48,996 bases of DNA from assembly GCA_947259215.1 (NCBI GenBank), contig CAMYLJ010000024.1, forward strand, positions 1 to 48,996, in the 5' to 3' direction. Below are positions 1 to 48,996 of the stretch, one piece after another. Positions within the stretch are counted from its first letter, which is position 1; each line of letters opens with the position of its first letter. The notes under the pieces are model-generated. The model had not been told where the DNA came from. It searched no databases and worked only from the letters and a program-made list of their open reading frames with translations. This DNA comes from an uncultured delta proteobacterium (GTDB taxonomy: Bacteria > Myxococcota_A > UBA9160 > JAFDET01). Made by a program: the position numbers and the translations under genes.

Positions 1-122
1 ATCACGTCCTCGATGTAGCCGAGCCCGCGTCCGATGAAGTCCGGGACGAGGTCGCGAGGAAAGATCAGGTAGGCGACGGCGGCAACGATCAGCCACTTCT
101 TGAGACGTCTGGGATCAATCAC
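1..122 (-). CDS. DUF1232 (YkvA-like) membrane protein, 5' part only
   Basis: The gene runs off the left edge, and only about 40 N-terminal codons are visible. The translation starts at a GTG (120-122) and reads MIDPRRLKKWLIVAAVAYLI, then FPRDLVPDFIGRGLGYIEDV. The motif P-D-L/F-(I/V)-P-D-F-I-G-x-G-(L/Y)-(I/L)-D-D is typical of DUF1232/YkvA proteins, which are small membrane proteins of unknown role. A GTAGGG-like ribosome site lies just upstream of the GTG. A 22-base inverted repeat (134-155) sits directly before the start. Family assignment is fairly secure; function is unknown. Confidence 0.75.
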   Translation of the reverse strand, partial: MIDPRRLKKWLIVAAVAYLIFPRDLVPDFIGRGLGYIEDV

Positions 123-133
123 CTGGCAGCCCT

Positions 134-155
134 ACGTTCGGCGCGTACCGAACGT
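134..155. promoter_or_regulatory. inverted repeat before the DUF1232 gene, possible operator
   Basis: ACGTTCGG (134-141) and CCGAACGT (148-155) form perfect 8-base arms around a 6-base spacer. The repeat lies 12 bases upstream of the DUF1232 start codon on the minus strand. No T run follows it on either strand, so it does not look like a terminator. Symmetry and position suit a dimeric repressor site, but no regulator can be named. Confidence 0.4.
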
Positions 156-381
156 TAGGCCGATGGTACCTGTCCCTTCCGGGGTGACGACCCCCCCGTC
201 CTTCCGAACCGCCCCCCTCGCGAGCCCGATCTCCGGGTCGGTGCGATGTTCGCGGATCGAACCTACCCCCACGTGCTGCGCGAGTAGGAGTCGGACCTCT
301 CGTTCGTCGACTTCGGCGTCGTTCGGGACGTCTCCCGACGTCTCTATACCTCTCCGACCGACGGGTCAGTCCCGGAAGACC

Positions 382-414
382 AAAACGCTCCCGACGCAAG
401 TCGTCGAGAGCGTT
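382..414 (-). terminator. hairpin terminator downstream of tRNA-Gly
   Basis: On the minus strand AACGCTC pairs with GAGCGTT, with an inner CGACG/CGTCG stem and a 5-base loop. The stem is followed by a short TTTT. It lies 10 bases beyond the encoded CCA end of the tRNA, where a Rho-independent terminator is expected. The U tract is short, so efficiency is uncertain. Confidence 0.6.
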
Positions 415-423
415 CGGGTTTGC

Positions 424-498
424 TGGAGCGGGAGACGGGGGTCGAACCCGCGACCCTCGGCTTGGGAAGCCGATGCTCTACCACTGAGCTACTCCCGC
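424..498 (-). tRNA. tRNA-Gly (anticodon CCC)
   Basis: The minus strand folds as a complete cloverleaf. The acceptor arms are GCGGGAG and CTCCCGC. The D arm is GCTC...GAGC. The anticodon stem TCGGC/GCCGA encloses the loop TTCCCAA, giving anticodon CCC. The T arm contains GGTTCGAACC. The discriminator is T and the CCA end is encoded (424-426). The tRNA reads GGG codons. A hairpin terminator follows at 382-414. No other RNA gene is adjacent. Confidence 0.95.
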
Positions 499-898
499 TC
501 GGGCGCGCAAGGGTCGCACGCAGGCCGGGTGGCGGCAAGTCGGGACCACCCGGGGCGGGGCCCGAGGGCGGGCCGGGTCGGACTTCGCGGCATCCGCGCC
601 CGAGCACCCGCAGAGCTGACGCACCCTCGAACGGTTGATTCGTTCACTTCGCAAATGACTGCCTGGCAACGTCCGGACACCGTGAGTCTCCGACCGGCGA
701 GCCCAGGGCGTCGCCAGGAGCTGCCGCTCGGATTGCGACGCTGGAGCGGCTGCCCTCGCTCGCCGGCGTCTGGGGAAATCGCGCGCCACGAGAGCGCAGA
801 ACATGGTTGACTCGACCAGACCGTGACCGGATCCGTCGCACGCCCGCAATACGCTCGACCGTGCACCCCGAGTGGTCCCAAGGAGACCCCAACCTCTC
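499..898. other. gene-free stretch between tRNA-Gly and the HNH gene
   Basis: About 400 bases hold no gene I can support. The stretch must contain the tRNA promoter (towards 499) and the HNH gene promoter (towards 898), but I see no convincing -35/-10 pair. The only feature noted is an AAGGAG ribosome site at 880-885, which belongs to the HNH gene. Open frames here are shadow-like in composition. Confidence 0.5.
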
Positions 899-2416
899 AT
901 GGTTGTCCCCCTGGCGTCGGGCCCGGTTGCGGGCCCGGCGTCCGATCCCCTGCTCGAGGCGGAGGCGGAGCTCACCGCCCTGGCGCGCGCGTCGGACTAC
1001 GCCGCGGAGCGCGCCGGCGTCTCCGCCCGCGAGTTGCGCGATCTGGCGCGGGTGGACGCGGCGCTGGGCGAGCTGCCTGCGGTCGAGGCCGCCTTCCTCG
1101 CGGGCCGGGTCGGCTGGACCCAGGTGCGTGCGCTCTGCCGCGCCGCTCGCCCTTCCGCCGCGCCCCCACCCGAGGACGAGCCCCTCCGCGTGGGCGTCGT
1201 GCTGCGCGTCGCCCCCGAGATCCGCGCCCGCTGGTTCTTTGCACGCCAGCTGGCCAATCGTCTCGCGGGCCACGCGCTCTCTTGGGAGGCGTTCGCCGAT
1301 GCGCTGACGGGCGAGGTGCTCTCCGGAGTGAACATCTCGCTGGAGCTTCCGGATCCCGAGAGCGCGGAGGCCGGCCCGACCGCACCCGCGCGCGGCGCAG
1401 TGCCCCGCGCTTGTGCGCCGCCCTCGACCCACTGTGCGCACGACGGCACATCGCCGCCAGCGCCGCCTGCCTTCGTCACGGCCCTGGAGGACGGGCTTAC
1501 CGACGCCGACGCCTTCGCGCTGGACGCCCGCCTGCGCCGCGCCCTCCGCCTCGAGGCCCAGCACCTGGCGCGCCTGGGCCCCCTCCTCTCCCTCGTGGTG
1601 TCTCACCGTATCCACCAGACCCTCGGCTTCCGCAGCGTGGACGCCTGGGCCGAGGCGCGGCTGGGCATGGCCGCGAGCCGCGCCAAGGCGCTGCTGCGCG
1701 TCGAGCGCGCTTGCCAACTCTGCCCGGCGCTGCGCGCAGCCTGGCGCGAGGGTCGCCTCTCCTGGGTCCAGGCGCAGACGCTGATTCCGCTGCTGGTTCT
1801 CGACGCGGCCTTCCCCCGGCGCCGCGCCTGGATCGACCACGCCGCCCGCGTCAGCGTGCGCCGCCTCGCGGAGGACGTGGAGCGCGCCCTCGCCTCGGTG
1901 GAGCTCGACCCGCCCGCGCTCGCGGGTGGAGCCGCCGACCCCGCGGGTGTCCAGAACGGTGCCGCACCCAGGGGCCCGAAACCGCGGAAGGTCCGCCTCT
2001 TCTTCACGGCTGCGCCGGACGTGGCGCGGCTGTTCCGGGCCACGCTGGCGCGGATTCCGTTGGAGGAGATGCTCGCCCACGCCCTTCAGGTCTGGGGCGC
2101 CTACCAGCCACGCGACACGATCCGCCGCGAGCACCGGGTCTTCGCCCGCGACGGCTGGCGCTGCACGGCGCCCGGCTGCTCGTCGTACCGCAACCTGCAC
2201 GGCCACCACATCGTGTTCCGCTCGGCCGGGGGCTCCGACGACCTCGCCAACCTGATCACGCTCTGTGCCTGGCACCACCAGCGCGGGGTGCACTCCGGCC
2301 GCATGCGCTGCTCGGGCCGCGCGCCCAAGAGCCTTCGCTTCGAGCTCGGCGTGCGGTCAGGGCGTCCGCCGCTCGCCGTCTATGTGTCGGGCGACGTCCG
2401 CCTCGAAGAATCGTGA
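899..2416 (+). CDS. HNH endonuclease, long 13E12/DUF222-like form
   Basis: The product is 505 residues. The N-terminal 400 residues are alpha-helical and Ala/Arg-rich (for example REL-RDLARVDAALGEL), as in HNH proteins with DUF222-like N-termini. The C-terminus carries a classical HNH nuclease: HRVFARDGWRCTAPGC, then NLHGHHIVFRSAGG, then DDLANLITLCAWHH. The two Cys and the HH/HH pairs suit zinc and metal binding. These proteins occur as scattered paralogues and may be selfish or defence-related; their targets are not established. I chose ATG 899 because AAGGAG lies 13 bases upstream. A GTG at 872 is also in frame but precedes that site. The gene stands alone and converges on the AAA ATPase gene, with stops 13 bases apart. 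Confidence 0.8.
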   Translation: MVVPLASGPVAGPASDPLLEAEAELTALARASDYAAERAGVSARELRDLARVDAALGELPAVEAAFLAGRVGWTQVRALCRAARPSAAPPPEDEPLRVGVVLRVAPEIRARWFFARQLANRLAGHALSWEAFADALTGEVLSGVNISLELPDPESAEAGPTAPARGAVPRACAPPSTHCAHDGTSPPAPPAFVTALEDGLTDADAFALDARLRRALRLEAQHLARLGPLLSLVVSHRIHQTLGFRSVDAWAEARLGMAASRAKALLRVERACQLCPALRAAWREGRLSWVQAQTLIPLLVLDAAFPRRRAWIDHAARVSVRRLAEDVERALASVELDPPALAGGAADPAGVQNGAAPRGPKPRKVRLFFTAAPDVARLFRATLARIPLEEMLAHALQVWGAYQPRDTIRREHRVFARDGWRCTAPGCSSYRNLHGHHIVFRSAGGSDDLANLITLCAWHHQRGVHSGRMRCSGRAPKSLRFELGVRSGRPPLAVYVSGDVRLEES

Positions 2417-2429
2417 ACCTGACGGACGA

Positions 2430-3521
2430 CTAGTCTTCGATCAGGTTGTCGAAGAGCTCTTCGACGTCGTCGTCCACGGCGCTGGGCGCGGGGACGCCGT
2501 CCATGACGACGGTGGGCGGAGACTCGGGCTCGAAGAGGGACGCCTCCTCCGGGTCCTTCTCCAGCTCCTCGAAGGCGGGCATGGGCTCGTCCAGGCCGTC
2601 GTCGGAGAGGCCGGCCACCTCGTGGGTCAGGTCGATGGGCTCGCCGCCGGGGATGCCTCCGCCCACGCCCGGCGGCATGGAGTCCGCCAGCGAGGTGGGG
2701 CCCAGGTCTTCGCGGTAGCCCAGGGCCTCGGCCGCGCGCTCCACGTCCTCGGGCAACACCTGGGTGCGGCTCGACAGGTGGGCCTCGAAGAGCGCGTTGT
2801 CCGCCAGCGTGTTCATGCGCCGGGGCAGCCCGCGGCCGAGGACCTGGATGGCCTGCACGGTCTCGGGCTGGAGGAGGGTCGGATGGCCGCCGGCCGTGCT
2901 GACCCGGTGGGCCAGGTAGGCGGTGGCGGTGGGCACGTCGAACGGATCCAGGGTGACCCGCATGTCCAGTCGGTGGGGCAGCGCGGGGTCCAGGGCCACC
3001 ACCGCGTCGAGCCCCGGCTCGCCCACCAGGATCAGGGTCAGGAGATGGTGGTCCTCGTACTCCAGCTCGAGCAACGCGCGCAGCGCCGCCATGCACGCCG
3101 GGTCGCGCAGGCGCTGGGCGTCGTCGACGACGATCACCGGCCGGCGTCCCTCCTCGCGAAAAGCCGAGAGCCGGTCGTAGCACTGAGCCAGCGTCTCAAG
3201 GGGCGTCTCCGCCGGCTCCTCGACCCCGAGGCGCGCCGCCACACGGGCGAGCAGCCACTGGGCGTCCGCGTCGCCACGGACGATCGAGAGCAGACTGGCC
3301 TCGTAGGCCTCCTCCTCCAGCTCCTCCAACAGATGGCGCACCAGCATGCTCTTGCCGGCGCCGGGCTCGCCCAGGAGCAGGCAGAGGCCCTTGTGCTGCG
3401 CGATCCCGCGCATGAGGCGGCGCTCGGCGCCGCGGTGCACGGGGCTCTCGTAGTAGAACTGAAGTACGGGATCGTTGACGAAGGGATCCCGACTCAGACC
3501 GAACTCGCGCAGATGCTCCAC
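2430..3521 (-). CDS. ExeA/MshM-like AAA+ ATPase of the pilus locus
   Basis: The product is 363 residues. It opens with FGLSRDPFVNDPVLQFYYES and H-R-G-A-E-R-R-L, the start signature of the ExeA/GspA/MshM group. Walker A is GEPGAGKS (about residues 52-59). Walker B is VIVVDDAQ (about 130-137). A sensor region and a winged-helix-like lid follow. Residues after about 270 form an acidic tail ending VEELFDNLIED. Unlike ExeA it has no membrane segment or peptidoglycan-binding domain, so it is closer to MshM. Family members help build secretin or pilus machines. It starts at a GTG, 10 bases after the large TPR gene, with AGGGAG upstream, so the two are probably co-transcribed. The exact function is not known. 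Confidence 0.8.
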   Translation of the reverse strand: MEHLREFGLSRDPFVNDPVLQFYYESPVHRGAERRLMRGIAQHKGLCLLLGEPGAGKSMLVRHLLEELEEEAYEASLLSIVRGDADAQWLLARVAARLGVEEPAETPLETLAQCYDRLSAFREEGRRPVIVVDDAQRLRDPACMAALRALLELEYEDHHLLTLILVGEPGLDAVVALDPALPHRLDMRVTLDPFDVPTATAYLAHRVSTAGGHPTLLQPETVQAIQVLGRGLPRRMNTLADNALFEAHLSSRTQVLPEDVERAAEALGYREDLGPTSLADSMPPGVGGGIPGGEPIDLTHEVAGLSDDGLDEPMPAFEELEKDPEEASLFEPESPPTVVMDGVPAPSAVDDDVEELFDNLIED

Positions 3522-3531
3522 GACCCTCTCC

Positions 3532-6500
3532 CTAGAGGAACGGAATCTTCTTCCTGCCCTTCTTCTTCTTGCGCTCGCGCTTCGGGGTGTCCTCGACGGC
3601 GGGCGGCTCCGGCTCGGGCTCGGCCTCCGCGTCGACCGGCTCCTCCTCGCTCAGGTCGGCGACCGGCTCGCCCTCCAGGACGGCGTCGGCGACCTCGTCG
3701 GCCAGCTCCTGGGCCAGGTCGAAGGAAGCGTCGTCCACGGGCGCGGCGTCCTCGACCGCCTCGCCGCCGAGCGCGCTCTCCGCCTCGGCGATGAGGTCGT
3801 CGAAGCTCTCGAAGGTCTCGACGGACTCCTCGCCGGTGTCGGCGCTGCCAGCCTGCGCGAGCTCGGCCAGACGCTCCTGCACGTCCTGATACTCCGGGTC
3901 GAAGGCGGCCACGGCTTCGTACTCGGAACGCGCGCGGGCCAGGTCGCCGTCTGCGGCGAACGCCGCCCCCAGGTCGTAGCGAAGCGCAGCCGCCTGGTCC
4001 CCCGGCACGCCGGGCAGCGCGAGGGCCTGCTCCAGGTGGGCCACGCTGTCGCGACTGCGGCCGAGGTCGAGGGCACACAGGCCCAGCATGTGCAGGCAGC
4101 CGAGCTTCCGATCCGGCGATTCCAGCGCGATCCGGAATTCGCCGACCGCGTCCTCCAGCAGGCCCATCTCCCGGTAGGCGATGCCCAGGTCGTAGTGCGC
4201 CTCGAAGTCGCTCTCGGAGAGCTGCTCTTTTACGCCCTTCTTGAACTCGCGGAAGATGGCGTCGAAGCTCTCGTCGCCCACCTCGGCGGCCGCACTCTCG
4301 CCCGTGGCCTCGGACTCGAAGACGTCGGAGAGCTCCGCGGCCAGGTCGAAGGTCGCCTCGGGAGCCGCCTCGTCTCGTGCGTCCGAGCCTTCGGCCGCGA
4401 GCGGCTCGTCGGCGATGGGCTCGGGCTCCTGGACCTCGTCCTCGGCGGACTCCTCTTCCTCCGCGACCTCCTCCTCCAGGACCTCGTCGAGCGCAACTTC
4501 GTCGTCCGCGACGTCAGCTTCCGCAGCGTCGTCGCTCGCGACTTCGTCGACTGCGATCTCGTCGTCCTCGACCTCGTCCTCCGCCGGGAGTTCCTCGTCC
4601 TCGGCGGCTTCCTCGTCCGCAAACGCTTCGTCGTCCGCGACGGCGAGGTCGGCCTCGTCGTCGAGCTCGAGATCCTCTTCCAGCGAGATGTCGCTGTCGT
4701 CCGTCTCCGCGCTCGCTTCCGCCGTCTCGGGAGGCAGGGAGCCGTCGTCCGCCGCGTCGTCGAGTGCCGCGATGCCGAGCTCGGGCTGCGTCTCGCCCAG
4801 GCTCTCGGACGCCTCGGCGACCGCGGTGTCGCCCGGGTCGGGCGGCTCGCCGTCGATGTCCACCTCGATCTCATCGTCGATCTCGGCGTCGGCCTCGTCG
4901 GCCGCACCGGCCTCGCCCGTGTCGGCGCCCGGCGCTGCGTCGGCCGCCTCCAGCTCGTCCCAGTCGGCGAGGTCGTCACCCAGCGTGTCGTCGGCGTCGG
5001 GCGTCGCCGCGTCCGCCGCCGCCTCCGGCTCCAGCGCCTCGCCGCCCGAGCTCCCCGGATCGCCCCCTCGCCTGGCCTCGATCTCGCCCAGGCGCAGCTG
5101 CGCCTGGGGATGGTTCGGCGCGGCCTCCAGGACGCGCTGGTAGAGGGTCTCCGCCTCGCCCAGCAGGTCCTGGTTGAAGTAGAAGTCCGCCTCCTCCAGA
5201 TCCTCGGAGATGGATGCCGGCGCGGAGGCCGCGTCCGGATCGGTCTCGTCGTCATCGGGGGTCTCGAACACCGTGTCGCTCGCGGCAGCCTGCATGACGG
5301 TCTGCTCCGCCGCGCCCGGCGCCTCCTCGGGGGCCGCGTCGAGCTCCGTGAGTTCGAGGTCGCCCTGCATCATCGTGACATCGGCTCCGCCGGGCTCCGA
5401 GACGTCGAAGTCAGCCTGCATCACGGTGGCGTCGGCCAGCGAGGGGAGCTCCGCGTCGAGATCGGAGATGTCGACGTCCACCTCGAGGTCGTCGTCGTCG
5501 ATCACGTCGTCTGCCAGACTGCTGGCGTCGTGGTCGGCGATCACGTCGGCTGCCAGGCCGCTGCCATCGTCGCCCAGCTCGATCTCGAGCTCGACGTCGT
5601 CCAGGGTCTCGGGCTCGCTCGCGACGGGCGTCTCTACCACCGCCACCGGCTCGGACGGCGGCGACGCCTCCGCGCCGCTCCCGAGCGACTCGGCCGCCGT
5701 GGCGTCCAGGGACCCGATGCGCTCGACCAGGGCCCGGAAGCCGTCCTCGTCGCCGGTCGCGCGCGCCACCTCCGCCGCGCGGGTCCAGCTGGCCACCGCC
5801 GCCTCCGACTGGCCGGCCTCGGACTGCGCCTCGCCCAGCCGCTCCAGCGCGAGCCGGTGATCGGGCTCGCTGTCGAGCAGCGCCTGGAGCGTCTGGATCG
5901 CGCGCTCCGCCTTGCCGTAGCGCAGGTAGACGCTCGCCTCGGCCATGATCTGCTCGGGATCGCCGGAGAGTCCGTCGCCGCCCGGCTCGCCCAGCTCGGC
6001 TGCGACGTCGTCGTCGACGCCGAGGCCCGGCTCGTCGCCAGGCGCCTCGATGGGCTCCATCGGCTCGGGTGCCAGCGAGGGCTCCGAGGCGGCGGCGGTG
6101 CCAACGGGCTCCGCGTCGTCGCCGAAGGTCGCCGCGTCGATCGAGTCCTCGGGCGAGCTGCCGCTGATCGGTTCGCCCGGACTTCCCATCTCGCCCACGA
6201 GTGCTTCCACGGGAGCGCCGCCCAGGTCGCCTCCGGCCGCGGCCAGATCCTCGGACGCCAGGAAGCGCTGGGTGATCTCGCGCGCCTTCGAGTCGTCACC
6301 GCGGTTGCGGTAGATCTCGGCCAGCTTGCGATACGTCTCCTCGACCGCGTCCTCGCGTCCGTCGGCGCGCTGGATCTCCGCCAGCATCTCGTGGCCCTCG
6401 GGACGCTCGGGGTCCGCCTCGATCAGCTTGCGCGCGAAGGGCTCGGCGCGCTGCGCGTTGCCCTGATCGATCAGCGCGCGCCCGACCGCGCTCAACGCGG

Positions 6501-7104
6501 ACGTGCGCTGCGGGTCGAGCTCGAGGATGCGCTCGTAGACGTTCAGGAGCTCTTCGCGCGCGCCCTGGCGCTCGAACTCCTCGGCCACTGCCTCGTACTC
6601 CAACAGCGCATCGCTGGGCATCTCGGCCTGCCTCAACAGGTCGGCGATCTTGAGGCGGCTCGTGGTGTTGGTGGGGTCGAGGGTCGCCATCTTGCGCAGC
6701 AGCTCGAGCGCGTCGCGCTTGCGGCCCTCGCGGTTGTAGGCGTCAGCAGCGGTCTGGAGCGCAGCCAGGGCCTCGGAAGTCAGACCCAGGCGCTGGTAGA
6801 GCTCGGCCAGCGGCTCGTAGATCTCGTACCGCTTGTCATCGATCTTGGCGATCTGCTTGTAGATCGCGACGGCCTTGGCGTCGAAGCCGTCCTGCATGAA
6901 CTGCTCGGCCACCTTCGTGTAGGCCGCGACGGCGTCGTCGCGATTGCCCTGACGCAGCTGGATGTCACCGAGCTTGAGCCGCGAGTTCGCGTCTCTCGGA
7001 TCCAGGTCCACGAGGGACCGGTACTCCTTCAGGGCCTTGTCGAGCTGGCCCTTCTGGAGGTACTTCTGGGCGTTCGCCAGGATCTTCCGCTTGTTGGCCG
7101 CCAA
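3532..7104 (-). CDS. large acidic TPR protein (1190 residues), possible pilus scaffold
   Basis: Seven or so TPR repeats fill residues 1-290 (LQKGQLDKALKEYRSLVDLD and similar). More TPR units occur at about 385-465, 638-680 and 960-1090. Between them lie long Asp/Glu/Ala-rich segments. Three copies of T-(V/M)-M-Q occur at about 560, 577 and 602. The end is strongly basic (RERKKKKGRKK). There is no signal peptide or membrane segment, so it is probably cytoplasmic. It starts at TTG (7102-7104) with GGGAG upstream. A sigma-28-like promoter lies at 7146-7172, and the ExeA-like gene follows 10 bases downstream. Location and architecture recall FimV-type TPR scaffolds of pilus systems, but I see no LysM domain, so this is an analogy only. 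Confidence 0.75.
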   Translation of the reverse strand: MAANKRKILANAQKYLQKGQLDKALKEYRSLVDLDPRDANSRLKLGDIQLRQGNRDDAVAAYTKVAEQFMQDGFDAKAVAIYKQIAKIDDKRYEIYEPLAELYQRLGLTSEALAALQTAADAYNREGRKRDALELLRKMATLDPTNTTSRLKIADLLRQAEMPSDALLEYEAVAEEFERQGAREELLNVYERILELDPQRTSALSAVGRALIDQGNAQRAEPFARKLIEADPERPEGHEMLAEIQRADGREDAVEETYRKLAEIYRNRGDDSKAREITQRFLASEDLAAAGGDLGGAPVEALVGEMGSPGEPISGSSPEDSIDAATFGDDAEPVGTAAASEPSLAPEPMEPIEAPGDEPGLGVDDDVAAELGEPGGDGLSGDPEQIMAEASVYLRYGKAERAIQTLQALLDSEPDHRLALERLGEAQSEAGQSEAAVASWTRAAEVARATGDEDGFRALVERIGSLDATAAESLGSGAEASPPSEPVAVVETPVASEPETLDDVELEIELGDDGSGLAADVIADHDASSLADDVIDDDDLEVDVDISDLDAELPSLADATVMQADFDVSEPGGADVTMMQGDLELTELDAAPEEAPGAAEQTVMQAAASDTVFETPDDDETDPDAASAPASISEDLEEADFYFNQDLLGEAETLYQRVLEAAPNHPQAQLRLGEIEARRGGDPGSSGGEALEPEAAADAATPDADDTLGDDLADWDELEAADAAPGADTGEAGAADEADAEIDDEIEVDIDGEPPDPGDTAVAEASESLGETQPELGIAALDDAADDGSLPPETAEASAETDDSDISLEEDLELDDEADLAVADDEAFADEEAAEDEELPAEDEVEDDEIAVDEVASDDAAEADVADDEVALDEVLEEEVAEEEESAEDEVQEPEPIADEPLAAEGSDARDEAAPEATFDLAAELSDVFESEATGESAAAEVGDESFDAIFREFKKGVKEQLSESDFEAHYDLGIAYREMGLLEDAVGEFRIALESPDRKLGCLHMLGLCALDLGRSRDSVAHLEQALALPGVPGDQAAALRYDLGAAFAADGDLARARSEYEAVAAFDPEYQDVQERLAELAQAGSADTGEESVETFESFDDLIAEAESALGGEAVEDAAPVDDASFDLAQELADEVADAVLEGEPVADLSEEEPVDAEAEPEPEPPAVEDTPKRERKKKKGRKKIPFL

Positions 7105-7145
7105 AGGGTCTCCCGCCCCGGGGCGCGGAACGCCCCCCCTCGTGG

Positions 7146-7172
7146 TTATCGGCGAAAGCAGGGTGCTCTTGA
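7146..7172 (-). promoter_or_regulatory. sigma-28 (FliA)-like promoter of the large TPR operon
   Basis: On the minus strand TCAAG (7172-7168) is followed by GCCGATAA (7153-7146), with 15 bases between TCAA and the -10 box. FliA-type consensus is TAAA/TCAA, N15, GCCGATAA, so this site matches at both boxes and in spacing. The predicted start, near 7139, leaves a leader of about 35 bases. Which sigma factor reads it is inferred. Confidence 0.6.
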
Positions 7173-7179
7173 GGCGTCC

Positions 7180-7204
7180 AACTCCCCGCTGCGCGGGGAG
7201 TTTT
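7180..7204 (+). terminator. strong GC hairpin with T run, between aroQ and the TPR gene
   Basis: AACTCCCCGC (7180-7189) pairs with GCGGGGAGTT (7193-7202) around a 3-base loop, and TTTT follows on the plus strand. By T tract it would stop plus-strand transcription, yet both neighbours are on the minus strand. On the minus strand it lies just upstream of the sigma-28-like -35 box and could weaken read-through from aroQ. Confidence 0.45.
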
Positions 7205-7253
7205 CCGGCGTGGGCGCCCCCTGGGGCGGGGAAATCGCCGCGAATCTGGGGAG

Positions 7254-7688
7254 TTACCCGCGCAGGTGGGCGAGGAGACCACGAAGCCCGAGCAGGTAGC
7301 TGGCGGGGCCAAAGCCCGCCACCTGGCCCACGGCGATGTCCGCCACCAGCGAGGTGCGCCGGAATTCCTCCCGGGCGTGGACGTTGGAGAGGTGGACCTC
7401 CACCACGGGCAGGCCGCTGGCCAGCAGGGCATCGCGGAGCACGACGCTGGTGTGGGTCAGGCCCGCCGGGTTGATCAGGATGCCGTCGGCCCGTCCCGGC
7501 GCCCCCTGGAGGTGCTCCACCAGCTCCCCCTCGTGGTTCGACTGGAAGCGGCTGAGCTCGACGCCCTCCTCCTTGGCGGCGGCTTCGAGCTGGGCGTCGA
7601 TGTCGGCGAGGGTGGTGGACCCGTAGACCTCGGGCTCGCGCGTCCCCAGCAGGTTCAGGTTGGGCCCGTGGATCACCCAGATTTCCAT
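7254..7688 (-). CDS. aroQ: type II 3-dehydroquinate dehydratase
   Basis: This 144-residue enzyme dehydrates 3-dehydroquinate to 3-dehydroshikimate in the shikimate pathway. The length is normal for the dodecameric type II family. Its signature motifs are present: [17 protein letters not shown] at the start (catalytic Arg and Tyr), [31 protein letters not shown], and [14 protein letters not shown] (catalytic His). [11 protein letters not shown] comes near the end. ATG 7688 gives the family's usual N-terminus; the frame is open further upstream but has no homology there. The gene sits 94 bases after the Roadblock gene, so the shikimate genes aroK, aroB and aroQ are interspersed with regulatory TPR/Roadblock genes. 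Confidence 0.93.
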
Positions 7689-7749
7689 GACTTCGCTCGC
7701 CTTCGGCTCGCTGCGCGCGCGGGCCTGGAAGGGCCGCGCTTGCGTGGGG

Positions 7750-7765
7750 CGGCCTCCGGAGGCCG
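7750..7765. repeat. 16-base perfect palindrome between the Roadblock gene and aroQ
   Basis: CGGCCTCCGGAGGCCG reads the same on both strands. It lies in the 94-base gap between the Roadblock stop and the aroQ start. It could form an RNA hairpin or a protein site. No T run follows. Confidence 0.35.
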
Positions 7766-7782
7766 ATTCGGCTCGGGAGGCC

Positions 7783-8157
7783 CTACAGCTCGTCGCGCAG
7801 GGCGGCCACGTGTCGGCGGATGAGATAGCGCGCCTTGCCCAGGTTGCCATCCGGCAGGAGCGCCACCACCACGAAGTACTCGTCGTCGACGACGTGGAAG
7901 ATCAGGTTCAGCCGCGCCAGACAGATCACCGACTCGCGCAGCGCGCCGCCGCCGAGCGCGTCGGACGCCTTCCCGATCTCGTCGAGGATGCGACCGAACT
8001 CGACGCCGGCGGCGTTGAACTCGTCCTCGAGGGCGCGGGCCCCGTCGCTGGGCGCGAGCACCTGGTCGATGGCGATGCCGTCGCGCCCCATGAGCGCGGC
8101 CCCCACCCCACCGATGCAGCCGTCCACGATGTCTCGAAGGATGCTCTGGAAGCTCAT
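7783..8157 (-). CDS. Roadblock/LC7 domain protein (MglB/MglC-like)
   Basis: The product is 124 residues, the size of a single Roadblock/LC7 fold. It opens with [20 protein letters not shown], then [11 protein letters not shown], and ends with hydrophobic strands ([20 protein letters not shown]) and a [10 protein letters not shown] helix. Such proteins regulate small Ras-like GTPases; in Myxococcus, MglB and its paralogue MglC act with MglA in pole and motility control. No MglA-type GTPase gene is in this window. It overlaps the upstream TPR gene by 4 bases (ATGA), so translation is probably coupled. The location close to pilMNOPQ supports a pilus-polarity role, which remains inference. Confidence 0.8.
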
Positions 8158-8825
8158 CTGGATTCTCTCCGCAGGTTCTCGAGCCAGCGCTCGAGCGTAG
8201 CGATCGCCTCGTCGCCGTCGTCGCTTCCGAGCGACGACCGCATGGAATCGGCGTGGCCGGCGTGCCCCTGCTGCTCGAGCAGGTCGGCCACGGTGCGGGT
8301 GGCCACGGGGAATTCGGCGCCCGGCGCGGCGTCCGGCTCCTCGGGACCGTCGAGCTCGGCGGCGCGCAGCGCCTGGGCGGCCACGGCGTCGGCGCTCACC
8401 ATGTCTTCGGTCACGGACGAGGCGCCGTCGAAGGCGGCGTCGATCTCGGGCTCGCCGATCGCCTCGAGATCCTCACCGTCGGGCGCCGGCGGGGCCAGCC
8501 CTTCCGACGGGAGCTCCGCCTCGTCCAGCGCGATCGGCGGGGAGACGGCCAGCGGATGATCCGGCACCCGGGCCACCACCCGCGCCAGCTCGCTGCGCGC
8601 CTCCTCCAGGCGCCCCAGGTCGAGGAGCGCCAGGCCGAGCGCCACGCGGCCGTCCACGGCCTCGGGGCGCCGGGCCAGGCCCTGGCGCGCCACTCGCTCC
8701 CCATCCTTGGGGCGGCCCGCGCGGCGCAGCGCCTCCGCCAGCGCCGGGAACGCCTGGGCTCCGGGGTCGTCGGCCAGCATGCTCTCGAGCCGCGCCACGT
8801 CGCCGGCGGGGATCTCCTCGTTCAC
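8154..8825 (-). CDS. small TPR protein, partner gene of the Roadblock protein
   Basis: The product is 223 residues. Residues 10-95 contain TPR-like helices (ARLESMLADDPGAQAFPALA, then RRPEAVDGRVALGLALLDLG, then RLEEARSELARVVARVPDHP). The middle is acidic and Ala-rich. The last 40 residues (VADLLEQQGHAGHADSMRSS, then ATLERWLENLRRE) look like another helical pair. No signal peptide or membrane segment is seen. It starts at GTG 8825, overlaps aroB by 4 bases and the Roadblock gene by 4 bases. The tight coupling suggests it works with the Roadblock protein. No function is established. Confidence 0.75.
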   Translation of the reverse strand: MNEEIPAGDVARLESMLADDPGAQAFPALAEALRRAGRPKDGERVARQGLARRPEAVDGRVALGLALLDLGRLEEARSELARVVARVPDHPLAVSPPIALDEAELPSEGLAPPAPDGEDLEAIGEPEIDAAFDGASSVTEDMVSADAVAAQALRAAELDGPEEPDAAPGAEFPVATRTVADLLEQQGHAGHADSMRSSLGSDDGDEAIATLERWLENLRRESR

Positions 8826-9949
8826 GCCCTTCCCTTCCGCGTGGATGTTGCTCGGCTGCGGGGGCGCCCGCTCCGCGGCGGCAGGATCTCGGCCGGTGTC
8901 AGCGGCACGGTTTCGGCCCGACCGATCCCGCGCAGCCCCACGAAGCGGATGTGGGCGTCCCGTCTCTTCTTATCGACGCGCAGCGCCGAGAGATAAGCCC
9001 GGCGCGGAAAATCCGGCGGCTGCGTGGGCAGCCCCAGCCGCGCCAGGAGTGCCTCCAGGCGACCCGCCGTGCCCGCGGGGGACATCCCGAGCGCCTCCGA
9101 GCGCTCGGCGGCGAACACCATGCCGATGGCCACCGCCTCGCCGTGGAGGATGCCCCGGTAGCGCTTCAAGGCCTCGATCGCGTGGGCCAGAGTGTGGCCG
9201 AAGTTGAGCAGCATGCGCAGGCCGGCCTCGCGCTCGTCCTGGGCCACCACCTCGGCCTTGATCGCGCAGGCCCGCTCCAGCACCGGCAGCAGGAGCTCCG
9301 GCTCGACCTCCAGCAGCCGCTCGCCCAGGGCCTCGAGTCGCTCGAAGAGCGCGGCGTCCCAGATGGCGCCGGCCTTCACCACCTCCGCCATGCCCGCGGC
9401 CCGCTGCCGGACCGGCAGGCTCCGGAGCGTGGCCACGTCGATCCACACGAGCCGCGGCTGGTGGAAGGCGCCGACCAGGTTCTTGCCCTGGGACAGGTTC
9501 ACGCCGGTCTTGCCGCCGATGCTCGAGTCCACCATGGCGAGCACCGTTGTCGGGACCTGCACGAAGGCGAGGCCGCGCAGGTAGGTCGCCGCGGCGAAGC
9601 CCGCCAGGTCGCCGGCCATGCCGCCGCCCAGGGCCACCACCACCGCGCTCCGGTCGAGGCCCTTCTCGAGGAAGGCGTCGTACAGGCGCGCCACCTGGCG
9701 CAGGTTCTTGGTCGCGTCTCCGTCGGGGACCTCGAAGCGGTGGGCGCGCAGACCGGCGGCGCGCAGGGAACGCAGCGCACGGGCGGCGTAGCGGCGCCCG
9801 ACGGGGGGCACGGTGACCACGGCGGCCGCCGACGCCTTGGTGTGGCGCAGCACGGCCTCGCCCAGCGCGTCCAGGGTGCCCTCGCCGAGCACGATGGGAT
9901 ACGAGCGCTCGCCCAGATCGACCTGCACGCTGCGCGTCCGGCGTCCCAT
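8822..9949 (-). CDS. aroB: 3-dehydroquinate synthase
   Basis: This 375-residue enzyme converts DAHP to 3-dehydroquinate using NAD and a divalent metal. The usual motifs are present: VPDGDATKNL, ALGGGMAGDLAGFAAATYLR, QVPTTVLAMVDSSIGGKTG, NLVGAFHQPRLV, EVVKAGAIWD, and the metal-binding GLRMLLNFGHTLAHAIE and HGEAVAIGM. ATG 9949 overlaps the aroK stop by one base (TGATG). The C-terminus after IGRAETVPLTPAEIL is a basic extension of about 20 residues. The aroK-aroB pair directly after pilQ is also seen in gammaproteobacteria. Confidence 0.96.
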   Translation of the reverse strand: MGRRTRSVQVDLGERSYPIVLGEGTLDALGEAVLRHTKASAAAVVTVPPVGRRYAARALRSLRAAGLRAHRFEVPDGDATKNLRQVARLYDAFLEKGLDRSAVVVALGGGMAGDLAGFAAATYLRGLAFVQVPTTVLAMVDSSIGGKTGVNLSQGKNLVGAFHQPRLVWIDVATLRSLPVRQRAAGMAEVVKAGAIWDAALFERLEALGERLLEVEPELLLPVLERACAIKAEVVAQDEREAGLRMLLNFGHTLAHAIEALKRYRGILHGEAVAIGMVFAAERSEALGMSPAGTAGRLEALLARLGLPTQPPDFPRRAYLSALRVDKKRRDAHIRFVGLRGIGRAETVPLTPAEILPPRSGRPRSRATSTRKGRA

Positions 9950-10467
9950 CAGAGCCTCTCGACCACCCTCTCGACCACGGCCTCCACGTCGTCTCCCTCG
10001 CTGCACACGACCACGCTCGCCGTCTCGTAGGCCGCGCGTCGCGCGTCCAGGAGCTCCCGGAGCTTCTCCAGGCGCCCGGCGGGGTCGAGGCCGTGCAAGA
10101 GCGGCCGCCGTCGCCCGCTGCCCACCCGCGCCAGCAGCGCCTCGGGGCTGGCCTTGAGGTAGACGACCGTGCCCGTCTGCGCCAGACGCGCGGCCGCGCC
10201 GGGCTGGGCGATCGCCCCGCCGCCGAGGGCCACCACCCGGTCCCCGTCGGCCAGCGCCTCGATCGCCTCGCGCTCGCGGCGGCGGAAGCCCGCTTCGCCC
10301 TCGCTCTCGAAGATCGCCTTCACGCTCCGACCCGCCGCGCGCTCGACCTCGGCGTCGCTGTCGGCGAAGGGCCGCCCCAGGCGCGCCGCCAGCGCGCGGC
10401 CCACGGCCGACTTCCCGGCGCCCATCATGCCCACCAGCCAGATCGTGCCCGCGTCGCTCCCACCCAC
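9949..10467 (-). CDS. aroK: shikimate kinase
   Basis: The product is 172 residues, normal for the family, and phosphorylates shikimate with ATP. Walker A is GMMGAGKS (about residues 13-20). The substrate region has DSDAEVERAAGRSVKAIFE, with Asp and the following Arg/Glu residues conserved. GGGAI and the lid region (GSGRRRPLL) follow. The start is GTG 10467, without any ribosome site upstream. A TATACT box lies exactly 7 bases before it, which would place the transcription start on the start codon. A terminator-like hairpin separates the gene from pilQ, 76 bases upstream. It is followed by aroB with a one-base overlap. Confidence 0.94.
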   Translation of the reverse strand: MGGSDAGTIWLVGMMGAGKSAVGRALAARLGRPFADSDAEVERAAGRSVKAIFESEGEAGFRRREREAIEALADGDRVVALGGGAIAQPGAAARLAQTGTVVYLKASPEALLARVGSGRRRPLLHGLDPAGRLEKLRELLDARRAAYETASVVVCSEGDDVEAVVERVVERL

Positions 10468-10473
10468 CCGGGC

Positions 10474-10479
10474 AGTATA
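10474..10479 (-). promoter_or_regulatory. possible -10 box of aroK (leaderless start)
   Basis: TATACT on the minus strand (10479-10474) matches the housekeeping -10 box at five of six bases. If it is used, position +1 falls on 10467, the G of the aroK GTG. No good -35 box is visible at 16-18 bases upstream (CGAAGG or similar). This is a modest prediction. Confidence 0.35.
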
Positions 10480-10482
10480 AGC

Positions 10483-10517
10483 GAAAGAGGGGACGCCCTT
10501 CGGGCCTCCCCCCTTTC
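10483..10517 (-). terminator. hairpin between pilQ and aroK
   Basis: On the minus strand GAAAG, then GGGGG, then GCCC pair with GGGC, CCCCT, then CTTTC around a GAA loop. The long stem lies 27 bases after the pilQ stop codon. There is only a short T run (CTTTCG), so termination may be partial. It would separate the pilMNOPQ transcript from the aro genes. Confidence 0.5.
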
Positions 10518-10543
10518 TCTCGGTCTCGACGCGTGTGGCGTCG

Positions 10544-13270
10544 CTAGGACCCGAGCTGCGGCATGTCCACGATCCTCGGCGTGACGAAGATCAGGAGCTC
10601 CTTGCGGATGTCCCGCAGCAGGGTGTTCTTGAACAGGTTCCCGACCACCGGGATCGAGTGCAGGTAGGGCACCCGGCTCTGGCGGTCGGACTTCTGGATC
10701 GTGTAGATCCCGCCGATCACCAGGGTCTGGCCGTCACGCACGAGGGTCTCGGTCTTCGCCTCGTTCTTCGCGATGGCCGGGGCGCCACCCGGGGCCGCCA
10801 CCGAGTCGTCGGGGGCGTTCCGGGTCACCTCGAGCTGCATGATGATGCTCTTGTCCGCCGTGATGTGCGGCTTCACCTTGAGCAGCAGCACCGCGTCGAC
10901 GAACTGCAGCTGGGCATCGCCGTTCTCGAACGTCTGGAACGGGATGGCGGTACCCTGCTGGATCTGCGCCTCGCGGTTGTCCATCGTCACCACGCGGGGG
11001 CTCGAGATCACCTTGCCCTCACCCGTGCTCTCCGCCGCCTGGAGCTGCGCCTCGAGGTTGAACTTGTCGTCCAGCACGAAGGCGCCCAGGTTTGCCAGAG
11101 CCGTCGGGAGCGAGGTGATCGGGTTGTCCACCACGAAGTTGTTGAGCTCGCCGGAACCGTCGAGCAGCCGCGGATCCGGGCGCACCCGGAAGTCGCGACC
11201 ACCCAGATCCTGGCGGTCTCCACTGCTGGTATCGAACCCGTCGTTGTAGCGCTGCACGCCGAAGCCCCAGACCAGACCCAGCTCGCGGCTGAAGTCCAGG
11301 TTGGCCTCGACGATCTTCGCCTCGATCAGGACCTGCGGAGTCGGCGTGTCGATGGCCTTGATGAGCGCCACCGACTCGTCGATCACCGACGGGATGTCCT
11401 TGATGATGACGGTGTTCGTGCGCGCGTCGGTGTTCACCGTACCGCGCGGCGAGAGCAGCCGCTGCACCATCTTGGACACGTTGCCCACGGTCGCGTAGTT
11501 CACCGGCTGGAACTTCACGACCAGGTCCTCGAGCTTCTCCTTGGCCCGCCGCTCCTGCAGCCGCGCCTCGGACTCGGTCTGGAGCAGGTTCTGCGGTGCG
11601 ATCCGCAGCACGTTGCCCACCTTGACGAAGCCGAGACCCTTGGTCAGCAGGATGACGTCCAGGGCCTGGTCCCACGGCACGTCGACGAGCCGCAGGGTGA
11701 CCTTCCCGACCACGTCGTCGCCGGCGATGATGTTGAGGTCGGAGACCTCGGCGATCAGCCGGAGCACGTCGTCGATGTCGACGTCCTTGAAGTCCAGCGA
11801 GATGCGGCGCCCGAGGTACTGCTTGCCGTCCAGCAGGCCTCCCTCGCGCAGGGTGTCGAGACCCTCCTGGCCGTTCGGGCTGGCCGGCGGCTGGCCCGCC
11901 ACCAGGGTCGAGCCGGCAGCACCCGCCTCACCGGCCACGATGGCCGGCGGCGTCTGCGCCACGCCCGCCGTCTCCTGGAACGAGACCACGATGTTGGCAC
12001 CCTCGCGGATCACCAGCGGCTGCAGCGCCTGGGCGCGGGTGATCACCACCCGGACCTCGGGCCTCGCCACTTCGGGCTGCTGGAACGCCATCACCAGCGA
12101 CACGGGGCCGCCCGGCTCCGGCGCGATCCGCGCCTCGGCACCCGGCACCAGCGCCGCCTCGAGCAGGCTTACCACGACGGTGTCGGCGTCGGGCTCGAAG
12201 AGCTGGTAGCTCGCCGGGCCCTCGGTCACGATCACGACGCGGCTGCTACCGGCACCCGAGTGATAGTCGACCTGCGAGACCGTGGTCCCCGCGTCCAGCA
12301 TCTGCGCCTCGGAGGCGGCCTGCGGCTCATCCGCGGCCATCTCTTCCGCCGGAGCCTCCGCCATCTCGGCCGGCGGGCTCATGTCCGCCGCGGCCGCAGC
12401 CACGTCCGGCGGGCCCACGAAGAGCCCGTCGCGCGTCGGCACGGCGCTCCAGCCCGCGAGGCCGTCGCCCTCCGACGTGCCGTCGAGCACGATCCGGAGC
12501 TTCTCCGGGTGCTCGCCAATCCGAACCTGGGCCACCGCAGCCGAATCCACCGGCACCTGGGCCGCCGTCAGCAGGTTCTCCAGGGGCGGCAGGTCCACGA
12601 CCAGCCGGGTCGGATTGTCCAGCGCGAAGGCGTCAGCGCCCTGGATCGGGCCGTTCGCCCGCAGATGGATGCCGTCGGCGTCGCCGTCGACGCTCATCAG
12701 CTGCGTCGCGTCCGCCACCGGCGCCAGCATCGGCGCGGCCTCTTCGACCTCCGCCACCGGCTCGCTGTCGAACGTGAAGGCCTCGGCCGGGTCGGCGTCG
12801 GCGAGCGTCGTCGGCAGTGCCGGCTCCGCCTCCACCGGCGTCACCTGGACCGCCAGGCCCGCACCCTCGGGCATCACCTGGTACTCGACGTCCTGGTCGA
12901 GGGCCAGCTCCACCCGCGTGAACGGGGCCCCGGCGGCGTCGACCATCGGGGTCACCGCCACCTCTTCCACCACGCCGGCCACGAGGGCGATCTCCTCGGG
13001 CACGCTCCCGGGCTGGATCCCGTCGAGATCCAACGTGAGCGTGCCCGCCTCGCGGTCATGCATCGCGGTATAGAGCGGACTGCCGATCCCCTCGAGGCTC
13101 ACGACGGTCATGTCGCCGCGCTGCTCGACGTGGACGTCGGACAGAGCCGTCACGTCCGCGCTGGGATCGCCCGGTGCGGACTGCGTCGCGCACGCCACGC
13201 CCCAGCACAGCAGGCTCAGGCCCAGCAGCCTGGCGAGCCGCACCCTTCCTTCGGTCTTGGCTGCGCTCAT
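10544..13270 (-). CDS. pilQ: type IV pilus outer-membrane secretin PilQ
   Basis: The product is 908 residues and forms the outer-membrane channel for the pilus. It starts with an export signal (LLGLSLLCWGVACATQ) whose Cys could be lipidated, though the lipobox is imperfect. AMIN-like beta domains that bind peptidoglycan fill much of the first 450 residues. The secretin N0/STN domain begins near GRRISLDFKDVDIDDVLRLI, followed by N1 (QERRAKEKLEDLVVKFQPVN). The secretin core contains VISSPRVVTMDNREAQIQQG and ends VPYLHSIPVVGNLFKNTLLR, KELLIFVTPRIV. An Ala/Glu-rich linker lies near residues 280-330. The ATG overlaps the pilP stop by 4 bases. Confidence 0.96.
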   Translation of the reverse strand: MSAAKTEGRVRLARLLGLSLLCWGVACATQSAPGDPSADVTALSDVHVEQRGDMTVVSLEGIGSPLYTAMHDREAGTLTLDLDGIQPGSVPEEIALVAGVVEEVAVTPMVDAAGAPFTRVELALDQDVEYQVMPEGAGLAVQVTPVEAEPALPTTLADADPAEAFTFDSEPVAEVEEAAPMLAPVADATQLMSVDGDADGIHLRANGPIQGADAFALDNPTRLVVDLPPLENLLTAAQVPVDSAAVAQVRIGEHPEKLRIVLDGTSEGDGLAGWSAVPTRDGLFVGPPDVAAAAADMSPPAEMAEAPAEEMAADEPQAASEAQMLDAGTTVSQVDYHSGAGSSRVVIVTEGPASYQLFEPDADTVVVSLLEAALVPGAEARIAPEPGGPVSLVMAFQQPEVARPEVRVVITRAQALQPLVIREGANIVVSFQETAGVAQTPPAIVAGEAGAAGSTLVAGQPPASPNGQEGLDTLREGGLLDGKQYLGRRISLDFKDVDIDDVLRLIAEVSDLNIIAGDDVVGKVTLRLVDVPWDQALDVILLTKGLGFVKVGNVLRIAPQNLLQTESEARLQERRAKEKLEDLVVKFQPVNYATVGNVSKMVQRLLSPRGTVNTDARTNTVIIKDIPSVIDESVALIKAIDTPTPQVLIEAKIVEANLDFSRELGLVWGFGVQRYNDGFDTSSGDRQDLGGRDFRVRPDPRLLDGSGELNNFVVDNPITSLPTALANLGAFVLDDKFNLEAQLQAAESTGEGKVISSPRVVTMDNREAQIQQGTAIPFQTFENGDAQLQFVDAVLLLKVKPHITADKSIIMQLEVTRNAPDDSVAAPGGAPAIAKNEAKTETLVRDGQTLVIGGIYTIQKSDRQSRVPYLHSIPVVGNLFKNTLLRDIRKELLIFVTPRIVDMPQLGS

Positions 13271-13884
13271 CGAAGAATCCCCCCCTTACCTTCGCGATGC
13301 AGGCGCATCTCGATGTCCTTGGTCGTCCGTTCGCCGAGCCAGTCGACGTAGGTTTCCTTTACGAGAACCAGATCGTCCTGGATCCGGATCACCCGACCCT
13401 CGTTCTTGCCCACCGAGGCACCCTCGGCCACGATGTACGGGCGACCCGACGGGTCGGCCACGAGCGCGCGGGGAATCTGCGTGTCCCACACGACGGCCAC
13501 CACGGTCAGCTGACTGATGTCGAACTGCTCGAGGGGACCGATGTCGCGCTCCGCCTGCTCGCGGGCCTGATCCAGCACGAAGGAACGGAACGGATCCCGC
13601 TTGTTCTCGTCGTCGGGATCGTAGGTGTAGTCGCTGGCGGCCAGCTGCACGTTGCCGTCGGGCATGGCCATCGGCGCCTGCGGCGCTGCCGCCTGGGCCG
13701 GTGCCTGAGGCACGGCCGCGGGCCGCGCCGCCGGCGGTTGGACGCCCTCCTGGGCGCGCTTGGCGATCTGCTTTTCCTTGGCCGCGGCGTAGTCCGACGT
13801 GCTCGGACCCGCTGCCTCGTTGTGGCAGCCCGCGGCCGCGAGCAGCGCCATCAGCGCGATCGCGATTGCCGTCACACCCCTCAC
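13267..13884 (-). CDS. pilP: type IV pilus inner-membrane lipoprotein PilP
   Basis: The product is 205 residues. The signal MRGVTAIAIALMALLAAAGC ends in a good lipobox with Cys20. An Ala/Pro/Gln-rich linker follows, then the folded PilP domain (DPFRSFVLDQARE, LEQFDISQLTVVAVVWDTQI, ALVADPSGRPYIVAEGASVG). PilP links the PilN/PilO pair to the PilQ secretin. The start is a GTG that overlaps the pilO stop (GTGA), with AGGAGG seven bases upstream. The frame is open for 300 codons further upstream, but that is antisense-like sequence inside pilO and pilN. Confidence 0.93.
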   Translation of the reverse strand: MRGVTAIAIALMALLAAAGCHNEAAGPSTSDYAAAKEKQIAKRAQEGVQPPAARPAAVPQAPAQAAAPQAPMAMPDGNVQLAASDYTYDPDDENKRDPFRSFVLDQAREQAERDIGPLEQFDISQLTVVAVVWDTQIPRALVADPSGRPYIVAEGASVGKNEGRVIRIQDDLVLVKETYVDWLGERTTKDIEMRLHREGKGGILR

Positions 13885-14480
13885 ACGCCACCTCCTTCGA
13901 CGAACCGGAACGTGATGGCCTTGCCACGCACCTTCAACGTCGTGCCCAGGAGGTTCTCCCGGTGCACGGTCATGGAGATGTCGCCCACGTTCACGATTCG
14001 ATCGAGCTTCGCGATCCGGTCGAAGAACGTCGCCACCTGGTGGTAACTCCCGGTGAACTCGATCTCGATCGGCACCTCGGCGTAGAAACCCTTGTTGTGC
14101 TCCCCCTGCGGCCGGAAGGCGTTGAACTCGAGGCCCGCCTTCTTGCCGAGGGTCGTAATATCGGTGAGCAGACCCGGGAGCTCCTTGCTGCTCGGCAGCT
14201 GGAGCAAGGCGTGCTTGAGCTCCGCCTCCAGGTCCGCGATCTCCTGCTCGAATTTCTCGAGGTTGGCGGCCACCGAGCGCACCTCGTTCAGCTTGCGCTG
14301 GAGACCCTGCTGCTGGACGACCAGCCGCTTGTGGTCTTCCTGGGCCGGGCGGTAAAGGAAGTACCAGTAGCTCCCCACCAGAAGCACCGGCAGCAGCACG
14401 GCCAGCGCCACGCGGTACTGGGGCGGAAGCTTGCCGACCTTGTCGAGCTGCTGCTGGACGGCGTCGAGTCCGAAATCCAT
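13881..14480 (-). CDS. pilO: type IV pilus alignment protein PilO
   Basis: The product is 199 residues. It has a short cytoplasmic start, one membrane segment (YRVALAVLLPVLLVGSYWYF, residues 23-43), a coiled coil (about 50-95) and a ferredoxin-like periplasmic domain (KKAGLEFNAFRPQGEHNKGF, IEIEFTGSYHQVATFFDRIA). It pairs with PilN in the inner membrane. I chose ATG 14480 because GGAG lies six bases upstream; a GTG one codon earlier is also possible. pilN ends 9 bases upstream and pilP overlaps downstream. Confidence 0.93.
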   Translation of the reverse strand: MDFGLDAVQQQLDKVGKLPPQYRVALAVLLPVLLVGSYWYFLYRPAQEDHKRLVVQQQGLQRKLNEVRSVAANLEKFEQEIADLEAELKHALLQLPSSKELPGLLTDITTLGKKAGLEFNAFRPQGEHNKGFYAEVPIEIEFTGSYHQVATFFDRIAKLDRIVNVGDISMTVHRENLLGTTLKVRGKAITFRFVEGGGV

Positions 14481-14489
14481 CACCCGCTC

Positions 14490-15128
14490 CTAGCGGCCCG
14501 CGGCCGCGCCCGAAGGCTGGCCGGCCGCCTCTGCCGGCGCGCCCTGGCCCTGGGGGTTCTCGCCCTTGTCGCCGGCCTTCGGCGCGCTCGGGTTCAACAG
14601 CTGCGCAGTCGCCTCGAAGCGGTTCAGCTTGAGGCCGCCCTTGCCCTGCAGCTCGGTCTTCGAGAGCTCCACCTCGCCGAAGTACGGCGAGTTGGCGAGC
14701 TCCGTCAGGAAGACCGCGACGATCTCGTTGTCCAGGCTCATGCCCTCGATCTTCAGGCTCGGGCCCTTGGCCGCGAGCTTCGTGATCCACATGCGATCGG
14801 GCGTCTTGGTGGCCAGCTCGTCCATCACGCGCACCGGGCCCGAGCGCGAGGCTTCCAGGTTGTGGATGACGTCGAGCTTCGCCTGCACCTGGTCGCGCTT
14901 CTGCTTGTACTCCTCGACCTTCTTGAGCTGCGGCTCGAACTGCTTGATCTGGGCCTGGGTCGAGGCCACCCGCTCGGTGGCGTCGGAGATCTTGCCCGTG
15001 ATCGAGAAGTGCATGAATCCGACCGACGCGACGCCCAGCGCCAGCAGGAATCCCAGCAGCAGGACCTGCTGATGGAGGTCGGCGCGTCGACGGGCCTCTC
15101 GGACCGGAAGCAGGTTGATTCGAATCAT
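14490..15128 (-). CDS. pilN: type IV pilus alignment protein PilN
   Basis: The product is 212 residues. It begins MIRINLLPVREARRR, the conserved PilM-binding peptide. One membrane segment (QVLLLGFLLALGVASVGFMH) follows, then a coiled coil (residues 45-90) and a periplasmic domain (DRMWITKLAAKGPSLKIEGM, FLTELANSPYFGEVELSKT). The C-terminus carries a Gly/Ala/Pro-rich tail of about 30 residues that most PilN proteins lack. The ATG overlaps the pilM stop by 4 bases. Confidence 0.94.
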   Translation of the reverse strand: MIRINLLPVREARRRADLHQQVLLLGFLLALGVASVGFMHFSITGKISDATERVASTQAQIKQFEPQLKKVEEYKQKRDQVQAKLDVIHNLEASRSGPVRVMDELATKTPDRMWITKLAAKGPSLKIEGMSLDNEIVAVFLTELANSPYFGEVELSKTELQGKGGLKLNRFEATAQLLNPSAPKAGDKGENPQGQGAPAEAAGQPSGAAAGR

Positions 15129-16198
15129 CGTTCGTCCATCCTCCGCAGGCCGAGCCCCACCCCGACCGTCATGAACGGGGCCATCTCCCGCAGATAGTCC
15201 TCGTCGAACTTCCGGCTCGGGAGCATCCGCTCGAAGGGGTTGAGGAGCTGCACCGGCACGTTGGTGCGATCCTGGAAGGCCTTCGCGAAGTCGGGAATCT
15301 GCGCGCTACCGCCCGACACCAGGATGCGGCCGATTCGGCTCTCCGCCGCGGTGGCCGTGAAGAAGTCCAGCGACCGGGTGATCTCGCCCAGCACCGTGTC
15401 GGTGACGGAGCGCATCGCCTGGTCCACCTCCTGGGGCACCACGTCCTGGCTGTCCTCGCTGGAGGCGTTGCCCAGCTTGATGCGCTCGGCCTCGCCGAAT
15501 CCGATCGACAGGGCCTTCTGGATCTCCTCGGTGTACTGGTTGCCGCCCGTGGAGATGTCGCGCGTGAACGCCGGGGATCCCTCCTGGATCACGTTGATGT
15601 TGACCACCTGCGCGCCCACGTTGACGAGCGCGACCACCTGGTTTGCCTCCGCCTGGTAGTTGGCCTCGAAGGCGTTCTCCACCGCAAAAGCCGCCACGTC
15701 CACGATCGAGGGGCTCATGCCCGCCTCACTGATGACCTGCACGTAGTCGTCGATCAGGTCCTTCTTGGCGGCCACCAGCAGGACGTCCATCTGGCCCTCG
15801 GTCTCGCCGCCGGGCAGGATCTGGAAGTCCAGGTTCACCTCGTTGACGTCGAACGGGATGTACTGCTCCGCCTCCCAGCGGATCGACTCCTCGAGCTCCT
15901 CCGCGGTCATGATCGGGAGGTTGATCTTCTTGACGATCACCGAGTGACCGGAGACCGCGGCCGAGACCTCCTTCGACCGGATGCCCGCGTTGGAGACGGC
16001 CTCCCGGATGGCATCCACGATGGCGGAGGAGTTCAGGAACGCACCCTGGACGATCGCCTCGGCCGGAACCGGTGCCATCCCCATGTGCGTCACCTCGAAG
16101 CCCTTCGACGAGACCTGGATCTCGACGGCCTTCACCGACGCGGAGCCGATGTCGAGTCCGACAATCGGCTTGGTCTTGTTCAGGAAAGGAAGCTGCAC
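15125..16198 (-). CDS. pilM: actin-like type IV pilus ATPase PilM
   Basis: The product is 357 residues, cytoplasmic, with the FtsA/actin fold. The phosphate-binding motif is IVGLDIGSASVKAVEIQ near residue 15. LPIMTAEELEESIRWEAEQY, PFDVNEVNLDFQIL and RILVSGGSAQIPDFAKAFQD are typical PilM segments. It binds the N-terminus of PilN, which is encoded next. The start is a GTG with AGGAGGAGACAAC before it. A small XRE regulator gene ends 21 bases upstream and is probably co-transcribed. Confidence 0.96.
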   Translation of the reverse strand: MQLPFLNKTKPIVGLDIGSASVKAVEIQVSSKGFEVTHMGMAPVPAEAIVQGAFLNSSAIVDAIREAVSNAGIRSKEVSAAVSGHSVIVKKINLPIMTAEELEESIRWEAEQYIPFDVNEVNLDFQILPGGETEGQMDVLLVAAKKDLIDDYVQVISEAGMSPSIVDVAAFAVENAFEANYQAEANQVVALVNVGAQVVNINVIQEGSPAFTRDISTGGNQYTEEIQKALSIGFGEAERIKLGNASSEDSQDVVPQEVDQAMRSVTDTVLGEITRSLDFFTATAAESRIGRILVSGGSAQIPDFAKAFQDRTNVPVQLLNPFERMLPSRKFDEDYLREMAPFMTVGVGLGLRRMDER

Positions 16199-16219
16199 GT
16201 TGTCTCCTCCTGACTCGAG

Positions 16220-16471
16220 CTACGCCCGTTCCTGGTCGCGGATCGAGAGCGCCGGGGCGTCCGGCTCCTCGACGAGAGCTCCGAAGACCCTGTCCTTGTC
16301 GGCAACCTTCATGCCGAGGGCGAGCAGAATCTTTCGCTTGGTGTCGAGCCGACAGGGACGGCCGCTCTCCACCCGATCGATGGTGAGCGTGGAGAGGCCG
16401 GCCTTTCGGGCCAGCTCTGCCTTGCTCATCATCAGGGCCTCGCGGAACCTTTGTACGTTGTTTCGCGCCAC
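16220..16471 (-). CDS. small XRE-family HTH regulator leading the pilMNOPQ operon
   Basis: The product is 83 residues. It is essentially one helix-turn-helix domain: FREALMMSKAELARKAGLST, then LTIDRVESGRPCRLDTKRKI, then LLALGMKVADKDRVF. The recognition helix would be LSTLTIDRVESG. The C-terminus (EEPDAPALSIRDQERA) is short and gives no sensor domain. The start is GTG 16471. A sigma-28-like promoter lies at 16541-16568, and pilM follows 21 bases after the stop. It could autoregulate the pilus operon. The target site is not known. Confidence 0.85.
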   Translation of the reverse strand: MARNNVQRFREALMMSKAELARKAGLSTLTIDRVESGRPCRLDTKRKILLALGMKVADKDRVFGALVEEPDAPALSIRDQERA

Positions 16472-16540
16472 CCTCTGTCCCCCCCCGCCAGGGCGGGCCC
16501 GCGGCGGTCGGCGGTGCCCGCTCGTTTCGAACCTTTCGCC

Positions 16541-16568
16541 GTATCGGCGTGGGGTTGCGGGGACTTGA
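16541..16568 (-). promoter_or_regulatory. sigma-28 (FliA)-like promoter of the XRE-pilMNOPQ operon
   Basis: On the minus strand TCAAG (16568-16564) and GCCGATAC (16548-16541) are separated by 16 bases counted from TCAA. This is one base more than the usual FliA spacing. The leader to GTG 16471 would be about 63 bases. The site lies back-to-back with a similar site for the response regulator on the plus strand. Confidence 0.5.
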
Positions 16569-16647
16569 GAGCACCCGGCTCGGCCGCAGGGTGTTGCGGA
16601 TCACAGTCCTGGGACGGCAGCCCTCCGGCGCTCCGAGAGCAGCCGTC

Positions 16648-16675
16648 TCACGCTGCTCCGCCCCGCGGCCGATAA
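16648..16675 (+). promoter_or_regulatory. sigma-28-like promoter of the lone response regulator
   Basis: TCAC (16648-16651), 16 bases, then GCCGATAA (16668-16675) on the plus strand. The -35 box is imperfect but the -10 box is exact. The predicted start near 16682 leaves a 14-base leader that still contains the GGGAG ribosome site (16686-16690). Confidence 0.4.
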
Positions 16676-16695
16676 GGGCCCCGAAGGGAGCAGCG

Positions 16696-18057
16696 GTGTC
16701 CCAGCGAGTGCTGATCGTGGACGACGACCCCGGCCTGCGCGAGAGCCTGGAGCTCGTGCTGGCCGCGGAGGGCTACGAGGTCGCCACGGCCCCGGACGGG
16801 GCTACCGCGCTGGAGATGGTGGAGACGCTGCCCACGGACGTGGTGCTCTGCGACCTGCGGATGCCCGGCATGGACGGGATGGAGCTGCTGCCCCTGCTCA
16901 GCCGGCGGCTGCCCGGGGCCACGGTCGTGTTGATGTCCGCCTACGGCACCCAGGATCTCGCGATCGAGGCCATGCGCCGGGGCGCCTACGACTACCTCGC
17001 CAAGCCGTTCCAGCCCTCCGAGGTGCTGCTGACCCTGAAGAAGGCGCGCGAGCGCGAGCGCCTGCGCCGCGCCAACGCCCTGCTCCGGCGCGAGGTGGAC
17101 CGCGCCGTCGGCGAGCGCCCGATCGTCGCGGCCTCCCCGGTCATGATCGACGTGCTGGAGCTGATGGAGCGGGCGGCGGAGTTCAAGACCACGGTGCTGC
17201 TGACGGGCGAGAGCGGAACCGGCAAGGAGGTGCTGGCGCGGGCCATCCACGCCCAGTCCGGCCGCCGCGAGGAATCCTTCGTGGCCGTGAACTGCGGCGC
17301 CATCCCCGAGGCGCTGCTGGAGAGCGAGTTGTTCGGGCACGCCAAGGGAGCCTTCACGGGGGCCGACCGCGCCCGGCGCGGCCTCTTCGTCGAGGCCAGC
17401 GGCGGAACCCTCTTTCTCGACGAGATCGGCGAGCTCCCGCCCGCCCTCCAGGTGAAGCTGCTGCGCGCCCTTCAGGAGGAGGAGGTCAGGCCCGTAGGCG
17501 AGAGCAAGCCGCGGCCCGTGGACGTGCGGGTGCTGGCGGCCACGGCCCGCGACCTGGAGGCCGACGTGGCGTCCGGCCGCTTCCGCGAGGACCTCTTCTA
17601 CCGGCTGAACGTGCTGCGGGTCCAGGTGCCGGCCCTGCGCGATCGCAAGCAGGACATTCCGCTGCTCGTCGACCACTTCCTGGCGCACTTCCGGGAGGCC
17701 CTGGGTCGGCCCGTGCGCGCCGTCAACGAGGACGCCCTGGAGAGGCTGGTGGGCTACGCCTGGCCCGGCAACGTGCGGGAGCTGGAGAACGTGATCGAGC
17801 GGGCCGTGATCCTGGCCGAGGACGAGTGCATCACACCGCGGGAGCTGCCGGAGAACGTGCTCGAAGGACCCGCCACGGCCTCGCCGCCGGGCCCCGGAGA
17901 CTACTCGCTGCGGCGGGCGAAGCGTGCGGCCGAGACGGAGACGATCCGACGGGCGCTCGCCGCCACCGACGGCAACCGGACCCGGGCGGCCCGGCTGCTC
18001 GAAATCAGCCACCGGGCCCTGCTCTACAAGCTCAAGGACTACGGGATCCGCGACTGA
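16696..18057 (+). CDS. NtrC-family sigma-54 response regulator (orphan)
   Basis: The product is 453 residues. The receiver domain (1-120) has the acidic pair DDDPG and a phosphorylatable Asp53 in LCDLRMPGMDGMELL, plus the KPF lysine. The AAA+ domain has GESGTGKE (171-178), the sigma-54 contact loop KGAFTGA, and Walker B GGTLFLDEIGEL. A Fis-type HTH (NRTRAARLLEISHRALLYKL) ends the protein. It activates sigma-54 promoters. GTG 16696 has GGGAG six bases upstream. No kinase gene is adjacent; the kinase at 25965-27458 has no regulator of its own and is a candidate partner. It is convergent with the lipoprotein gene. Confidence 0.93.
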   Translation: MSQRVLIVDDDPGLRESLELVLAAEGYEVATAPDGATALEMVETLPTDVVLCDLRMPGMDGMELLPLLSRRLPGATVVLMSAYGTQDLAIEAMRRGAYDYLAKPFQPSEVLLTLKKARERERLRRANALLRREVDRAVGERPIVAASPVMIDVLELMERAAEFKTTVLLTGESGTGKEVLARAIHAQSGRREESFVAVNCGAIPEALLESELFGHAKGAFTGADRARRGLFVEASGGTLFLDEIGELPPALQVKLLRALQEEEVRPVGESKPRPVDVRVLAATARDLEADVASGRFREDLFYRLNVLRVQVPALRDRKQDIPLLVDHFLAHFREALGRPVRAVNEDALERLVGYAWPGNVRELENVIERAVILAEDECITPRELPENVLEGPATASPPGPGDYSLRRAKRAAETETIRRALAATDGNRTRAARLLEISHRALLYKLKDYGIRD

Positions 18058-18069
18058 GCGGCGAGAGCC

Positions 18070-18099
18070 GCAGCGCCGACGGCCTCCCGCCGGCGCTGC
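18070..18099. terminator. bidirectional stem-loop between convergent genes
   Basis: GCAGCGCCG (18070-18078) pairs with CGGCGCTGC (18091-18099). It lies in the 49-base gap between two converging stop codons, where a shared terminator is expected. There is no T run on either side, so it may act with Rho or only as an end-stabilising hairpin. Confidence 0.4.
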
Positions 18100-18106
18100 G
18101 TTCCGC

Positions 18107-19132
18107 TCAGTAGCCTCGGGGCGCGGCCGCCGGGGGCTGCTCGGCTGCCTTCTCCAGCTCCATCACCACGTTGAAGGTCTGCACGGTCTTGCCGCCGTTG
18201 GAGTCGTCCACCTCGAGTTCCACCGCGTGGCTTCCGGCCTGGCCCTCGCGCGGCACCCAGGTGACCATGCCGGTGAGCCCGTCGATGGTCATGCCCGAGG
18301 GCGCCTTCAGCAGCGAGTAGCGCAGCGTGCGGTCGCCGTCCGGATCCTGGGCCTCCACCTGGTAGGTGAACCTCTCCCCCTGCTTGGTCCAGGTCGGGTT
18401 CGAGGTGATGTCCGGGGCGGCGTTGCCGATCACCTGCGGATCGCTCTCGAGCAACGCGCTCTGGTCTTCGCCGTCCCTCGCCACGACGGCCACGCTCACC
18501 TTGTCGCCGCGGCGCAGGTTCTCGGTGGGGAAGCTCGGACCTCTCGCTTCGGACCACAGCTCCCCGTTGACGCTCCACTCGTACTCGAACTCGAGCGGGT
18601 CCCCATCCGGGTCGATGCCCTCGGGCGACGCCAGCAGCGGCGCCCCCACGCTCAGCCCCTTGGGCGCCTCCAGGTCCACGCGGTAGAGCCGCGGCGGCTG
18701 GTTGTCGACCGTGGCATCCACACGGCGAACCGCGCTCTGGTTGCTCCCGTCCGTCGCCACGACCTCGACCTCGACCAACTCGCCCTTCGAGGCGCCGCGC
18801 AGGGTCAAGGTCTCCCCCTCCCCGGCCGGCCGGCCCCCGACGCGCCAGCTATAGGTCACGCGCACCCGCTCTCCGTCGGGATCACTGGCCCGCACCATTG
18901 CGCGCACCATCGTGTCCGGCTGCGGATCCATCGGCTCGATCGCCGCCCATTCGATGACCGGTGCCCCGCCCGCGCCGGGCGCGGCCTCGGCCGCCGGCGC
19001 TGCGGGCGTCGGGGCGGTCTCCGCCGGCGCCGAGGGCGCATCGCCCCCGCACGCCGTGGCCAGCCCCCCCGCGGCAAGCAGCACTCCGATCCCCCCCCAC
19101 CCGAAGCGGCCGCTCGCCGCACGGCGGCTCAT
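18107..19132 (-). CDS. lipoprotein with Ig/cadherin-like repeats, in the PilY1 operon
   Basis: The product is 341 residues. The signal GVLLAAGGLATACGGD gives a lipobox (ATAC) and a lipidated Cys. A Pro/Ala-rich linker follows (about 30-60). Then come three or so beta-sandwich units, marked by DPDG motifs: RASDPDGERVRVTYSW, IDPDGDPLEFEYEWSVNG and AQDPDGDRTLRYSLLKAPSG, followed by MTIDGLTGMVTWVP. The last resembles putative Ig (He_PIG) domains. Its ATG overlaps the PilY2-like stop by 4 bases, so it is the last gene of the fimT-pilY1 operon. It is likely surface or periplasmic and pilus-linked. I know of no named homologue. Confidence 0.8.
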   Translation of the reverse strand: MSRRAASGRFGWGGIGVLLAAGGLATACGGDAPSAPAETAPTPAAPAAEAAPGAGGAPVIEWAAIEPMDPQPDTMVRAMVRASDPDGERVRVTYSWRVGGRPAGEGETLTLRGASKGELVEVEVVATDGSNQSAVRRVDATVDNQPPRLYRVDLEAPKGLSVGAPLLASPEGIDPDGDPLEFEYEWSVNGELWSEARGPSFPTENLRRGDKVSVAVVARDGEDQSALLESDPQVIGNAAPDITSNPTWTKQGERFTYQVEAQDPDGDRTLRYSLLKAPSGMTIDGLTGMVTWVPREGQAGSHAVELEVDDSNGGKTVQTFNVVMELEKAAEQPPAAAPRGY

Positions 19133-19479
19133 TTCGGATCGGCTTCGATCAGCTGCAGGTGCCGCAGCACGTGGCCGGTCGGGCTGGAGTCGGCCTGGAT
19201 CTGCACCGCGCCAGGCTCTTCCTGGCCCTGGGTGTTCGGACCGCCCGCCACCGGAACGTCCGCCAGGCTGATCCGCACACCGTCCATGTCCTCGAAGACG
19301 GTCTGGGATGTCACCCGATAGGAACGCCCGCTCACCACCAGCGTCCCGCCGCCGGCGTCCTTCTCCGTCACCATACCCTTCGTGTCGAAGGACTCCGCCA
19401 TCGCCACCGGGGCGGCCGCGGCGACGAGCGCCACCGCGGCCAGACCCAGGATCCCGTTCTTGCCCATTCCCATGCTCAC
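19129..19479 (-). CDS. PilY2-like small exported protein
   Basis: The product is 116 residues with a signal peptide (ILGLAAVALVAAAAPVAMAE). The mature part is a small beta-rich domain: GMVTEKDAGGGTLVVSGRSY, then RVTSQTVFEDMDG. In Pseudomonas, pilY2 is a similarly small gene directly after pilY1, and the short fold (a value to set, a loop, a regulatory strand) resembles it. The gene lies 6 bases after pilY1. PilY2 function is poorly known. The match is by position, size and pattern, so the name is tentative. Confidence 0.55.
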   Translation of the reverse strand: MSMGMGKNGILGLAAVALVAAAAPVAMAESFDTKGMVTEKDAGGGTLVVSGRSYRVTSQTVFEDMDGVRISLADVPVAGGPNTQGQEEPGAVQIQADSSPTGHVLRHLQLIEADPK

Positions 19480-19485
19480 CCCCTG

Positions 19486-22400
19486 CTACTGGAGCTCGCG
19501 CCAGTAGAAGATGCCCTGGCCGGCGTTCGGCAGCGGCGGCGCGGGCGGCTTCTTGACCTCGTTCTCACTCGTCATCACGTAGATGTCGGCATCGTCACCC
19601 AGGGAGAGCCGCGAGGTGGTCGGCACCCCGTTCCCCAGGCTCAGCCGTCGCTTGTCGGCGGCGTTCGTGTTGCCCGGGAAGAAGCCCTCGCCGCTGTTCA
19701 CCTTGAAGATGTAGAGCGTCGCGGTTCCGCCCGAATCGCACGGGTCCCCACTGCCGTTCGGCGTGAAGGCGCCAGCGAACACGTAGAAGCCGATGATGTC
19801 CACCTCGGTCACGAACTTCTCGCCCTCGGGAGACACCAGGTAGTAGCCCATGGTGCTGAAGCTCGCGGCGCCGCTCACGTTCGTGATGTCCGTCAGGTCG
19901 GATTCCAGGATCTCCAGCGGACCGCTGCCACCGCGGTACGTGTTCATGTCCGGAAGGCCGAACTGATCGGGGTCCTCGAAGGAGTAGAAACGGTTGTTCT
20001 CCGAGTCGTCCAGCGGATCTGCCCCGCCGAAGGACGGATTTGCCCGCTCCCCCGTCCCTACGGCCAGCCACAGATCACCCCCGTAGATGGTCACGGCCGG
20101 CGGGAAGAAGAAGCTCTTGTAGTAGTCCGTCCCGCTGATCGTGGCCGAGGGCGCTGTGAACATCTTGCCGAAGGGCCACGCGCTCTGGCTCTTGTTCACG
20201 GTGCGGTCGGAGGGGCCAGGCAGCATCGGGTTGATGCTGTCCAGCGCCGGATCCCGGATCACCCACTTCCAGAGGTTGCCGCCGAGGTCGCCGATGTAGA
20301 CGATGTCGGCGAAGCCGTCGAAGTCACTGTCGATCACCGCGGGCGTGGAGGCGAAGCCGTACTGCATCGCCGAGTGCCCGCCCGCCGCGTTGCCCAGGGT
20401 GGGGTCCGCATCATTGTGGTGATAGAAGTGGGCCGCCAGCACCGCCCCCGTCTTGATGTCCACCATGAACACGCCCCGGCCCTTGCGGCTGGTGGCTGCG
20501 TCGGCCGTGGCGTCGTACGAGGTGGTGTTGGGATCGCTGCTCGGGTCGTAGCCCGCCCCGAAGATCGCGACCCAGCGCTCGTACACGCCGCCCGTGACGT
20601 CGCCCTGCACGTTCACCTTGACGCGGGTGATGATGGCCTTCGACCAGCTGTCACCCATGTAGTCCAGGTAGGTGTAGGTGCCCGAGGAGTCGAACCCGCG
20701 GGTCTCCCCTTCGAGCGGGAACTCCCACAGGTAGCCCGGATAGCTCGAGCCGAGGCTCGGGTCCGTCACGTCCAGCGCGAAATAGGCCGGCCCGCCCTGG
20801 CGCATGGACCCCACCAGCGCGGTCTTCCACTCGGACTGCGTCTTGGTGGGAGGCAGGCTCAGGTTGCTCGACGTGGCCGTCGGGTACATCCAGACGTCGG
20901 CGACGGACGGCGAGCCGTCCACGTAGTAGTAGCTCCGGTTGCCGATATCGATCGGGAGCTCCTTGATCGTCGTGCGGGCGTACCACGGCATGAAGCCGAA
21001 CCGCTCGACGCCCGTGCCGCGATCGTACACGCCGCCACCCACGTAGTTCCCCGAGTTGAAGGCGTGCAGGAAGCCCCCGTTCGAGCCGGCCATCAGGTGG
21101 CGCGTCCGCGTCGCGAACGTGGTGGCGAACTGCGCGTACGACAGCTCCGCGATGGACGTGTTGGGCGCACCCACCACGATCGGATCCGAGTGGAAGACGT
21201 CCGCCAGGGTCCGCGGGTTGCCGTCGATCCGCAGCCGCTCGAGGCAGGTGTTGGTGACCCCTGTCCCGAACGAGCAGCCGCGGACGTACTGCACGATCTC
21301 GTCCGCCAGTTCTTCCGCGTTCGTGGCGGCGCTCCCCGGGTAGGAGACCACGGGCGGATACGTCACCCCGAGCTGCACCGCGTTCGTGGCGAAGCTCTGG
21401 TCCCAGTTGAAGCGCGCGCCCGCAACGCTGGTGTAGAGCGTTCGCGCGTTCGGGTCCGGCATCTCGTCGGCTGCGTCCCAATGGGGCACCGCGCTCGGCA
21501 GGATCGGGCCCTCTTCACACTGGCTCGGCACCGGATCGTTCAGGGCGCAGTTGTTGTTCGCGTCCACGATCTCACCCGCCGCGTTCAGGGTGAAGGCCTT
21601 GATGTGGCCTTCCCAGAACGGGTCCGTCCCGGACGGAATGAAGAAGCTCGAGTAGAAGTTGCCCTGATCGGCCGTACGGGTCGCGGGGACCGTCGCTGCG
21701 GTGAAAGCCTGGGACTTCTGGATGATGTCCGTGATCGCCGCGATCAGCTGGGTGGCCAGCTGCTCGGCGTTGTTGCTGGTGTAGAACTGGCCGTTGCCCA
21801 GGGTCGCCGCAGAGCTCAGCAGCGCGTTGGCCGCAGCGTTGGTGGTGAATCCCACCGTGTACACGTCGATGTTCTGCACGCCCTGGAGGACCGGGTTGAA
21901 GTCCTTGTCCTGCATGAACTTGGCGACGTCGTCCAGGTAGAAGGCGCACTCGCTGCACGAGCCGCCCTTCTCGCCGGCCTCGGACGAGCCCGGCGCGTAG
22001 TCGCCGGTCGCGTAGTCGCCGATCAGGCTGGTCTTGAAGCTGCCGAAGCCAGCGTCGACGCGCGGACCGCCTCCCGGGCCGCTGCTGTCGGTGTCGAAGT
22101 CGTCGCGCGTCGGCTCACCGTCCGTCACGATGATCACGAAGCTCTTCTGGCAGTGGTACTGTACGGGTGACGGCGGCGGGCTGGCCGTCACGGCCCCGCC
22201 CTCGCCGGCGTCGCTGGTGCTGTAGTTGTACAGCGGGAAGCGGGTGCCGCTCGTCGTGGGCGGCGGACCCGTGCCCGGCGTGATGCCGAACGGCCGCTCC
22301 GAGCTCGTCCGGCTCATGAAGTACGTATAGACCTGGAAGAGCGTCTCCGCGAGCGGCGTCCACGTCTCCGGCGACAGGTTGGCGATCGCGTTCTCGAGCG

Positions 22401-23070
22401 CCGTGTCCTGGGCGGTGGAGTAGTCGTCGACAGGCACGATCACGTGTCCGCCCTCGGGGTCTCCCTCCTCGCGGAACTGCGCGATGCCGAACCGGACCTT
22501 GCCGGCCGCGTTCACCTGACAGATCACGTCGCGCAGCACGTCCTGGAGAGCCGTGGCTCGCGAGCGCCGGTACTTGAGGTAGGTCTGCTGCGACGCCGGG
22601 AGGGTGTTCTTGATGATCACGCACTGCGAGCGCGTACCGATCCCGCCCGACGCGCTGCCGGCGATCTCGTTGAGATACTGAGCGTGGGTCGGATTCGCCG
22701 AGTCGAGGCCGAAATACCACTGGAGGTAGACCGGATCCCAGCGGGTCGACCTGCCGCTCGGGAGATCGCCGTCGTGGTACAGGGTTCGCGTCTTTCCGCA
22801 GTACGTGTAGTTCGTGTCGGAAGTCACATAGTGGGTGCCGGCAGGCGTCGTGCACCACCACGCCGGCGTGGGGCTGACGCCCGGATCGAAGGCCGGATGC
22901 CAGACTGTGTGGGCCATGGACCCGGAGTTGTCGGCGACGATCAGGACGTTGGGCGCCACGGACGTCGAGAACAGCACCGAGTCGTCGGCGCGCCCCGCGC
23001 GGCCCGGCGTCAGCAACGCCAGGGCCATCGTCAGGATGCCAAGAATGCGAAGGAAGTTCGGAACGCGCAT
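19486..23070 (-). CDS. pilY1: type IV pilus tip adhesin PilY1
   Basis: The product is 1194 residues. A signal peptide (LRILGILTMALALLTPGRAG) is followed by a von Willebrand A-like domain with a metal motif DNSGS (D47, S49, S51) and VIIVTDGEP near residue 320. The C-terminal half is the PilY1 beta-propeller, including FALDVTDPSLG and the calcium loop DSDFDGFAD (about 911-921) before IVYIGDLGGNLWKW. It acts at the pilus tip with the minor pilins in adhesion and surface sensing. I chose ATG 23070 because GGGAG lies seven bases upstream; 15 further residues are open upstream. It lies between pilX and the PilY2-like gene. Confidence 0.94.
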   Translation of the reverse strand: MRVPNFLRILGILTMALALLTPGRAGRADDSVLFSTSVAPNVLIVADNSGSMAHTVWHPAFDPGVSPTPAWWCTTPAGTHYVTSDTNYTYCGKTRTLYHDGDLPSGRSTRWDPVYLQWYFGLDSANPTHAQYLNEIAGSASGGIGTRSQCVIIKNTLPASQQTYLKYRRSRATALQDVLRDVICQVNAAGKVRFGIAQFREEGDPEGGHVIVPVDDYSTAQDTALENAIANLSPETWTPLAETLFQVYTYFMSRTSSERPFGITPGTGPPPTTSGTRFPLYNYSTSDAGEGGAVTASPPPSPVQYHCQKSFVIIVTDGEPTRDDFDTDSSGPGGGPRVDAGFGSFKTSLIGDYATGDYAPGSSEAGEKGGSCSECAFYLDDVAKFMQDKDFNPVLQGVQNIDVYTVGFTTNAAANALLSSAATLGNGQFYTSNNAEQLATQLIAAITDIIQKSQAFTAATVPATRTADQGNFYSSFFIPSGTDPFWEGHIKAFTLNAAGEIVDANNNCALNDPVPSQCEEGPILPSAVPHWDAADEMPDPNARTLYTSVAGARFNWDQSFATNAVQLGVTYPPVVSYPGSAATNAEELADEIVQYVRGCSFGTGVTNTCLERLRIDGNPRTLADVFHSDPIVVGAPNTSIAELSYAQFATTFATRTRHLMAGSNGGFLHAFNSGNYVGGGVYDRGTGVERFGFMPWYARTTIKELPIDIGNRSYYYVDGSPSVADVWMYPTATSSNLSLPPTKTQSEWKTALVGSMRQGGPAYFALDVTDPSLGSSYPGYLWEFPLEGETRGFDSSGTYTYLDYMGDSWSKAIITRVKVNVQGDVTGGVYERWVAIFGAGYDPSSDPNTTSYDATADAATSRKGRGVFMVDIKTGAVLAAHFYHHNDADPTLGNAAGGHSAMQYGFASTPAVIDSDFDGFADIVYIGDLGGNLWKWVIRDPALDSINPMLPGPSDRTVNKSQSAWPFGKMFTAPSATISGTDYYKSFFFPPAVTIYGGDLWLAVGTGERANPSFGGADPLDDSENNRFYSFEDPDQFGLPDMNTYRGGSGPLEILESDLTDITNVSGAASFSTMGYYLVSPEGEKFVTEVDIIGFYVFAGAFTPNGSGDPCDSGGTATLYIFKVNSGEGFFPGNTNAADKRRLSLGNGVPTTSRLSLGDDADIYVMTSENEVKKPPAPPLPNAGQGIFYWRELQ

Positions 23071-23121
23071 GATCGCTCTCCCGCTAATGCTCGAGTCGTG
23101 GCCCCGCCGGCGCACGATTCC

Positions 23122-23661
23122 CTAGCCCCCGTAGCCCGAGAAGTTGAGGTCGCGCTTGCCGACCTCGACGCTCGACGACCCGCCGTTGGGCCCGGTGCCG
23201 AGCGAGTTGACCTGCCAGTACGAAATCAAGAAGCCCGTGTTGCCGCCCTGCGGGAGCTTCATTCCAATCGAGGTGGGCGGCCCGTCCCGCGTCCAGCACA
23301 GCGCCCGGGCGGGCGTGCAGGGGGAATTCCCCAGGTCGCCCGTGAACTGCGGCTGGGTCGTGTACGGATAGTCCGCCGCCGTGCCCAGGGAGGTCACCGT
23401 GATCGCGGGCGGCGTGAAGCGGTTGGGCCGTCCGCGCAGGATGTCGAGGCCGGTGTGAGCACCGGCTTCCGCCGCGTAGAACGCGATGCGGCTGCGCTTC
23501 TCGAAGCCGGTGACCTGCTGATCGCGGCTCACGGTATCCATGGCCGCCAGGCCGATCATGCCCATGAAGACCAGCAGCAGCACGGCCACCAGCAGGGCCG
23601 AGCCGTCCTGCCGCGGCTCCGTGGGTTCCTCTTCCAGATGTCGCGTCGGGTCGTTCATCAT
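23122..23661 (-). CDS. pilX: minor pilin PilX
   Basis: The product is 179 residues. The prepilin start is unusual: 20 residues (ending RQDG), then SALLVAVLLLVFMGMIGLAA. Mature position 5 is Val, not Glu, as in tip-like GspK/PilX pilins. The following YAAEAGAHTGLDILRGR is typical of PilX N domains. It helps prime pilus assembly with FimT, PilV, PilW and PilY1. ATG 23661 overlaps the pilW stop by one base; a second ATG at 23658 is equally possible. pilY1 follows 51 bases downstream. Confidence 0.88.
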   Translation of the reverse strand: MMNDPTRHLEEEPTEPRQDGSALLVAVLLLVFMGMIGLAAMDTVSRDQQVTGFEKRSRIAFYAAEAGAHTGLDILRGRPNRFTPPAITVTSLGTAADYPYTTQPQFTGDLGNSPCTPARALCWTRDGPPTSIGMKLPQGGNTGFLISYWQVNSLGTGPNGGSSSVEVGKRDLNFSGYGG

Positions 23662-24695
23662 CACAGGTCCCTGAAGCCCACGTTTCGCGTCCGGATCACG
23701 GCCCGGTGCACGCGCCGCCGGAAACGATCGGTCCCGGCTGGCGCCGTCCGATTCTCGGTGGCCTGGAAGCGTCCCTCGCTGTAGCTGACGTTCGGATCCT
23801 GGCCCCGGGTGCGCATCACGAAGCTCAGCCGCACCTCCCGCAGGTCGTTCCCCACGGCGGCAGCGGAGCTGTAGACGGGCGGGTTGTGCCCACCGCCCTG
23901 GGCCAGTGCGCCCGGCTCCTCGGACCCGTTGGCCGCGGGCACCCCGTTGTTGTCGATGTCGAAGAAGAACGAGACCTGGAAATCCTCGACGTCGGTCGCC
24001 AGAAGCGTCCCGTCCCGGATCAGGTTGAGAGTGCCAGGGGCGATCGTGTAGCGATGCGCGGGCACCGCCACGAAGGCGCCGCCTACGCCCGCAGCCAGCT
24101 GGGACTCCCAGTTCACCGAAACGTTCATGGCCGCACCCGGATTCGGATTTGCGGGGATCGTGGTGATCACGCCGCATGCGGCGCCGCGCGCCGTGTTGCT
24201 GACGTCGGTGACGATGATGCCGCCGTTCTGGATGAAATCGGTGTCCATGATCGCGTCCGCATCGACGTCGAAGAACGCTCCGTCACCGTCCGGAATCGCG
24301 CTGTCAGCGAGAGTCATGTTCGCGCCGCTGCTGCCCGTCACGAATCCGTACGGCGGCGTGCTCGTGATGTTCACGGCCACGTCCGGATCGTTCACGCCCG
24401 TGGGATTGAGCTGGTCGGAAGCGCTGATGTAGAGGACGTCGGGGCCATTGGTGCTGTCCACGGCACAGACGGCGGCGCCCTCGGGCACGAGCAGGCCGAG
24501 CTCGCGGATCTCGGCCTCCAACAGGCCCGCGATCGCCCGGGAGTTCTGCTGGGCCTCGGTCAGGTGCTCCACCACCGTGTAGGTGCGGTGCTGGACCGTG
24601 AACGTCTGCATCAGGTACATCACCACGATCGCCATCAGGGCGGTCGCGATCAGAAGCTCGATCAACGTGAAGCCGGCGAGGCGTCGCGGGGCCAT
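23661..24695 (-). CDS. pilW: minor pilin PilW
   Basis: The product is 344 residues. The leader MAPRRLAG is cut before FTLIELLIATALMAIVVMYL, with Glu at mature position 5. The remainder is a large globular domain with a Gly/Asp/Ala-rich beta region (DGDGAFFDVDADAIMDTDFI) and a C-terminal segment RRRVHRAVIRTRN typical of PilW. It belongs to the priming complex. ATG 24695 shares one base with the pilV stop. Confidence 0.9.
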   Translation of the reverse strand: MAPRRLAGFTLIELLIATALMAIVVMYLMQTFTVQHRTYTVVEHLTEAQQNSRAIAGLLEAEIRELGLLVPEGAAVCAVDSTNGPDVLYISASDQLNPTGVNDPDVAVNITSTPPYGFVTGSSGANMTLADSAIPDGDGAFFDVDADAIMDTDFIQNGGIIVTDVSNTARGAACGVITTIPANPNPGAAMNVSVNWESQLAAGVGGAFVAVPAHRYTIAPGTLNLIRDGTLLATDVEDFQVSFFFDIDNNGVPAANGSEEPGALAQGGGHNPPVYSSAAAVGNDLREVRLSFVMRTRGQDPNVSYSEGRFQATENRTAPAGTDRFRRRVHRAVIRTRNVGFRDL

Positions 24696-25132
24696 CAGTA
24701 GTTGAACCTCACGGTGGAGACGACCATCTGCTTGTTCGGGTTCGGATCCTCGGGCTCGGTCCAGCTGACGCGCACGTCCACGTTGCGGGTCTGGCCCACC
24801 ACGACGTCCGCCACGCGCTGCTCGAGTCCGAAGGTCATCTCGGTGTAGGTGCCGCTGTTGGCATCCACCTGGATGGTGACGGGCGCCAGCACGGTCCAGC
24901 CTCCGGTGGGCGGCACCGAGGCCCAAGGCAGATACTGGACGGTCTCCATCCGGTCCTGGGCCACGATGGTGGCCTGCATGACGTGCTTGCTCTCGCGTCC
25001 CGTCTGGAGCGAGTAGATCTGCATCGCCGCCAGCCCCAGGAGGCCGAAGGCCAGCACGGTCAGGGCGATCAACACCTCGAGCAGCGTGAAGCCCGCCGTG
25101 GTCCGCTCTCGTCGCGTGGTTTTTCGCTGCAT
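24695..25132 (-). CDS. pilV: minor pilin PilV
   Basis: The product is 145 residues. The leader MQRKTTRRERTTAG precedes FTLLEVLIALTVLAFGLLGL, with Glu5 and the GLLGLAAMQ pattern of PilV/GspI proteins. A small globular domain follows (TMTIQ-like strands, NVDVRVSWTEPED). ATG 25132 overlaps the fimT stop by one base. The frame stays open for 300 codons upstream, but that is antisense to fimT coding. Confidence 0.9.
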   Translation of the reverse strand: MQRKTTRRERTTAGFTLLEVLIALTVLAFGLLGLAAMQIYSLQTGRESKHVMQATIVAQDRMETVQYLPWASVPPTGGWTVLAPVTIQVDANSGTYTEMTFGLEQRVADVVVGQTRNVDVRVSWTEPEDPNPNKQMVVSTVRFNY

Positions 25133-25782
25133 CAGTTCCACGTCCCGGTACCCTGCTGCCACCCGCTCACCCGCACCCCACCCAGGGTGGAGAGCGAGAT
25201 CGAGTAGTCCACACGGCCATTGGTGATGTAGACGCCGCCGCCACCGGTACCGACCCGGCCTGCGGCGCAGAGAGCGGTGAGTCCCACGGGCACGCCGTCC
25301 GGCCGGAACCTCACGAACCAGGCGGGCGGGTTGCCGGCGGCCGGCGGAGGCTGGGTGAACGTCAGGGGACGCGACCCGACGCCCGTGTCCATGGGCGCGT
25401 TGACGGTCACGTTGGTCGTGGCGATCTGCACCCCGTCCCCGACGGCGAAGTCGCGGAGCCCTTCGCCCGCGTCTGCGGTGCAGTTCGAAGTTCCAGGCGC
25501 TCCGTCGTCGAGTACGCGGATGAATGCACGGCCGGCGCCATCGATGAAGGGAGTGCCGGCGAGATCGGCGCCGAGGAAGACCACGAAGTTGTTGCCCGTG
25601 CGCATGGCCTCGCTGCGCGCCAGGTAGAACGCGTCCGCCACCGTCATGGCGGTCGCGCGCACGCGGTTGTCGATCATCCAGTCGCGGAGGCGGGGCACGG
25701 CCATCGCGGCGAGCACGCCGATGATGCCGACGACCACCATCACTTCCACGAGTGTGAATCCGGATTGCCTGCGCTGGGCCAC
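25132..25782 (-). CDS. fimT: minor pilin FimT/FimU (GspH-like)
   Basis: The product is 216 residues. The leader MAQRRQSG is cut before FTLVEVMVVVGIIGVLAAMA. GspH/FimT features follow: ATAMTVADAFYLARSEAMRT, then a beta domain ending LGGVRVSGWQQG. I chose GTG 25782 because GGAGG lies nine bases upstream. An in-frame ATG at 25848 would sit inside the sigma-54 promoter and add 22 residues with no prepilin logic. The gene leads the fimT-pilV-pilW-pilX-pilY1 operon, and a sigma-54 promoter with an upstream palindrome precedes it. FimT and FimU are hard to tell apart without alignment. Confidence 0.9.
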   Translation of the reverse strand: MAQRRQSGFTLVEVMVVVGIIGVLAAMAVPRLRDWMIDNRVRATAMTVADAFYLARSEAMRTGNNFVVFLGADLAGTPFIDGAGRAFIRVLDDGAPGTSNCTADAGEGLRDFAVGDGVQIATTNVTVNAPMDTGVGSRPLTFTQPPPAAGNPPAWFVRFRPDGVPVGLTALCAAGRVGTGGGGVYITNGRVDYSISLSTLGGVRVSGWQQGTGTWN

Positions 25783-25831
25783 GCGTTGCTTCCTCCCGCG
25801 GAGCCTCCGCCCCGCGTCCACCGGGACCAGG

Positions 25832-25847
25832 AGCAAGGCTCGTGCCA
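25832..25847 (-). promoter_or_regulatory. sigma-54 promoter of the fimT-pilY1 operon
   Basis: TGGCAC (25847-25842), five bases GAGCC, then TTGCT (25836-25832) on the minus strand is an exact -24/-12 sigma-54 element. The predicted start is near 25822, leaving a 40-base leader to GTG 25782. PilR, encoded two genes upstream, is the likely activator. The sequence match is direct; the link to PilR is inferred. Confidence 0.85.
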
Positions 25848-25926
25848 TGCGTGACTTCTCGGCCAACCCGTTGAGAGACTTGATGCTTTGGAGTTCGGGG
25901 CAGGACTTCAGCAGCCGGCAGAACCA

Positions 25927-25947
25927 CGCAGTCCGGTTCGCACTGCG
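25927..25947. promoter_or_regulatory. palindrome upstream of the sigma-54 promoter, candidate PilR enhancer
   Basis: CGCAGT (25927-25932) and ACTGCG (25942-25947) flank a 9-base spacer. The centre lies about 115 bases upstream of the predicted start, the normal distance for NtrC-type enhancer sites. A single palindrome is seen, whereas many enhancers are doubled. Identification as a PilR site is inference. Confidence 0.5.
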
Positions 25948-25964
25948 CAAGAATCTTCAGAGTG

Positions 25965-27458
25965 TCACGTGGAACCACTGGCGCGGACCGCGACCTGTGC
26001 GGAGACCGCTCGCGGGAGGCGCAGCGCGAAGGTCGCACCCTCGCCGCCGCTCTCCAGATCGAGGCGACCGCCGTTCTCCTCCGCCAGGCGCAGGGCGTTG
26101 GACAGGCCCAGGCCGGTGCCTTCCCCCGGGTCCTTGGTGGTGAAGAAGGGATCGAAGATCCGCTCCCGGTCCGCCTCGTCGACGCCCGGGCCGTTGTCGC
26201 TCACGCGGCAGCAGATGGCGTCGGGCTCGCGGCGGGCGCTGGCCGCGGTGACATCCTCTCCCGCCCGCAGGTGGAGCGGCGCCGGCCCCACCCGCAGCTC
26301 GATCCGCGGCTGCGACCGGCCGCGCACGGCGTCGGCGGCGTTCAGCAGCAGGTTGAGCAGGATCTGGGTGACTGCATGGGAGTCGGCCAGCGCCCGCGTC
26401 GGCCCGGGTTCCCGCACGACCTCGATCGCGATCCCCGCGTAGCGGCGTTGGGCCCGCACCAAGGCGGCCGTCTCCTCGGCCGCGGCCGCCAGGTCCAGCG
26501 GCTCCGGGACGCCGCGCTCGGGACGGGAGAAGTCCAGCAGCTGGCGCAGGATCTCCCGCACGCGTTCGCCCTCCCGGGCCGCCCGCGCCAGGTGATCGCG
26601 CCCGCTCGGAGAGAGCCCGGGGTCCCGAGCGGCCAGGTCGAGGAAGGCCAGGATGGCGCCCATGGGATTGCCCACCTCGTGGGCCACGCCGGCAGCCAGG
26701 CGGCCCACGGCCGCCAGCCGCTCGGCCCGATCGAGACCGGCCCGCGCCTCCCGCAGCTCGCGGTTGGCGCCCCGCAGATCGGCCACCGCCTTCTCGAGCG
26801 CTCCGGTGCGAAGCGCCAGGGCCTCGGTCATGACGTTGAAGGTCGCTGCCAGGTCGGCGGTCTCGCGCGTGCCCTCCACGGGCACCTGGGTCTCCGCGTC
26901 GCCCCGCGCGACGGCCTCGGCCGCATCCCGCAAGCGGCGCAGGGGCAGCACCAGCCGTCGCCGCAGGAGGGAGCCCCCGAAGACCGTGAAGATGGCCGCG
27001 TCGGCCAGCAGCACCGCCAGCGCCACGCGTCGCGGGGCGGTGTGGAGGCGACGCGACGCATCCTGGGGAAGCCGCGCGATGGCGACCCGCCCGCCCGCAT
27101 CGAGCGGAACCGCAAAGCGCGCCGGCTCGCCCGGCCCGCCCACCCGCAGCAGGGCCGCGCTCGCCAGGCTCGCTTCGCGCCCGAGCTCGAGGGAGCCGGC
27201 ATCCGGCGGCTCGCCACCTCGCTCCCGAGGATGGGCCCGGCCCTCCCCGTCCACGAACCACCAGCGCGTGCCCGGCACGACGGAGAGCGCAGGGAGATGG
27301 GGACTGCGTGCCTCGATGCTCAAGGCGGACGCCAGCACCGGCTGGAAGACGCGCTCGTGGTGGGTGACCAGCACGATGGCCAGGACGCCGGTCGCCGCGG
27401 CCATCACGAGCGCCAGGCTCGCCAGGACTTCGGCCTGGAGGCCCGGCCGCCGAGCCAT
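25965..27458 (-). CDS. sensor histidine kinase, third gene after pilSR
   Basis: The product is 497 residues. Two membrane segments (about 10-32 and 144-164) flank a small extracytoplasmic sensor. HAMP follows (about 165-215), then the H box GVAHEVGNPMGAILAF with His260, and the ATP domain with N box (ILLNLLLNAADAV), SDNGPGVDEADRERIFDPFF and GEGTGLGL. It starts 8 bases after the pilR stop and so is probably co-transcribed. No response regulator gene follows it. The orphan NtrC regulator at 16696-18057 is a candidate partner, and PilR itself is another. The signal it senses is unknown. Confidence 0.88.
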   Translation of the reverse strand: MARRPGLQAEVLASLALVMAAATGVLAIVLVTHHERVFQPVLASALSIEARSPHLPALSVVPGTRWWFVDGEGRAHPRERGGEPPDAGSLELGREASLASAALLRVGGPGEPARFAVPLDAGGRVAIARLPQDASRRLHTAPRRVALAVLLADAAIFTVFGGSLLRRRLVLPLRRLRDAAEAVARGDAETQVPVEGTRETADLAATFNVMTEALALRTGALEKAVADLRGANRELREARAGLDRAERLAAVGRLAAGVAHEVGNPMGAILAFLDLAARDPGLSPSGRDHLARAAREGERVREILRQLLDFSRPERGVPEPLDLAAAAEETAALVRAQRRYAGIAIEVVREPGPTRALADSHAVTQILLNLLLNAADAVRGRSQPRIELRVGPAPLHLRAGEDVTAASARREPDAICCRVSDNGPGVDEADRERIFDPFFTTKDPGEGTGLGLSNALRLAEENGGRLDLESGGEGATFALRLPRAVSAQVAVRASGST

Positions 27459-27466
27459 CGCCCGTC

Positions 27467-28858
27467 TCAGGCGTCGCCCGCGGGCGACTCGTCGAGGCCG
27501 AGCTTGTCGAGCCGGTAGCGGAACGATCGGAAGGAGATCCCGAGCAGCTGGGCCGCTCGCTTCTTCACGCCACCGGAGCGCTGGAGCGCCTCCAGGATCA
27601 GGCTGCGCTCGAAGGCGTTCAGCGTCTGGTCCAGGTCGAGACCCTCGGACGGGATCCGCGAGGCGAGCGTGGACTCCTTGCGCCGGAGCACGCTCGGCGG
27701 CAGGGCGTCGCGGCGGATCTCGGACTCGCGGGTCAGGGCCACCGCGCGCTCGATCACGTTCTCCAGCTCGCGCACGTTGCCGGGAAAGTCGTGGTCCATG
27801 AGCGCATCGATCGCCTCTTCATTGCAGCCGCTGAGAGGCTTGCCGAGCTCGTCCGCGTACTTCTCGACGAAGTGGTGCACCAGCAGCGGTACGTCCTCGG
27901 GACGCTCGCGCAAGGGCGGAAGCACGATCTCGATCACGTTGAGCCGGTAGTAGAGGTCCTCGCGAAAGCGCCCCGCGACCACCTCCTCCTCGAGCCGCCG
28001 GTTGGTGGCGGCGACGATCCGGACGTCGACCCGCTGATCGCCGGTGCCGCCCACGCGCCGGATGCTCTTGTCCTGGATCGCCCGCAAGAGCTTCACCTGG
28101 AGCGCCGGCGAGAGCTCACCGATCTCGTCGAAGAAGAGGGTGCCGTCGTCCGCGGTCTCGAACAGCCCGGGCTTGTTCTGCACGGCGCCGGTGAAGGCGC
28201 CCTTCACGTGCCCGAAGAGCTCGGACTCCAGCAGGTTGTCCGGAATGGCCGCGCAGTTGACCGCCACGAAGGGCTTCTCGCTGCGATCGCTCTGATCGTG
28301 GATCGCACGCGCGACGAGCTCCTTGCCCGTCCCGCTCTCCCCCTGGATCAGCACGTTGGTCTTGGTCTCCGCCACCTGCGCGATCAGGTCGTACACGCGC
28401 TGCATGGCGCCGCTGTTCCCGATCAGGCTGCGGTGCCGTCTCTGGCTCCGCAGCTGGGTCCGCAGGCGGCGGTTCTCGGAGGCGAGGTTCTTCTTCTCGA
28501 GCGCTTTCTCCACCACCACCGCGATCTCGTCCAACTTGAAGGGCTTGGTGATGTAGTCCTGGGCGCCCTGCTTCATGGCGGCGATGGCCGTCTCGGTGGT
28601 TCCGAAGGCCGTGATCATCACGACCGGCGTCTCGGGAGTCCCCTCGCGGACCGCGGCCAGCAGCTCGAGACCCGAGCGCTCGGGCATCTGGAGGTCCGTG
28701 ATCACCAGATCGAAGTCGTCGGACTCGACCGCGAGCAGCGCTTCGTCGACGCTGTCGCAGGTGGTGACGTCGTACCCCTCCCGACGGAAGAACATCTCCA
28801 GGAACTCCCGCATGCTGAGTTCGTCGTCGACGACGAGGATGCGCGACCGCTCGTTCAC
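27467..28858 (-). CDS. pilR: sigma-54 response regulator PilR
   Basis: The product is 463 residues. The receiver domain has DDELSMREF and a phosphorylatable Asp55 (LVITDLQMPERSG), with KPF at about 105. The AAA+ domain has GESGTGKE (173-180), GAFTGA (220-225) and LFFDE (242-246). A Fis-type HTH (KKRAAQLLGISFRSFRYRLD) ends the protein. PilR, activated by PilS, switches on sigma-54 pilin promoters. The GTG start overlaps the pilS stop by 4 bases (GTGA). A sigma-54 promoter for the minor-pilin operon lies downstream, past the third kinase. Confidence 0.94.
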   Translation of the reverse strand: MNERSRILVVDDELSMREFLEMFFRREGYDVTTCDSVDEALLAVESDDFDLVITDLQMPERSGLELLAAVREGTPETPVVMITAFGTTETAIAAMKQGAQDYITKPFKLDEIAVVVEKALEKKNLASENRRLRTQLRSQRRHRSLIGNSGAMQRVYDLIAQVAETKTNVLIQGESGTGKELVARAIHDQSDRSEKPFVAVNCAAIPDNLLESELFGHVKGAFTGAVQNKPGLFETADDGTLFFDEIGELSPALQVKLLRAIQDKSIRRVGGTGDQRVDVRIVAATNRRLEEEVVAGRFREDLYYRLNVIEIVLPPLRERPEDVPLLVHHFVEKYADELGKPLSGCNEEAIDALMDHDFPGNVRELENVIERAVALTRESEIRRDALPPSVLRRKESTLASRIPSEGLDLDQTLNAFERSLILEALQRSGGVKKRAAQLLGISFRSFRYRLDKLGLDESPAGDA

Positions 28859-30585
28859 AGCTCCTCCACCGCCTCGGGCAGCAGGATCGAGAAGGTCGTG
28901 CCCTCGCCCGGAGCGCTCTCGACCCGCACGCTCCCGGCGTTGCCCTCGACGATCCGGTGCACGGTGGCCAATCCCAGCCCCGTACCCTCGGGCTTGGTCG
29001 TGAAGAAGGGATCGAAGATCCGTTCGAGCGTCTCGGGGGGAATCCCCACGCCGGTGTCGGCGACGCGGACGTCCACCCAGGCACTCCCCTCCCTCACGGA
29101 GTCGTTTCGGCCGGCGATCGGGTGCTCTTGAGGCGGCTCGTCGAGCCGCTGGGCCTCGAGTGTGAGGCGGCCGCCGTCGGGCATCGCCTGCACGGCATTG
29201 GTGCAGAGATTCCAGAGCAGCTGGCGCAGCTGGGCCGGGTCGGCGAGCACTCGCAGCGTCGGCGCCACGTGCTGCTCGAGCTTCACGTCGGGCCGACCCG
29301 TGGCCTCGAACATCTCCGCCACCTCGGAAACGGTCCGGGCCAGATCCACCGGCTCGGGTCTGGCCACTGGCGGGTGTGCGTAGTGGAGGAAGTCCGTGAT
29401 GAGCGAATTGAGGCGATCGGTCTCGCGCATCACGATGTCCGTGAGCCGATGGCGCTCCTCCGGGCCCCGGGCACCCGCCTCGTCCAGCAGCATCTGGATC
29501 GAGCCGGAGATGGCGGCCAGGGGATTCCTGACCTCGTGGGCGATGTCGGCGGCGAGCCGGCCCGTGGCTGCCAGGCGCTCCGAGCGCCGCAGCTCCGCCT
29601 CCATCTCCACCACCCGGGTCACGTCCTGGAAGATCACGACCGCACCGATGGGACGCCCCTGCTCGTCGCGGAGCATCGAGCCCGACAGGCCCAGGTGAAG
29701 CTCCTCCCCGGCCCGCCCGCGATAGGCCATCCGCTCGCGCAGCTTGGGGCGCGCCAGCCCCCCGACAACCGGGTCCACCACCCGCGCGCGCGCGCCGGGC
29801 AGCACGTCTTCGATCTCCCCGCCCAGGGCCCGGGAGACCGGTACGCCCGTGATCCGCTCCGCCTCGCGGTTGAACGACGTGATGCGTCCCTGCAGGTCGG
29901 TGGTGAGCAGGCCGCTCATCAGGCTCTCGACCGTCCGCTCGTGCAGGCTGCGGAGCAGGTGCAGCCGGCTCTCGCTGGCGTCGAGCTGCTCGTCGACGCG
30001 AGACAGCTCGCGGGAGAGATGGCTCGCCAGCAGCGCCACCACGAACAGCGCCCCCGCGTGCACGCTCCAGGTGGCCAGCAGCAGCGCACCCTCGGTCGCA
30101 GAGGCCTCGCCGTAGTCCGGAACGAGGCCCTCGCGCACGGCCAGCAGGACGGCCCCGTGGGCGGCGGCCGAGAGCGCGGCAGCGGCGAAGGCGCCGCGCC
30201 GCTCCGCCAGCATGCCTCCGAACACGACGACCAACACGTAGAGGAACGCGAAGACGGACTGATCGCCGCCCGAGAAGTAGACCAGCGCCGTCACGATGCC
30301 GACGTCCACGGGAATCTGGACGGCGGCGAAGGAGCCCACGCGGGCCAGCTGGCGGTGCAAGACCCCGAAGGCCACCGTGGTCAGGAAGGCCGCCACCAGG
30401 GCTGCGTACAGGCCGCGCGTCGCCGCGGCCGCTCCTGACCCACCGGAAACCCCCAGCAGGCCCAGGGCGGCCCCGAAGACCGCCAGCGCCAGCAGCAGGC
30501 GCGCGGCCATCAGACGTGCGACGCGCGTCTGGATGCGCCCGCCGGCGCGCGAGGCCCCCTCCGGATGCGGAACGGGCCCCGCCAC
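28855..30585 (-). CDS. pilS: sensor histidine kinase PilS
   Basis: The product is 576 residues. About six membrane segments lie in residues 25-190, as in PilS. A PAS domain follows (about 215-325: TVESLMSGLLTTDLQGRITS, then VVIFQDVTRV). The H box is ADIAHEVRNPLAAISG with His350. The N box is LLWNLCTNAVQAM, and the G boxes are DTGVGIP, FDPFFTT and GTGLGLA. It phosphorylates PilR. The start is GTG 30585, nine bases after the pilC stop, with no clear ribosome site; a later ATG (codon 26) is possible. It overlaps pilR by 4 bases. Confidence 0.93.
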   Translation of the reverse strand: MAGPVPHPEGASRAGGRIQTRVARLMAARLLLALAVFGAALGLLGVSGGSGAAAATRGLYAALVAAFLTTVAFGVLHRQLARVGSFAAVQIPVDVGIVTALVYFSGGDQSVFAFLYVLVVVFGGMLAERRGAFAAAALSAAAHGAVLLAVREGLVPDYGEASATEGALLLATWSVHAGALFVVALLASHLSRELSRVDEQLDASESRLHLLRSLHERTVESLMSGLLTTDLQGRITSFNREAERITGVPVSRALGGEIEDVLPGARARVVDPVVGGLARPKLRERMAYRGRAGEELHLGLSGSMLRDEQGRPIGAVVIFQDVTRVVEMEAELRRSERLAATGRLAADIAHEVRNPLAAISGSIQMLLDEAGARGPEERHRLTDIVMRETDRLNSLITDFLHYAHPPVARPEPVDLARTVSEVAEMFEATGRPDVKLEQHVAPTLRVLADPAQLRQLLWNLCTNAVQAMPDGGRLTLEAQRLDEPPQEHPIAGRNDSVREGSAWVDVRVADTGVGIPPETLERIFDPFFTTKPEGTGLGLATVHRIVEGNAGSVRVESAPGEGTTFSILLPEAVEEL

Positions 30586-30593
30586 CGTTCGGG

Positions 30594-31805
30594 CTACTGG
30601 ATCGCTTCGGCGATCTTGAAGATCGGCAGGTACATGGCGATCAGGATCGAGCCGATCGACCCGCCGAGGAACACCATCATCAACGGTTCCAGCAGTGAGG
30701 TCAGCGCCTCGACCGCCATGTCGACTTCGTCGTCGTAGAAGTCGGCGATCTTGGAAAGCATCTGGTCCATGGCGCCGGTCTGCTCGCCGACGTTGATCAT
30801 CTGCACGACCATGCTCGGGAAGATCCCGGTCTCCTCGAGCGGCTCAGCGATGGTCTTGCCCTCGGAGATGGCGGAGCGGGTCTTGACGAGGCCCTCCTCG
30901 ATCACCTTGTTGCCCGCCGTCCTGGCCACGATGTCCAGGGCGTCCAGGATGGGCACGCCGCTCGAGATCATGGTGCCGAGGGTCCGGCTGAAACGCGCCA
31001 CGGCCACCCGCTTCAGCAGCGAGCCGAAGACGGGCATCTTCAGGAAGGCACGGTCGCTCTGGTACCGGAACTTCGGACTCCGCGCACGAGCTTGCTGGAA
31101 CGCCACCACCGCCACGGCCGTCGCCATCAGGAAGAAGGTGATGTAGTTCTGCATGAAGTGGCTGAGGTTCACCACCACCTGCGTCGGTCCCGGCAGCTCG
31201 CCGCCGAAGTCCTGGAACATCTTCTCGAAGACGGGAATCACCTTCACCAACAGCAGCACGAGCACGCCGATCGCGACCACCAGCACGGTGACCGGGTAGA
31301 CCATGGCGCCCTTCACCTTGCGGCGCAGGGCGTCGGCCTTCTCCAGATAGACCGCCAGGCGGTTCAGGATCGTGTCCAGGATGCCGCCGATTTCGCCGGC
31401 CTGGACCAGGTTCACGTACAGGTCGTCGAACTGCTTCGGGTGCTTGCCGAGGGCGTCGGCGAACGTCGAGCCCTGCTCGACGTCCGCCTTGACCTGCTTC
31501 AGGGTTTCCTGGAACTTCTTGTTCGGCTGCTGCTCGGACAGGATGTCGAGGCACTGCACCAGCGGGAGGCCCGCGTCGATCATGGTCGCGAACTGCCGCG
31601 TGAAGACCACGAGATCGCGGATCTTGACGTTCTTCTGGAGCCACGGCAGGTACTCCATCACGTCCCTCGCCTTCGGCTTCACCGCAAGCGGAAGGATCAT
31701 CTGGGCGCGCAGCTGGGTCATGACGGCCTGGTCGTTGGCCGCCTCCATCACGCCCTTCTTGACGGTGCCCTGGCGAGTTCGCCCTTCCCAGATGTAGATG
31801 GGCAT
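30594..31805 (-). CDS. pilC: type IV pilus inner-membrane platform protein PilC
   Basis: The product is 403 residues, normal for the family. It has two cytoplasmic T2SSF domains and three membrane segments: VYPVTVLVVAIGVLVLLLVK, ITFFLMATAVAVVAFQQ, and MMVFLGGSIGSILIAMYLPI near the C-terminus. Signatures include FTRQFATMIDAGLPLVQCL and GEIGGILDTILNRLA. PilC is the platform turned by PilB and PilT. It lies between pilT (51-base gap with a hairpin) and pilS. Confidence 0.96.
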   Translation of the reverse strand: MPIYIWEGRTRQGTVKKGVMEAANDQAVMTQLRAQMILPLAVKPKARDVMEYLPWLQKNVKIRDLVVFTRQFATMIDAGLPLVQCLDILSEQQPNKKFQETLKQVKADVEQGSTFADALGKHPKQFDDLYVNLVQAGEIGGILDTILNRLAVYLEKADALRRKVKGAMVYPVTVLVVAIGVLVLLLVKVIPVFEKMFQDFGGELPGPTQVVVNLSHFMQNYITFFLMATAVAVVAFQQARARSPKFRYQSDRAFLKMPVFGSLLKRVAVARFSRTLGTMISSGVPILDALDIVARTAGNKVIEEGLVKTRSAISEGKTIAEPLEETGIFPSMVVQMINVGEQTGAMDQMLSKIADFYDDEVDMAVEALTSLLEPLMMVFLGGSIGSILIAMYLPIFKIAEAIQ

Positions 31806-31825
31806 ACCCTGTCACCCCCCCCTTC

Positions 31826-31847
31826 GCGGCGCCCCCGTCGGCGCCGC
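31826..31847 (-). other. stem-loop between pilT and pilC
   Basis: GCGGCGCC (31826-31833) pairs with GGCGCCGC (31840-31847) around six bases. It occupies the 51-base gap between the pilT stop and the pilC start. No T run follows. It might stabilise or attenuate the message and so adjust PilB/PilT levels relative to PilC. Confidence 0.4.
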
Positions 31848-31856
31848 AGGATGTAG

Positions 31857-32960
31857 CTATTTGCCGCCGGCGGCCATGCGCCGCGCGGCGGGGGCCTGTC
31901 CGCCCCCGATCATCCCGCGCAGCTCTTCTGAATCACTGCTGCGCCCCATCGCCTCCTCCAGCGTGATCATCCGACGCTGGTAGAGGGCTGCGAGCGACTG
32001 ATTGAACGTCTGCATCCCGAACTTCTCCTGACCCACCTGCATCTGCGAGTAGATCTGGTGGATCTTGTCCTCGCGGATCAGGTTGCGGATGGCCGGATTC
32101 GGGATCATCACCTCCAGCGCCATCGCGCGGCCCGGTCCGTTGGCCCGCGGCAGCAGCGCCTGGCACACGATGCCCTCCACCGTGAACGACAGCTGGGCGC
32201 GAATCTGCGCCTGCTGGAAGGGCGGGAACACGTCCACGATGCGGTTGATCGTCTGGACGCACGAGTTGGTGTGGAGCGTGGCGAAGCAGAGGTGGCCCGT
32301 CTCGGCCAGGGTCAGAGCGGCCTCGATGGTCTCGAGGTCGCGCATTTCGCCGATCAGCACCACGTCGGGGTCCTGGCGCAGGATGTACTTCAGCGCCTTC
32401 GTGAAGCTCGACGTGTCCGCGCCCACCTCCCGCTGGTTGACGAGGCAGCCCTTGTGGGGGTGCAGATACTCGATCGGGTCCTCGATCGTGACGATGTGCT
32501 CGGAGCGCTCCTGGTTGATCTTGTCGATGATGCTCGCCAGCGTGGTGGACTTGCCCGAGCCGGTGGGCCCGGTCACCAGTACCAGCCCGCGGGGCTTGCG
32601 GGTGAGCTCGTTGATGACCTTGGGCAGGCCCAGGTCCTCGAAGGTCTGGATCTTGAAGGGGATCGCGCGGAAGGCGCCGGCTACCGCGCCGCGCTGCATG
32701 AAGACGTTGGCGCGGAAGCGCGACAGCCCGCGAACGCCGAACGAGAGGTCCAGCTCGCTGTTCTCCTCGAAGCGGTGCTTCTGGGCGTCGGTCAGGATCG
32801 AGTAGCAGAGCTGCTTGGTCTCGGATGCCGTCATCGGCGGCATCTTCAACGGATGCAGCTTGCCGTCGATCCGCAGCTGGGGCGGGCTGCTCGTGGTGAC
32901 GTGGAGGTCGCTCGCCCCCTTCTCGATCATCGCCTTGAGCAGCTGGTGCAGGTTGGCCAT
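31857..32960 (-). CDS. pilT: type IV pilus retraction ATPase PilT
   Basis: The product is 367 residues, normal for PilT. Walker A is GPTGSGKST (131-139). The Asp box is VTIEDPIEYLH. Walker B is DPDVVLIGEMRD (about 197-208). The His box is FATLHTNS. The retraction motif AIRNLIRE follows. PilT depolymerises the pilus and drives twitching. It lies 15 bases after pilB and before pilC. Confidence 0.97.
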   Translation of the reverse strand: MANLHQLLKAMIEKGASDLHVTTSSPPQLRIDGKLHPLKMPPMTASETKQLCYSILTDAQKHRFEENSELDLSFGVRGLSRFRANVFMQRGAVAGAFRAIPFKIQTFEDLGLPKVINELTRKPRGLVLVTGPTGSGKSTTLASIIDKINQERSEHIVTIEDPIEYLHPHKGCLVNQREVGADTSSFTKALKYILRQDPDVVLIGEMRDLETIEAALTLAETGHLCFATLHTNSCVQTINRIVDVFPPFQQAQIRAQLSFTVEGIVCQALLPRANGPGRAMALEVMIPNPAIRNLIREDKIHQIYSQMQVGQEKFGMQTFNQSLAALYQRRMITLEEAMGRSSDSEELRGMIGGGQAPAARRMAAGGK

Positions 32961-32975
32961 GGCCCGGACGTCTCC

Positions 32976-34679
<1,704 letters not shown>

Positions 34680-34806
34680 CGCCGCTCCCCTCGCTGAGCG
34701 CGGGTCTCCCGCGCCCTCCCCTGCGATGCCCGGTCTGGATCCGTTTGGCGTCCGGGGCTTGCCCCGAGGTCCTGCCTATGCGGGAAAGCCTCGCTGGCTC
34801 GCCCGG
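34680..34806 (-). other. structured leader region of pilB
   Basis: About 127 bases lie between the -10 box and the pilB GTG. On the minus strand it has a GGGGC-AA-GCCCC hairpin (34754-34765) and other short GC-rich pairings. If the sigma-28-like promoter is used, all this would be 5' leader. I compared it with the c-di-GMP-I riboswitch because such riboswitches occur near pilus genes. Some similar words (GGACGC, AAAC) occur, but the P2/P3 fold is lacking. No known riboswitch can be claimed. Confidence 0.4.
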
Positions 34807-34834
34807 TTATCGGCGTGCGGCAGGGGGATCTTTA
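34807..34834 (-). promoter_or_regulatory. sigma-28 (FliA)-like promoter of the pilB operon
   Basis: TAAAG (34834-34830) and GCCGATAA (34814-34807) on the minus strand are 16 bases apart counted from TAAA. The TAA of TAAA is also the stop codon of the upstream membrane-protein gene. Both boxes match FliA consensus, with spacing one base long. The pilB leader would be about 120 bases. Confidence 0.5.
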
Positions 34835-35878
34835 CCGGGAGGCGGGTGGACCGCCGAGGTCTTCGACCTGGCTGTGCTCCTCGAGGTCGTGGAGCGAAGT
34901 GCGGCGGCCCCGCAGGACGGCGAGGCCCAGCAGGGTCATGGTGACCCAGAAGACCGCGTGGGTGAGGGTCCCCACGGCCACGGCCGTGGACTCCCCCACC
35001 CCGAACAGGGCCAGGGCGGCCCGGCAGGCCAGGTGATAGGGCCCGAAGAAGCCCGGCGCAGAGGGGATGGCGACGGCGATGCCCACCGCCGTGAGCAGCA
35101 CGAAGGAGGCCGCCAGGGTACGGGAGGCCGAGCCCAGATCGACGTCCATGGCGACGAGACCCACATAGAACGGGATCACGGAGGCCACCCCCCAGATGAG
35201 CACCGAGTGGAGCGCGATCCAGAACAGGTGGCCGCCGCGGGAGATGGCCCCGAGGCCCCCGGCGAAGCTGCGCACCGCCGTGCCCAGGCGCACCGCCACC
35301 GGCTCGGACAGCGGGCGCACCACGGCCTCCACCGTGTTCGAGACCCGCGCCGGCCAGATCCGCAGGGCGACGACGAAGCCCATGGGAGCGGACAGGATGA
35401 GGAGCAGCGGCGCGCCCATGGCCAGGCCCCCCGAGCCGAGCCGGGCCGCCCCGTAGACCCCGATGATGCCGCCCACCATCACCAGGAACACCGCGCTGTC
35501 GATCACCCGCTCGAGCACCACGGTGCCGAAGAGCGCGGTCCCGTTCCGGCCGGTCTCGCGCGCCAGGTACCAGGCGCGGATCACCTCTCCCACGCGCAGC
35601 GGGATCAGGTTGTTGGCCATGAAGCCCACGGCGGTGGCCCGGAACAGCGGTCCCGTCTCGATGGGAGCGATCGGATCGGTGAGGTGGCGCCAGCGCAGGG
35701 CGCGCAGGTAGATCGACAGCACGTACCAGGGCGCGGAACCCAGGATGAGCAGCGGCCAGTTGGCGCGCGCCATGGTGCGGCCCACCGTGCCGAAGTCGAC
35801 GCCCCGCAGCGCAAGCCACAGGCAGACGACGGTCACGGCCAGTCCGATCAGGACACGCGGGTCTCGCAGCCGCTTCAT
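34832..35878 (-). CDS. YbhN/AglD-like (UPF0104) membrane protein
   Basis: The product is 348 residues with about eight membrane segments. Signatures of the family are present: ALRGVDFGTVGRTMARANW, then YVLSIYLRALRWRHLTDPIA, and GFMANNLIPLRVGEVIRAWY. AIPSAPGFFGPYHLACRAAL comes near the end. The family includes lysylphosphatidylglycerol synthase flippase-type domains of mostly unknown function. The ATG overlaps the ribF stop by 4 bases. Its stop codon forms part of the pilB promoter. A lipid or glycolipid transport role is inferred. Confidence 0.8.
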   Translation of the reverse strand: MKRLRDPRVLIGLAVTVVCLWLALRGVDFGTVGRTMARANWPLLILGSAPWYVLSIYLRALRWRHLTDPIAPIETGPLFRATAVGFMANNLIPLRVGEVIRAWYLARETGRNGTALFGTVVLERVIDSAVFLVMVGGIIGVYGAARLGSGGLAMGAPLLLILSAPMGFVVALRIWPARVSNTVEAVVRPLSEPVAVRLGTAVRSFAGGLGAISRGGHLFWIALHSVLIWGVASVIPFYVGLVAMDVDLGSASRTLAASFVLLTAVGIAVAIPSAPGFFGPYHLACRAALALFGVGESTAVAVGTLTHAVFWVTMTLLGLAVLRGRRTSLHDLEEHSQVEDLGGPPASR

Positions 35879-36828
35879 TCCAGCTCCTGGAGCAGGCGCC
35901 GGGCCTCACTCGCATCGTTCGCGATCTGGTGCCTCAGGGCTTCGACGTCGGGGAACTTGCGCTCTGCGCGCAGGCGCCGCACGAACGAGAGCTCCACCTC
36001 GCGGCCGTAGACGTCCTCATCGAAATCCAGCAGGTGTGCCTCCGCCACCAGGCCCCGGTCCGTCTCGAAAGTGGGCCGGCGCCCCACATTGGTGACGGCA
36101 CGAAAGCGACTCCCGACCTCGGGCCGGCCCTCATCGAGGAAGCGCAGGAACCCGGCATAGACGCCCGCCGCGGGAAGGATATCGTTCTCCGGCTCGAGGT
36201 TCGCCGTGGGAAAGCCGATGCTGTGACCCCGGCGGTCGCCCTCCCCCACCTTCCCCCGCACCGTGTAGGGCCGATCCAGCAGCAGGGTCGCCTCAGCGAC
36301 CCGCCCGTCCGCCAGCAGGGCCCGGATCCGGCTGGAGTTCACGTCCTGCCCTTCGACGGTGACCTCCGGAATGATGGTCACCGAAAAGCCGAGATGCGGA
36401 CCCAGCTCCGCCAGCAGCCGCATGGAGCCCTCGCGGTCCTTGCCGAAGTGAAAATCGTAGCCCACGTACACCTCGACGGGTCGGATGCGCGCGTGGATGT
36501 AGTCGCGCACGAACCGCTCGGGAGACAGGCTGGCGAAGGCGCGGTCGAAGGGCTCGACCACCACCACGTCCACGCCCAGCGCCTCCAGGCGCTCGAGCTT
36601 CTGTGCCGGGGTCGTGAGCAACCCGGGCGCGCGGCCGGGCTGGAGCACCTTGCGCGGATGCGGCTCGAAGGTGTAGACGACCGATTCGCCGGCGCGCTCC
36701 CGGGCGCGCGTCGTCACGGTTTCCATGATGGCGCGATGCCCGCGATGGACCCCGTCGAAGTTCCCGATGGTCAACACCGGCGAGACCAGCTCGCGCCCGA
36801 TCGCAGCGCTTCCGGATGCCACGAGCAA
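35875..36828 (-). CDS. ribF: bifunctional riboflavin kinase/FMN adenylyltransferase
   Basis: The product is 317 residues. The N-terminal nucleotidyltransferase has LTIGNFDGVHRGHRAIM and FEPHPRKVLQPGRAPG, YVGYDFHFGKDREGSM and VNSSRIRALLADG. The C-terminal kinase domain has GKVGEGDRRGHSIGFPTANL, then GVYAGFLRFLD and VTNVGRRPTF. It makes FMN and FAD from riboflavin. The start is TTG 36828, backed by GAGGGA eight bases upstream; GTG 36822 is a weaker option. It starts 16 bases from the divergent LptF/G-like gene and overlaps the next gene by 4 bases. Confidence 0.95.
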   Translation of the reverse strand: MLVASGSAAIGRELVSPVLTIGNFDGVHRGHRAIMETVTTRARERAGESVVYTFEPHPRKVLQPGRAPGLLTTPAQKLERLEALGVDVVVVEPFDRAFASLSPERFVRDYIHARIRPVEVYVGYDFHFGKDREGSMRLLAELGPHLGFSVTIIPEVTVEGQDVNSSRIRALLADGRVAEATLLLDRPYTVRGKVGEGDRRGHSIGFPTANLEPENDILPAAGVYAGFLRFLDEGRPEVGSRFRAVTNVGRRPTFETDRGLVAEAHLLDFDEDVYGREVELSFVRRLRAERKFPDVEALRHQIANDASEARRLLQELE

Positions 36829-36844
36829 TGCTAGGTTCCCTCGG

Positions 36845-37924
36845 GTGCGGATCCTATCGCGCTACCTCCTCGCGCGCTTCCTGAGCTGGTTCGCGATCAT
36901 CCTGGTCGTGCTGCTCGGCGGCGTGCTGATCGCCGAGATGCTGCTGCACCTGGACGACCTCTCCCGTGCAGCCGATGGCGTCGGCGAGGCCGTGCGCTTC
37001 CTGGTGGTGAAGGTCTGCGCCTACTACCTGCCTTCGCTGCTGTCCATGGCGGCCTTCATCGCCGCCTTCATGAGCATGGGGCTGGCGGCGCGCTGGCTGG
37101 AGGTGACCGCCGCCAAGGCGGGCGGGGTCTCGCCCCTGCGACTGGCGGTCCCGGTGCTGACCGCGGCCGCCGCGCTCTCGCTGGTGGCCCTGATCGTGAA
37201 CGAGACCATCGTGATCCGCTCCGAGCGCGCCTGGCGGCGCCACGAGTCCGGTGCCAGCGGCGACGAGATGGAGTTCCGCCGCGGCTCGTTCTGGCACCAC
37301 ACGGGAAACACCATCTTCAACGTGGGCGACGCGGACGCCGCCACCCGGACCATCCACAACGTCACGATCTTCCAGCTCGACGACGAAGGCCGGCTCCTGA
37401 GCCGCATCGACGCCACGGTGGGGAAGATGCTCGACGCCGAGCTCGAGCTCTTCGACGCCACCGTGCGCCGCTTCCAGCCGCAGTCGCCCCTCGAGCCGCC
37501 CGCGCGCCAGTGGCAGCAGCGCATGCGGCTCGAGACCGACGCGCGCGCCGACCCGACCCTGCTGGAGGCCGACCCGGCCACCCTGTCCCTGGCGAACCTC
37601 GCCGGCTACATCGGCGAACGCGCGGAGCGCGGCGGCGACGTGGCGCGCCCCCGCGCCCTGTTCCACAAGCGGCTGACGGAGCCCGTGAGCGTGTTCCTGC
37701 TGGCGCTGCTGGCCGTGCCGTTCGCGCTGCGCGTCGAGACCACCCGCAGCCTGGCCGTCCAGGCCCTCGGAGGCGTGGTCCTGATGCTGGCGTTCTGGTT
37801 CGCGCGCGGCGGCGGCGTCGTGATCGCCCCGTCCGGAGCCCTGGCGGCGGCCGCCGCGCCCTGGGGCGTGGTGGCGCTCTTCGCCTCCTTCGGCGCCTTC
37901 CGCCTGGCCCGCGTCCCGCGCTAG
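36845..37924 (+). CDS. LptF/LptG (YjgP/YjgQ) family LPS-export permease
   Basis: The product is 359 residues. It starts RILSRYLLARFLSWFAIILV and has six or so membrane segments, with a soluble beta-rich domain at about 130-260 (jellyroll position). The C-terminal block FALRVETTRSLAVQALGGVV resembles the usual L-x-L/R-R-G-x-x segment. LptF and LptG form the transporter that extracts LPS from the inner membrane with LptB. Usually both genes are adjacent; only one is here, so which it is cannot be said. The start is GTG 36845. It converges on hflC; the two stop codons overlap in a CTAG. Confidence 0.8.
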   Translation: MRILSRYLLARFLSWFAIILVVLLGGVLIAEMLLHLDDLSRAADGVGEAVRFLVVKVCAYYLPSLLSMAAFIAAFMSMGLAARWLEVTAAKAGGVSPLRLAVPVLTAAAALSLVALIVNETIVIRSERAWRRHESGASGDEMEFRRGSFWHHTGNTIFNVGDADAATRTIHNVTIFQLDDEGRLLSRIDATVGKMLDAELELFDATVRRFQPQSPLEPPARQWQQRMRLETDARADPTLLEADPATLSLANLAGYIGERAERGGDVARPRALFHKRLTEPVSVFLLALLAVPFALRVETTRSLAVQALGGVVLMLAFWFARGGGVVIAPSGALAAAAAPWGVVALFASFGAFRLARVPR

Positions 37925-38850
37925 GGCGCCGGCGCAGACGCCGGGGCCGGGGCCGGCGTTCGCTTCCCATCCACGTCCGGGCTCTGCAAGGCGCGGAAGA
38001 ACGCGTGGCTCGGCGGCAGCACCATGGTGGTGCCCTCGCCGATGGTCTTGCGGTAGGCCTGGAGGCTGCGGACGAAGCCGTAGAACTCCGGATCCTCGTT
38101 GTAGGCGTCGGCGTAGATGGCCGCCGCGCCGGCGTCACCCTCGCCGCGCATCTTCTCCGAGTCTCGCCGCGCCTCGGCCACGGTGATGCGCGCGTCGCGA
38201 TCCGCCTCCGCGCGGATGGTGCGGCCGTCGGATTCGCCCTCGGCGCGGTACTTGCGCGCCAGCCGGTCGCGCTCCGCGCGCATGCGGGCGTAGACGTTCG
38301 CGATGGTCTTGTCCGGAAGCTCGGTGCGGTTGATCCGCACGTCCTTCACGTCGATCCCGTCGTCGGCCAGCTCCGCGCGCGCGCTCTCCGTGATCGCCAA
38401 CAGGATCTCCACGCGCGCATCGGTCAACAGCTCGGGGATGGTGCGCCGACCGATCTCTTCCTTCACGCCGGCGCCGATGGTGTCGTTGATCCGCTGCTCG
38501 GCGCGAGCCACGTCGTCCCGGAAGGCCTTGTAGAAGGCCTCGGGATCCGCGATCCGCCAGATCACGTAGTTGTCCACCACGATCCGCTCCTGGTCCCGGG
38601 TGGGCACCTCGCTCGAAGGCGTGTTCAGGTGCAGGAAGCGCGCGTCGAAGACCTTCACGTCCGTCAGCAACGGCAGCCGCCACCAGGCGCCGGGCTCGGT
38701 GCGCACCGCCACCGGGTTGCCGAAGAAGAGCACCATCTTCTGCTCGCCTTCGCGCGTGATGAGCATGGGTCCGATCCCCAGGCTCCCGGCCCAGGCCAGC
38801 GCTGCCAAGGCGGCGACGAATACCAGCAGCACGAAGAGCAGGCGCCTCAT
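37921..38850 (-). CDS. hflC: HflC, SPFH regulator of FtsH
   Basis: The product is 309 residues. One N-terminal membrane segment (LLFVLLVFVAALAALAWAGS) is followed by the SPFH/band-7 domain (TREGEQKMVLFFGNPVAVRT, PTRDQERIVVDNYVIWRIAD) and a coiled coil with KYRAEGESDGRTIRAEADRD. The end is VLPPSHAFFRAL, as in HflC. It forms a large ring with HflK that surrounds the FtsH protease. FtsH is not in this window. The ATG overlaps the hflK stop by 4 bases. Confidence 0.94.
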   Translation of the reverse strand: MRRLLFVLLVFVAALAALAWAGSLGIGPMLITREGEQKMVLFFGNPVAVRTEPGAWWRLPLLTDVKVFDARFLHLNTPSSEVPTRDQERIVVDNYVIWRIADPEAFYKAFRDDVARAEQRINDTIGAGVKEEIGRRTIPELLTDARVEILLAITESARAELADDGIDVKDVRINRTELPDKTIANVYARMRAERDRLARKYRAEGESDGRTIRAEADRDARITVAEARRDSEKMRGEGDAGAAAIYADAYNEDPEFYGFVRSLQAYRKTIGEGTTMVLPPSHAFFRALQSPDVDGKRTPAPAPASAPAP

Positions 38851-39866
38851 TGCGAACCCCCGGCGGCGGGTGCGGGCGGCGGCACCGGAGCGGGGGCGCG
38901 GGGCTCCTGGCCCAGCGGCAGGTAGGGGAGCAGGTTCGTGCCGGGCTCGATGATGACCTTCTGCACCCGCGGCATCACCTCTTCCATGGTTTCCAGGTAG
39001 AGACGCGTGCGCGTCACCTCGGGCGCCTTGCGGTACTCCACCAGCACGGCCGAGAAGCGCGCGGCTTCGCCCTCAGCCTCGGCGACCTTGGCGTCCCGGT
39101 ACCCCTGCGCCGCCTGCCGCAGCTCGGAGGCCTCGGCCTCCGCCTGGGGCAGGACCTCGTTGGCGTAGGCCTCGGCCTCGTTGCGCTTGCGGTCCTTGTC
39201 CTGGGCGGAGGCGATGACGTCGTCGAAGGCGTCCTGCACCTCGGGAGGGGGCTGCACCTCCGTCAGCTCCACGCGCTCCACCCGCAGCCCCGACTCGTAG
39301 CGATCGAGGATGTCCTGGAGCAGGTCCTTGGTCTGGCGCTGCACGTCCCCGCGCAGCTCCGACAGCACGCCGTCGATCGGGGTCTTGCCGATGATCTCGC
39401 GGATCGACGCCTGGGCGGTGTCGCGCAAGGTGGCGCGCGGGTCGGTGATCCGGTAGCGCGAACGGAAGGCGTCCTTGATCTTGTACTGCACCACGAAGCC
39501 CACGTGGGCGACGTTGTTGTCCTTGGTCTGGATCACGCCCTCGATCTGCTCCAGCTCCGACGCCTCGCTCTCTCCCGAGCGAAAGCCGAACTGCTCGCGC
39601 TCGATCAGGTCCACGCGCACGATGTCGTGGGCCTGGATGGGCGGCGGCAGGTGCCACTTGAGCCCGGGAGTCTCCACGGTGTTGGAGTAGCGCCCGAGGG
39701 TGAGGATGACCGCGTTCTCGCCGGGGTCGAGCTGGTAGAAGCCGAAATAGGCCCAGGCGACCAGCACGCCGAGCGACACGACCGTGAGCACCGCGTTGGC
39801 CAGGCGGCGTCCCACCTGGCCCTTGACCTCGTCGTCGGGAGGGAGGCTCTCCACGTCGCGCGCCAT
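38847..39866 (-). CDS. hflK: HflK, SPFH regulator of FtsH
   Basis: The product is 339 residues. A cytoplasmic start and one membrane segment (VLTVVSLGVLVAWAYFGFYQ) are followed by the SPFH domain (LDPGENAVILTLGRYSNTVE, PGLKWHLPPPI, GVIQTKDNNVAHVGFVVQYK). A coiled coil (KRNEAEAYANEVLPQAEAEA) and a Pro/Ala-rich tail complete it. It is shorter at the N-terminus than E. coli HflK, which has a Gly-rich start. It lies 3 bases after the slipin gene and overlaps hflC. Confidence 0.94.
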   Translation of the reverse strand: MARDVESLPPDDEVKGQVGRRLANAVLTVVSLGVLVAWAYFGFYQLDPGENAVILTLGRYSNTVETPGLKWHLPPPIQAHDIVRVDLIEREQFGFRSGESEASELEQIEGVIQTKDNNVAHVGFVVQYKIKDAFRSRYRITDPRATLRDTAQASIREIIGKTPIDGVLSELRGDVQRQTKDLLQDILDRYESGLRVERVELTEVQPPPEVQDAFDDVIASAQDKDRKRNEAEAYANEVLPQAEAEASELRQAAQGYRDAKVAEAEGEAARFSAVLVEYRKAPEVTRTRLYLETMEEVMPRVQKVIIEPGTNLLPYLPLGQEPRAPAPVPPPAPAAGGSQ

Positions 39867-39869
39867 CCG

Positions 39870-40649
39870 CTACCCCTGGCCTCCGCCACCACCGCCGCTT
39901 CGACCCGAGGAGTCGTAGAACGCTCTCATCATGTCGATCGGGATGGGGAAGGCGATGGTCGAATTGTTCTCGGTCGCGATCTCCGACAGGGTCTGGAGAT
40001 AGCGCAGCTGGAGCGCGGCCGGCTCGCCCCCGAGCACTCCGGCGGCATCCGCCAGGCGCTGCGCCGCCTGGAACTCGCCCTCGGCGTGGATGATCTTCGA
40101 GCGCTTCTCGCGCTCCGCCTCCGCCTGGCGCGCCATGGCCCGCTGCATGTCCGGCGGCAGGTCGATCTGCTTCACCTCCACCGAGCGCACCTTCACGCCC
40201 CAGGGCTCGGTCTGGAGATCGATGATCTCCTGGAGCTTGCGGTTGATGTCGTCGCGCTCCGCCAGGAGCTCGTCGAGCTCCGCCTGGCCGCAGATGCTGC
40301 GCAGGGTGGTCTGGGCCAGCTGGGACGTGCCGTAGAGGTAGTTCTCCACCTGGATCACGGCCTTCTCCGGGTGCAGCACCCGGAAGTAGAGCACGGCATT
40401 CACCTTGACCGATACGTTGTCGCGGGTGATGACCTCCTGGGAGGGCACGTCCATCACCACCTCGCGCAGGCTCACCACCGTGACCTGATCGATCACGGGG
40501 ATGCGGAAGTTCAGGCCCGCCTCCATCACGCGGTGGAAGCGGCCCAGCCGGAACACGACGCCGCGCTCGTACTCCTTGATGATCTTGATGCTGAGCGCGA
40601 TCAGCACCGCGGCGATCGCGATGACGATCAGGATCGATCCCGAGAACAT
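39870..40649 (-). CDS. slipin (stomatin-like SPFH protein)
   Basis: The product is 259 residues. A membrane hairpin ([19 protein letters not shown]) is followed by the stomatin-type band-7 domain: [20 protein letters not shown], then VDVP-like [18 protein letters not shown], and [20 protein letters not shown]. The Gly-rich tail is short. Slipins form membrane microdomains and typically pair with an NfeD protein, encoded 28 bases upstream. ATG 40649 is the likely start. Confidence 0.93.
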
Positions 40650-40677
40650 GTCCCCTCCTATCCGGCTCCGGCCGAAC

Positions 40678-41991
40678 TCAGTCCTGTGAAGCAGCGCGCC
40701 GCACGCGCAGCCGCATGCCCTCGACGGCCGTCACCTCGACGGCCTCGCCGACCGCCACGTCTGCGTCGGCGCGCGCGTTCCAATACTCGCCCCGCACGAA
40801 GACCGAGCCCTCGGGATCGAGGGCGGTGTCCGCGCGACCCACCAGTCCTACCAGCTCGTAGGTGCCCGCCACCTGGGGCCTCAGCATGCCACGGGCCACG
40901 GCGTAGACCACGATCGCCGCAAAGGCCGCCAGGGTGCCCACCGCCGGCACCAGCACGGACCAGAACGAGACGTTGAGGTCGCTGACTTCGGGCACGTCGA
41001 AGATCATGGAGCCGCCGAAGAGCAGGCAGGCGACGCCGGCGGCGAACAGCAGACCGTAGGACGTGATGAAGATCTCGGCCGCGAACAGCCCCATGCCGGC
41101 CAGCAGGAAGAACAGCCCGAGCCACGAGAACGGGATGATCTGCAACGACACGAAGCCCAGCACCAGGCAGACCAGGCCCGCAGCGCCGGGCACGATGGCT
41201 CCGGGCTGCGTGAACTCCACGTACAGGCCCAGCATCCCGGCCAGGATCAGCAGGGTGGCGATGTCCGGCGAGGCCAGCACGTTCAGGAAGCGACCGAGGG
41301 CACTCATCTCCAGCTCGACGAGCTGCGCGCCTACCACGTCCAGGGTGCGGGTCTCGCCAACGACCTCGATCTCACGCCCCTGGATGGCCTCGAAGAGCTC
41401 GGCCTGGCTGTCGGCCACCAGGTCGATCACCCCGAGCTCCAGGGCCTCGTCCTGGGCGATGGCCACCGATTCGCGCACGGCCTTGATCGCCCACTCCACG
41501 TTGCGGTCGCGGGCCTTGGCGATCGACTCGATGAAGGCCGTCATGAAGTTCTCGGCCTTCTCGGCGGCGTAGTCGCGCTTGGCTTCCTCGTCGTCGTCGC
41601 CGCCTCCTCCGCCACCGATCGACACGGGGTGGGCGGCGCCGATGCTCGTGCCCGGCGCCATGGCCGCCACGTGCCCGGCCAGGGTGATGAACGTGCCCGC
41701 CGAGCCCGCCCAGGCGCCGTGGGGCGACACGTAGACGATCACCGGCACCCGCGCGTTCAGCATGGCCTGGATGATGTCCTTGGTGGACGACACCAGGCCG
41801 CCCGGCGTATCGAGCAGCAGCAGCAGTGCCTCGGCACCATCCTGCTCGCTCTGCTCGATCGCCTTCATCAGGTAGTCGGCCACGGCCGGATTGATGGAGC
41901 CGTCCACCGTCGCCACGTTGACGTGCCCGCCGCGCGCCGGCAGGGCCAGGACCAGGACGACGGCGGCGAGCGCCGGCGCGAGACGGCTCAT
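40678..41991 (-). CDS. long NfeD (ClpP-class membrane serine protease)
   Basis: The product is 437 residues. A signal peptide leads into a ClpP-like protease domain (about 25-220): [20 protein letters not shown], then catalytic Ser in [17 protein letters not shown] and catalytic Lys in [11 protein letters not shown]. Three or four membrane segments follow (about 265-370), then a C-terminal OB-like NfeD domain ([20 protein letters not shown]). Long NfeD proteases cleave stomatin-type partners, and the slipin gene follows. ATG 41991 overlaps the coaBC stop by 4 bases. A Gly/Asp insert ([11 protein letters not shown]) lies before the active Lys. Confidence 0.93.
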
Positions 41992-43196
41992 GCGCCGCTC
42001 CCCAGGAGCTTCTCCACCCGATCCCACAGCCGCGCCGCCACCTCGCTCTTGGACAGCAGCGGCAGCTCCTCCACGTCGCCCCCGGGCCAGACGAAGGACA
42101 CGGCGTTGCTGTCGCTGTCGAAGCCCGCGTCCGCGCGCGAGACGTCGTTGGCGACCAGCAGGTCGCAGCCCTTGCGCTCCAGCTTGCGCTGCGCGGCGGC
42201 CAGGACGTCGCGACTCTCGGCGGCGAAGCCCACCACCACGCCGCGGCCGGGTCGGCGCGAAGCCTCGGCCAGGATGTCCGGGTTGCGCACCAGCGCCAGG
42301 GTCGGCGCGGCGTCCTCGGGCAGGTCTTCCTTCTTGATCTTGTGCTCCGCCCGCTCCGCGGGCCGGAAGTCCGCCACGGCCGCGGCCATCACCAGCGCGT
42401 CGGCCCGCGGCAGCTCGGCGAAGACCGCCTCGCGCATCTCGAGCGCGGTCTCGACGTCCAGCCGCCGCACGCCGGCCGGCGTGGCGAGCCCGCCCGGCCC
42501 CGCGACCAGCACCACCTCCGCGCCGCGCCGTGCGGCCTCGGCCGCCACGGCGAAGCCCATCTTTCCGGAGGATCGGTTCGTGAGGGCGCGCACCGTGTCC
42601 AGGGGCTCGCGCGTGCCGCCGGCGGTCACCACCACGCGGCGGCCGGCCAGGCTCGCTGGCCCCAGCGCCAGCCGCACGCTCGCGGCGATCTCCGCCGGCT
42701 CGGCCATGCGGCCCTCGCCCTCCCAGCCGCAGGCCAGCGGCCCGGACGCGGGCCCCACGAACAGGACGCCGCGGCCCCGCAGGCTCTCGACGTTGGCGCG
42801 GGTGGCCGGGTGCGCCCACATGTTCACGTTCATGGCCGGCGCCACCAGCACCGGAGCGCGGGTCGCGAGCAGCAGCGTCGTCACCAGGTCGTCGGCCAGG
42901 CCATGGGCCATGCGGGCCAGCACGTGCGCGGTGGCCGGAGCCACGACGACCAGGTCCGCCCAGTCCGCCAGCGCGATGTGGTCGATCTCGCCCTCCTGCT
43001 CGGCGTCGAAGAGCTCCGCGCGCACGCGGGAGCCGGACAGCGTCTGGAGGGCCAGCGGGCTCACGAACTCGGCCGCCGAACGGGTCAGGACGCAGCGCAC
43101 CTCGTGCCCATCCGCGCGCAGGGCGCGGACCAGCTCGGGCACCTTGTAGGCCGCGATCCCGCCGCTGACTGCCAGCAGCACTCGCCGGTGATCCAT
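41988..43196 (-). CDS. coaBC: bifunctional phosphopantothenoylcysteine decarboxylase/synthase
   Basis: The product is 402 residues. The CoaC half has the FMN-binding start LLAVSGGIAAYKVPELVRAL, then APAMNVNMW and ACGWEGEGRM. The CoaB half begins near GRRVVVTAGGTREPLDTVRA, then NRSSGKMGFAVA and KIKKED. It makes 4'-phosphopantetheine in CoA synthesis. ATG 43196 has no strong ribosome site. It starts the coaBC-nfeD-slipin-hflK-hflC run. The coaD gene, for the next CoA step, lies 82 bases upstream. Confidence 0.96.
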   Translation of the reverse strand: MDHRRVLLAVSGGIAAYKVPELVRALRADGHEVRCVLTRSAAEFVSPLALQTLSGSRVRAELFDAEQEGEIDHIALADWADLVVVAPATAHVLARMAHGLADDLVTTLLLATRAPVLVAPAMNVNMWAHPATRANVESLRGRGVLFVGPASGPLACGWEGEGRMAEPAEIAASVRLALGPASLAGRRVVVTAGGTREPLDTVRALTNRSSGKMGFAVAAEAARRGAEVVLVAGPGGLATPAGVRRLDVETALEMREAVFAELPRADALVMAAAVADFRPAERAEHKIKKEDLPEDAAPTLALVRNPDILAEASRRPGRGVVVGFAAESRDVLAAAQRKLERKGCDLLVANDVSRADAGFDSDSNAVSFVWPGGDVEELPLLSKSEVAARLWDRVEKLLGSGA

Positions 43197-43208
43197 GGTT
43201 CGTCCACC

Positions 43209-43229
43209 AAAAAAACCTGAAGTATTCAG
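43209..43229 (-). terminator. weak AT-type terminator between coaD and coaBC
   Basis: On the minus strand CTGAA-TAC-TTCAG is followed by G and seven T residues. The 5-base stem is weak, but the T run is the longest in this GC-rich window. It lies 12 bases before the coaBC start, so some coaD transcripts may end here. An AT-rich promoter region is an alternative reading. Confidence 0.35.
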
Positions 43230-43278
43230 ACTTTATCCGTCCGCAGCCGGGCCGTCCACGCGCCCCCCCAAGGCCGGC

Positions 43279-43782
43279 TCAGGGCCTTCCGAGCTTCTCC
43301 CGCAGGCGCTTCGCCACCAGCGGCGGCACGAAGTCGCTGACGTCGCCGCCGAAGCGGATCAGCTCCTTCAGCCGCGACGAGCTCACGTAGAAGTACTTCT
43401 GGCTCGTCATCATGAAGATCGTCTCGAGGTCGGGATAGAGGTGCTTGTTCATCAGCGCCATCTCGAACTCGTACTCGAAGTCCGACATGGCCCGCAGGCC
43501 GCGCACCACCACCCGCGCGCCGATGCGCTGGGCGTAATCCACCAGCAGCCCCTCCATCAGGTCGATCCGGATGCCCGGGAGGTCGCCGACCACCTCCTTC
43601 AGGATGGCCACCCGTTCTTCGGGATCGAAGAGACCCTGCTTGGACACGTTCGTGGCCACCGCCACCACCAGCTCGTCGAAGACCGAGCGGGCCCGCTCCA
43701 GGATGTCCAGGTGTCCGTTCGTCACGGGATCGAAGCTCGCCGGGAAGACCGCCAGCGGGCTGCCGCCGGAACGCGCGCTCAT
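43279..43782 (-). CDS. coaD: phosphopantetheine adenylyltransferase
   Basis: The product is 167 residues, normal for CoaD. The nucleotidyltransferase motif is FPASFDPVTNGHLDILERA. IRIDLMEGLLVDYAQRIGA, VVRGLRAMSDFEYEFEMALM and YFYVSSSRLKELIRFGGDV are typical. It makes dephospho-CoA. The ATG overlaps the rsmD stop by 4 bases, and rsmD-coaD is a common pair. Confidence 0.97.
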   Translation of the reverse strand: MSARSGGSPLAVFPASFDPVTNGHLDILERARSVFDELVVAVATNVSKQGLFDPEERVAILKEVVGDLPGIRIDLMEGLLVDYAQRIGARVVVRGLRAMSDFEYEFEMALMNKHLYPDLETIFMMTSQKYFYVSSSRLKELIRFGGDVSDFVPPLVAKRLREKLGRP

Positions 43783-44399
43783 TCGTCTGCTGCCTCCGTG
43801 GCGCGCTCGGGCTCAGGCCCGTAGCGCGCGATCAGCGTGTCCCCGTAGCGACGGGTGTCCCGGAGGGCGAGCCCACCGGGTGCGGGCAGAGGATGCCGCC
43901 GTGGGGCCTCCGCCACCACCTCTGCCGTGGGGAGAAGCACCCTGGCCTCGGCGAGCGCTTCGAGGGCGCGCTCCAGCTCCGCCGAGGCGTACGGCGGGTC
44001 GAGCAGCACGAGATCGAAGCGTTCTCCCTGCCGCCCGAGGCGCCGCACCGCCCGCCCGACGTCCTCGCGCAGCACGCGGGCGGGCGCACAGCCCGCATCC
44101 AGCCCCAGCGTCTCCAGATTGCGTCGCAGCGCCGTCAGGGCGGGCGCCGCTCGCTCGACGAAGACGACGGTCTCCGCCCCCCGGGAGAGGGCCTCGATGC
44201 CGAGGGAGCCCGTTCCGGCGTAGAGATCGAGCACCCGGGCGTGGTCCAGCGCACCCAGCCGGGCGAAGAGCGACTCGCGTACGCGGTCCGAGGTGGGCCG
44301 GACGGCGCGCCCCGCAGGCGCCACCAGCGGGCGTCCCCCGAAGCGACCACCGGTCACCCGCAGCGTTCCGCCCTCCGCGGCTCGCGCCGCGGCTGGCAC
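43779..44399 (-). CDS. rsmD: 16S rRNA (guanine966-N2)-methyltransferase
   Basis: The product is 206 residues from the chosen start. It has LRVTGGRFGGRPLVAP, the SAM motif VLDLYAGTGSLGIEALSRGA, and the catalytic DPPY (FDLVLLDPPYASAELERAL). RsmD methylates 16S rRNA G966. I chose GTG 44399 because GGAG lies six bases upstream. The frame is open further to 44528, but that sequence lacks homology. The start of the conserved region is at about residue 14. Confidence 0.92.
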   Translation of the reverse strand: MPAAARAAEGGTLRVTGGRFGGRPLVAPAGRAVRPTSDRVRESLFARLGALDHARVLDLYAGTGSLGIEALSRGAETVVFVERAAPALTALRRNLETLGLDAGCAPARVLREDVGRAVRRLGRQGERFDLVLLDPPYASAELERALEALAEARVLLPTAEVVAEAPRRHPLPAPGGLALRDTRRYGDTLIARYGPEPERATEAADE

Positions 44400-44468
44400 G
44401 ACGGTCTCCGCGGAAGAACCGACACGCAAACAGGTGACGGGTCCCCGCCGGCTGCTACTTTGGCAAGC

Positions 44469-44481
44469 ACGGTGGAACCGT
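44469..44481. promoter_or_regulatory. inverted repeat between rsmD and the XRE gene
   Basis: ACGGT (44469-44473) and ACCGT (44477-44481) flank GGA. The repeat lies in the 146-base divergent gap, 65 bases before the XRE start. XRE proteins often bind such short palindromes for autorepression. The evidence is only symmetry and place. Confidence 0.3.
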
Positions 44482-44545
44482 CGCCGATCGGTGCCGCATA
44501 CACCAGCCCCCGTCGGCGATACCCGCACTCGGAAGGATGCGTCTC

Positions 44546-44785
44546 ATGCCCAAAGCTCAAGTGGATAGGATGAAGCGGAAGCTGCCCGACCGCCTGGCAC
44601 AGATCCGAGGCTCGCGCTCGCAGCGCCAGTTCGCGCGCGACCTCGGTGTGTTCCAGCAGAACGTCAACCGCTACGAGAACGGGACCACGCCCCACACCGA
44701 CTTCCTCGTCACCCTGGCCCTGAAGGAGAACGTGTCGATCGACTGGCTTCTCCTCGGCAAGGGGAAGATGAAGCGCGGTCGCTGA
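44546..44785 (+). CDS. XRE-family HTH regulator, phage-repressor type
   Basis: The product is 79 residues. The HTH is LAQIRGSRSQRQFARDLGVF and QQNVNRYENGTTPHTDFLVT. It continues LALKENVSIDWLLLGKGKMK, a motif typical of short CI-like regulators. There is no sensor or cleavage domain. ATG 44546 has GGAAGG nine bases upstream; ATG 44537 directly abuts it and is unlikely. The gene diverges from rsmD and lies before the sigma-54 promoter of the DUF5658/lytic transglycosylase pair. Its target is unknown. Confidence 0.85.
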   Translation: MPKAQVDRMKRKLPDRLAQIRGSRSQRQFARDLGVFQQNVNRYENGTTPHTDFLVTLALKENVSIDWLLLGKGKMKRGR

Positions 44786-44955
44786 GCTCGCTCGCGGCTG
44801 CCGGTGGCCGCCCGAGGCGGTGGCACCCGGGCCAAAAAGGGTAATCGGCTTCCCACGATCCTCTCGCGGGCTGTCGTCCCTTCCGGCTCATGCGCCGGCA
44901 GGCGACGGGGCCAACTCGCGTCACCGCAAGCCTTGCACCGCTCCGTCGATCCCCG

Positions 44956-44971
44956 GGGCACGGAATTTGCT
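44956..44971 (+). promoter_or_regulatory. sigma-54-like promoter of the DUF5658/lytic transglycosylase pair
   Basis: GGGCAC (44956-44961), GGAAT, TTGCT (44967-44971) matches the -24/-12 element except for the first base (G for T). Spacing is exact. The predicted start is near 44982, giving a leader of about 48 bases to ATG 45030. An activator site was not identified. Confidence 0.6.
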
Positions 44972-44975
44972 CTCT

Positions 44976-45021
44976 TTCCAGTCGGGGTGAGGGGAGATCC
45001 CCCAAGGGGATTTCACTGGAA
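44976..45021 (+). other. nested inverted repeats before the DUF5658-like gene
   Basis: TTCCAGT (44976-44982) pairs with ACTGGAA (45015-45021); inside, ATCCCC (44997-45002) pairs with GGGGAT (45006-45011). The right arm touches the GGAAGCGGAG ribosome site. If transcription starts upstream of 44976 the fold could mask translation; if it starts near 44982 only the inner hairpin is in the RNA. Confidence 0.35.
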
Positions 45022-45029
45022 GCGGAGCG

Positions 45030-45368
45030 ATGTTGTTGAGCACCCTGACCGCGGTGATCGCCGTCCTGACGGCACTGGACCACTGGACGACCTACGTCTG
45101 CCTGAGCGCCAGCGTGCCGGGCTGGCACGTGACCGAGGCCAATCCCCTGGCCGCCTGGCTCTTCGATTCCGTCGGCCTGGGGACGGGCCTCGCGATCGAC
45201 ACCGCGGTGACGGCGACCGCGGTGCTGTTCGTGCACCGGACGCGCGTCCTGCCCGGCAGCGTGAAGAGCCTCTGCCTGCTGCTGCTGGTGGCGACCACGG
45301 GCTACGCCGTCGCCAACAACCTCGAGGCCGTGTCGCTGCTCGGGATCCTGTCCGGGGGGACGCACTGA
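45030..45368 (+). CDS. DUF5658-like small membrane protein
   Basis: The product is 112 residues with about three membrane segments. It contains DHWTTYVCLSAS and HVTEANPLAAWLFDSVGLG, a D-x-x-T...E-x-NPL pattern of DUF5658-type proteins. Function is unknown. ATG 45030 has GGAAGCGGAG upstream. The stop shares one base with the next ATG (TGATG), so it is coupled with the lytic transglycosylase. A sigma-54-like promoter lies upstream. Confidence 0.6.
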   Translation: MLLSTLTAVIAVLTALDHWTTYVCLSASVPGWHVTEANPLAAWLFDSVGLGTGLAIDTAVTATAVLFVHRTRVLPGSVKSLCLLLLVATTGYAVANNLEAVSLLGILSGGTH

Positions 45369-45976
45369 TGACGCGGCGGTTGCGCAGGACCCTGCTGGCC
45401 CTGGCGGCGCTCGGGTGTCTCTCCTGGGGCGGCAGGCTTCCCCCGCCGCTCGCCGCAGCGCCGCCGCCGGTCGTGGCGCCGGTCGCCGCGGCACCGGACG
45501 CCGACGTCGGGTCCGTGCGGGCGCGGCTCGCGCGCTACGAGACGGGTCTGGCGCCGCACGAAGAGGAGGCCCTGGCGAACACCGTGGTCCAGGAGGCCCG
45601 GCGCGCCGAGCTTCCGGTCGAGCTGGTGCTGGCGGTGATGCACGTGGAGAGCCGCTACCACACCTTCGCGGTGTCGCCGGTCGGCGCCGTGGGTCTGATG
45701 CAGCTCCTGCCTTCCACCGCCGAGGACCTGGCGGAGCAGCACCAGATCCCGTGGCGCGGCGCGCGCACGCTCTTCGATCCCCACGCCAACGTGCGCCTGG
45801 GGGTCGCGTACCTGAAGTGGCTCGAGCGCCGCTACGACGGTCAGCTCGACGTGGCGCTGGCCGCCTACAACTGGGGCCCGGGCCGCATCGACCGGCGCCT
45901 GCGCGCCGGCCGCCCCCTGCCCGTGCAGTACCCGCGCGACGTGCTGGCGATCTACGGCGCCCGGCGCTCTTCCTGA
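45368..45976 (+). CDS. lytic transglycosylase (SLT family)
   Basis: The product is 202 residues with a signal peptide (LLALAALGCLSWGG). The SLT domain (about 75-190) has the catalytic Glu in AVMHVESRYHT, then SPVGAVGLMQLLPSTAEDLA, LFDPHANVRLGVAYLKWLER, and AAYNWGPG. It cuts peptidoglycan glycan strands, often to make room for envelope machines such as pili. ATG 45368 overlaps the upstream stop by one base. The 3' end overlaps by 25 bases the tail of the PBP4-like gene on the other strand. Confidence 0.92.
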   Translation: MTRRLRRTLLALAALGCLSWGGRLPPPLAAAPPPVVAPVAAAPDADVGSVRARLARYETGLAPHEEEALANTVVQEARRAELPVELVLAVMHVESRYHTFAVSPVGAVGLMQLLPSTAEDLAEQHQIPWRGARTLFDPHANVRLGVAYLKWLERRYDGQLDVALAAYNWGPGRIDRRLRAGRPLPVQYPRDVLAIYGARRSS

Positions 45977-46232
45977 GCCCGGGCCAGCTCACCCCCCTGC
46001 ACCAGCGCCGCTGCGAACCCGTCGACGGCCGCCATGGCCGCCTCGTCGCTGCCCCGGTAGCCGTTCACGAGCACCGAGAAGACGAGCTCGCCCTCGCTCG
46101 GGCTCGAGGCCAGGCCCGAGAGTCCGGTCACGCGGTCGAGGAGTCCGGTCTTGGCGCGCACGGCGCCGGCGGCGGCCCCGGCGCGCCGCTCCAGGGTGCC
46201 GTCGGGGCGACGACGCCGGCCACCGATACTGC
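45952..46232 (-). pseudogene. detached C-terminus of the PBP4-like gene, with KTG box
   Basis: This minus-strand frame encodes DGTLERRAGAAAGAVRAKTG, then LLDRVTGLSGLASS and VLVNGYRGSDEAAMA. It is the normal C-terminus of PBP4-type enzymes, with the KTG catalytic triad. It is out of frame with the upstream coding sequence. The shift lies near 46204-46225, next to a CCCC run. A sequencing error or a real mutation could explain it. Confidence 0.6.
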
Positions 46233-47435
46233 ATCGAGCAGCCACCCGACGCCGACCGCCAGTACCGCCAGCAGCTCCGGGCCCACGCGGAAGGAATCCC
46301 GAGCCACGAGCAGCGCCGAGGCGAGTGTGCGGGGCGCCACGCGGTTGCGGTGGGCCAGCCCGGAGCCGTCCACCAGCACCAGACCGTCGAGCTCGACGCC
46401 GAGCCGTTCCAGGCTCGTGCGGATTGCCGGCACGCCGTTGCCCCAGCTCCCGGGGCGGCCCGTCGCGGCGCGCCCCATGTCCTTCAGCAGCATCTCCGCC
46501 ACCGCGTTGTTGCTGTACTTCACGAAGCGGTTCACCACCTGAGCCAGGGGCTCGCCCTCGAAGGCCAGCAGCTCCTGCGCGTCGGGCGGCACGGGCCCGA
46601 GGCGCGTGGGACCGGCGACCTCGATGCCGAGGGCCTGGAGCTGGAGTCGCGCCACGGCTCCCGCGTAGAGCGCCGGATGGCTGATGCTGCGCCAGAAGAG
46701 CTCCGGCTCCGCCCCGAGCGGGAGGCTGCCGGAGACGGTGACGAGCTCACCGTCGCCGCTGGTGCTGCGCTCCACGCGCAGCTGTGTACGGGAGCCGGGC
46801 GCACCCGTGCGTGCGCGGTTGGCGATGCGCAGGTAGGGAACCGGCGGGTCCACGTCCACGCGCGCCGCCTCGCCGGCACGCACGCCCGGCCGCACCTCGA
46901 CCGCAAAGGCGCCGTAGTTGGCCGCCAGCGCGCCGACCGGAGCGTGGTACGCCCGGGCGCTGATCCGACCCCAGTCTCCGTGCCAGCGCTGTCCGTCGAA
47001 GGCGCCGTCGTCGAGCACCAGTCCCTGGCGAACCCGACGCAGGCCGGCGCGGCGCAGGTCCGCAGCGAGCCGCCACCACTGCTCCGAGGACAGGGTCGGA
47101 TCGCCGCCGCCTTCCAGGTAGAGCCAGTCGACGCTGCCGTCGGCGCCCGGCGGCGCGTCGGCCAGCACCCGGGTCGTGAAGCGGTGGCTGGGCCCGAAGC
47201 GCTCGAGCGCGGCCAGGGCCGTCAGGATCTTCAGGTTGGAGGCGGGCACCAGGGGGCGGTCGGGGTGGCGCGCGAAGACCACCGCGCCGTCGCTGGCGCG
47301 CACCACCAGGGCGCCGACGCGGGCGCCCCGCAGCGCCGGGTGGGCGAGGGCCGCCCCGAGCGGCGCCTCCAGCGACGCGGCGTGACTCGTGGATGCAAGC
47401 AGCGCGGCGGCGACCGCCAGCGTTCGTAGATTCAT
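46128..47435 (-). CDS. PBP4-type D-Ala-D-Ala carboxypeptidase/endopeptidase, frameshifted
   Basis: The frame gives 435 residues. The signal peptide is MNLRTLAVAAALLASTSHA. The SxxK box is ASNLK (VPASNLKILTAL) and the SxN box is YSNNAVAEMLLKDM. It matches class C penicillin-binding proteins (DacB) that cut peptidoglycan crosslinks. The last 50 residues, after SVAGV, are out of frame: the expected DGTLERR...KTG is in another frame at 45952-46232. The region ELLAVLAVGVGWLLDAVSVAGV also carries about 11 extra residues. As read, the protein lacks the KTG box and may be inactive. It diverges from the SpmA-SpmB gene. Confidence 0.75.
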   Translation of the reverse strand: MNLRTLAVAAALLASTSHAASLEAPLGAALAHPALRGARVGALVVRASDGAVVFARHPDRPLVPASNLKILTALAALERFGPSHRFTTRVLADAPPGADGSVDWLYLEGGGDPTLSSEQWWRLAADLRRAGLRRVRQGLVLDDGAFDGQRWHGDWGRISARAYHAPVGALAANYGAFAVEVRPGVRAGEAARVDVDPPVPYLRIANRARTGAPGSRTQLRVERSTSGDGELVTVSGSLPLGAEPELFWRSISHPALYAGAVARLQLQALGIEVAGPTRLGPVPPDAQELLAFEGEPLAQVVNRFVKYSNNAVAEMLLKDMGRAATGRPGSWGNGVPAIRTSLERLGVELDGLVLVDGSGLAHRNRVAPRTLASALLVARDSFRVGPELLAVLAVGVGWLLDAVSVAGVVAPTAPWSGAPGPPPAPCAPRPDSSTA

Positions 47436-47478
47436 CGGACGCTCCGGCTCCGGGGCCGGCGCGGGGGGAGGTTGACGA

Positions 47479-47495
47479 CCCGGAGCTTATCCGGG
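47479..47495. promoter_or_regulatory. palindrome between the divergent PBP4 and SpmA-SpmB genes
   Basis: CCCGGA (47479-47484) and TCCGGG (47490-47495) flank GCTTA. It lies 44 bases upstream of the PBP4-like start and 54 bases before the SpmA-SpmB start. It might be a shared operator. No regulator is apparent. Confidence 0.3.
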
Positions 47496-47548
47496 AGCCT
47501 CGACGGCGGCAATCGCGCCGCTCCCCCCCGGCGCGGGGGGGACGCATC

Positions 47549-48850
47549 CTGAACGCCGTCTGGCTCTTTCTCATCCTGTCGTCGGTCCTCGTGGCGGCCT
47601 TTACCGGCCACATGGAGCAGACGTACCAGGCGATCCTGGACGGACCCAAGGACGCCGTCGAGCTCGTGATCGGGCTGGTCGGCGGGATGGTCTTCTTCCT
47701 GGGCCTGATGAACGTGGCCCGCGAGGCCGGCATGCTGGCGTGGCTCGCGCGTCGGCTCCACCCCGTGATGCGGCGGCTCTTTCCCGACGTGCCCGCCGAT
47801 CACCCGGCCATGAGCGCCATGATCCTGAACATCGCGGCCAACCTGCTCGGGCTGGGCAACGCCGCCACGCCCTTCGGGCTGAAGGCGATGGTGGAGCTGC
47901 GGAGCCTGAACCCCCGCCCTGGCGTGGCCTCGGACTCGATGGCGCTCTTCCTGGCCATCAACACCTCCAGCGTCACCCTGATGCCCCCGCTCGGCACCAT
48001 GCTGGTGCGCGAAGCGGCCGGGTCCAACGATCCCCTGGCCTTCTGGATCCCGACGCTCATCGCCACCACCTGCTCCACGCTCGCGGCCGTTGGGGCCTGT
48101 CTGCTCCTGCGCCGCTTCTGGCCGCCCGCGGAGGCCGTCGCCAGCGTGGAGCCCGAGGCGGTGGACGACCCCGACCCGGGCGGCGCCGCCGAGGTCCGGA
48201 TTCCCCAGGGCCCGACCGAGCCGGCTTCTCCCGCGCGGCGCGCGCTGGTGTGGGCCATCGCGGCCGCGCTGCTGGTGGCCGCGGTGCTGGAGGCCCAGCG
48301 CCTGCTGGCGGCACCCGATCCGTCGCTCCGGCCCCTGGTGCGAGCCTGGCTGCTGCCGCTCCTCGTGGCCTTCTTCCTGCTGGTCGGCCTCTCGGGCCGG
48401 GTCAAGACCTACGAAGCGGCGGTCGCCGGCGGGCGCGAGGGCCTGGACGTCGCCGTGCGAATCGTGCCCTTCCTGGTGGTGATCCTGGGTGCGGTGGCCA
48501 TGTTCCGCGCCTCGGGTGCCCTCGACCTGCTGATCGGAGCCCTCGATCCCGTGACGACGGCGATCGGGATCCCGGGAGAAGCCCTGCCGATGGCCCTGCT
48601 GCGACCGCTGTCGGGATCCGGCGCGTTCGGGGTGATGAGCGAGATCCTGAAGACCCAGGGTCCCGACTCCTTCGTGGGCCTGCTGGTGAGCTCCTTCCAG
48701 GGCTCGACCGAGACCACCTTCTACGTGCTCGCGGTCTACTTCGGCGCCGCCCGGATCCGTGCCGGCCGCTACACCCTGGCCGCCTGCCTCGCCGGCGACG
48801 TGGCGGGCATCGCGGGCGCCACGGTGGCCTGCCACCTCTGGTTCCGATGA
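47549..48850 (+). CDS. fused SpmA-SpmB (nucleoside-recognition/Gate domain) membrane protein
   Basis: The product is 433 residues with about eight membrane segments. The SpmA half (1-200) has IGLVGGMVFFLGLMNVAREA, then LNIAANLLGLGNAATPFGLK and AINTSSVTLMPPLGTM. A variable linker follows (about 200-230). The SpmB half (about 235-433) has VRIVPFLVVILGAVAMFRAS, then RPLSGSGAFGVMSEILK and FQGSTETTFYVLAVYFG. The start is probably CTG 47549 (L/M-NAVWLFLIL), because SpmA proteins start M-N-x-I/V-W and a GGGGGGA lies upstream. In Bacillus, spmA-spmB follow dacB; here a PBP4-type gene is divergent. The function outside sporulation is unclear. Confidence 0.85.
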   Translation: MNAVWLFLILSSVLVAAFTGHMEQTYQAILDGPKDAVELVIGLVGGMVFFLGLMNVAREAGMLAWLARRLHPVMRRLFPDVPADHPAMSAMILNIAANLLGLGNAATPFGLKAMVELRSLNPRPGVASDSMALFLAINTSSVTLMPPLGTMLVREAAGSNDPLAFWIPTLIATTCSTLAAVGACLLLRRFWPPAEAVASVEPEAVDDPDPGGAAEVRIPQGPTEPASPARRALVWAIAAALLVAAVLEAQRLLAAPDPSLRPLVRAWLLPLLVAFFLLVGLSGRVKTYEAAVAGGREGLDVAVRIVPFLVVILGAVAMFRASGALDLLIGALDPVTTAIGIPGEALPMALLRPLSGSGAFGVMSEILKTQGPDSFVGLLVSSFQGSTETTFYVLAVYFGAARIRAGRYTLAACLAGDVAGIAGATVACHLWFR

Positions 48851-48996
48851 GCCCGCCGCCGGAGGTCGGCGACGCCGACGCCGCGCTCCGCGGCCTGGTC
48901 CGGGAGACGCTGGGCCGCGAGGTGGCACGAATCGAGCCGCTGCCCGCCGGTCTCGGCCTGCGGCGCTTCTTCCGGCAGGCTCACGATAATATGTAA
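48847..48996 (+). CDS. truncated aminoglycoside-phosphotransferase-like protein at the window end
   Basis: The frame starts at ATG 48847, overlapping the previous stop by 4 bases. It gives 49 residues. The part VARIEPLPAGLGLRRFFRQ resembles the start of APH-family sugar kinases such as AmgK (RIEPL...RRYFR). The next bases (AHDNM then TAA) do not continue that pattern and are AT-rich. The stop coincides with the last base of the window. It is probably the first part of a longer gene cut by the contig end. Confidence 0.45.
   Translation: MSPPPEVGDADAALRGLVRETLGREVARIEPLPAGLGLRRFFRQAHDNM

Follow-up and report, generated by a model that had tools for sequence, protein, structure and literature searches.

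A TPR protein gene overlapping mglC in uncultured Myxococcota may encode an MglC adaptor that docks by its C-terminal helix

MglC is part of the machinery choosing which cell end makes pili, and its place in the reversal switch of Myxococcus is between RomR and MglB. In the stretch of DNA analysed here (48,996 nucleotides, hereafter the window), the gene for a small Roadblock protein is overlapped by the gene for a short TPR protein, and the question is whether the two belong to this switch and what the TPR protein would do there. The original prediction of a 223-residue TPR protein and a single-domain Roadblock protein sharing a 4-base overlap was borne out. Both ORFs are present on the minus strand, the TPR gene at 8154..8825 with a GTG start and the gene of the 124-aa Roadblock protein at 7783..8157, and the stop of the former and the start of the latter share the bases ATGA at 8154..8157. 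With a probability of about 0.5, we propose that the pair consists of mglC and a gene whose product is an adaptor of MglC, docking through its C-terminal helix.

The pair lies in a pilQ-aro region, as had been claimed. Upstream on the minus strand are aroB (3-dehydroquinate synthase, 8822..10006; Pfam DHQ_synthase, E 8.4e-46), aroK (shikimate kinase, 9949..10467; Pfam SKI, E 2.4e-43) and pilQ, encoding a secretin with AMIN domains (10544..13270; Pfam Secretin, E 8.6e-47, and AMIN, E 3e-18), together with ORFs assigned as pilP to pilM from gene order. Downstream on the same strand are aroQ, encoding a type II 3-dehydroquinate dehydratase (7254..7688, start codon taken at MEIWVIHG; NCBIfam TIGR01088, E 1.6e-56, above cut-off), a gene for a 1190-aa TPR protein (3532..7104) and a gene for an AAA ATPase (2430..3521; Pfam AAA_22, E 4.5e-21, and TIGR03015, E 1.4e-39, below cut-off). 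Since the 1190-aa protein matches the NCBIfam SgmX model NF052243 (E 6.9e-66) with 223.3 bits against a cut-off of 1800, it is named SgmX-like only. Its best stretch covers profile positions 2-387 of 1065, mainly the N-terminal third, and its middle is strongly acidic by eye; the MglA-binding part may therefore differ. In line with the original prediction, a scan of eight proteins encoded around the pair found no Ras-like GTPase.

Further along the window, the genes for PilY1 (19486-23115), PilR (27467-28858), PilS (28855-30585), PilC (30594-31805), PilT (31857-32960) and PilB (32976-34679), identified by Pfam domain and order, indicate a type IVa pilus cluster. PilX-like (23122-24177) was identified in the same way, and positions 19486-34679 hold a large share of the type IVa pilus gene set.

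As judged from its sequence, the 124-aa Roadblock protein is MglC, which firms up the earlier description as MglC-like. Its sole PDB match is M. xanthus MglC (7ct3, E 7.1e-15; phmmer, E up to 10), and a profile of 34 sequences (A3) matches MglC in the PDB with E 2.7e-34, the next Roadblock protein following at 2.3e-5. The same profile has mglC as its single match in the genome of the window (E up to 1). Pfam gives no match to the protein at E up to 1 and NCBIfam does not recognise it either; the Pfam model Robl_LC7, run on this genome, picks up MglB and a second, weak match but misses MglC. The AlphaFold2 model (pLDDT 92.8) adopts a Roadblock fold and lacks the extensions that MglB carries at its N- and C-termini. 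Among the 50 matches listed in a structure comparison, 7ct3 has a Z of 15.9 and the top identity of 27%, while MglB chains reach Z 17.9, so the fold by itself cannot tell MglC from MglB. With hhalign, the protein did not convincingly match the MglB of its own genome (probability 5.4%, 22 columns). The assignment draws on sequence, on gene order and on the fact that the genome also encodes MglA, MglB and a RomR-type candidate.

The search for mglA that the original prediction had suggested as a check found MglA in this genome. The genes mglB and mglA are adjacent on another contig (G000:C50), and their products match the M. xanthus structures 6h17 (MglA, E 2.6e-103) and 6h5b (MglB, E 7.8e-61). 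Within the phylum, MglA is found in 282 of 377 genomes at E up to 1e-30, and the M. xanthus MglC query has a match in 205 of the 377, with a best identity of 49%; the genome of the window is counted in both. MglA is also present in 14 of 17 genomes chosen from those behind loci L067-L102 (16 of desulfuromonad type and L085).

A response regulator gene lies on the contig of the window itself, 17 kb past the window end (about C24:66434-68049). Its product combines a receiver with a tail, LEKIAWEAF...EEIAWEVIPQMAEAL. In M. xanthus, the C-terminal helix of RomR is reported to bind MglC, with W394 needed and E390, K391, W394 and E402 important (PMC12719032). The tail found here (LEKIAWEAF...EEIAWEVIPQMAE) fits E390, K391, W394 and E402 when RomR is compared by its reported positions alone, and it has E at +8 from the second Trp and K at -3 from the first Trp. 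The name RomR-type, not RomR, fits this sequence likeness. A 66-aa query made from the tail gave candidates in at least 17 of 377 genomes, which is no count of RomR because of this short query and the scoring of the best 16 candidates per genome. With the receiver as query, relatives were found in 13 of 16 genomes, and tails of the WE[VI][VI]P type are present in at least 12 of the 17 loci examined, four of the loci coming from the tail query and some of the remainder running past the locus end.

The TPR protein matches Pfam TPR_16 (E 4.7e-9) and TPR_19 (E 9e-9) above cut-off. In its AlphaFold2 model (mean pLDDT 82.2), TPR helices at residues 26-94 (pLDDT 93-98) are followed by a low-confidence linker, a helix pair at 177-198 and a C-terminal helix at 204-222, of which residues 211-220 have a pLDDT of 89. 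While the repeats and the linker are variable, the tail helix follows the consensus hhxTLERWLxN[LI]; in the window, the codons of the C-terminal motif (residues 210-223) are at 8157..8198 on the minus strand. Between the last repeat and the motif lie 23 to 269 residues, with a median of 52 (57 of 67 sequences, those with a recognisable repeat). This variable spacing, together with a confident TPR block, a weak linker and an end helix, is the layout of a docking peptide on a tether.

In a 42-row alignment (A2), L211, W214 and L215 are the only invariant columns. The rows had been picked with a pattern demanding a similar core, which partly forces the conservation of L, W and L, and the case for conservation is therefore built on loci that were not selected in this way. 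Among these, [LFM]..WL occurs within the last 34 residues of the upstream ORF in 61 of the 65 loci where pilQ, aroK or aroB was found, and in 63 of all 80 loci, as compared to 4 of 578 other marker ORFs taken as controls. The stricter pattern L..WL..[IL] is absent from the last 40 residues of all 578 control ORFs, and the 61 ORFs matching it among 5929 six-frame ORFs of at least 100 aa are, every one, TPR ORFs. Columns outside the pattern are conserved as well: among 65 tails, T is kept in 42, E in 47, R in 47 and N in 50 (L156-L159, L161, L162 and L172 were left out as repeats). Three of the four loci without the motif among the 65 have LL in place of WL (L083, L084, L089), the fourth being L081. 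In L034, where no pil or aro gene was found, the contig edge cuts the TPR gene and the motif is still visible; L070, likewise with no pil or aro gene found, has a TPR ORF without the motif in frame. The remaining 11 of the 80 loci belong to a clade without the TPR gene. The three LL loci are of the desulfuromonad clade and their tails are of the LNGLLASIQKRRGDV type, natural variants in which the motif Trp is replaced by Leu.

Of 40 genomes examined, 31 have a Roadblock match, that of the window included. Twenty of these 31 loci were fetched, and in all 20 an ORF with the tail of the TPR protein ends beside mglC by eye, so the pair is not a chance arrangement. Across 120 loci, some from repeated genomes, pilQ-aroK-aroB-TPR-mglC-aroQ-sgmX-like-ATPase is the dominant order in the lineage of the window. 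The TPR gene precedes mglC in two separated clades, one of uncultured Myxococcota and one of desulfuromonads, mostly with overlapping ends; of 66 loci tallied, 39 have the ATGA-type offset of the window between TPR stop and mglC start. One holder of the pair is the cultured Malonomonas rubra (L068). In the desulfuromonad clade, the TPR ORF is followed by mglC and aroQ in 18 of 18 loci, and in none of the 18 fetched stretches was an SgmX-like ORF found besides the TPR ORF.

The original prediction had drawn a parallel with the genes of Myxococcus, where we take mglC and pilQ to be MXAN_5770 and MXAN_5772. This parallel holds in part. In the clade with M. xanthus MglC, most loci pair mglC with aroQ and many also include an SgmX-like ORF, but this TPR gene was not found at mglC in the loci examined. 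M. xanthus enters this clade by its MglC sequence, and the loci examined are those of other members. A second copy of the TPR gene elsewhere was sought in 19 genomes taken as TPR-less with profile A2. The matches there are 3.7e-13 or weaker as compared to 3.3e-60 for the gene of the window, and among the listed matches only the latter passes profile position 201 of 240. As the others stop before the tail, no ortholog at a second site is indicated in those 19 genomes.

In a quickly built tree with 111 MglC rows, those with the TPR gene fall into two clades and the 38 TPR-less rows, including M. xanthus, into one, with a support of 93 for the latter in a tree built on few columns. This distribution would be explained by a single loss on the TPR-less branch or, if the root falls within the TPR-less clade, by a single gain, and transfer of the TPR gene is a further conceivable explanation. 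In L081, a short frame with one TPR-like repeat and no W motif lies between aroB and mglC. It is possible that this remnant represents a stage in the loss of the TPR gene. Separately, mglC and aroQ share a locus even where no pil gene, aroK or aroB was found (for example L071, L077, L085, L092 and L095), and the link between these two genes may hence be older or tighter than the link to the pilus genes.

In M. xanthus, K104, R106 and R110 of MglC bind RomR while F25, D26 and I28 bind MglB, according to PMC10329633. By alignment, the KRR patch is complete in the MglC of the window. In the FDI patch, D26 and I28 are kept and F25 is replaced by Arg. Position 25 is F in 24 of the 41 MglC rows without the TPR gene and varies across the class of the window, where F is not the rule; the contact between MglC and MglB may therefore differ from that in M. 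xanthus. A basic residue, R or K, occupies position 111, beside R110 on the RomR-binding face, in 67 of the 70 rows linked to the TPR gene, compared with 4 of the other 41. Of these four exceptions, three come from L034, L070 and L081, and with these moved to the TPR-linked set the counts become 70 of 73 against 1 of 38 (L143, L156-L159, L161, L162, L165, L171 and L172, being repeated genomes or places, were left out of the MglC residue counts). Because the two sets follow the clades, this correlation amounts to one contrast and not many, and shared descent would explain the sequence pattern equally well. All 18 rows of the desulfuromonad clade have R111, but 17 have lost R110 and 8 have lost K104, so conservation of the RomR-like face is uneven. 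Mutual information between the motif and MglC was not convincing, reaching at most 0.306 in 50 pairs from the class of the window (0.281 in the largest of 40 shuffles) and 0.228 in all 65 pairs (0.243 after shuffling). The joint top pairing among the 65, between motif position +1 (E or N) and MglC 110 (R or M/L/T), has this value of 0.228, under the shuffled maximum, and is clade-bound.

We infer from these observations that the TPR protein may dock on MglC. The two proteins would be made together from overlapping genes, and the C-terminal helix, held on a linker of variable length, would bind the MglC dimer. The binding site would most likely be the basic face of the last helix of MglC, comprising K104, R106 and R110 plus the additional R111 (numbered as in M. 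xanthus), which is the site taken in M. xanthus by the Trp-bearing C-terminal helix of RomR. The TPR repeats could in turn retain a further client close to the pole, the SgmX-like protein, PilB/PilM and the RomR-type regulator being candidates. In this way the TPR protein would either couple the polarity switch with the machinery of the type IV pilus or compete with RomR for MglC. The suggestion that the TPR protein is an undescribed partner of the Roadblock protein thus gains from the adjacency of the genes, their frequent overlap and the C-terminal helix shared by two clades, whereas the partnership itself is read from sequence and stays putative. No description of the protein or its tail was found in the literature searched, available mostly in less than full text (including PMC11580455, PMC7519303, PMC7668184, PMC7949163, PMC12719032, PMC10329633 and PMC3983030). 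While the MglC family is known, the likely novelty is the TPR adaptor with its docking helix, as yet unproved.

Tentatively, and with less confidence than the adaptor reading itself, we consider that the TPR protein could be an ancestral dedicated MglC adaptor, whose Trp helix would dock on the MglC dimer and rival or replace the RomR C-terminus, whose repeats would carry MglC to the pilus machine and which would have been lost, with the MglC arginine, on the Myxococcus branch. Such a loss would account for work on M. xanthus not having met the protein. The MglC experiments cited here were done in M. xanthus, and an additional subunit with a defined short helix, conserved in two other clades, would show how the switch is tied to the pilus elsewhere. 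If true, the adaptor hypothesis comes down to one Trp in one 15-residue peptide.

The adjacency and overlap of the TPR gene and mglC may reflect shared expression alone. It is possible, though we lean against it, that the TPR protein acts in the same pilus pathway with its tail helix bound to the SgmX-like protein, PilM/PilB, MglB or MglA. The company of the pair favours such a role, as the cluster also carries pilQ, pilM-pilO-like ORFs and the SgmX-like gene, with pilB, pilT and pilC inside the window, and MglA is described as bound by TPR proteins in M. xanthus and Bdellovibrio (PMC7519303, PMC3983030). However, the desulfuromonad loci retain the TPR-mglC pair in 18 of 18 cases with no SgmX-like ORF found in the fetched stretch, and it is mglC that follows the TPR gene, mostly with overlapping ends. 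A housekeeping neighbour of the aro genes, without any role in polarity, is an improbable reading of the TPR protein. Its gene does sit between aroB and mglC-aroQ, and mglC and aroQ are together in 11 of 80 loci where no pil gene, aroK or aroB was found (among them L034, cut at the TPR gene, and L070, which has it), but three loci of the M. xanthus clade (L133, L134, L169) have aroB, mglC and aroQ and lack the TPR gene, which is therefore not tied to the aro genes.

We regard it as highly improbable that the Roadblock protein serves as a GAP-type Roadblock of another GTPase. The Arg at position 25 of the MglB-binding patch, not kept as F in the class, would agree with such a function, yet among PDB entries the sequence matches MglC alone, hhalign gave no convincing match to the genome's own MglB, and D26, G27, I28, G67, G103, K104, R106 and R110 are retained. 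Hardly credible is an explanation of the tail conservation by RNA or by the ribosome-binding site of mglC instead of the peptide. The final TPR codons are rich in AGG, GGA and AGA, and the basic residues behind the motif overlap the likely mglC ribosome-binding site and may be retained for that. The L..WL.N[LI] core, however, lies further upstream, the codons of L211-L218 being 15-38 nt ahead of the mglC start in the window, and in L035 and L155 it is kept although 28 bases separate the end of the TPR stop from the mglC start. Moreover, the motif leucines use five and six kinds of codons, with CTC, CTG, TTG, CTT and TTA among them, which indicates that selection acts on the protein.

Among known systems, SgmX and Bd2492, which are MglA effectors, resemble the TPR protein of the window, itself a putative member of the MglA-pilus pathway, as TPR proteins of that pathway. 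Unlike these, it is short (223 aa), adjoins mglC and ends in a W helix; the SgmX model is absent from its six NCBIfam matches (E up to 1), and the SgmX-like protein of the window, with 1190 aa, is encoded separately, downstream of the pair. The TPR pilotins Tgl, PilF and PilW are similar in being TPR proteins encoded with pilus genes, but the N-terminus of the window protein (MNEEIPAGDVARLES) has no lipoprotein signal by eye, and no pilotin model is among its NCBIfam matches. With RomR it shares a Trp in a C-terminal helix past a disordered stretch, as described for RomR in PMC12719032. The RomR-type tails (EKxxWEVxPxxAE) and the TPR tail (LERWLxN[LI]) do not look homologous, and the RomR-type gene is separate from the TPR gene in the same genome. 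As for the Roadblock protein, it differs from M. xanthus MglC (PDB 7ct3, 7cy1) by R at F25 of the FDI patch, by the extra R at 111 and by the TPR gene overlapping mglC upstream, none being found there in loci of the M. xanthus clade. The two are alike in having a single Roadblock domain of about 120 aa with the start MSF, in keeping D26, G27, I28, G67, E71, G103, K104, R106 and R110, and in occurring within one genome together with MglA, MglB and a RomR-type gene.

Follow-up and report, generated by a model that had tools for sequence, protein, structure and literature searches.

A 'flagellar' sigma factor of the FliA/WhiG type appears to have been reassigned to the type IV pilus machinery in an uncultured delta proteobacterium apparently devoid of flagella. 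In the window, i.e. the whole stretch of 48,996 nucleotides that was analysed, the tip operon fimT-pilV-pilW-pilX-pilY1 is preceded by a putative composite promoter that consists, in the order of transcription and on the reverse strand, of a candidate activator array (positions 25950–25927), a sigma-28 (FliA/WhiG-type) element (25883–25858) and a sigma-54 promoter (25847–25832), with the sigma-54 start predicted ~40 nt ahead of the fimT GTG. Comparison of related loci shows that these three predicted parts are kept at nearly fixed spacing and that the machinery operons (pilB-T-C-S-R and XRE-pilM) carry a sigma-28-type promoter only. In the most likely scheme, the pilus machine depends on FliA/WhiG, and the tip and major pilins are gated by sigma-54 together with dedicated activators; for the composite promoter and this division of labor taken as a whole, the sequence comparisons lead us to a probability of roughly 0.7. 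In the scheme that we infer for recognition, activation, choice of activator and polymerase competition, the FliA/WhiG sigma, retained without flagella, would switch on the machine via the pilB and pilM operons and would also contribute at fimT and pilA, and the sigma-54 RNA polymerase, opened by an array-bound NtrC-type activator (PilR being the first candidate), would control the tip pilins and PilY1. At fimT, the stretches of DNA covered by the two polymerases would overlap, so that the two sites probably act as alternatives.

The genome consists of 5.70 Mb in 128 contigs, and its completeness of 95.7% limits all claims of absence made here. Forty loci were found in relatives via PilR orthologues, with the gene order pilB-T-C-S-R-kinase followed, in most of them, by fimT-V-W-X-Y1; the locus counts below are drawn from related draft genomes and are thus non-independent samples. 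A kinase-based scan of named genomes yielded one clear relative, a Myxococcales bacterium (L070), the remaining matches being distant kinases.

In the window, the reverse strand encodes pilS (28855–30585; Pfam 6TM_PilS, 6.3e-14), a pilR-like sigma-54 activator (27467–28858; Response_reg, Sigma54_activat and HTH_8, with syntenic orthologues), a HAMP histidine kinase conserved in position between pilR and fimT (25965–27458; HAMP, HisKA, HATPase_c), the type IV minor pilin gene fimT (25132–25782; N_methyl, 1.2e-9) and the remainder of the tip operon, pilV, pilW, pilX and pilY1 (19486–25132; N_methyl, T4P_PilY1 and synteny), among which pilV has a near-cutoff NCBIfam match and pilX is named from position and weak similarity only. 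As the initial annotation of this DNA had it, pilR ends 1.5 kb upstream of fimT on the same strand. Further along this strand lie a small XRE-type HTH gene (16220–16471; HTH_3, 2.4e-6) and pilM (15125–16198; TIGR01175, 278.7 bits, over the cut-off). A second NtrC-type activator (16696–18057, forward strand; Response_reg, Sigma54_activat, HTH_8) is divergent from the pilM operon. PilB (32976–34679, reverse strand) has an MshE-type c-di-GMP-binding N-terminal domain (NF053729, 46.2 bits, above the cut-off), through which c-di-GMP might act on the pilus motor. A riboswitch in the pilM leader was considered and dropped: Rfam gave none in the window, where its only match is a tRNA gene (427–498, reverse strand), and the XRE gene fills the apparent 335-nt leader.

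The sigma-54 site upstream of fimT, TGGCACGAGCCTTGCT at 25847–25832, matches all 12 scored positions of TGGCACG-N4-TTGCW, with the GG and GC dinucleotides in frame, and is the sole full match in the window (shuffled windows, mean 0.0). Genome-wide, TGGCAC-N5-TTGC occurs 25 times, whereas the reversed pattern used as a control is absent. Of these sites, 20 others were opened, and most of them lie 30–150 nt 5' of a plausible gene; two of these genes look, from our reading of their sequence, like ammonium transporters. RpoN is encoded in the genome (Sigma54_DBD, 211.6 bits). Of 27 loci, 23 have a score of 10/12 or better within 160 nt upstream of fimT, and 26 have 9/12 or better; at the former threshold, no locus has a site upstream of pilB, T, C, S, R, the kinase, V, W, X, M or the divergent NtrC gene, and pilY1 has its own site in 7 of 18 loci (L034, L046, L050, L051, L055, L062, L065). 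The sigma-54 site remains ahead of fimT in two loci with an inverted tip operon, L046 and L050; in a third inverted locus (L066), the fimT match is weak (8/12). The predicted fimT promoter is accordingly judged to be real and conserved across related families, and the TGGCAC-N5-TTGCT site reported earlier, 50 nt from the fimT GTG, stands, with a complete match, no counterpart in shuffles and 23 of 27 loci behind it. A second sigma-54-like site in the window, GGGCACGGAATTTGCT (44956–44971, forward strand), is found ~57 nt 5' of a possible start at 45029; the ORF is small and membrane-protein-like, and CGTCACC occurs upstream of the site.

The promoter also bears on the start codon of fimT. The GTG at 25782, ~50 nt past the -12 box, has a Shine-Dalgarno sequence (GGGAGGA, 25797–25791) and gives a short prepilin leader (VAQRRQSG/FTLVE). 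It is favored because the alternative in-frame ATG, at 25848, falls within the promoter, overlapping the -24 box, and precedes the predicted transcription start (~25821); the earlier proposal that the promoter settles the start is in this sense supported. A separate sigma-54 promoter for the predicted fimT-pilV-pilW-pilX-pilY1 unit is strongly supported by conservation, by a promoter that stays with fimT where the arrangement is inverted and by the GTG start.

The palindrome CGCAGT-N9-ACTGCG, which had been proposed as the enhancer of this promoter, does occur at 25947–25927, with its center ~116 nt ahead of the predicted start, yet neither its enhancer role nor its conservation is supported. 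Perfect palindromes with 6-bp arms (spacer 3–15) appear in 46% of the dinucleotide shuffles of the 182-bp gap, the palindrome is no more frequent in the genome (2 places per strand pattern, as for the control), and in two sister genomes the arms pair at just 3/6 and 2/6 positions, so it was discarded as a conserved element. At the same location, a de novo motif search of the region upstream of fimT identified tTGCGgggt.CGCA.gg...TGCG (log-likelihood 346, compared with 89–104 in five shuffled sets), with the consensus TTGCG-N5-CG(C/A)A-N6-TGCG. This candidate activator array, TTGCG-CAGTG-CGAA-CCGGAC-TGCG in the window (25927–25950, reverse strand), takes the place of the palindrome and ends, in most loci, at a near-fixed distance of 75–79 nt before the TGG of the sigma-54 site. 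By eye, TTGCG/CGCA/TGCG-like arrays are also seen upstream of the pilY1 site in the seven loci where pilY1 has its own promoter; among the 20 further sigma-54 sites of this genome that were opened, none matches the pattern. PilR is a plausible activator at fimT, being a syntenic orthologue with the GAFTGA loop in its Sigma54_activat domain, and is a candidate reader of the array.

The best candidate for the major pilin gene, pilA (L165; G000:C2:98711-98130), has its own sigma-54 site, TGGCACGACCATTGCT, and such a site (at least 10/12) is present in 28 of the 30 loci with a homologue. The initial annotation had suggested a search for the palindrome before pilA; no palindrome is shared by the two promoters, and pilA carries instead the enhancer GaCG....tCGTCACt (GaCG-N6-CGTCAC; log-likelihood 340, compared with 87–98 in shuffled sets), which ends ~105–150 nt before TGG. 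Elsewhere in the genome, a sequence similar to this enhancer, GACACAATTTGCGTCAC, lies ~112 nt upstream of another sigma-54 site (L304; G000:C12, site at 76387). The pilA enhancer differs from the fimT array, and hence a single PilR box for both promoters is not supported; this calls for either a pair of activators or one that recognizes two very different sites. Given a similar two-sigma layout but a different enhancer, the major and tip pilins could be gated separately. It is conceivable, and we give this a little over one chance in three, that the fimT array is read by another NtrC-type activator, such as the pilM-divergent one (16696–18057) or the one adjacent to fliA, with PilR reading CGTCAC at pilA: there are two sigma-54 pilus promoters with two different enhancers, and three NtrC-type regulators are linked to the pil and fliA loci, but pilR is the nearest of these, on the same strand, and the array lies within the same gene cluster. 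In the fliA-adjacent regulator (L162:13948-15324; G000:C24:62847-64223), GAFTSA replaces GAFTGA, which may alter the contact with sigma-54.

The sigma-28 element is the part of the system that the initial annotation did not notice. Scored against T(A/C)AAG-N15-GCCGATA(A), at least 10 of 12 positions match upstream of pilB in 12/12 loci and of pilM in 14/14, these being the loci with upstream DNA available, and near fimT in 21/27 (2.3% of shuffles). Perfect sites precede pilB in 10 of 11 loci (190-nt test), pilM in 8 of 14 and fimT in 7 of 27, with a frequency of 0.0000 in shuffles; at the 10/12 threshold, none was found at pilT, C, V, W and Y1, and one each at pilS and the kinase. In the window, all on the reverse strand, TAAAG-N15-GCCGATAA (34807–34834) before pilB (GTG 34679) and TCAAG-N15-GCCGATAC (16541–16568) ~70 nt before the XRE gene are perfect, and TCAAG-N15-GCCGAG before fimT (25858–25883), 10 nt upstream of the -24 box, has one mismatch; at pilA, the TAAA/GCCGATAA-type element is weaker. 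In most loci, the fimT element (TCAAG-N15-GCCGAT) ends 8–11 nt upstream of TGG. It is absent in family f7 (L037, L039, L043, L045), which retains the pilB element, and in L036. The classical sigma-28 spacer is 15 nt; here (TAAA-N16-GCCGATA), it is one base longer.

Two further sets of matches were put aside. A loose genome scan (TCAA-N14-18-GCCGAT) gave 62 matches compared with 12 in the control, but was not used as evidence because many are probably codon-driven (N16 holds AAG and GCC/GAT in one frame). The TCAAG...GCCGAAAC matches ~280 nt upstream of pilR are inside pilS and probably protein-driven. The small XRE-type gene, an unlisted one that follows the sigma-28 site and precedes pilM, encodes a possible regulator of this operon. 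Another FliA/WhiG target is possible at L265 (G000:C65), where a perfect sigma-28 site (4340-4314, reverse strand) lies ~48 nt ahead of an ORF of 211 aa whose start resembles a signal peptide.

These sites recast the claim that the tip pilins and PilY1 form a PilR regulon separate from the pilB operon. The separate sigma-54 unit survives and the contrast is right in substance, but what lies behind it had gone unnoticed: pilB and pilM carry the sigma-28 element without a sigma-54 site, and fimT carries both.

The genome encodes one FliA/WhiG protein above the cut-off (TIGR02479, 276 bits; cut-off 189.6), on which the SigB/F/G model scores far below its cut-off. Its gene (G000:C24:64650-65330) is ~15.6 kb past the end of the window on the same contig, beside the NtrC-type regulator, in a neighborhood conserved in the seven loci compared, and no flagellar genes were recognized in this neighborhood. 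Searches for fliF, flagellin and FlgM gave no match in this draft genome (95.7% complete), so that the regulon would work with the sigma-28 consensus without being a flagellar one. Among the 51 FliA-positive genomes, all drafts, 36 gave neither a fliF nor a flagellin match at the thresholds used; none of the 14 genomes that have FliA together with fliF carries the two on one contig, and in nine genomes fliA is on the same contig as pilR. The seven flagellin promoters of relatives that the start finder could read, most flagellin loci being unreadable, have sigma-54 sites of 10–11/12 and no good sigma-28 site. The co-occurrence of FliA and PilR (46 genomes with both, 6 with neither, 4 with PilR only, 5 with FliA only) is given no weight as a sign of function, since at least nine genomes have the two genes in physical linkage and all of the genomes are drafts. 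The sigma-28 element at pilA is retained in G018 and G020 although FliA was not found there; given the linkage of fliA and pilR, one missing contig could explain this.

The elements beside the sigma-54 sites can be read differently: the TCAAG-N15-GCCGAT sequences at fimT and pilA could be protein-binding sites or relics, with pilB and pilM the only true FliA/WhiG promoters. The pilA element, 22–23 nt upstream of the sigma-54 site in most loci, has a poor -35 half, and the next base is often C or G; the fimT element of this genome reads GCCGAG; and in G020 the element at pilA persists with FliA undetected. The 12/12 matches at seven fimT loci, compared with none in shuffles, and the constant spacing to the sigma-54 site argue against this, and we regard it as unlikely, at about one chance in four of being correct in our judgement. 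The weakest alternative, a plain PilR/sigma-54 promoter with PilR bound to the palindrome, no other sigma factor and the same palindrome at pilA, is improbable: the sigma-54 site is confirmed and pilR is linked and syntenic, but the palindrome is unconserved and expected by chance, the pilA enhancer is another sequence, and the conserved sigma-28 element is ignored.

The preferred reading, FliA/WhiG for the machine and sigma-54 for the tip and major pilins, can be extended across an order of Myxococcota, with odds that we consider even. The flagellar-clade sigma would have become a pilus sigma that drives the machine in flagella-less lineages (and not flagellin in flagellated ones) and acts in tandem with sigma-54 at pilin genes, with separate tip and shaft enhancers, so that machine, tip and shaft would each have an input of their own. 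Such wiring offers a reason for the persistence of FliA/WhiG in flagella-less bacteria, and predicts that different activators switch the pilus tip (fimT-pilY1) and shaft (pilA), which bears on the choice between adhesion and movement.

Control of pilins by PilSR and sigma-54 is known in Pseudomonas aeruginosa, Geobacter and Kingella, and the present system is similar in having genes for PilS (6TM) and PilR in the pil cluster and a sigma-54 promoter at pilA and, in addition, at the minor pilin operon; it differs in the placement of the pilB and pilM operons under putative sigma-28 promoters. In P. aeruginosa, minor pilin genes are affected when PilR is lost, and the hallmarks of PilR sites are TGT-N11-AGA and GTCT elements (PMC6058289); here, the fimT and pilA enhancers differ from each other and neither has these hallmarks. 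The flagellar FliA (sigma-28) regulon shares the sigma family and the promoter consensus, but its fliF, flagellin and FlgM were not found here, no relative has fliA on its fliF contig, and the flagellin promoters that could be read in relatives are of the sigma-54 type. In Synechocystis, which moves by pili, normal major pilin mRNA depends on the group 3 sigma factor SigF, mutations in which strongly reduce pilA1 mRNA (PMC8546353); the sigma factor here scores as FliA/WhiG above the cut-off, and the promoters are on machinery operons. Among open-licence papers, none was found on FliA and type IV pili in Myxococcota. The nearest precedent is WhiG of Rubrobacter (the RsiG-c-di-GMP-WhiG switch), which was inferred to control type IV pili via the flagellar consensus, with mapping of transcript starts (PMC8325347). 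The two cases share a FliA/WhiG-family sigma, the flagellar consensus ahead of pil operons and the absence of the usual task; Rubrobacter belongs to Actinobacteria, with no sigma-54 layer described there, and the system described here would be its Gram-negative counterpart. Sigma-54/PilSR and WhiG control of pili being already known, the difference here would lie in the wiring, with sigma-28 for the machine and sigma-54 for the tip and shaft.
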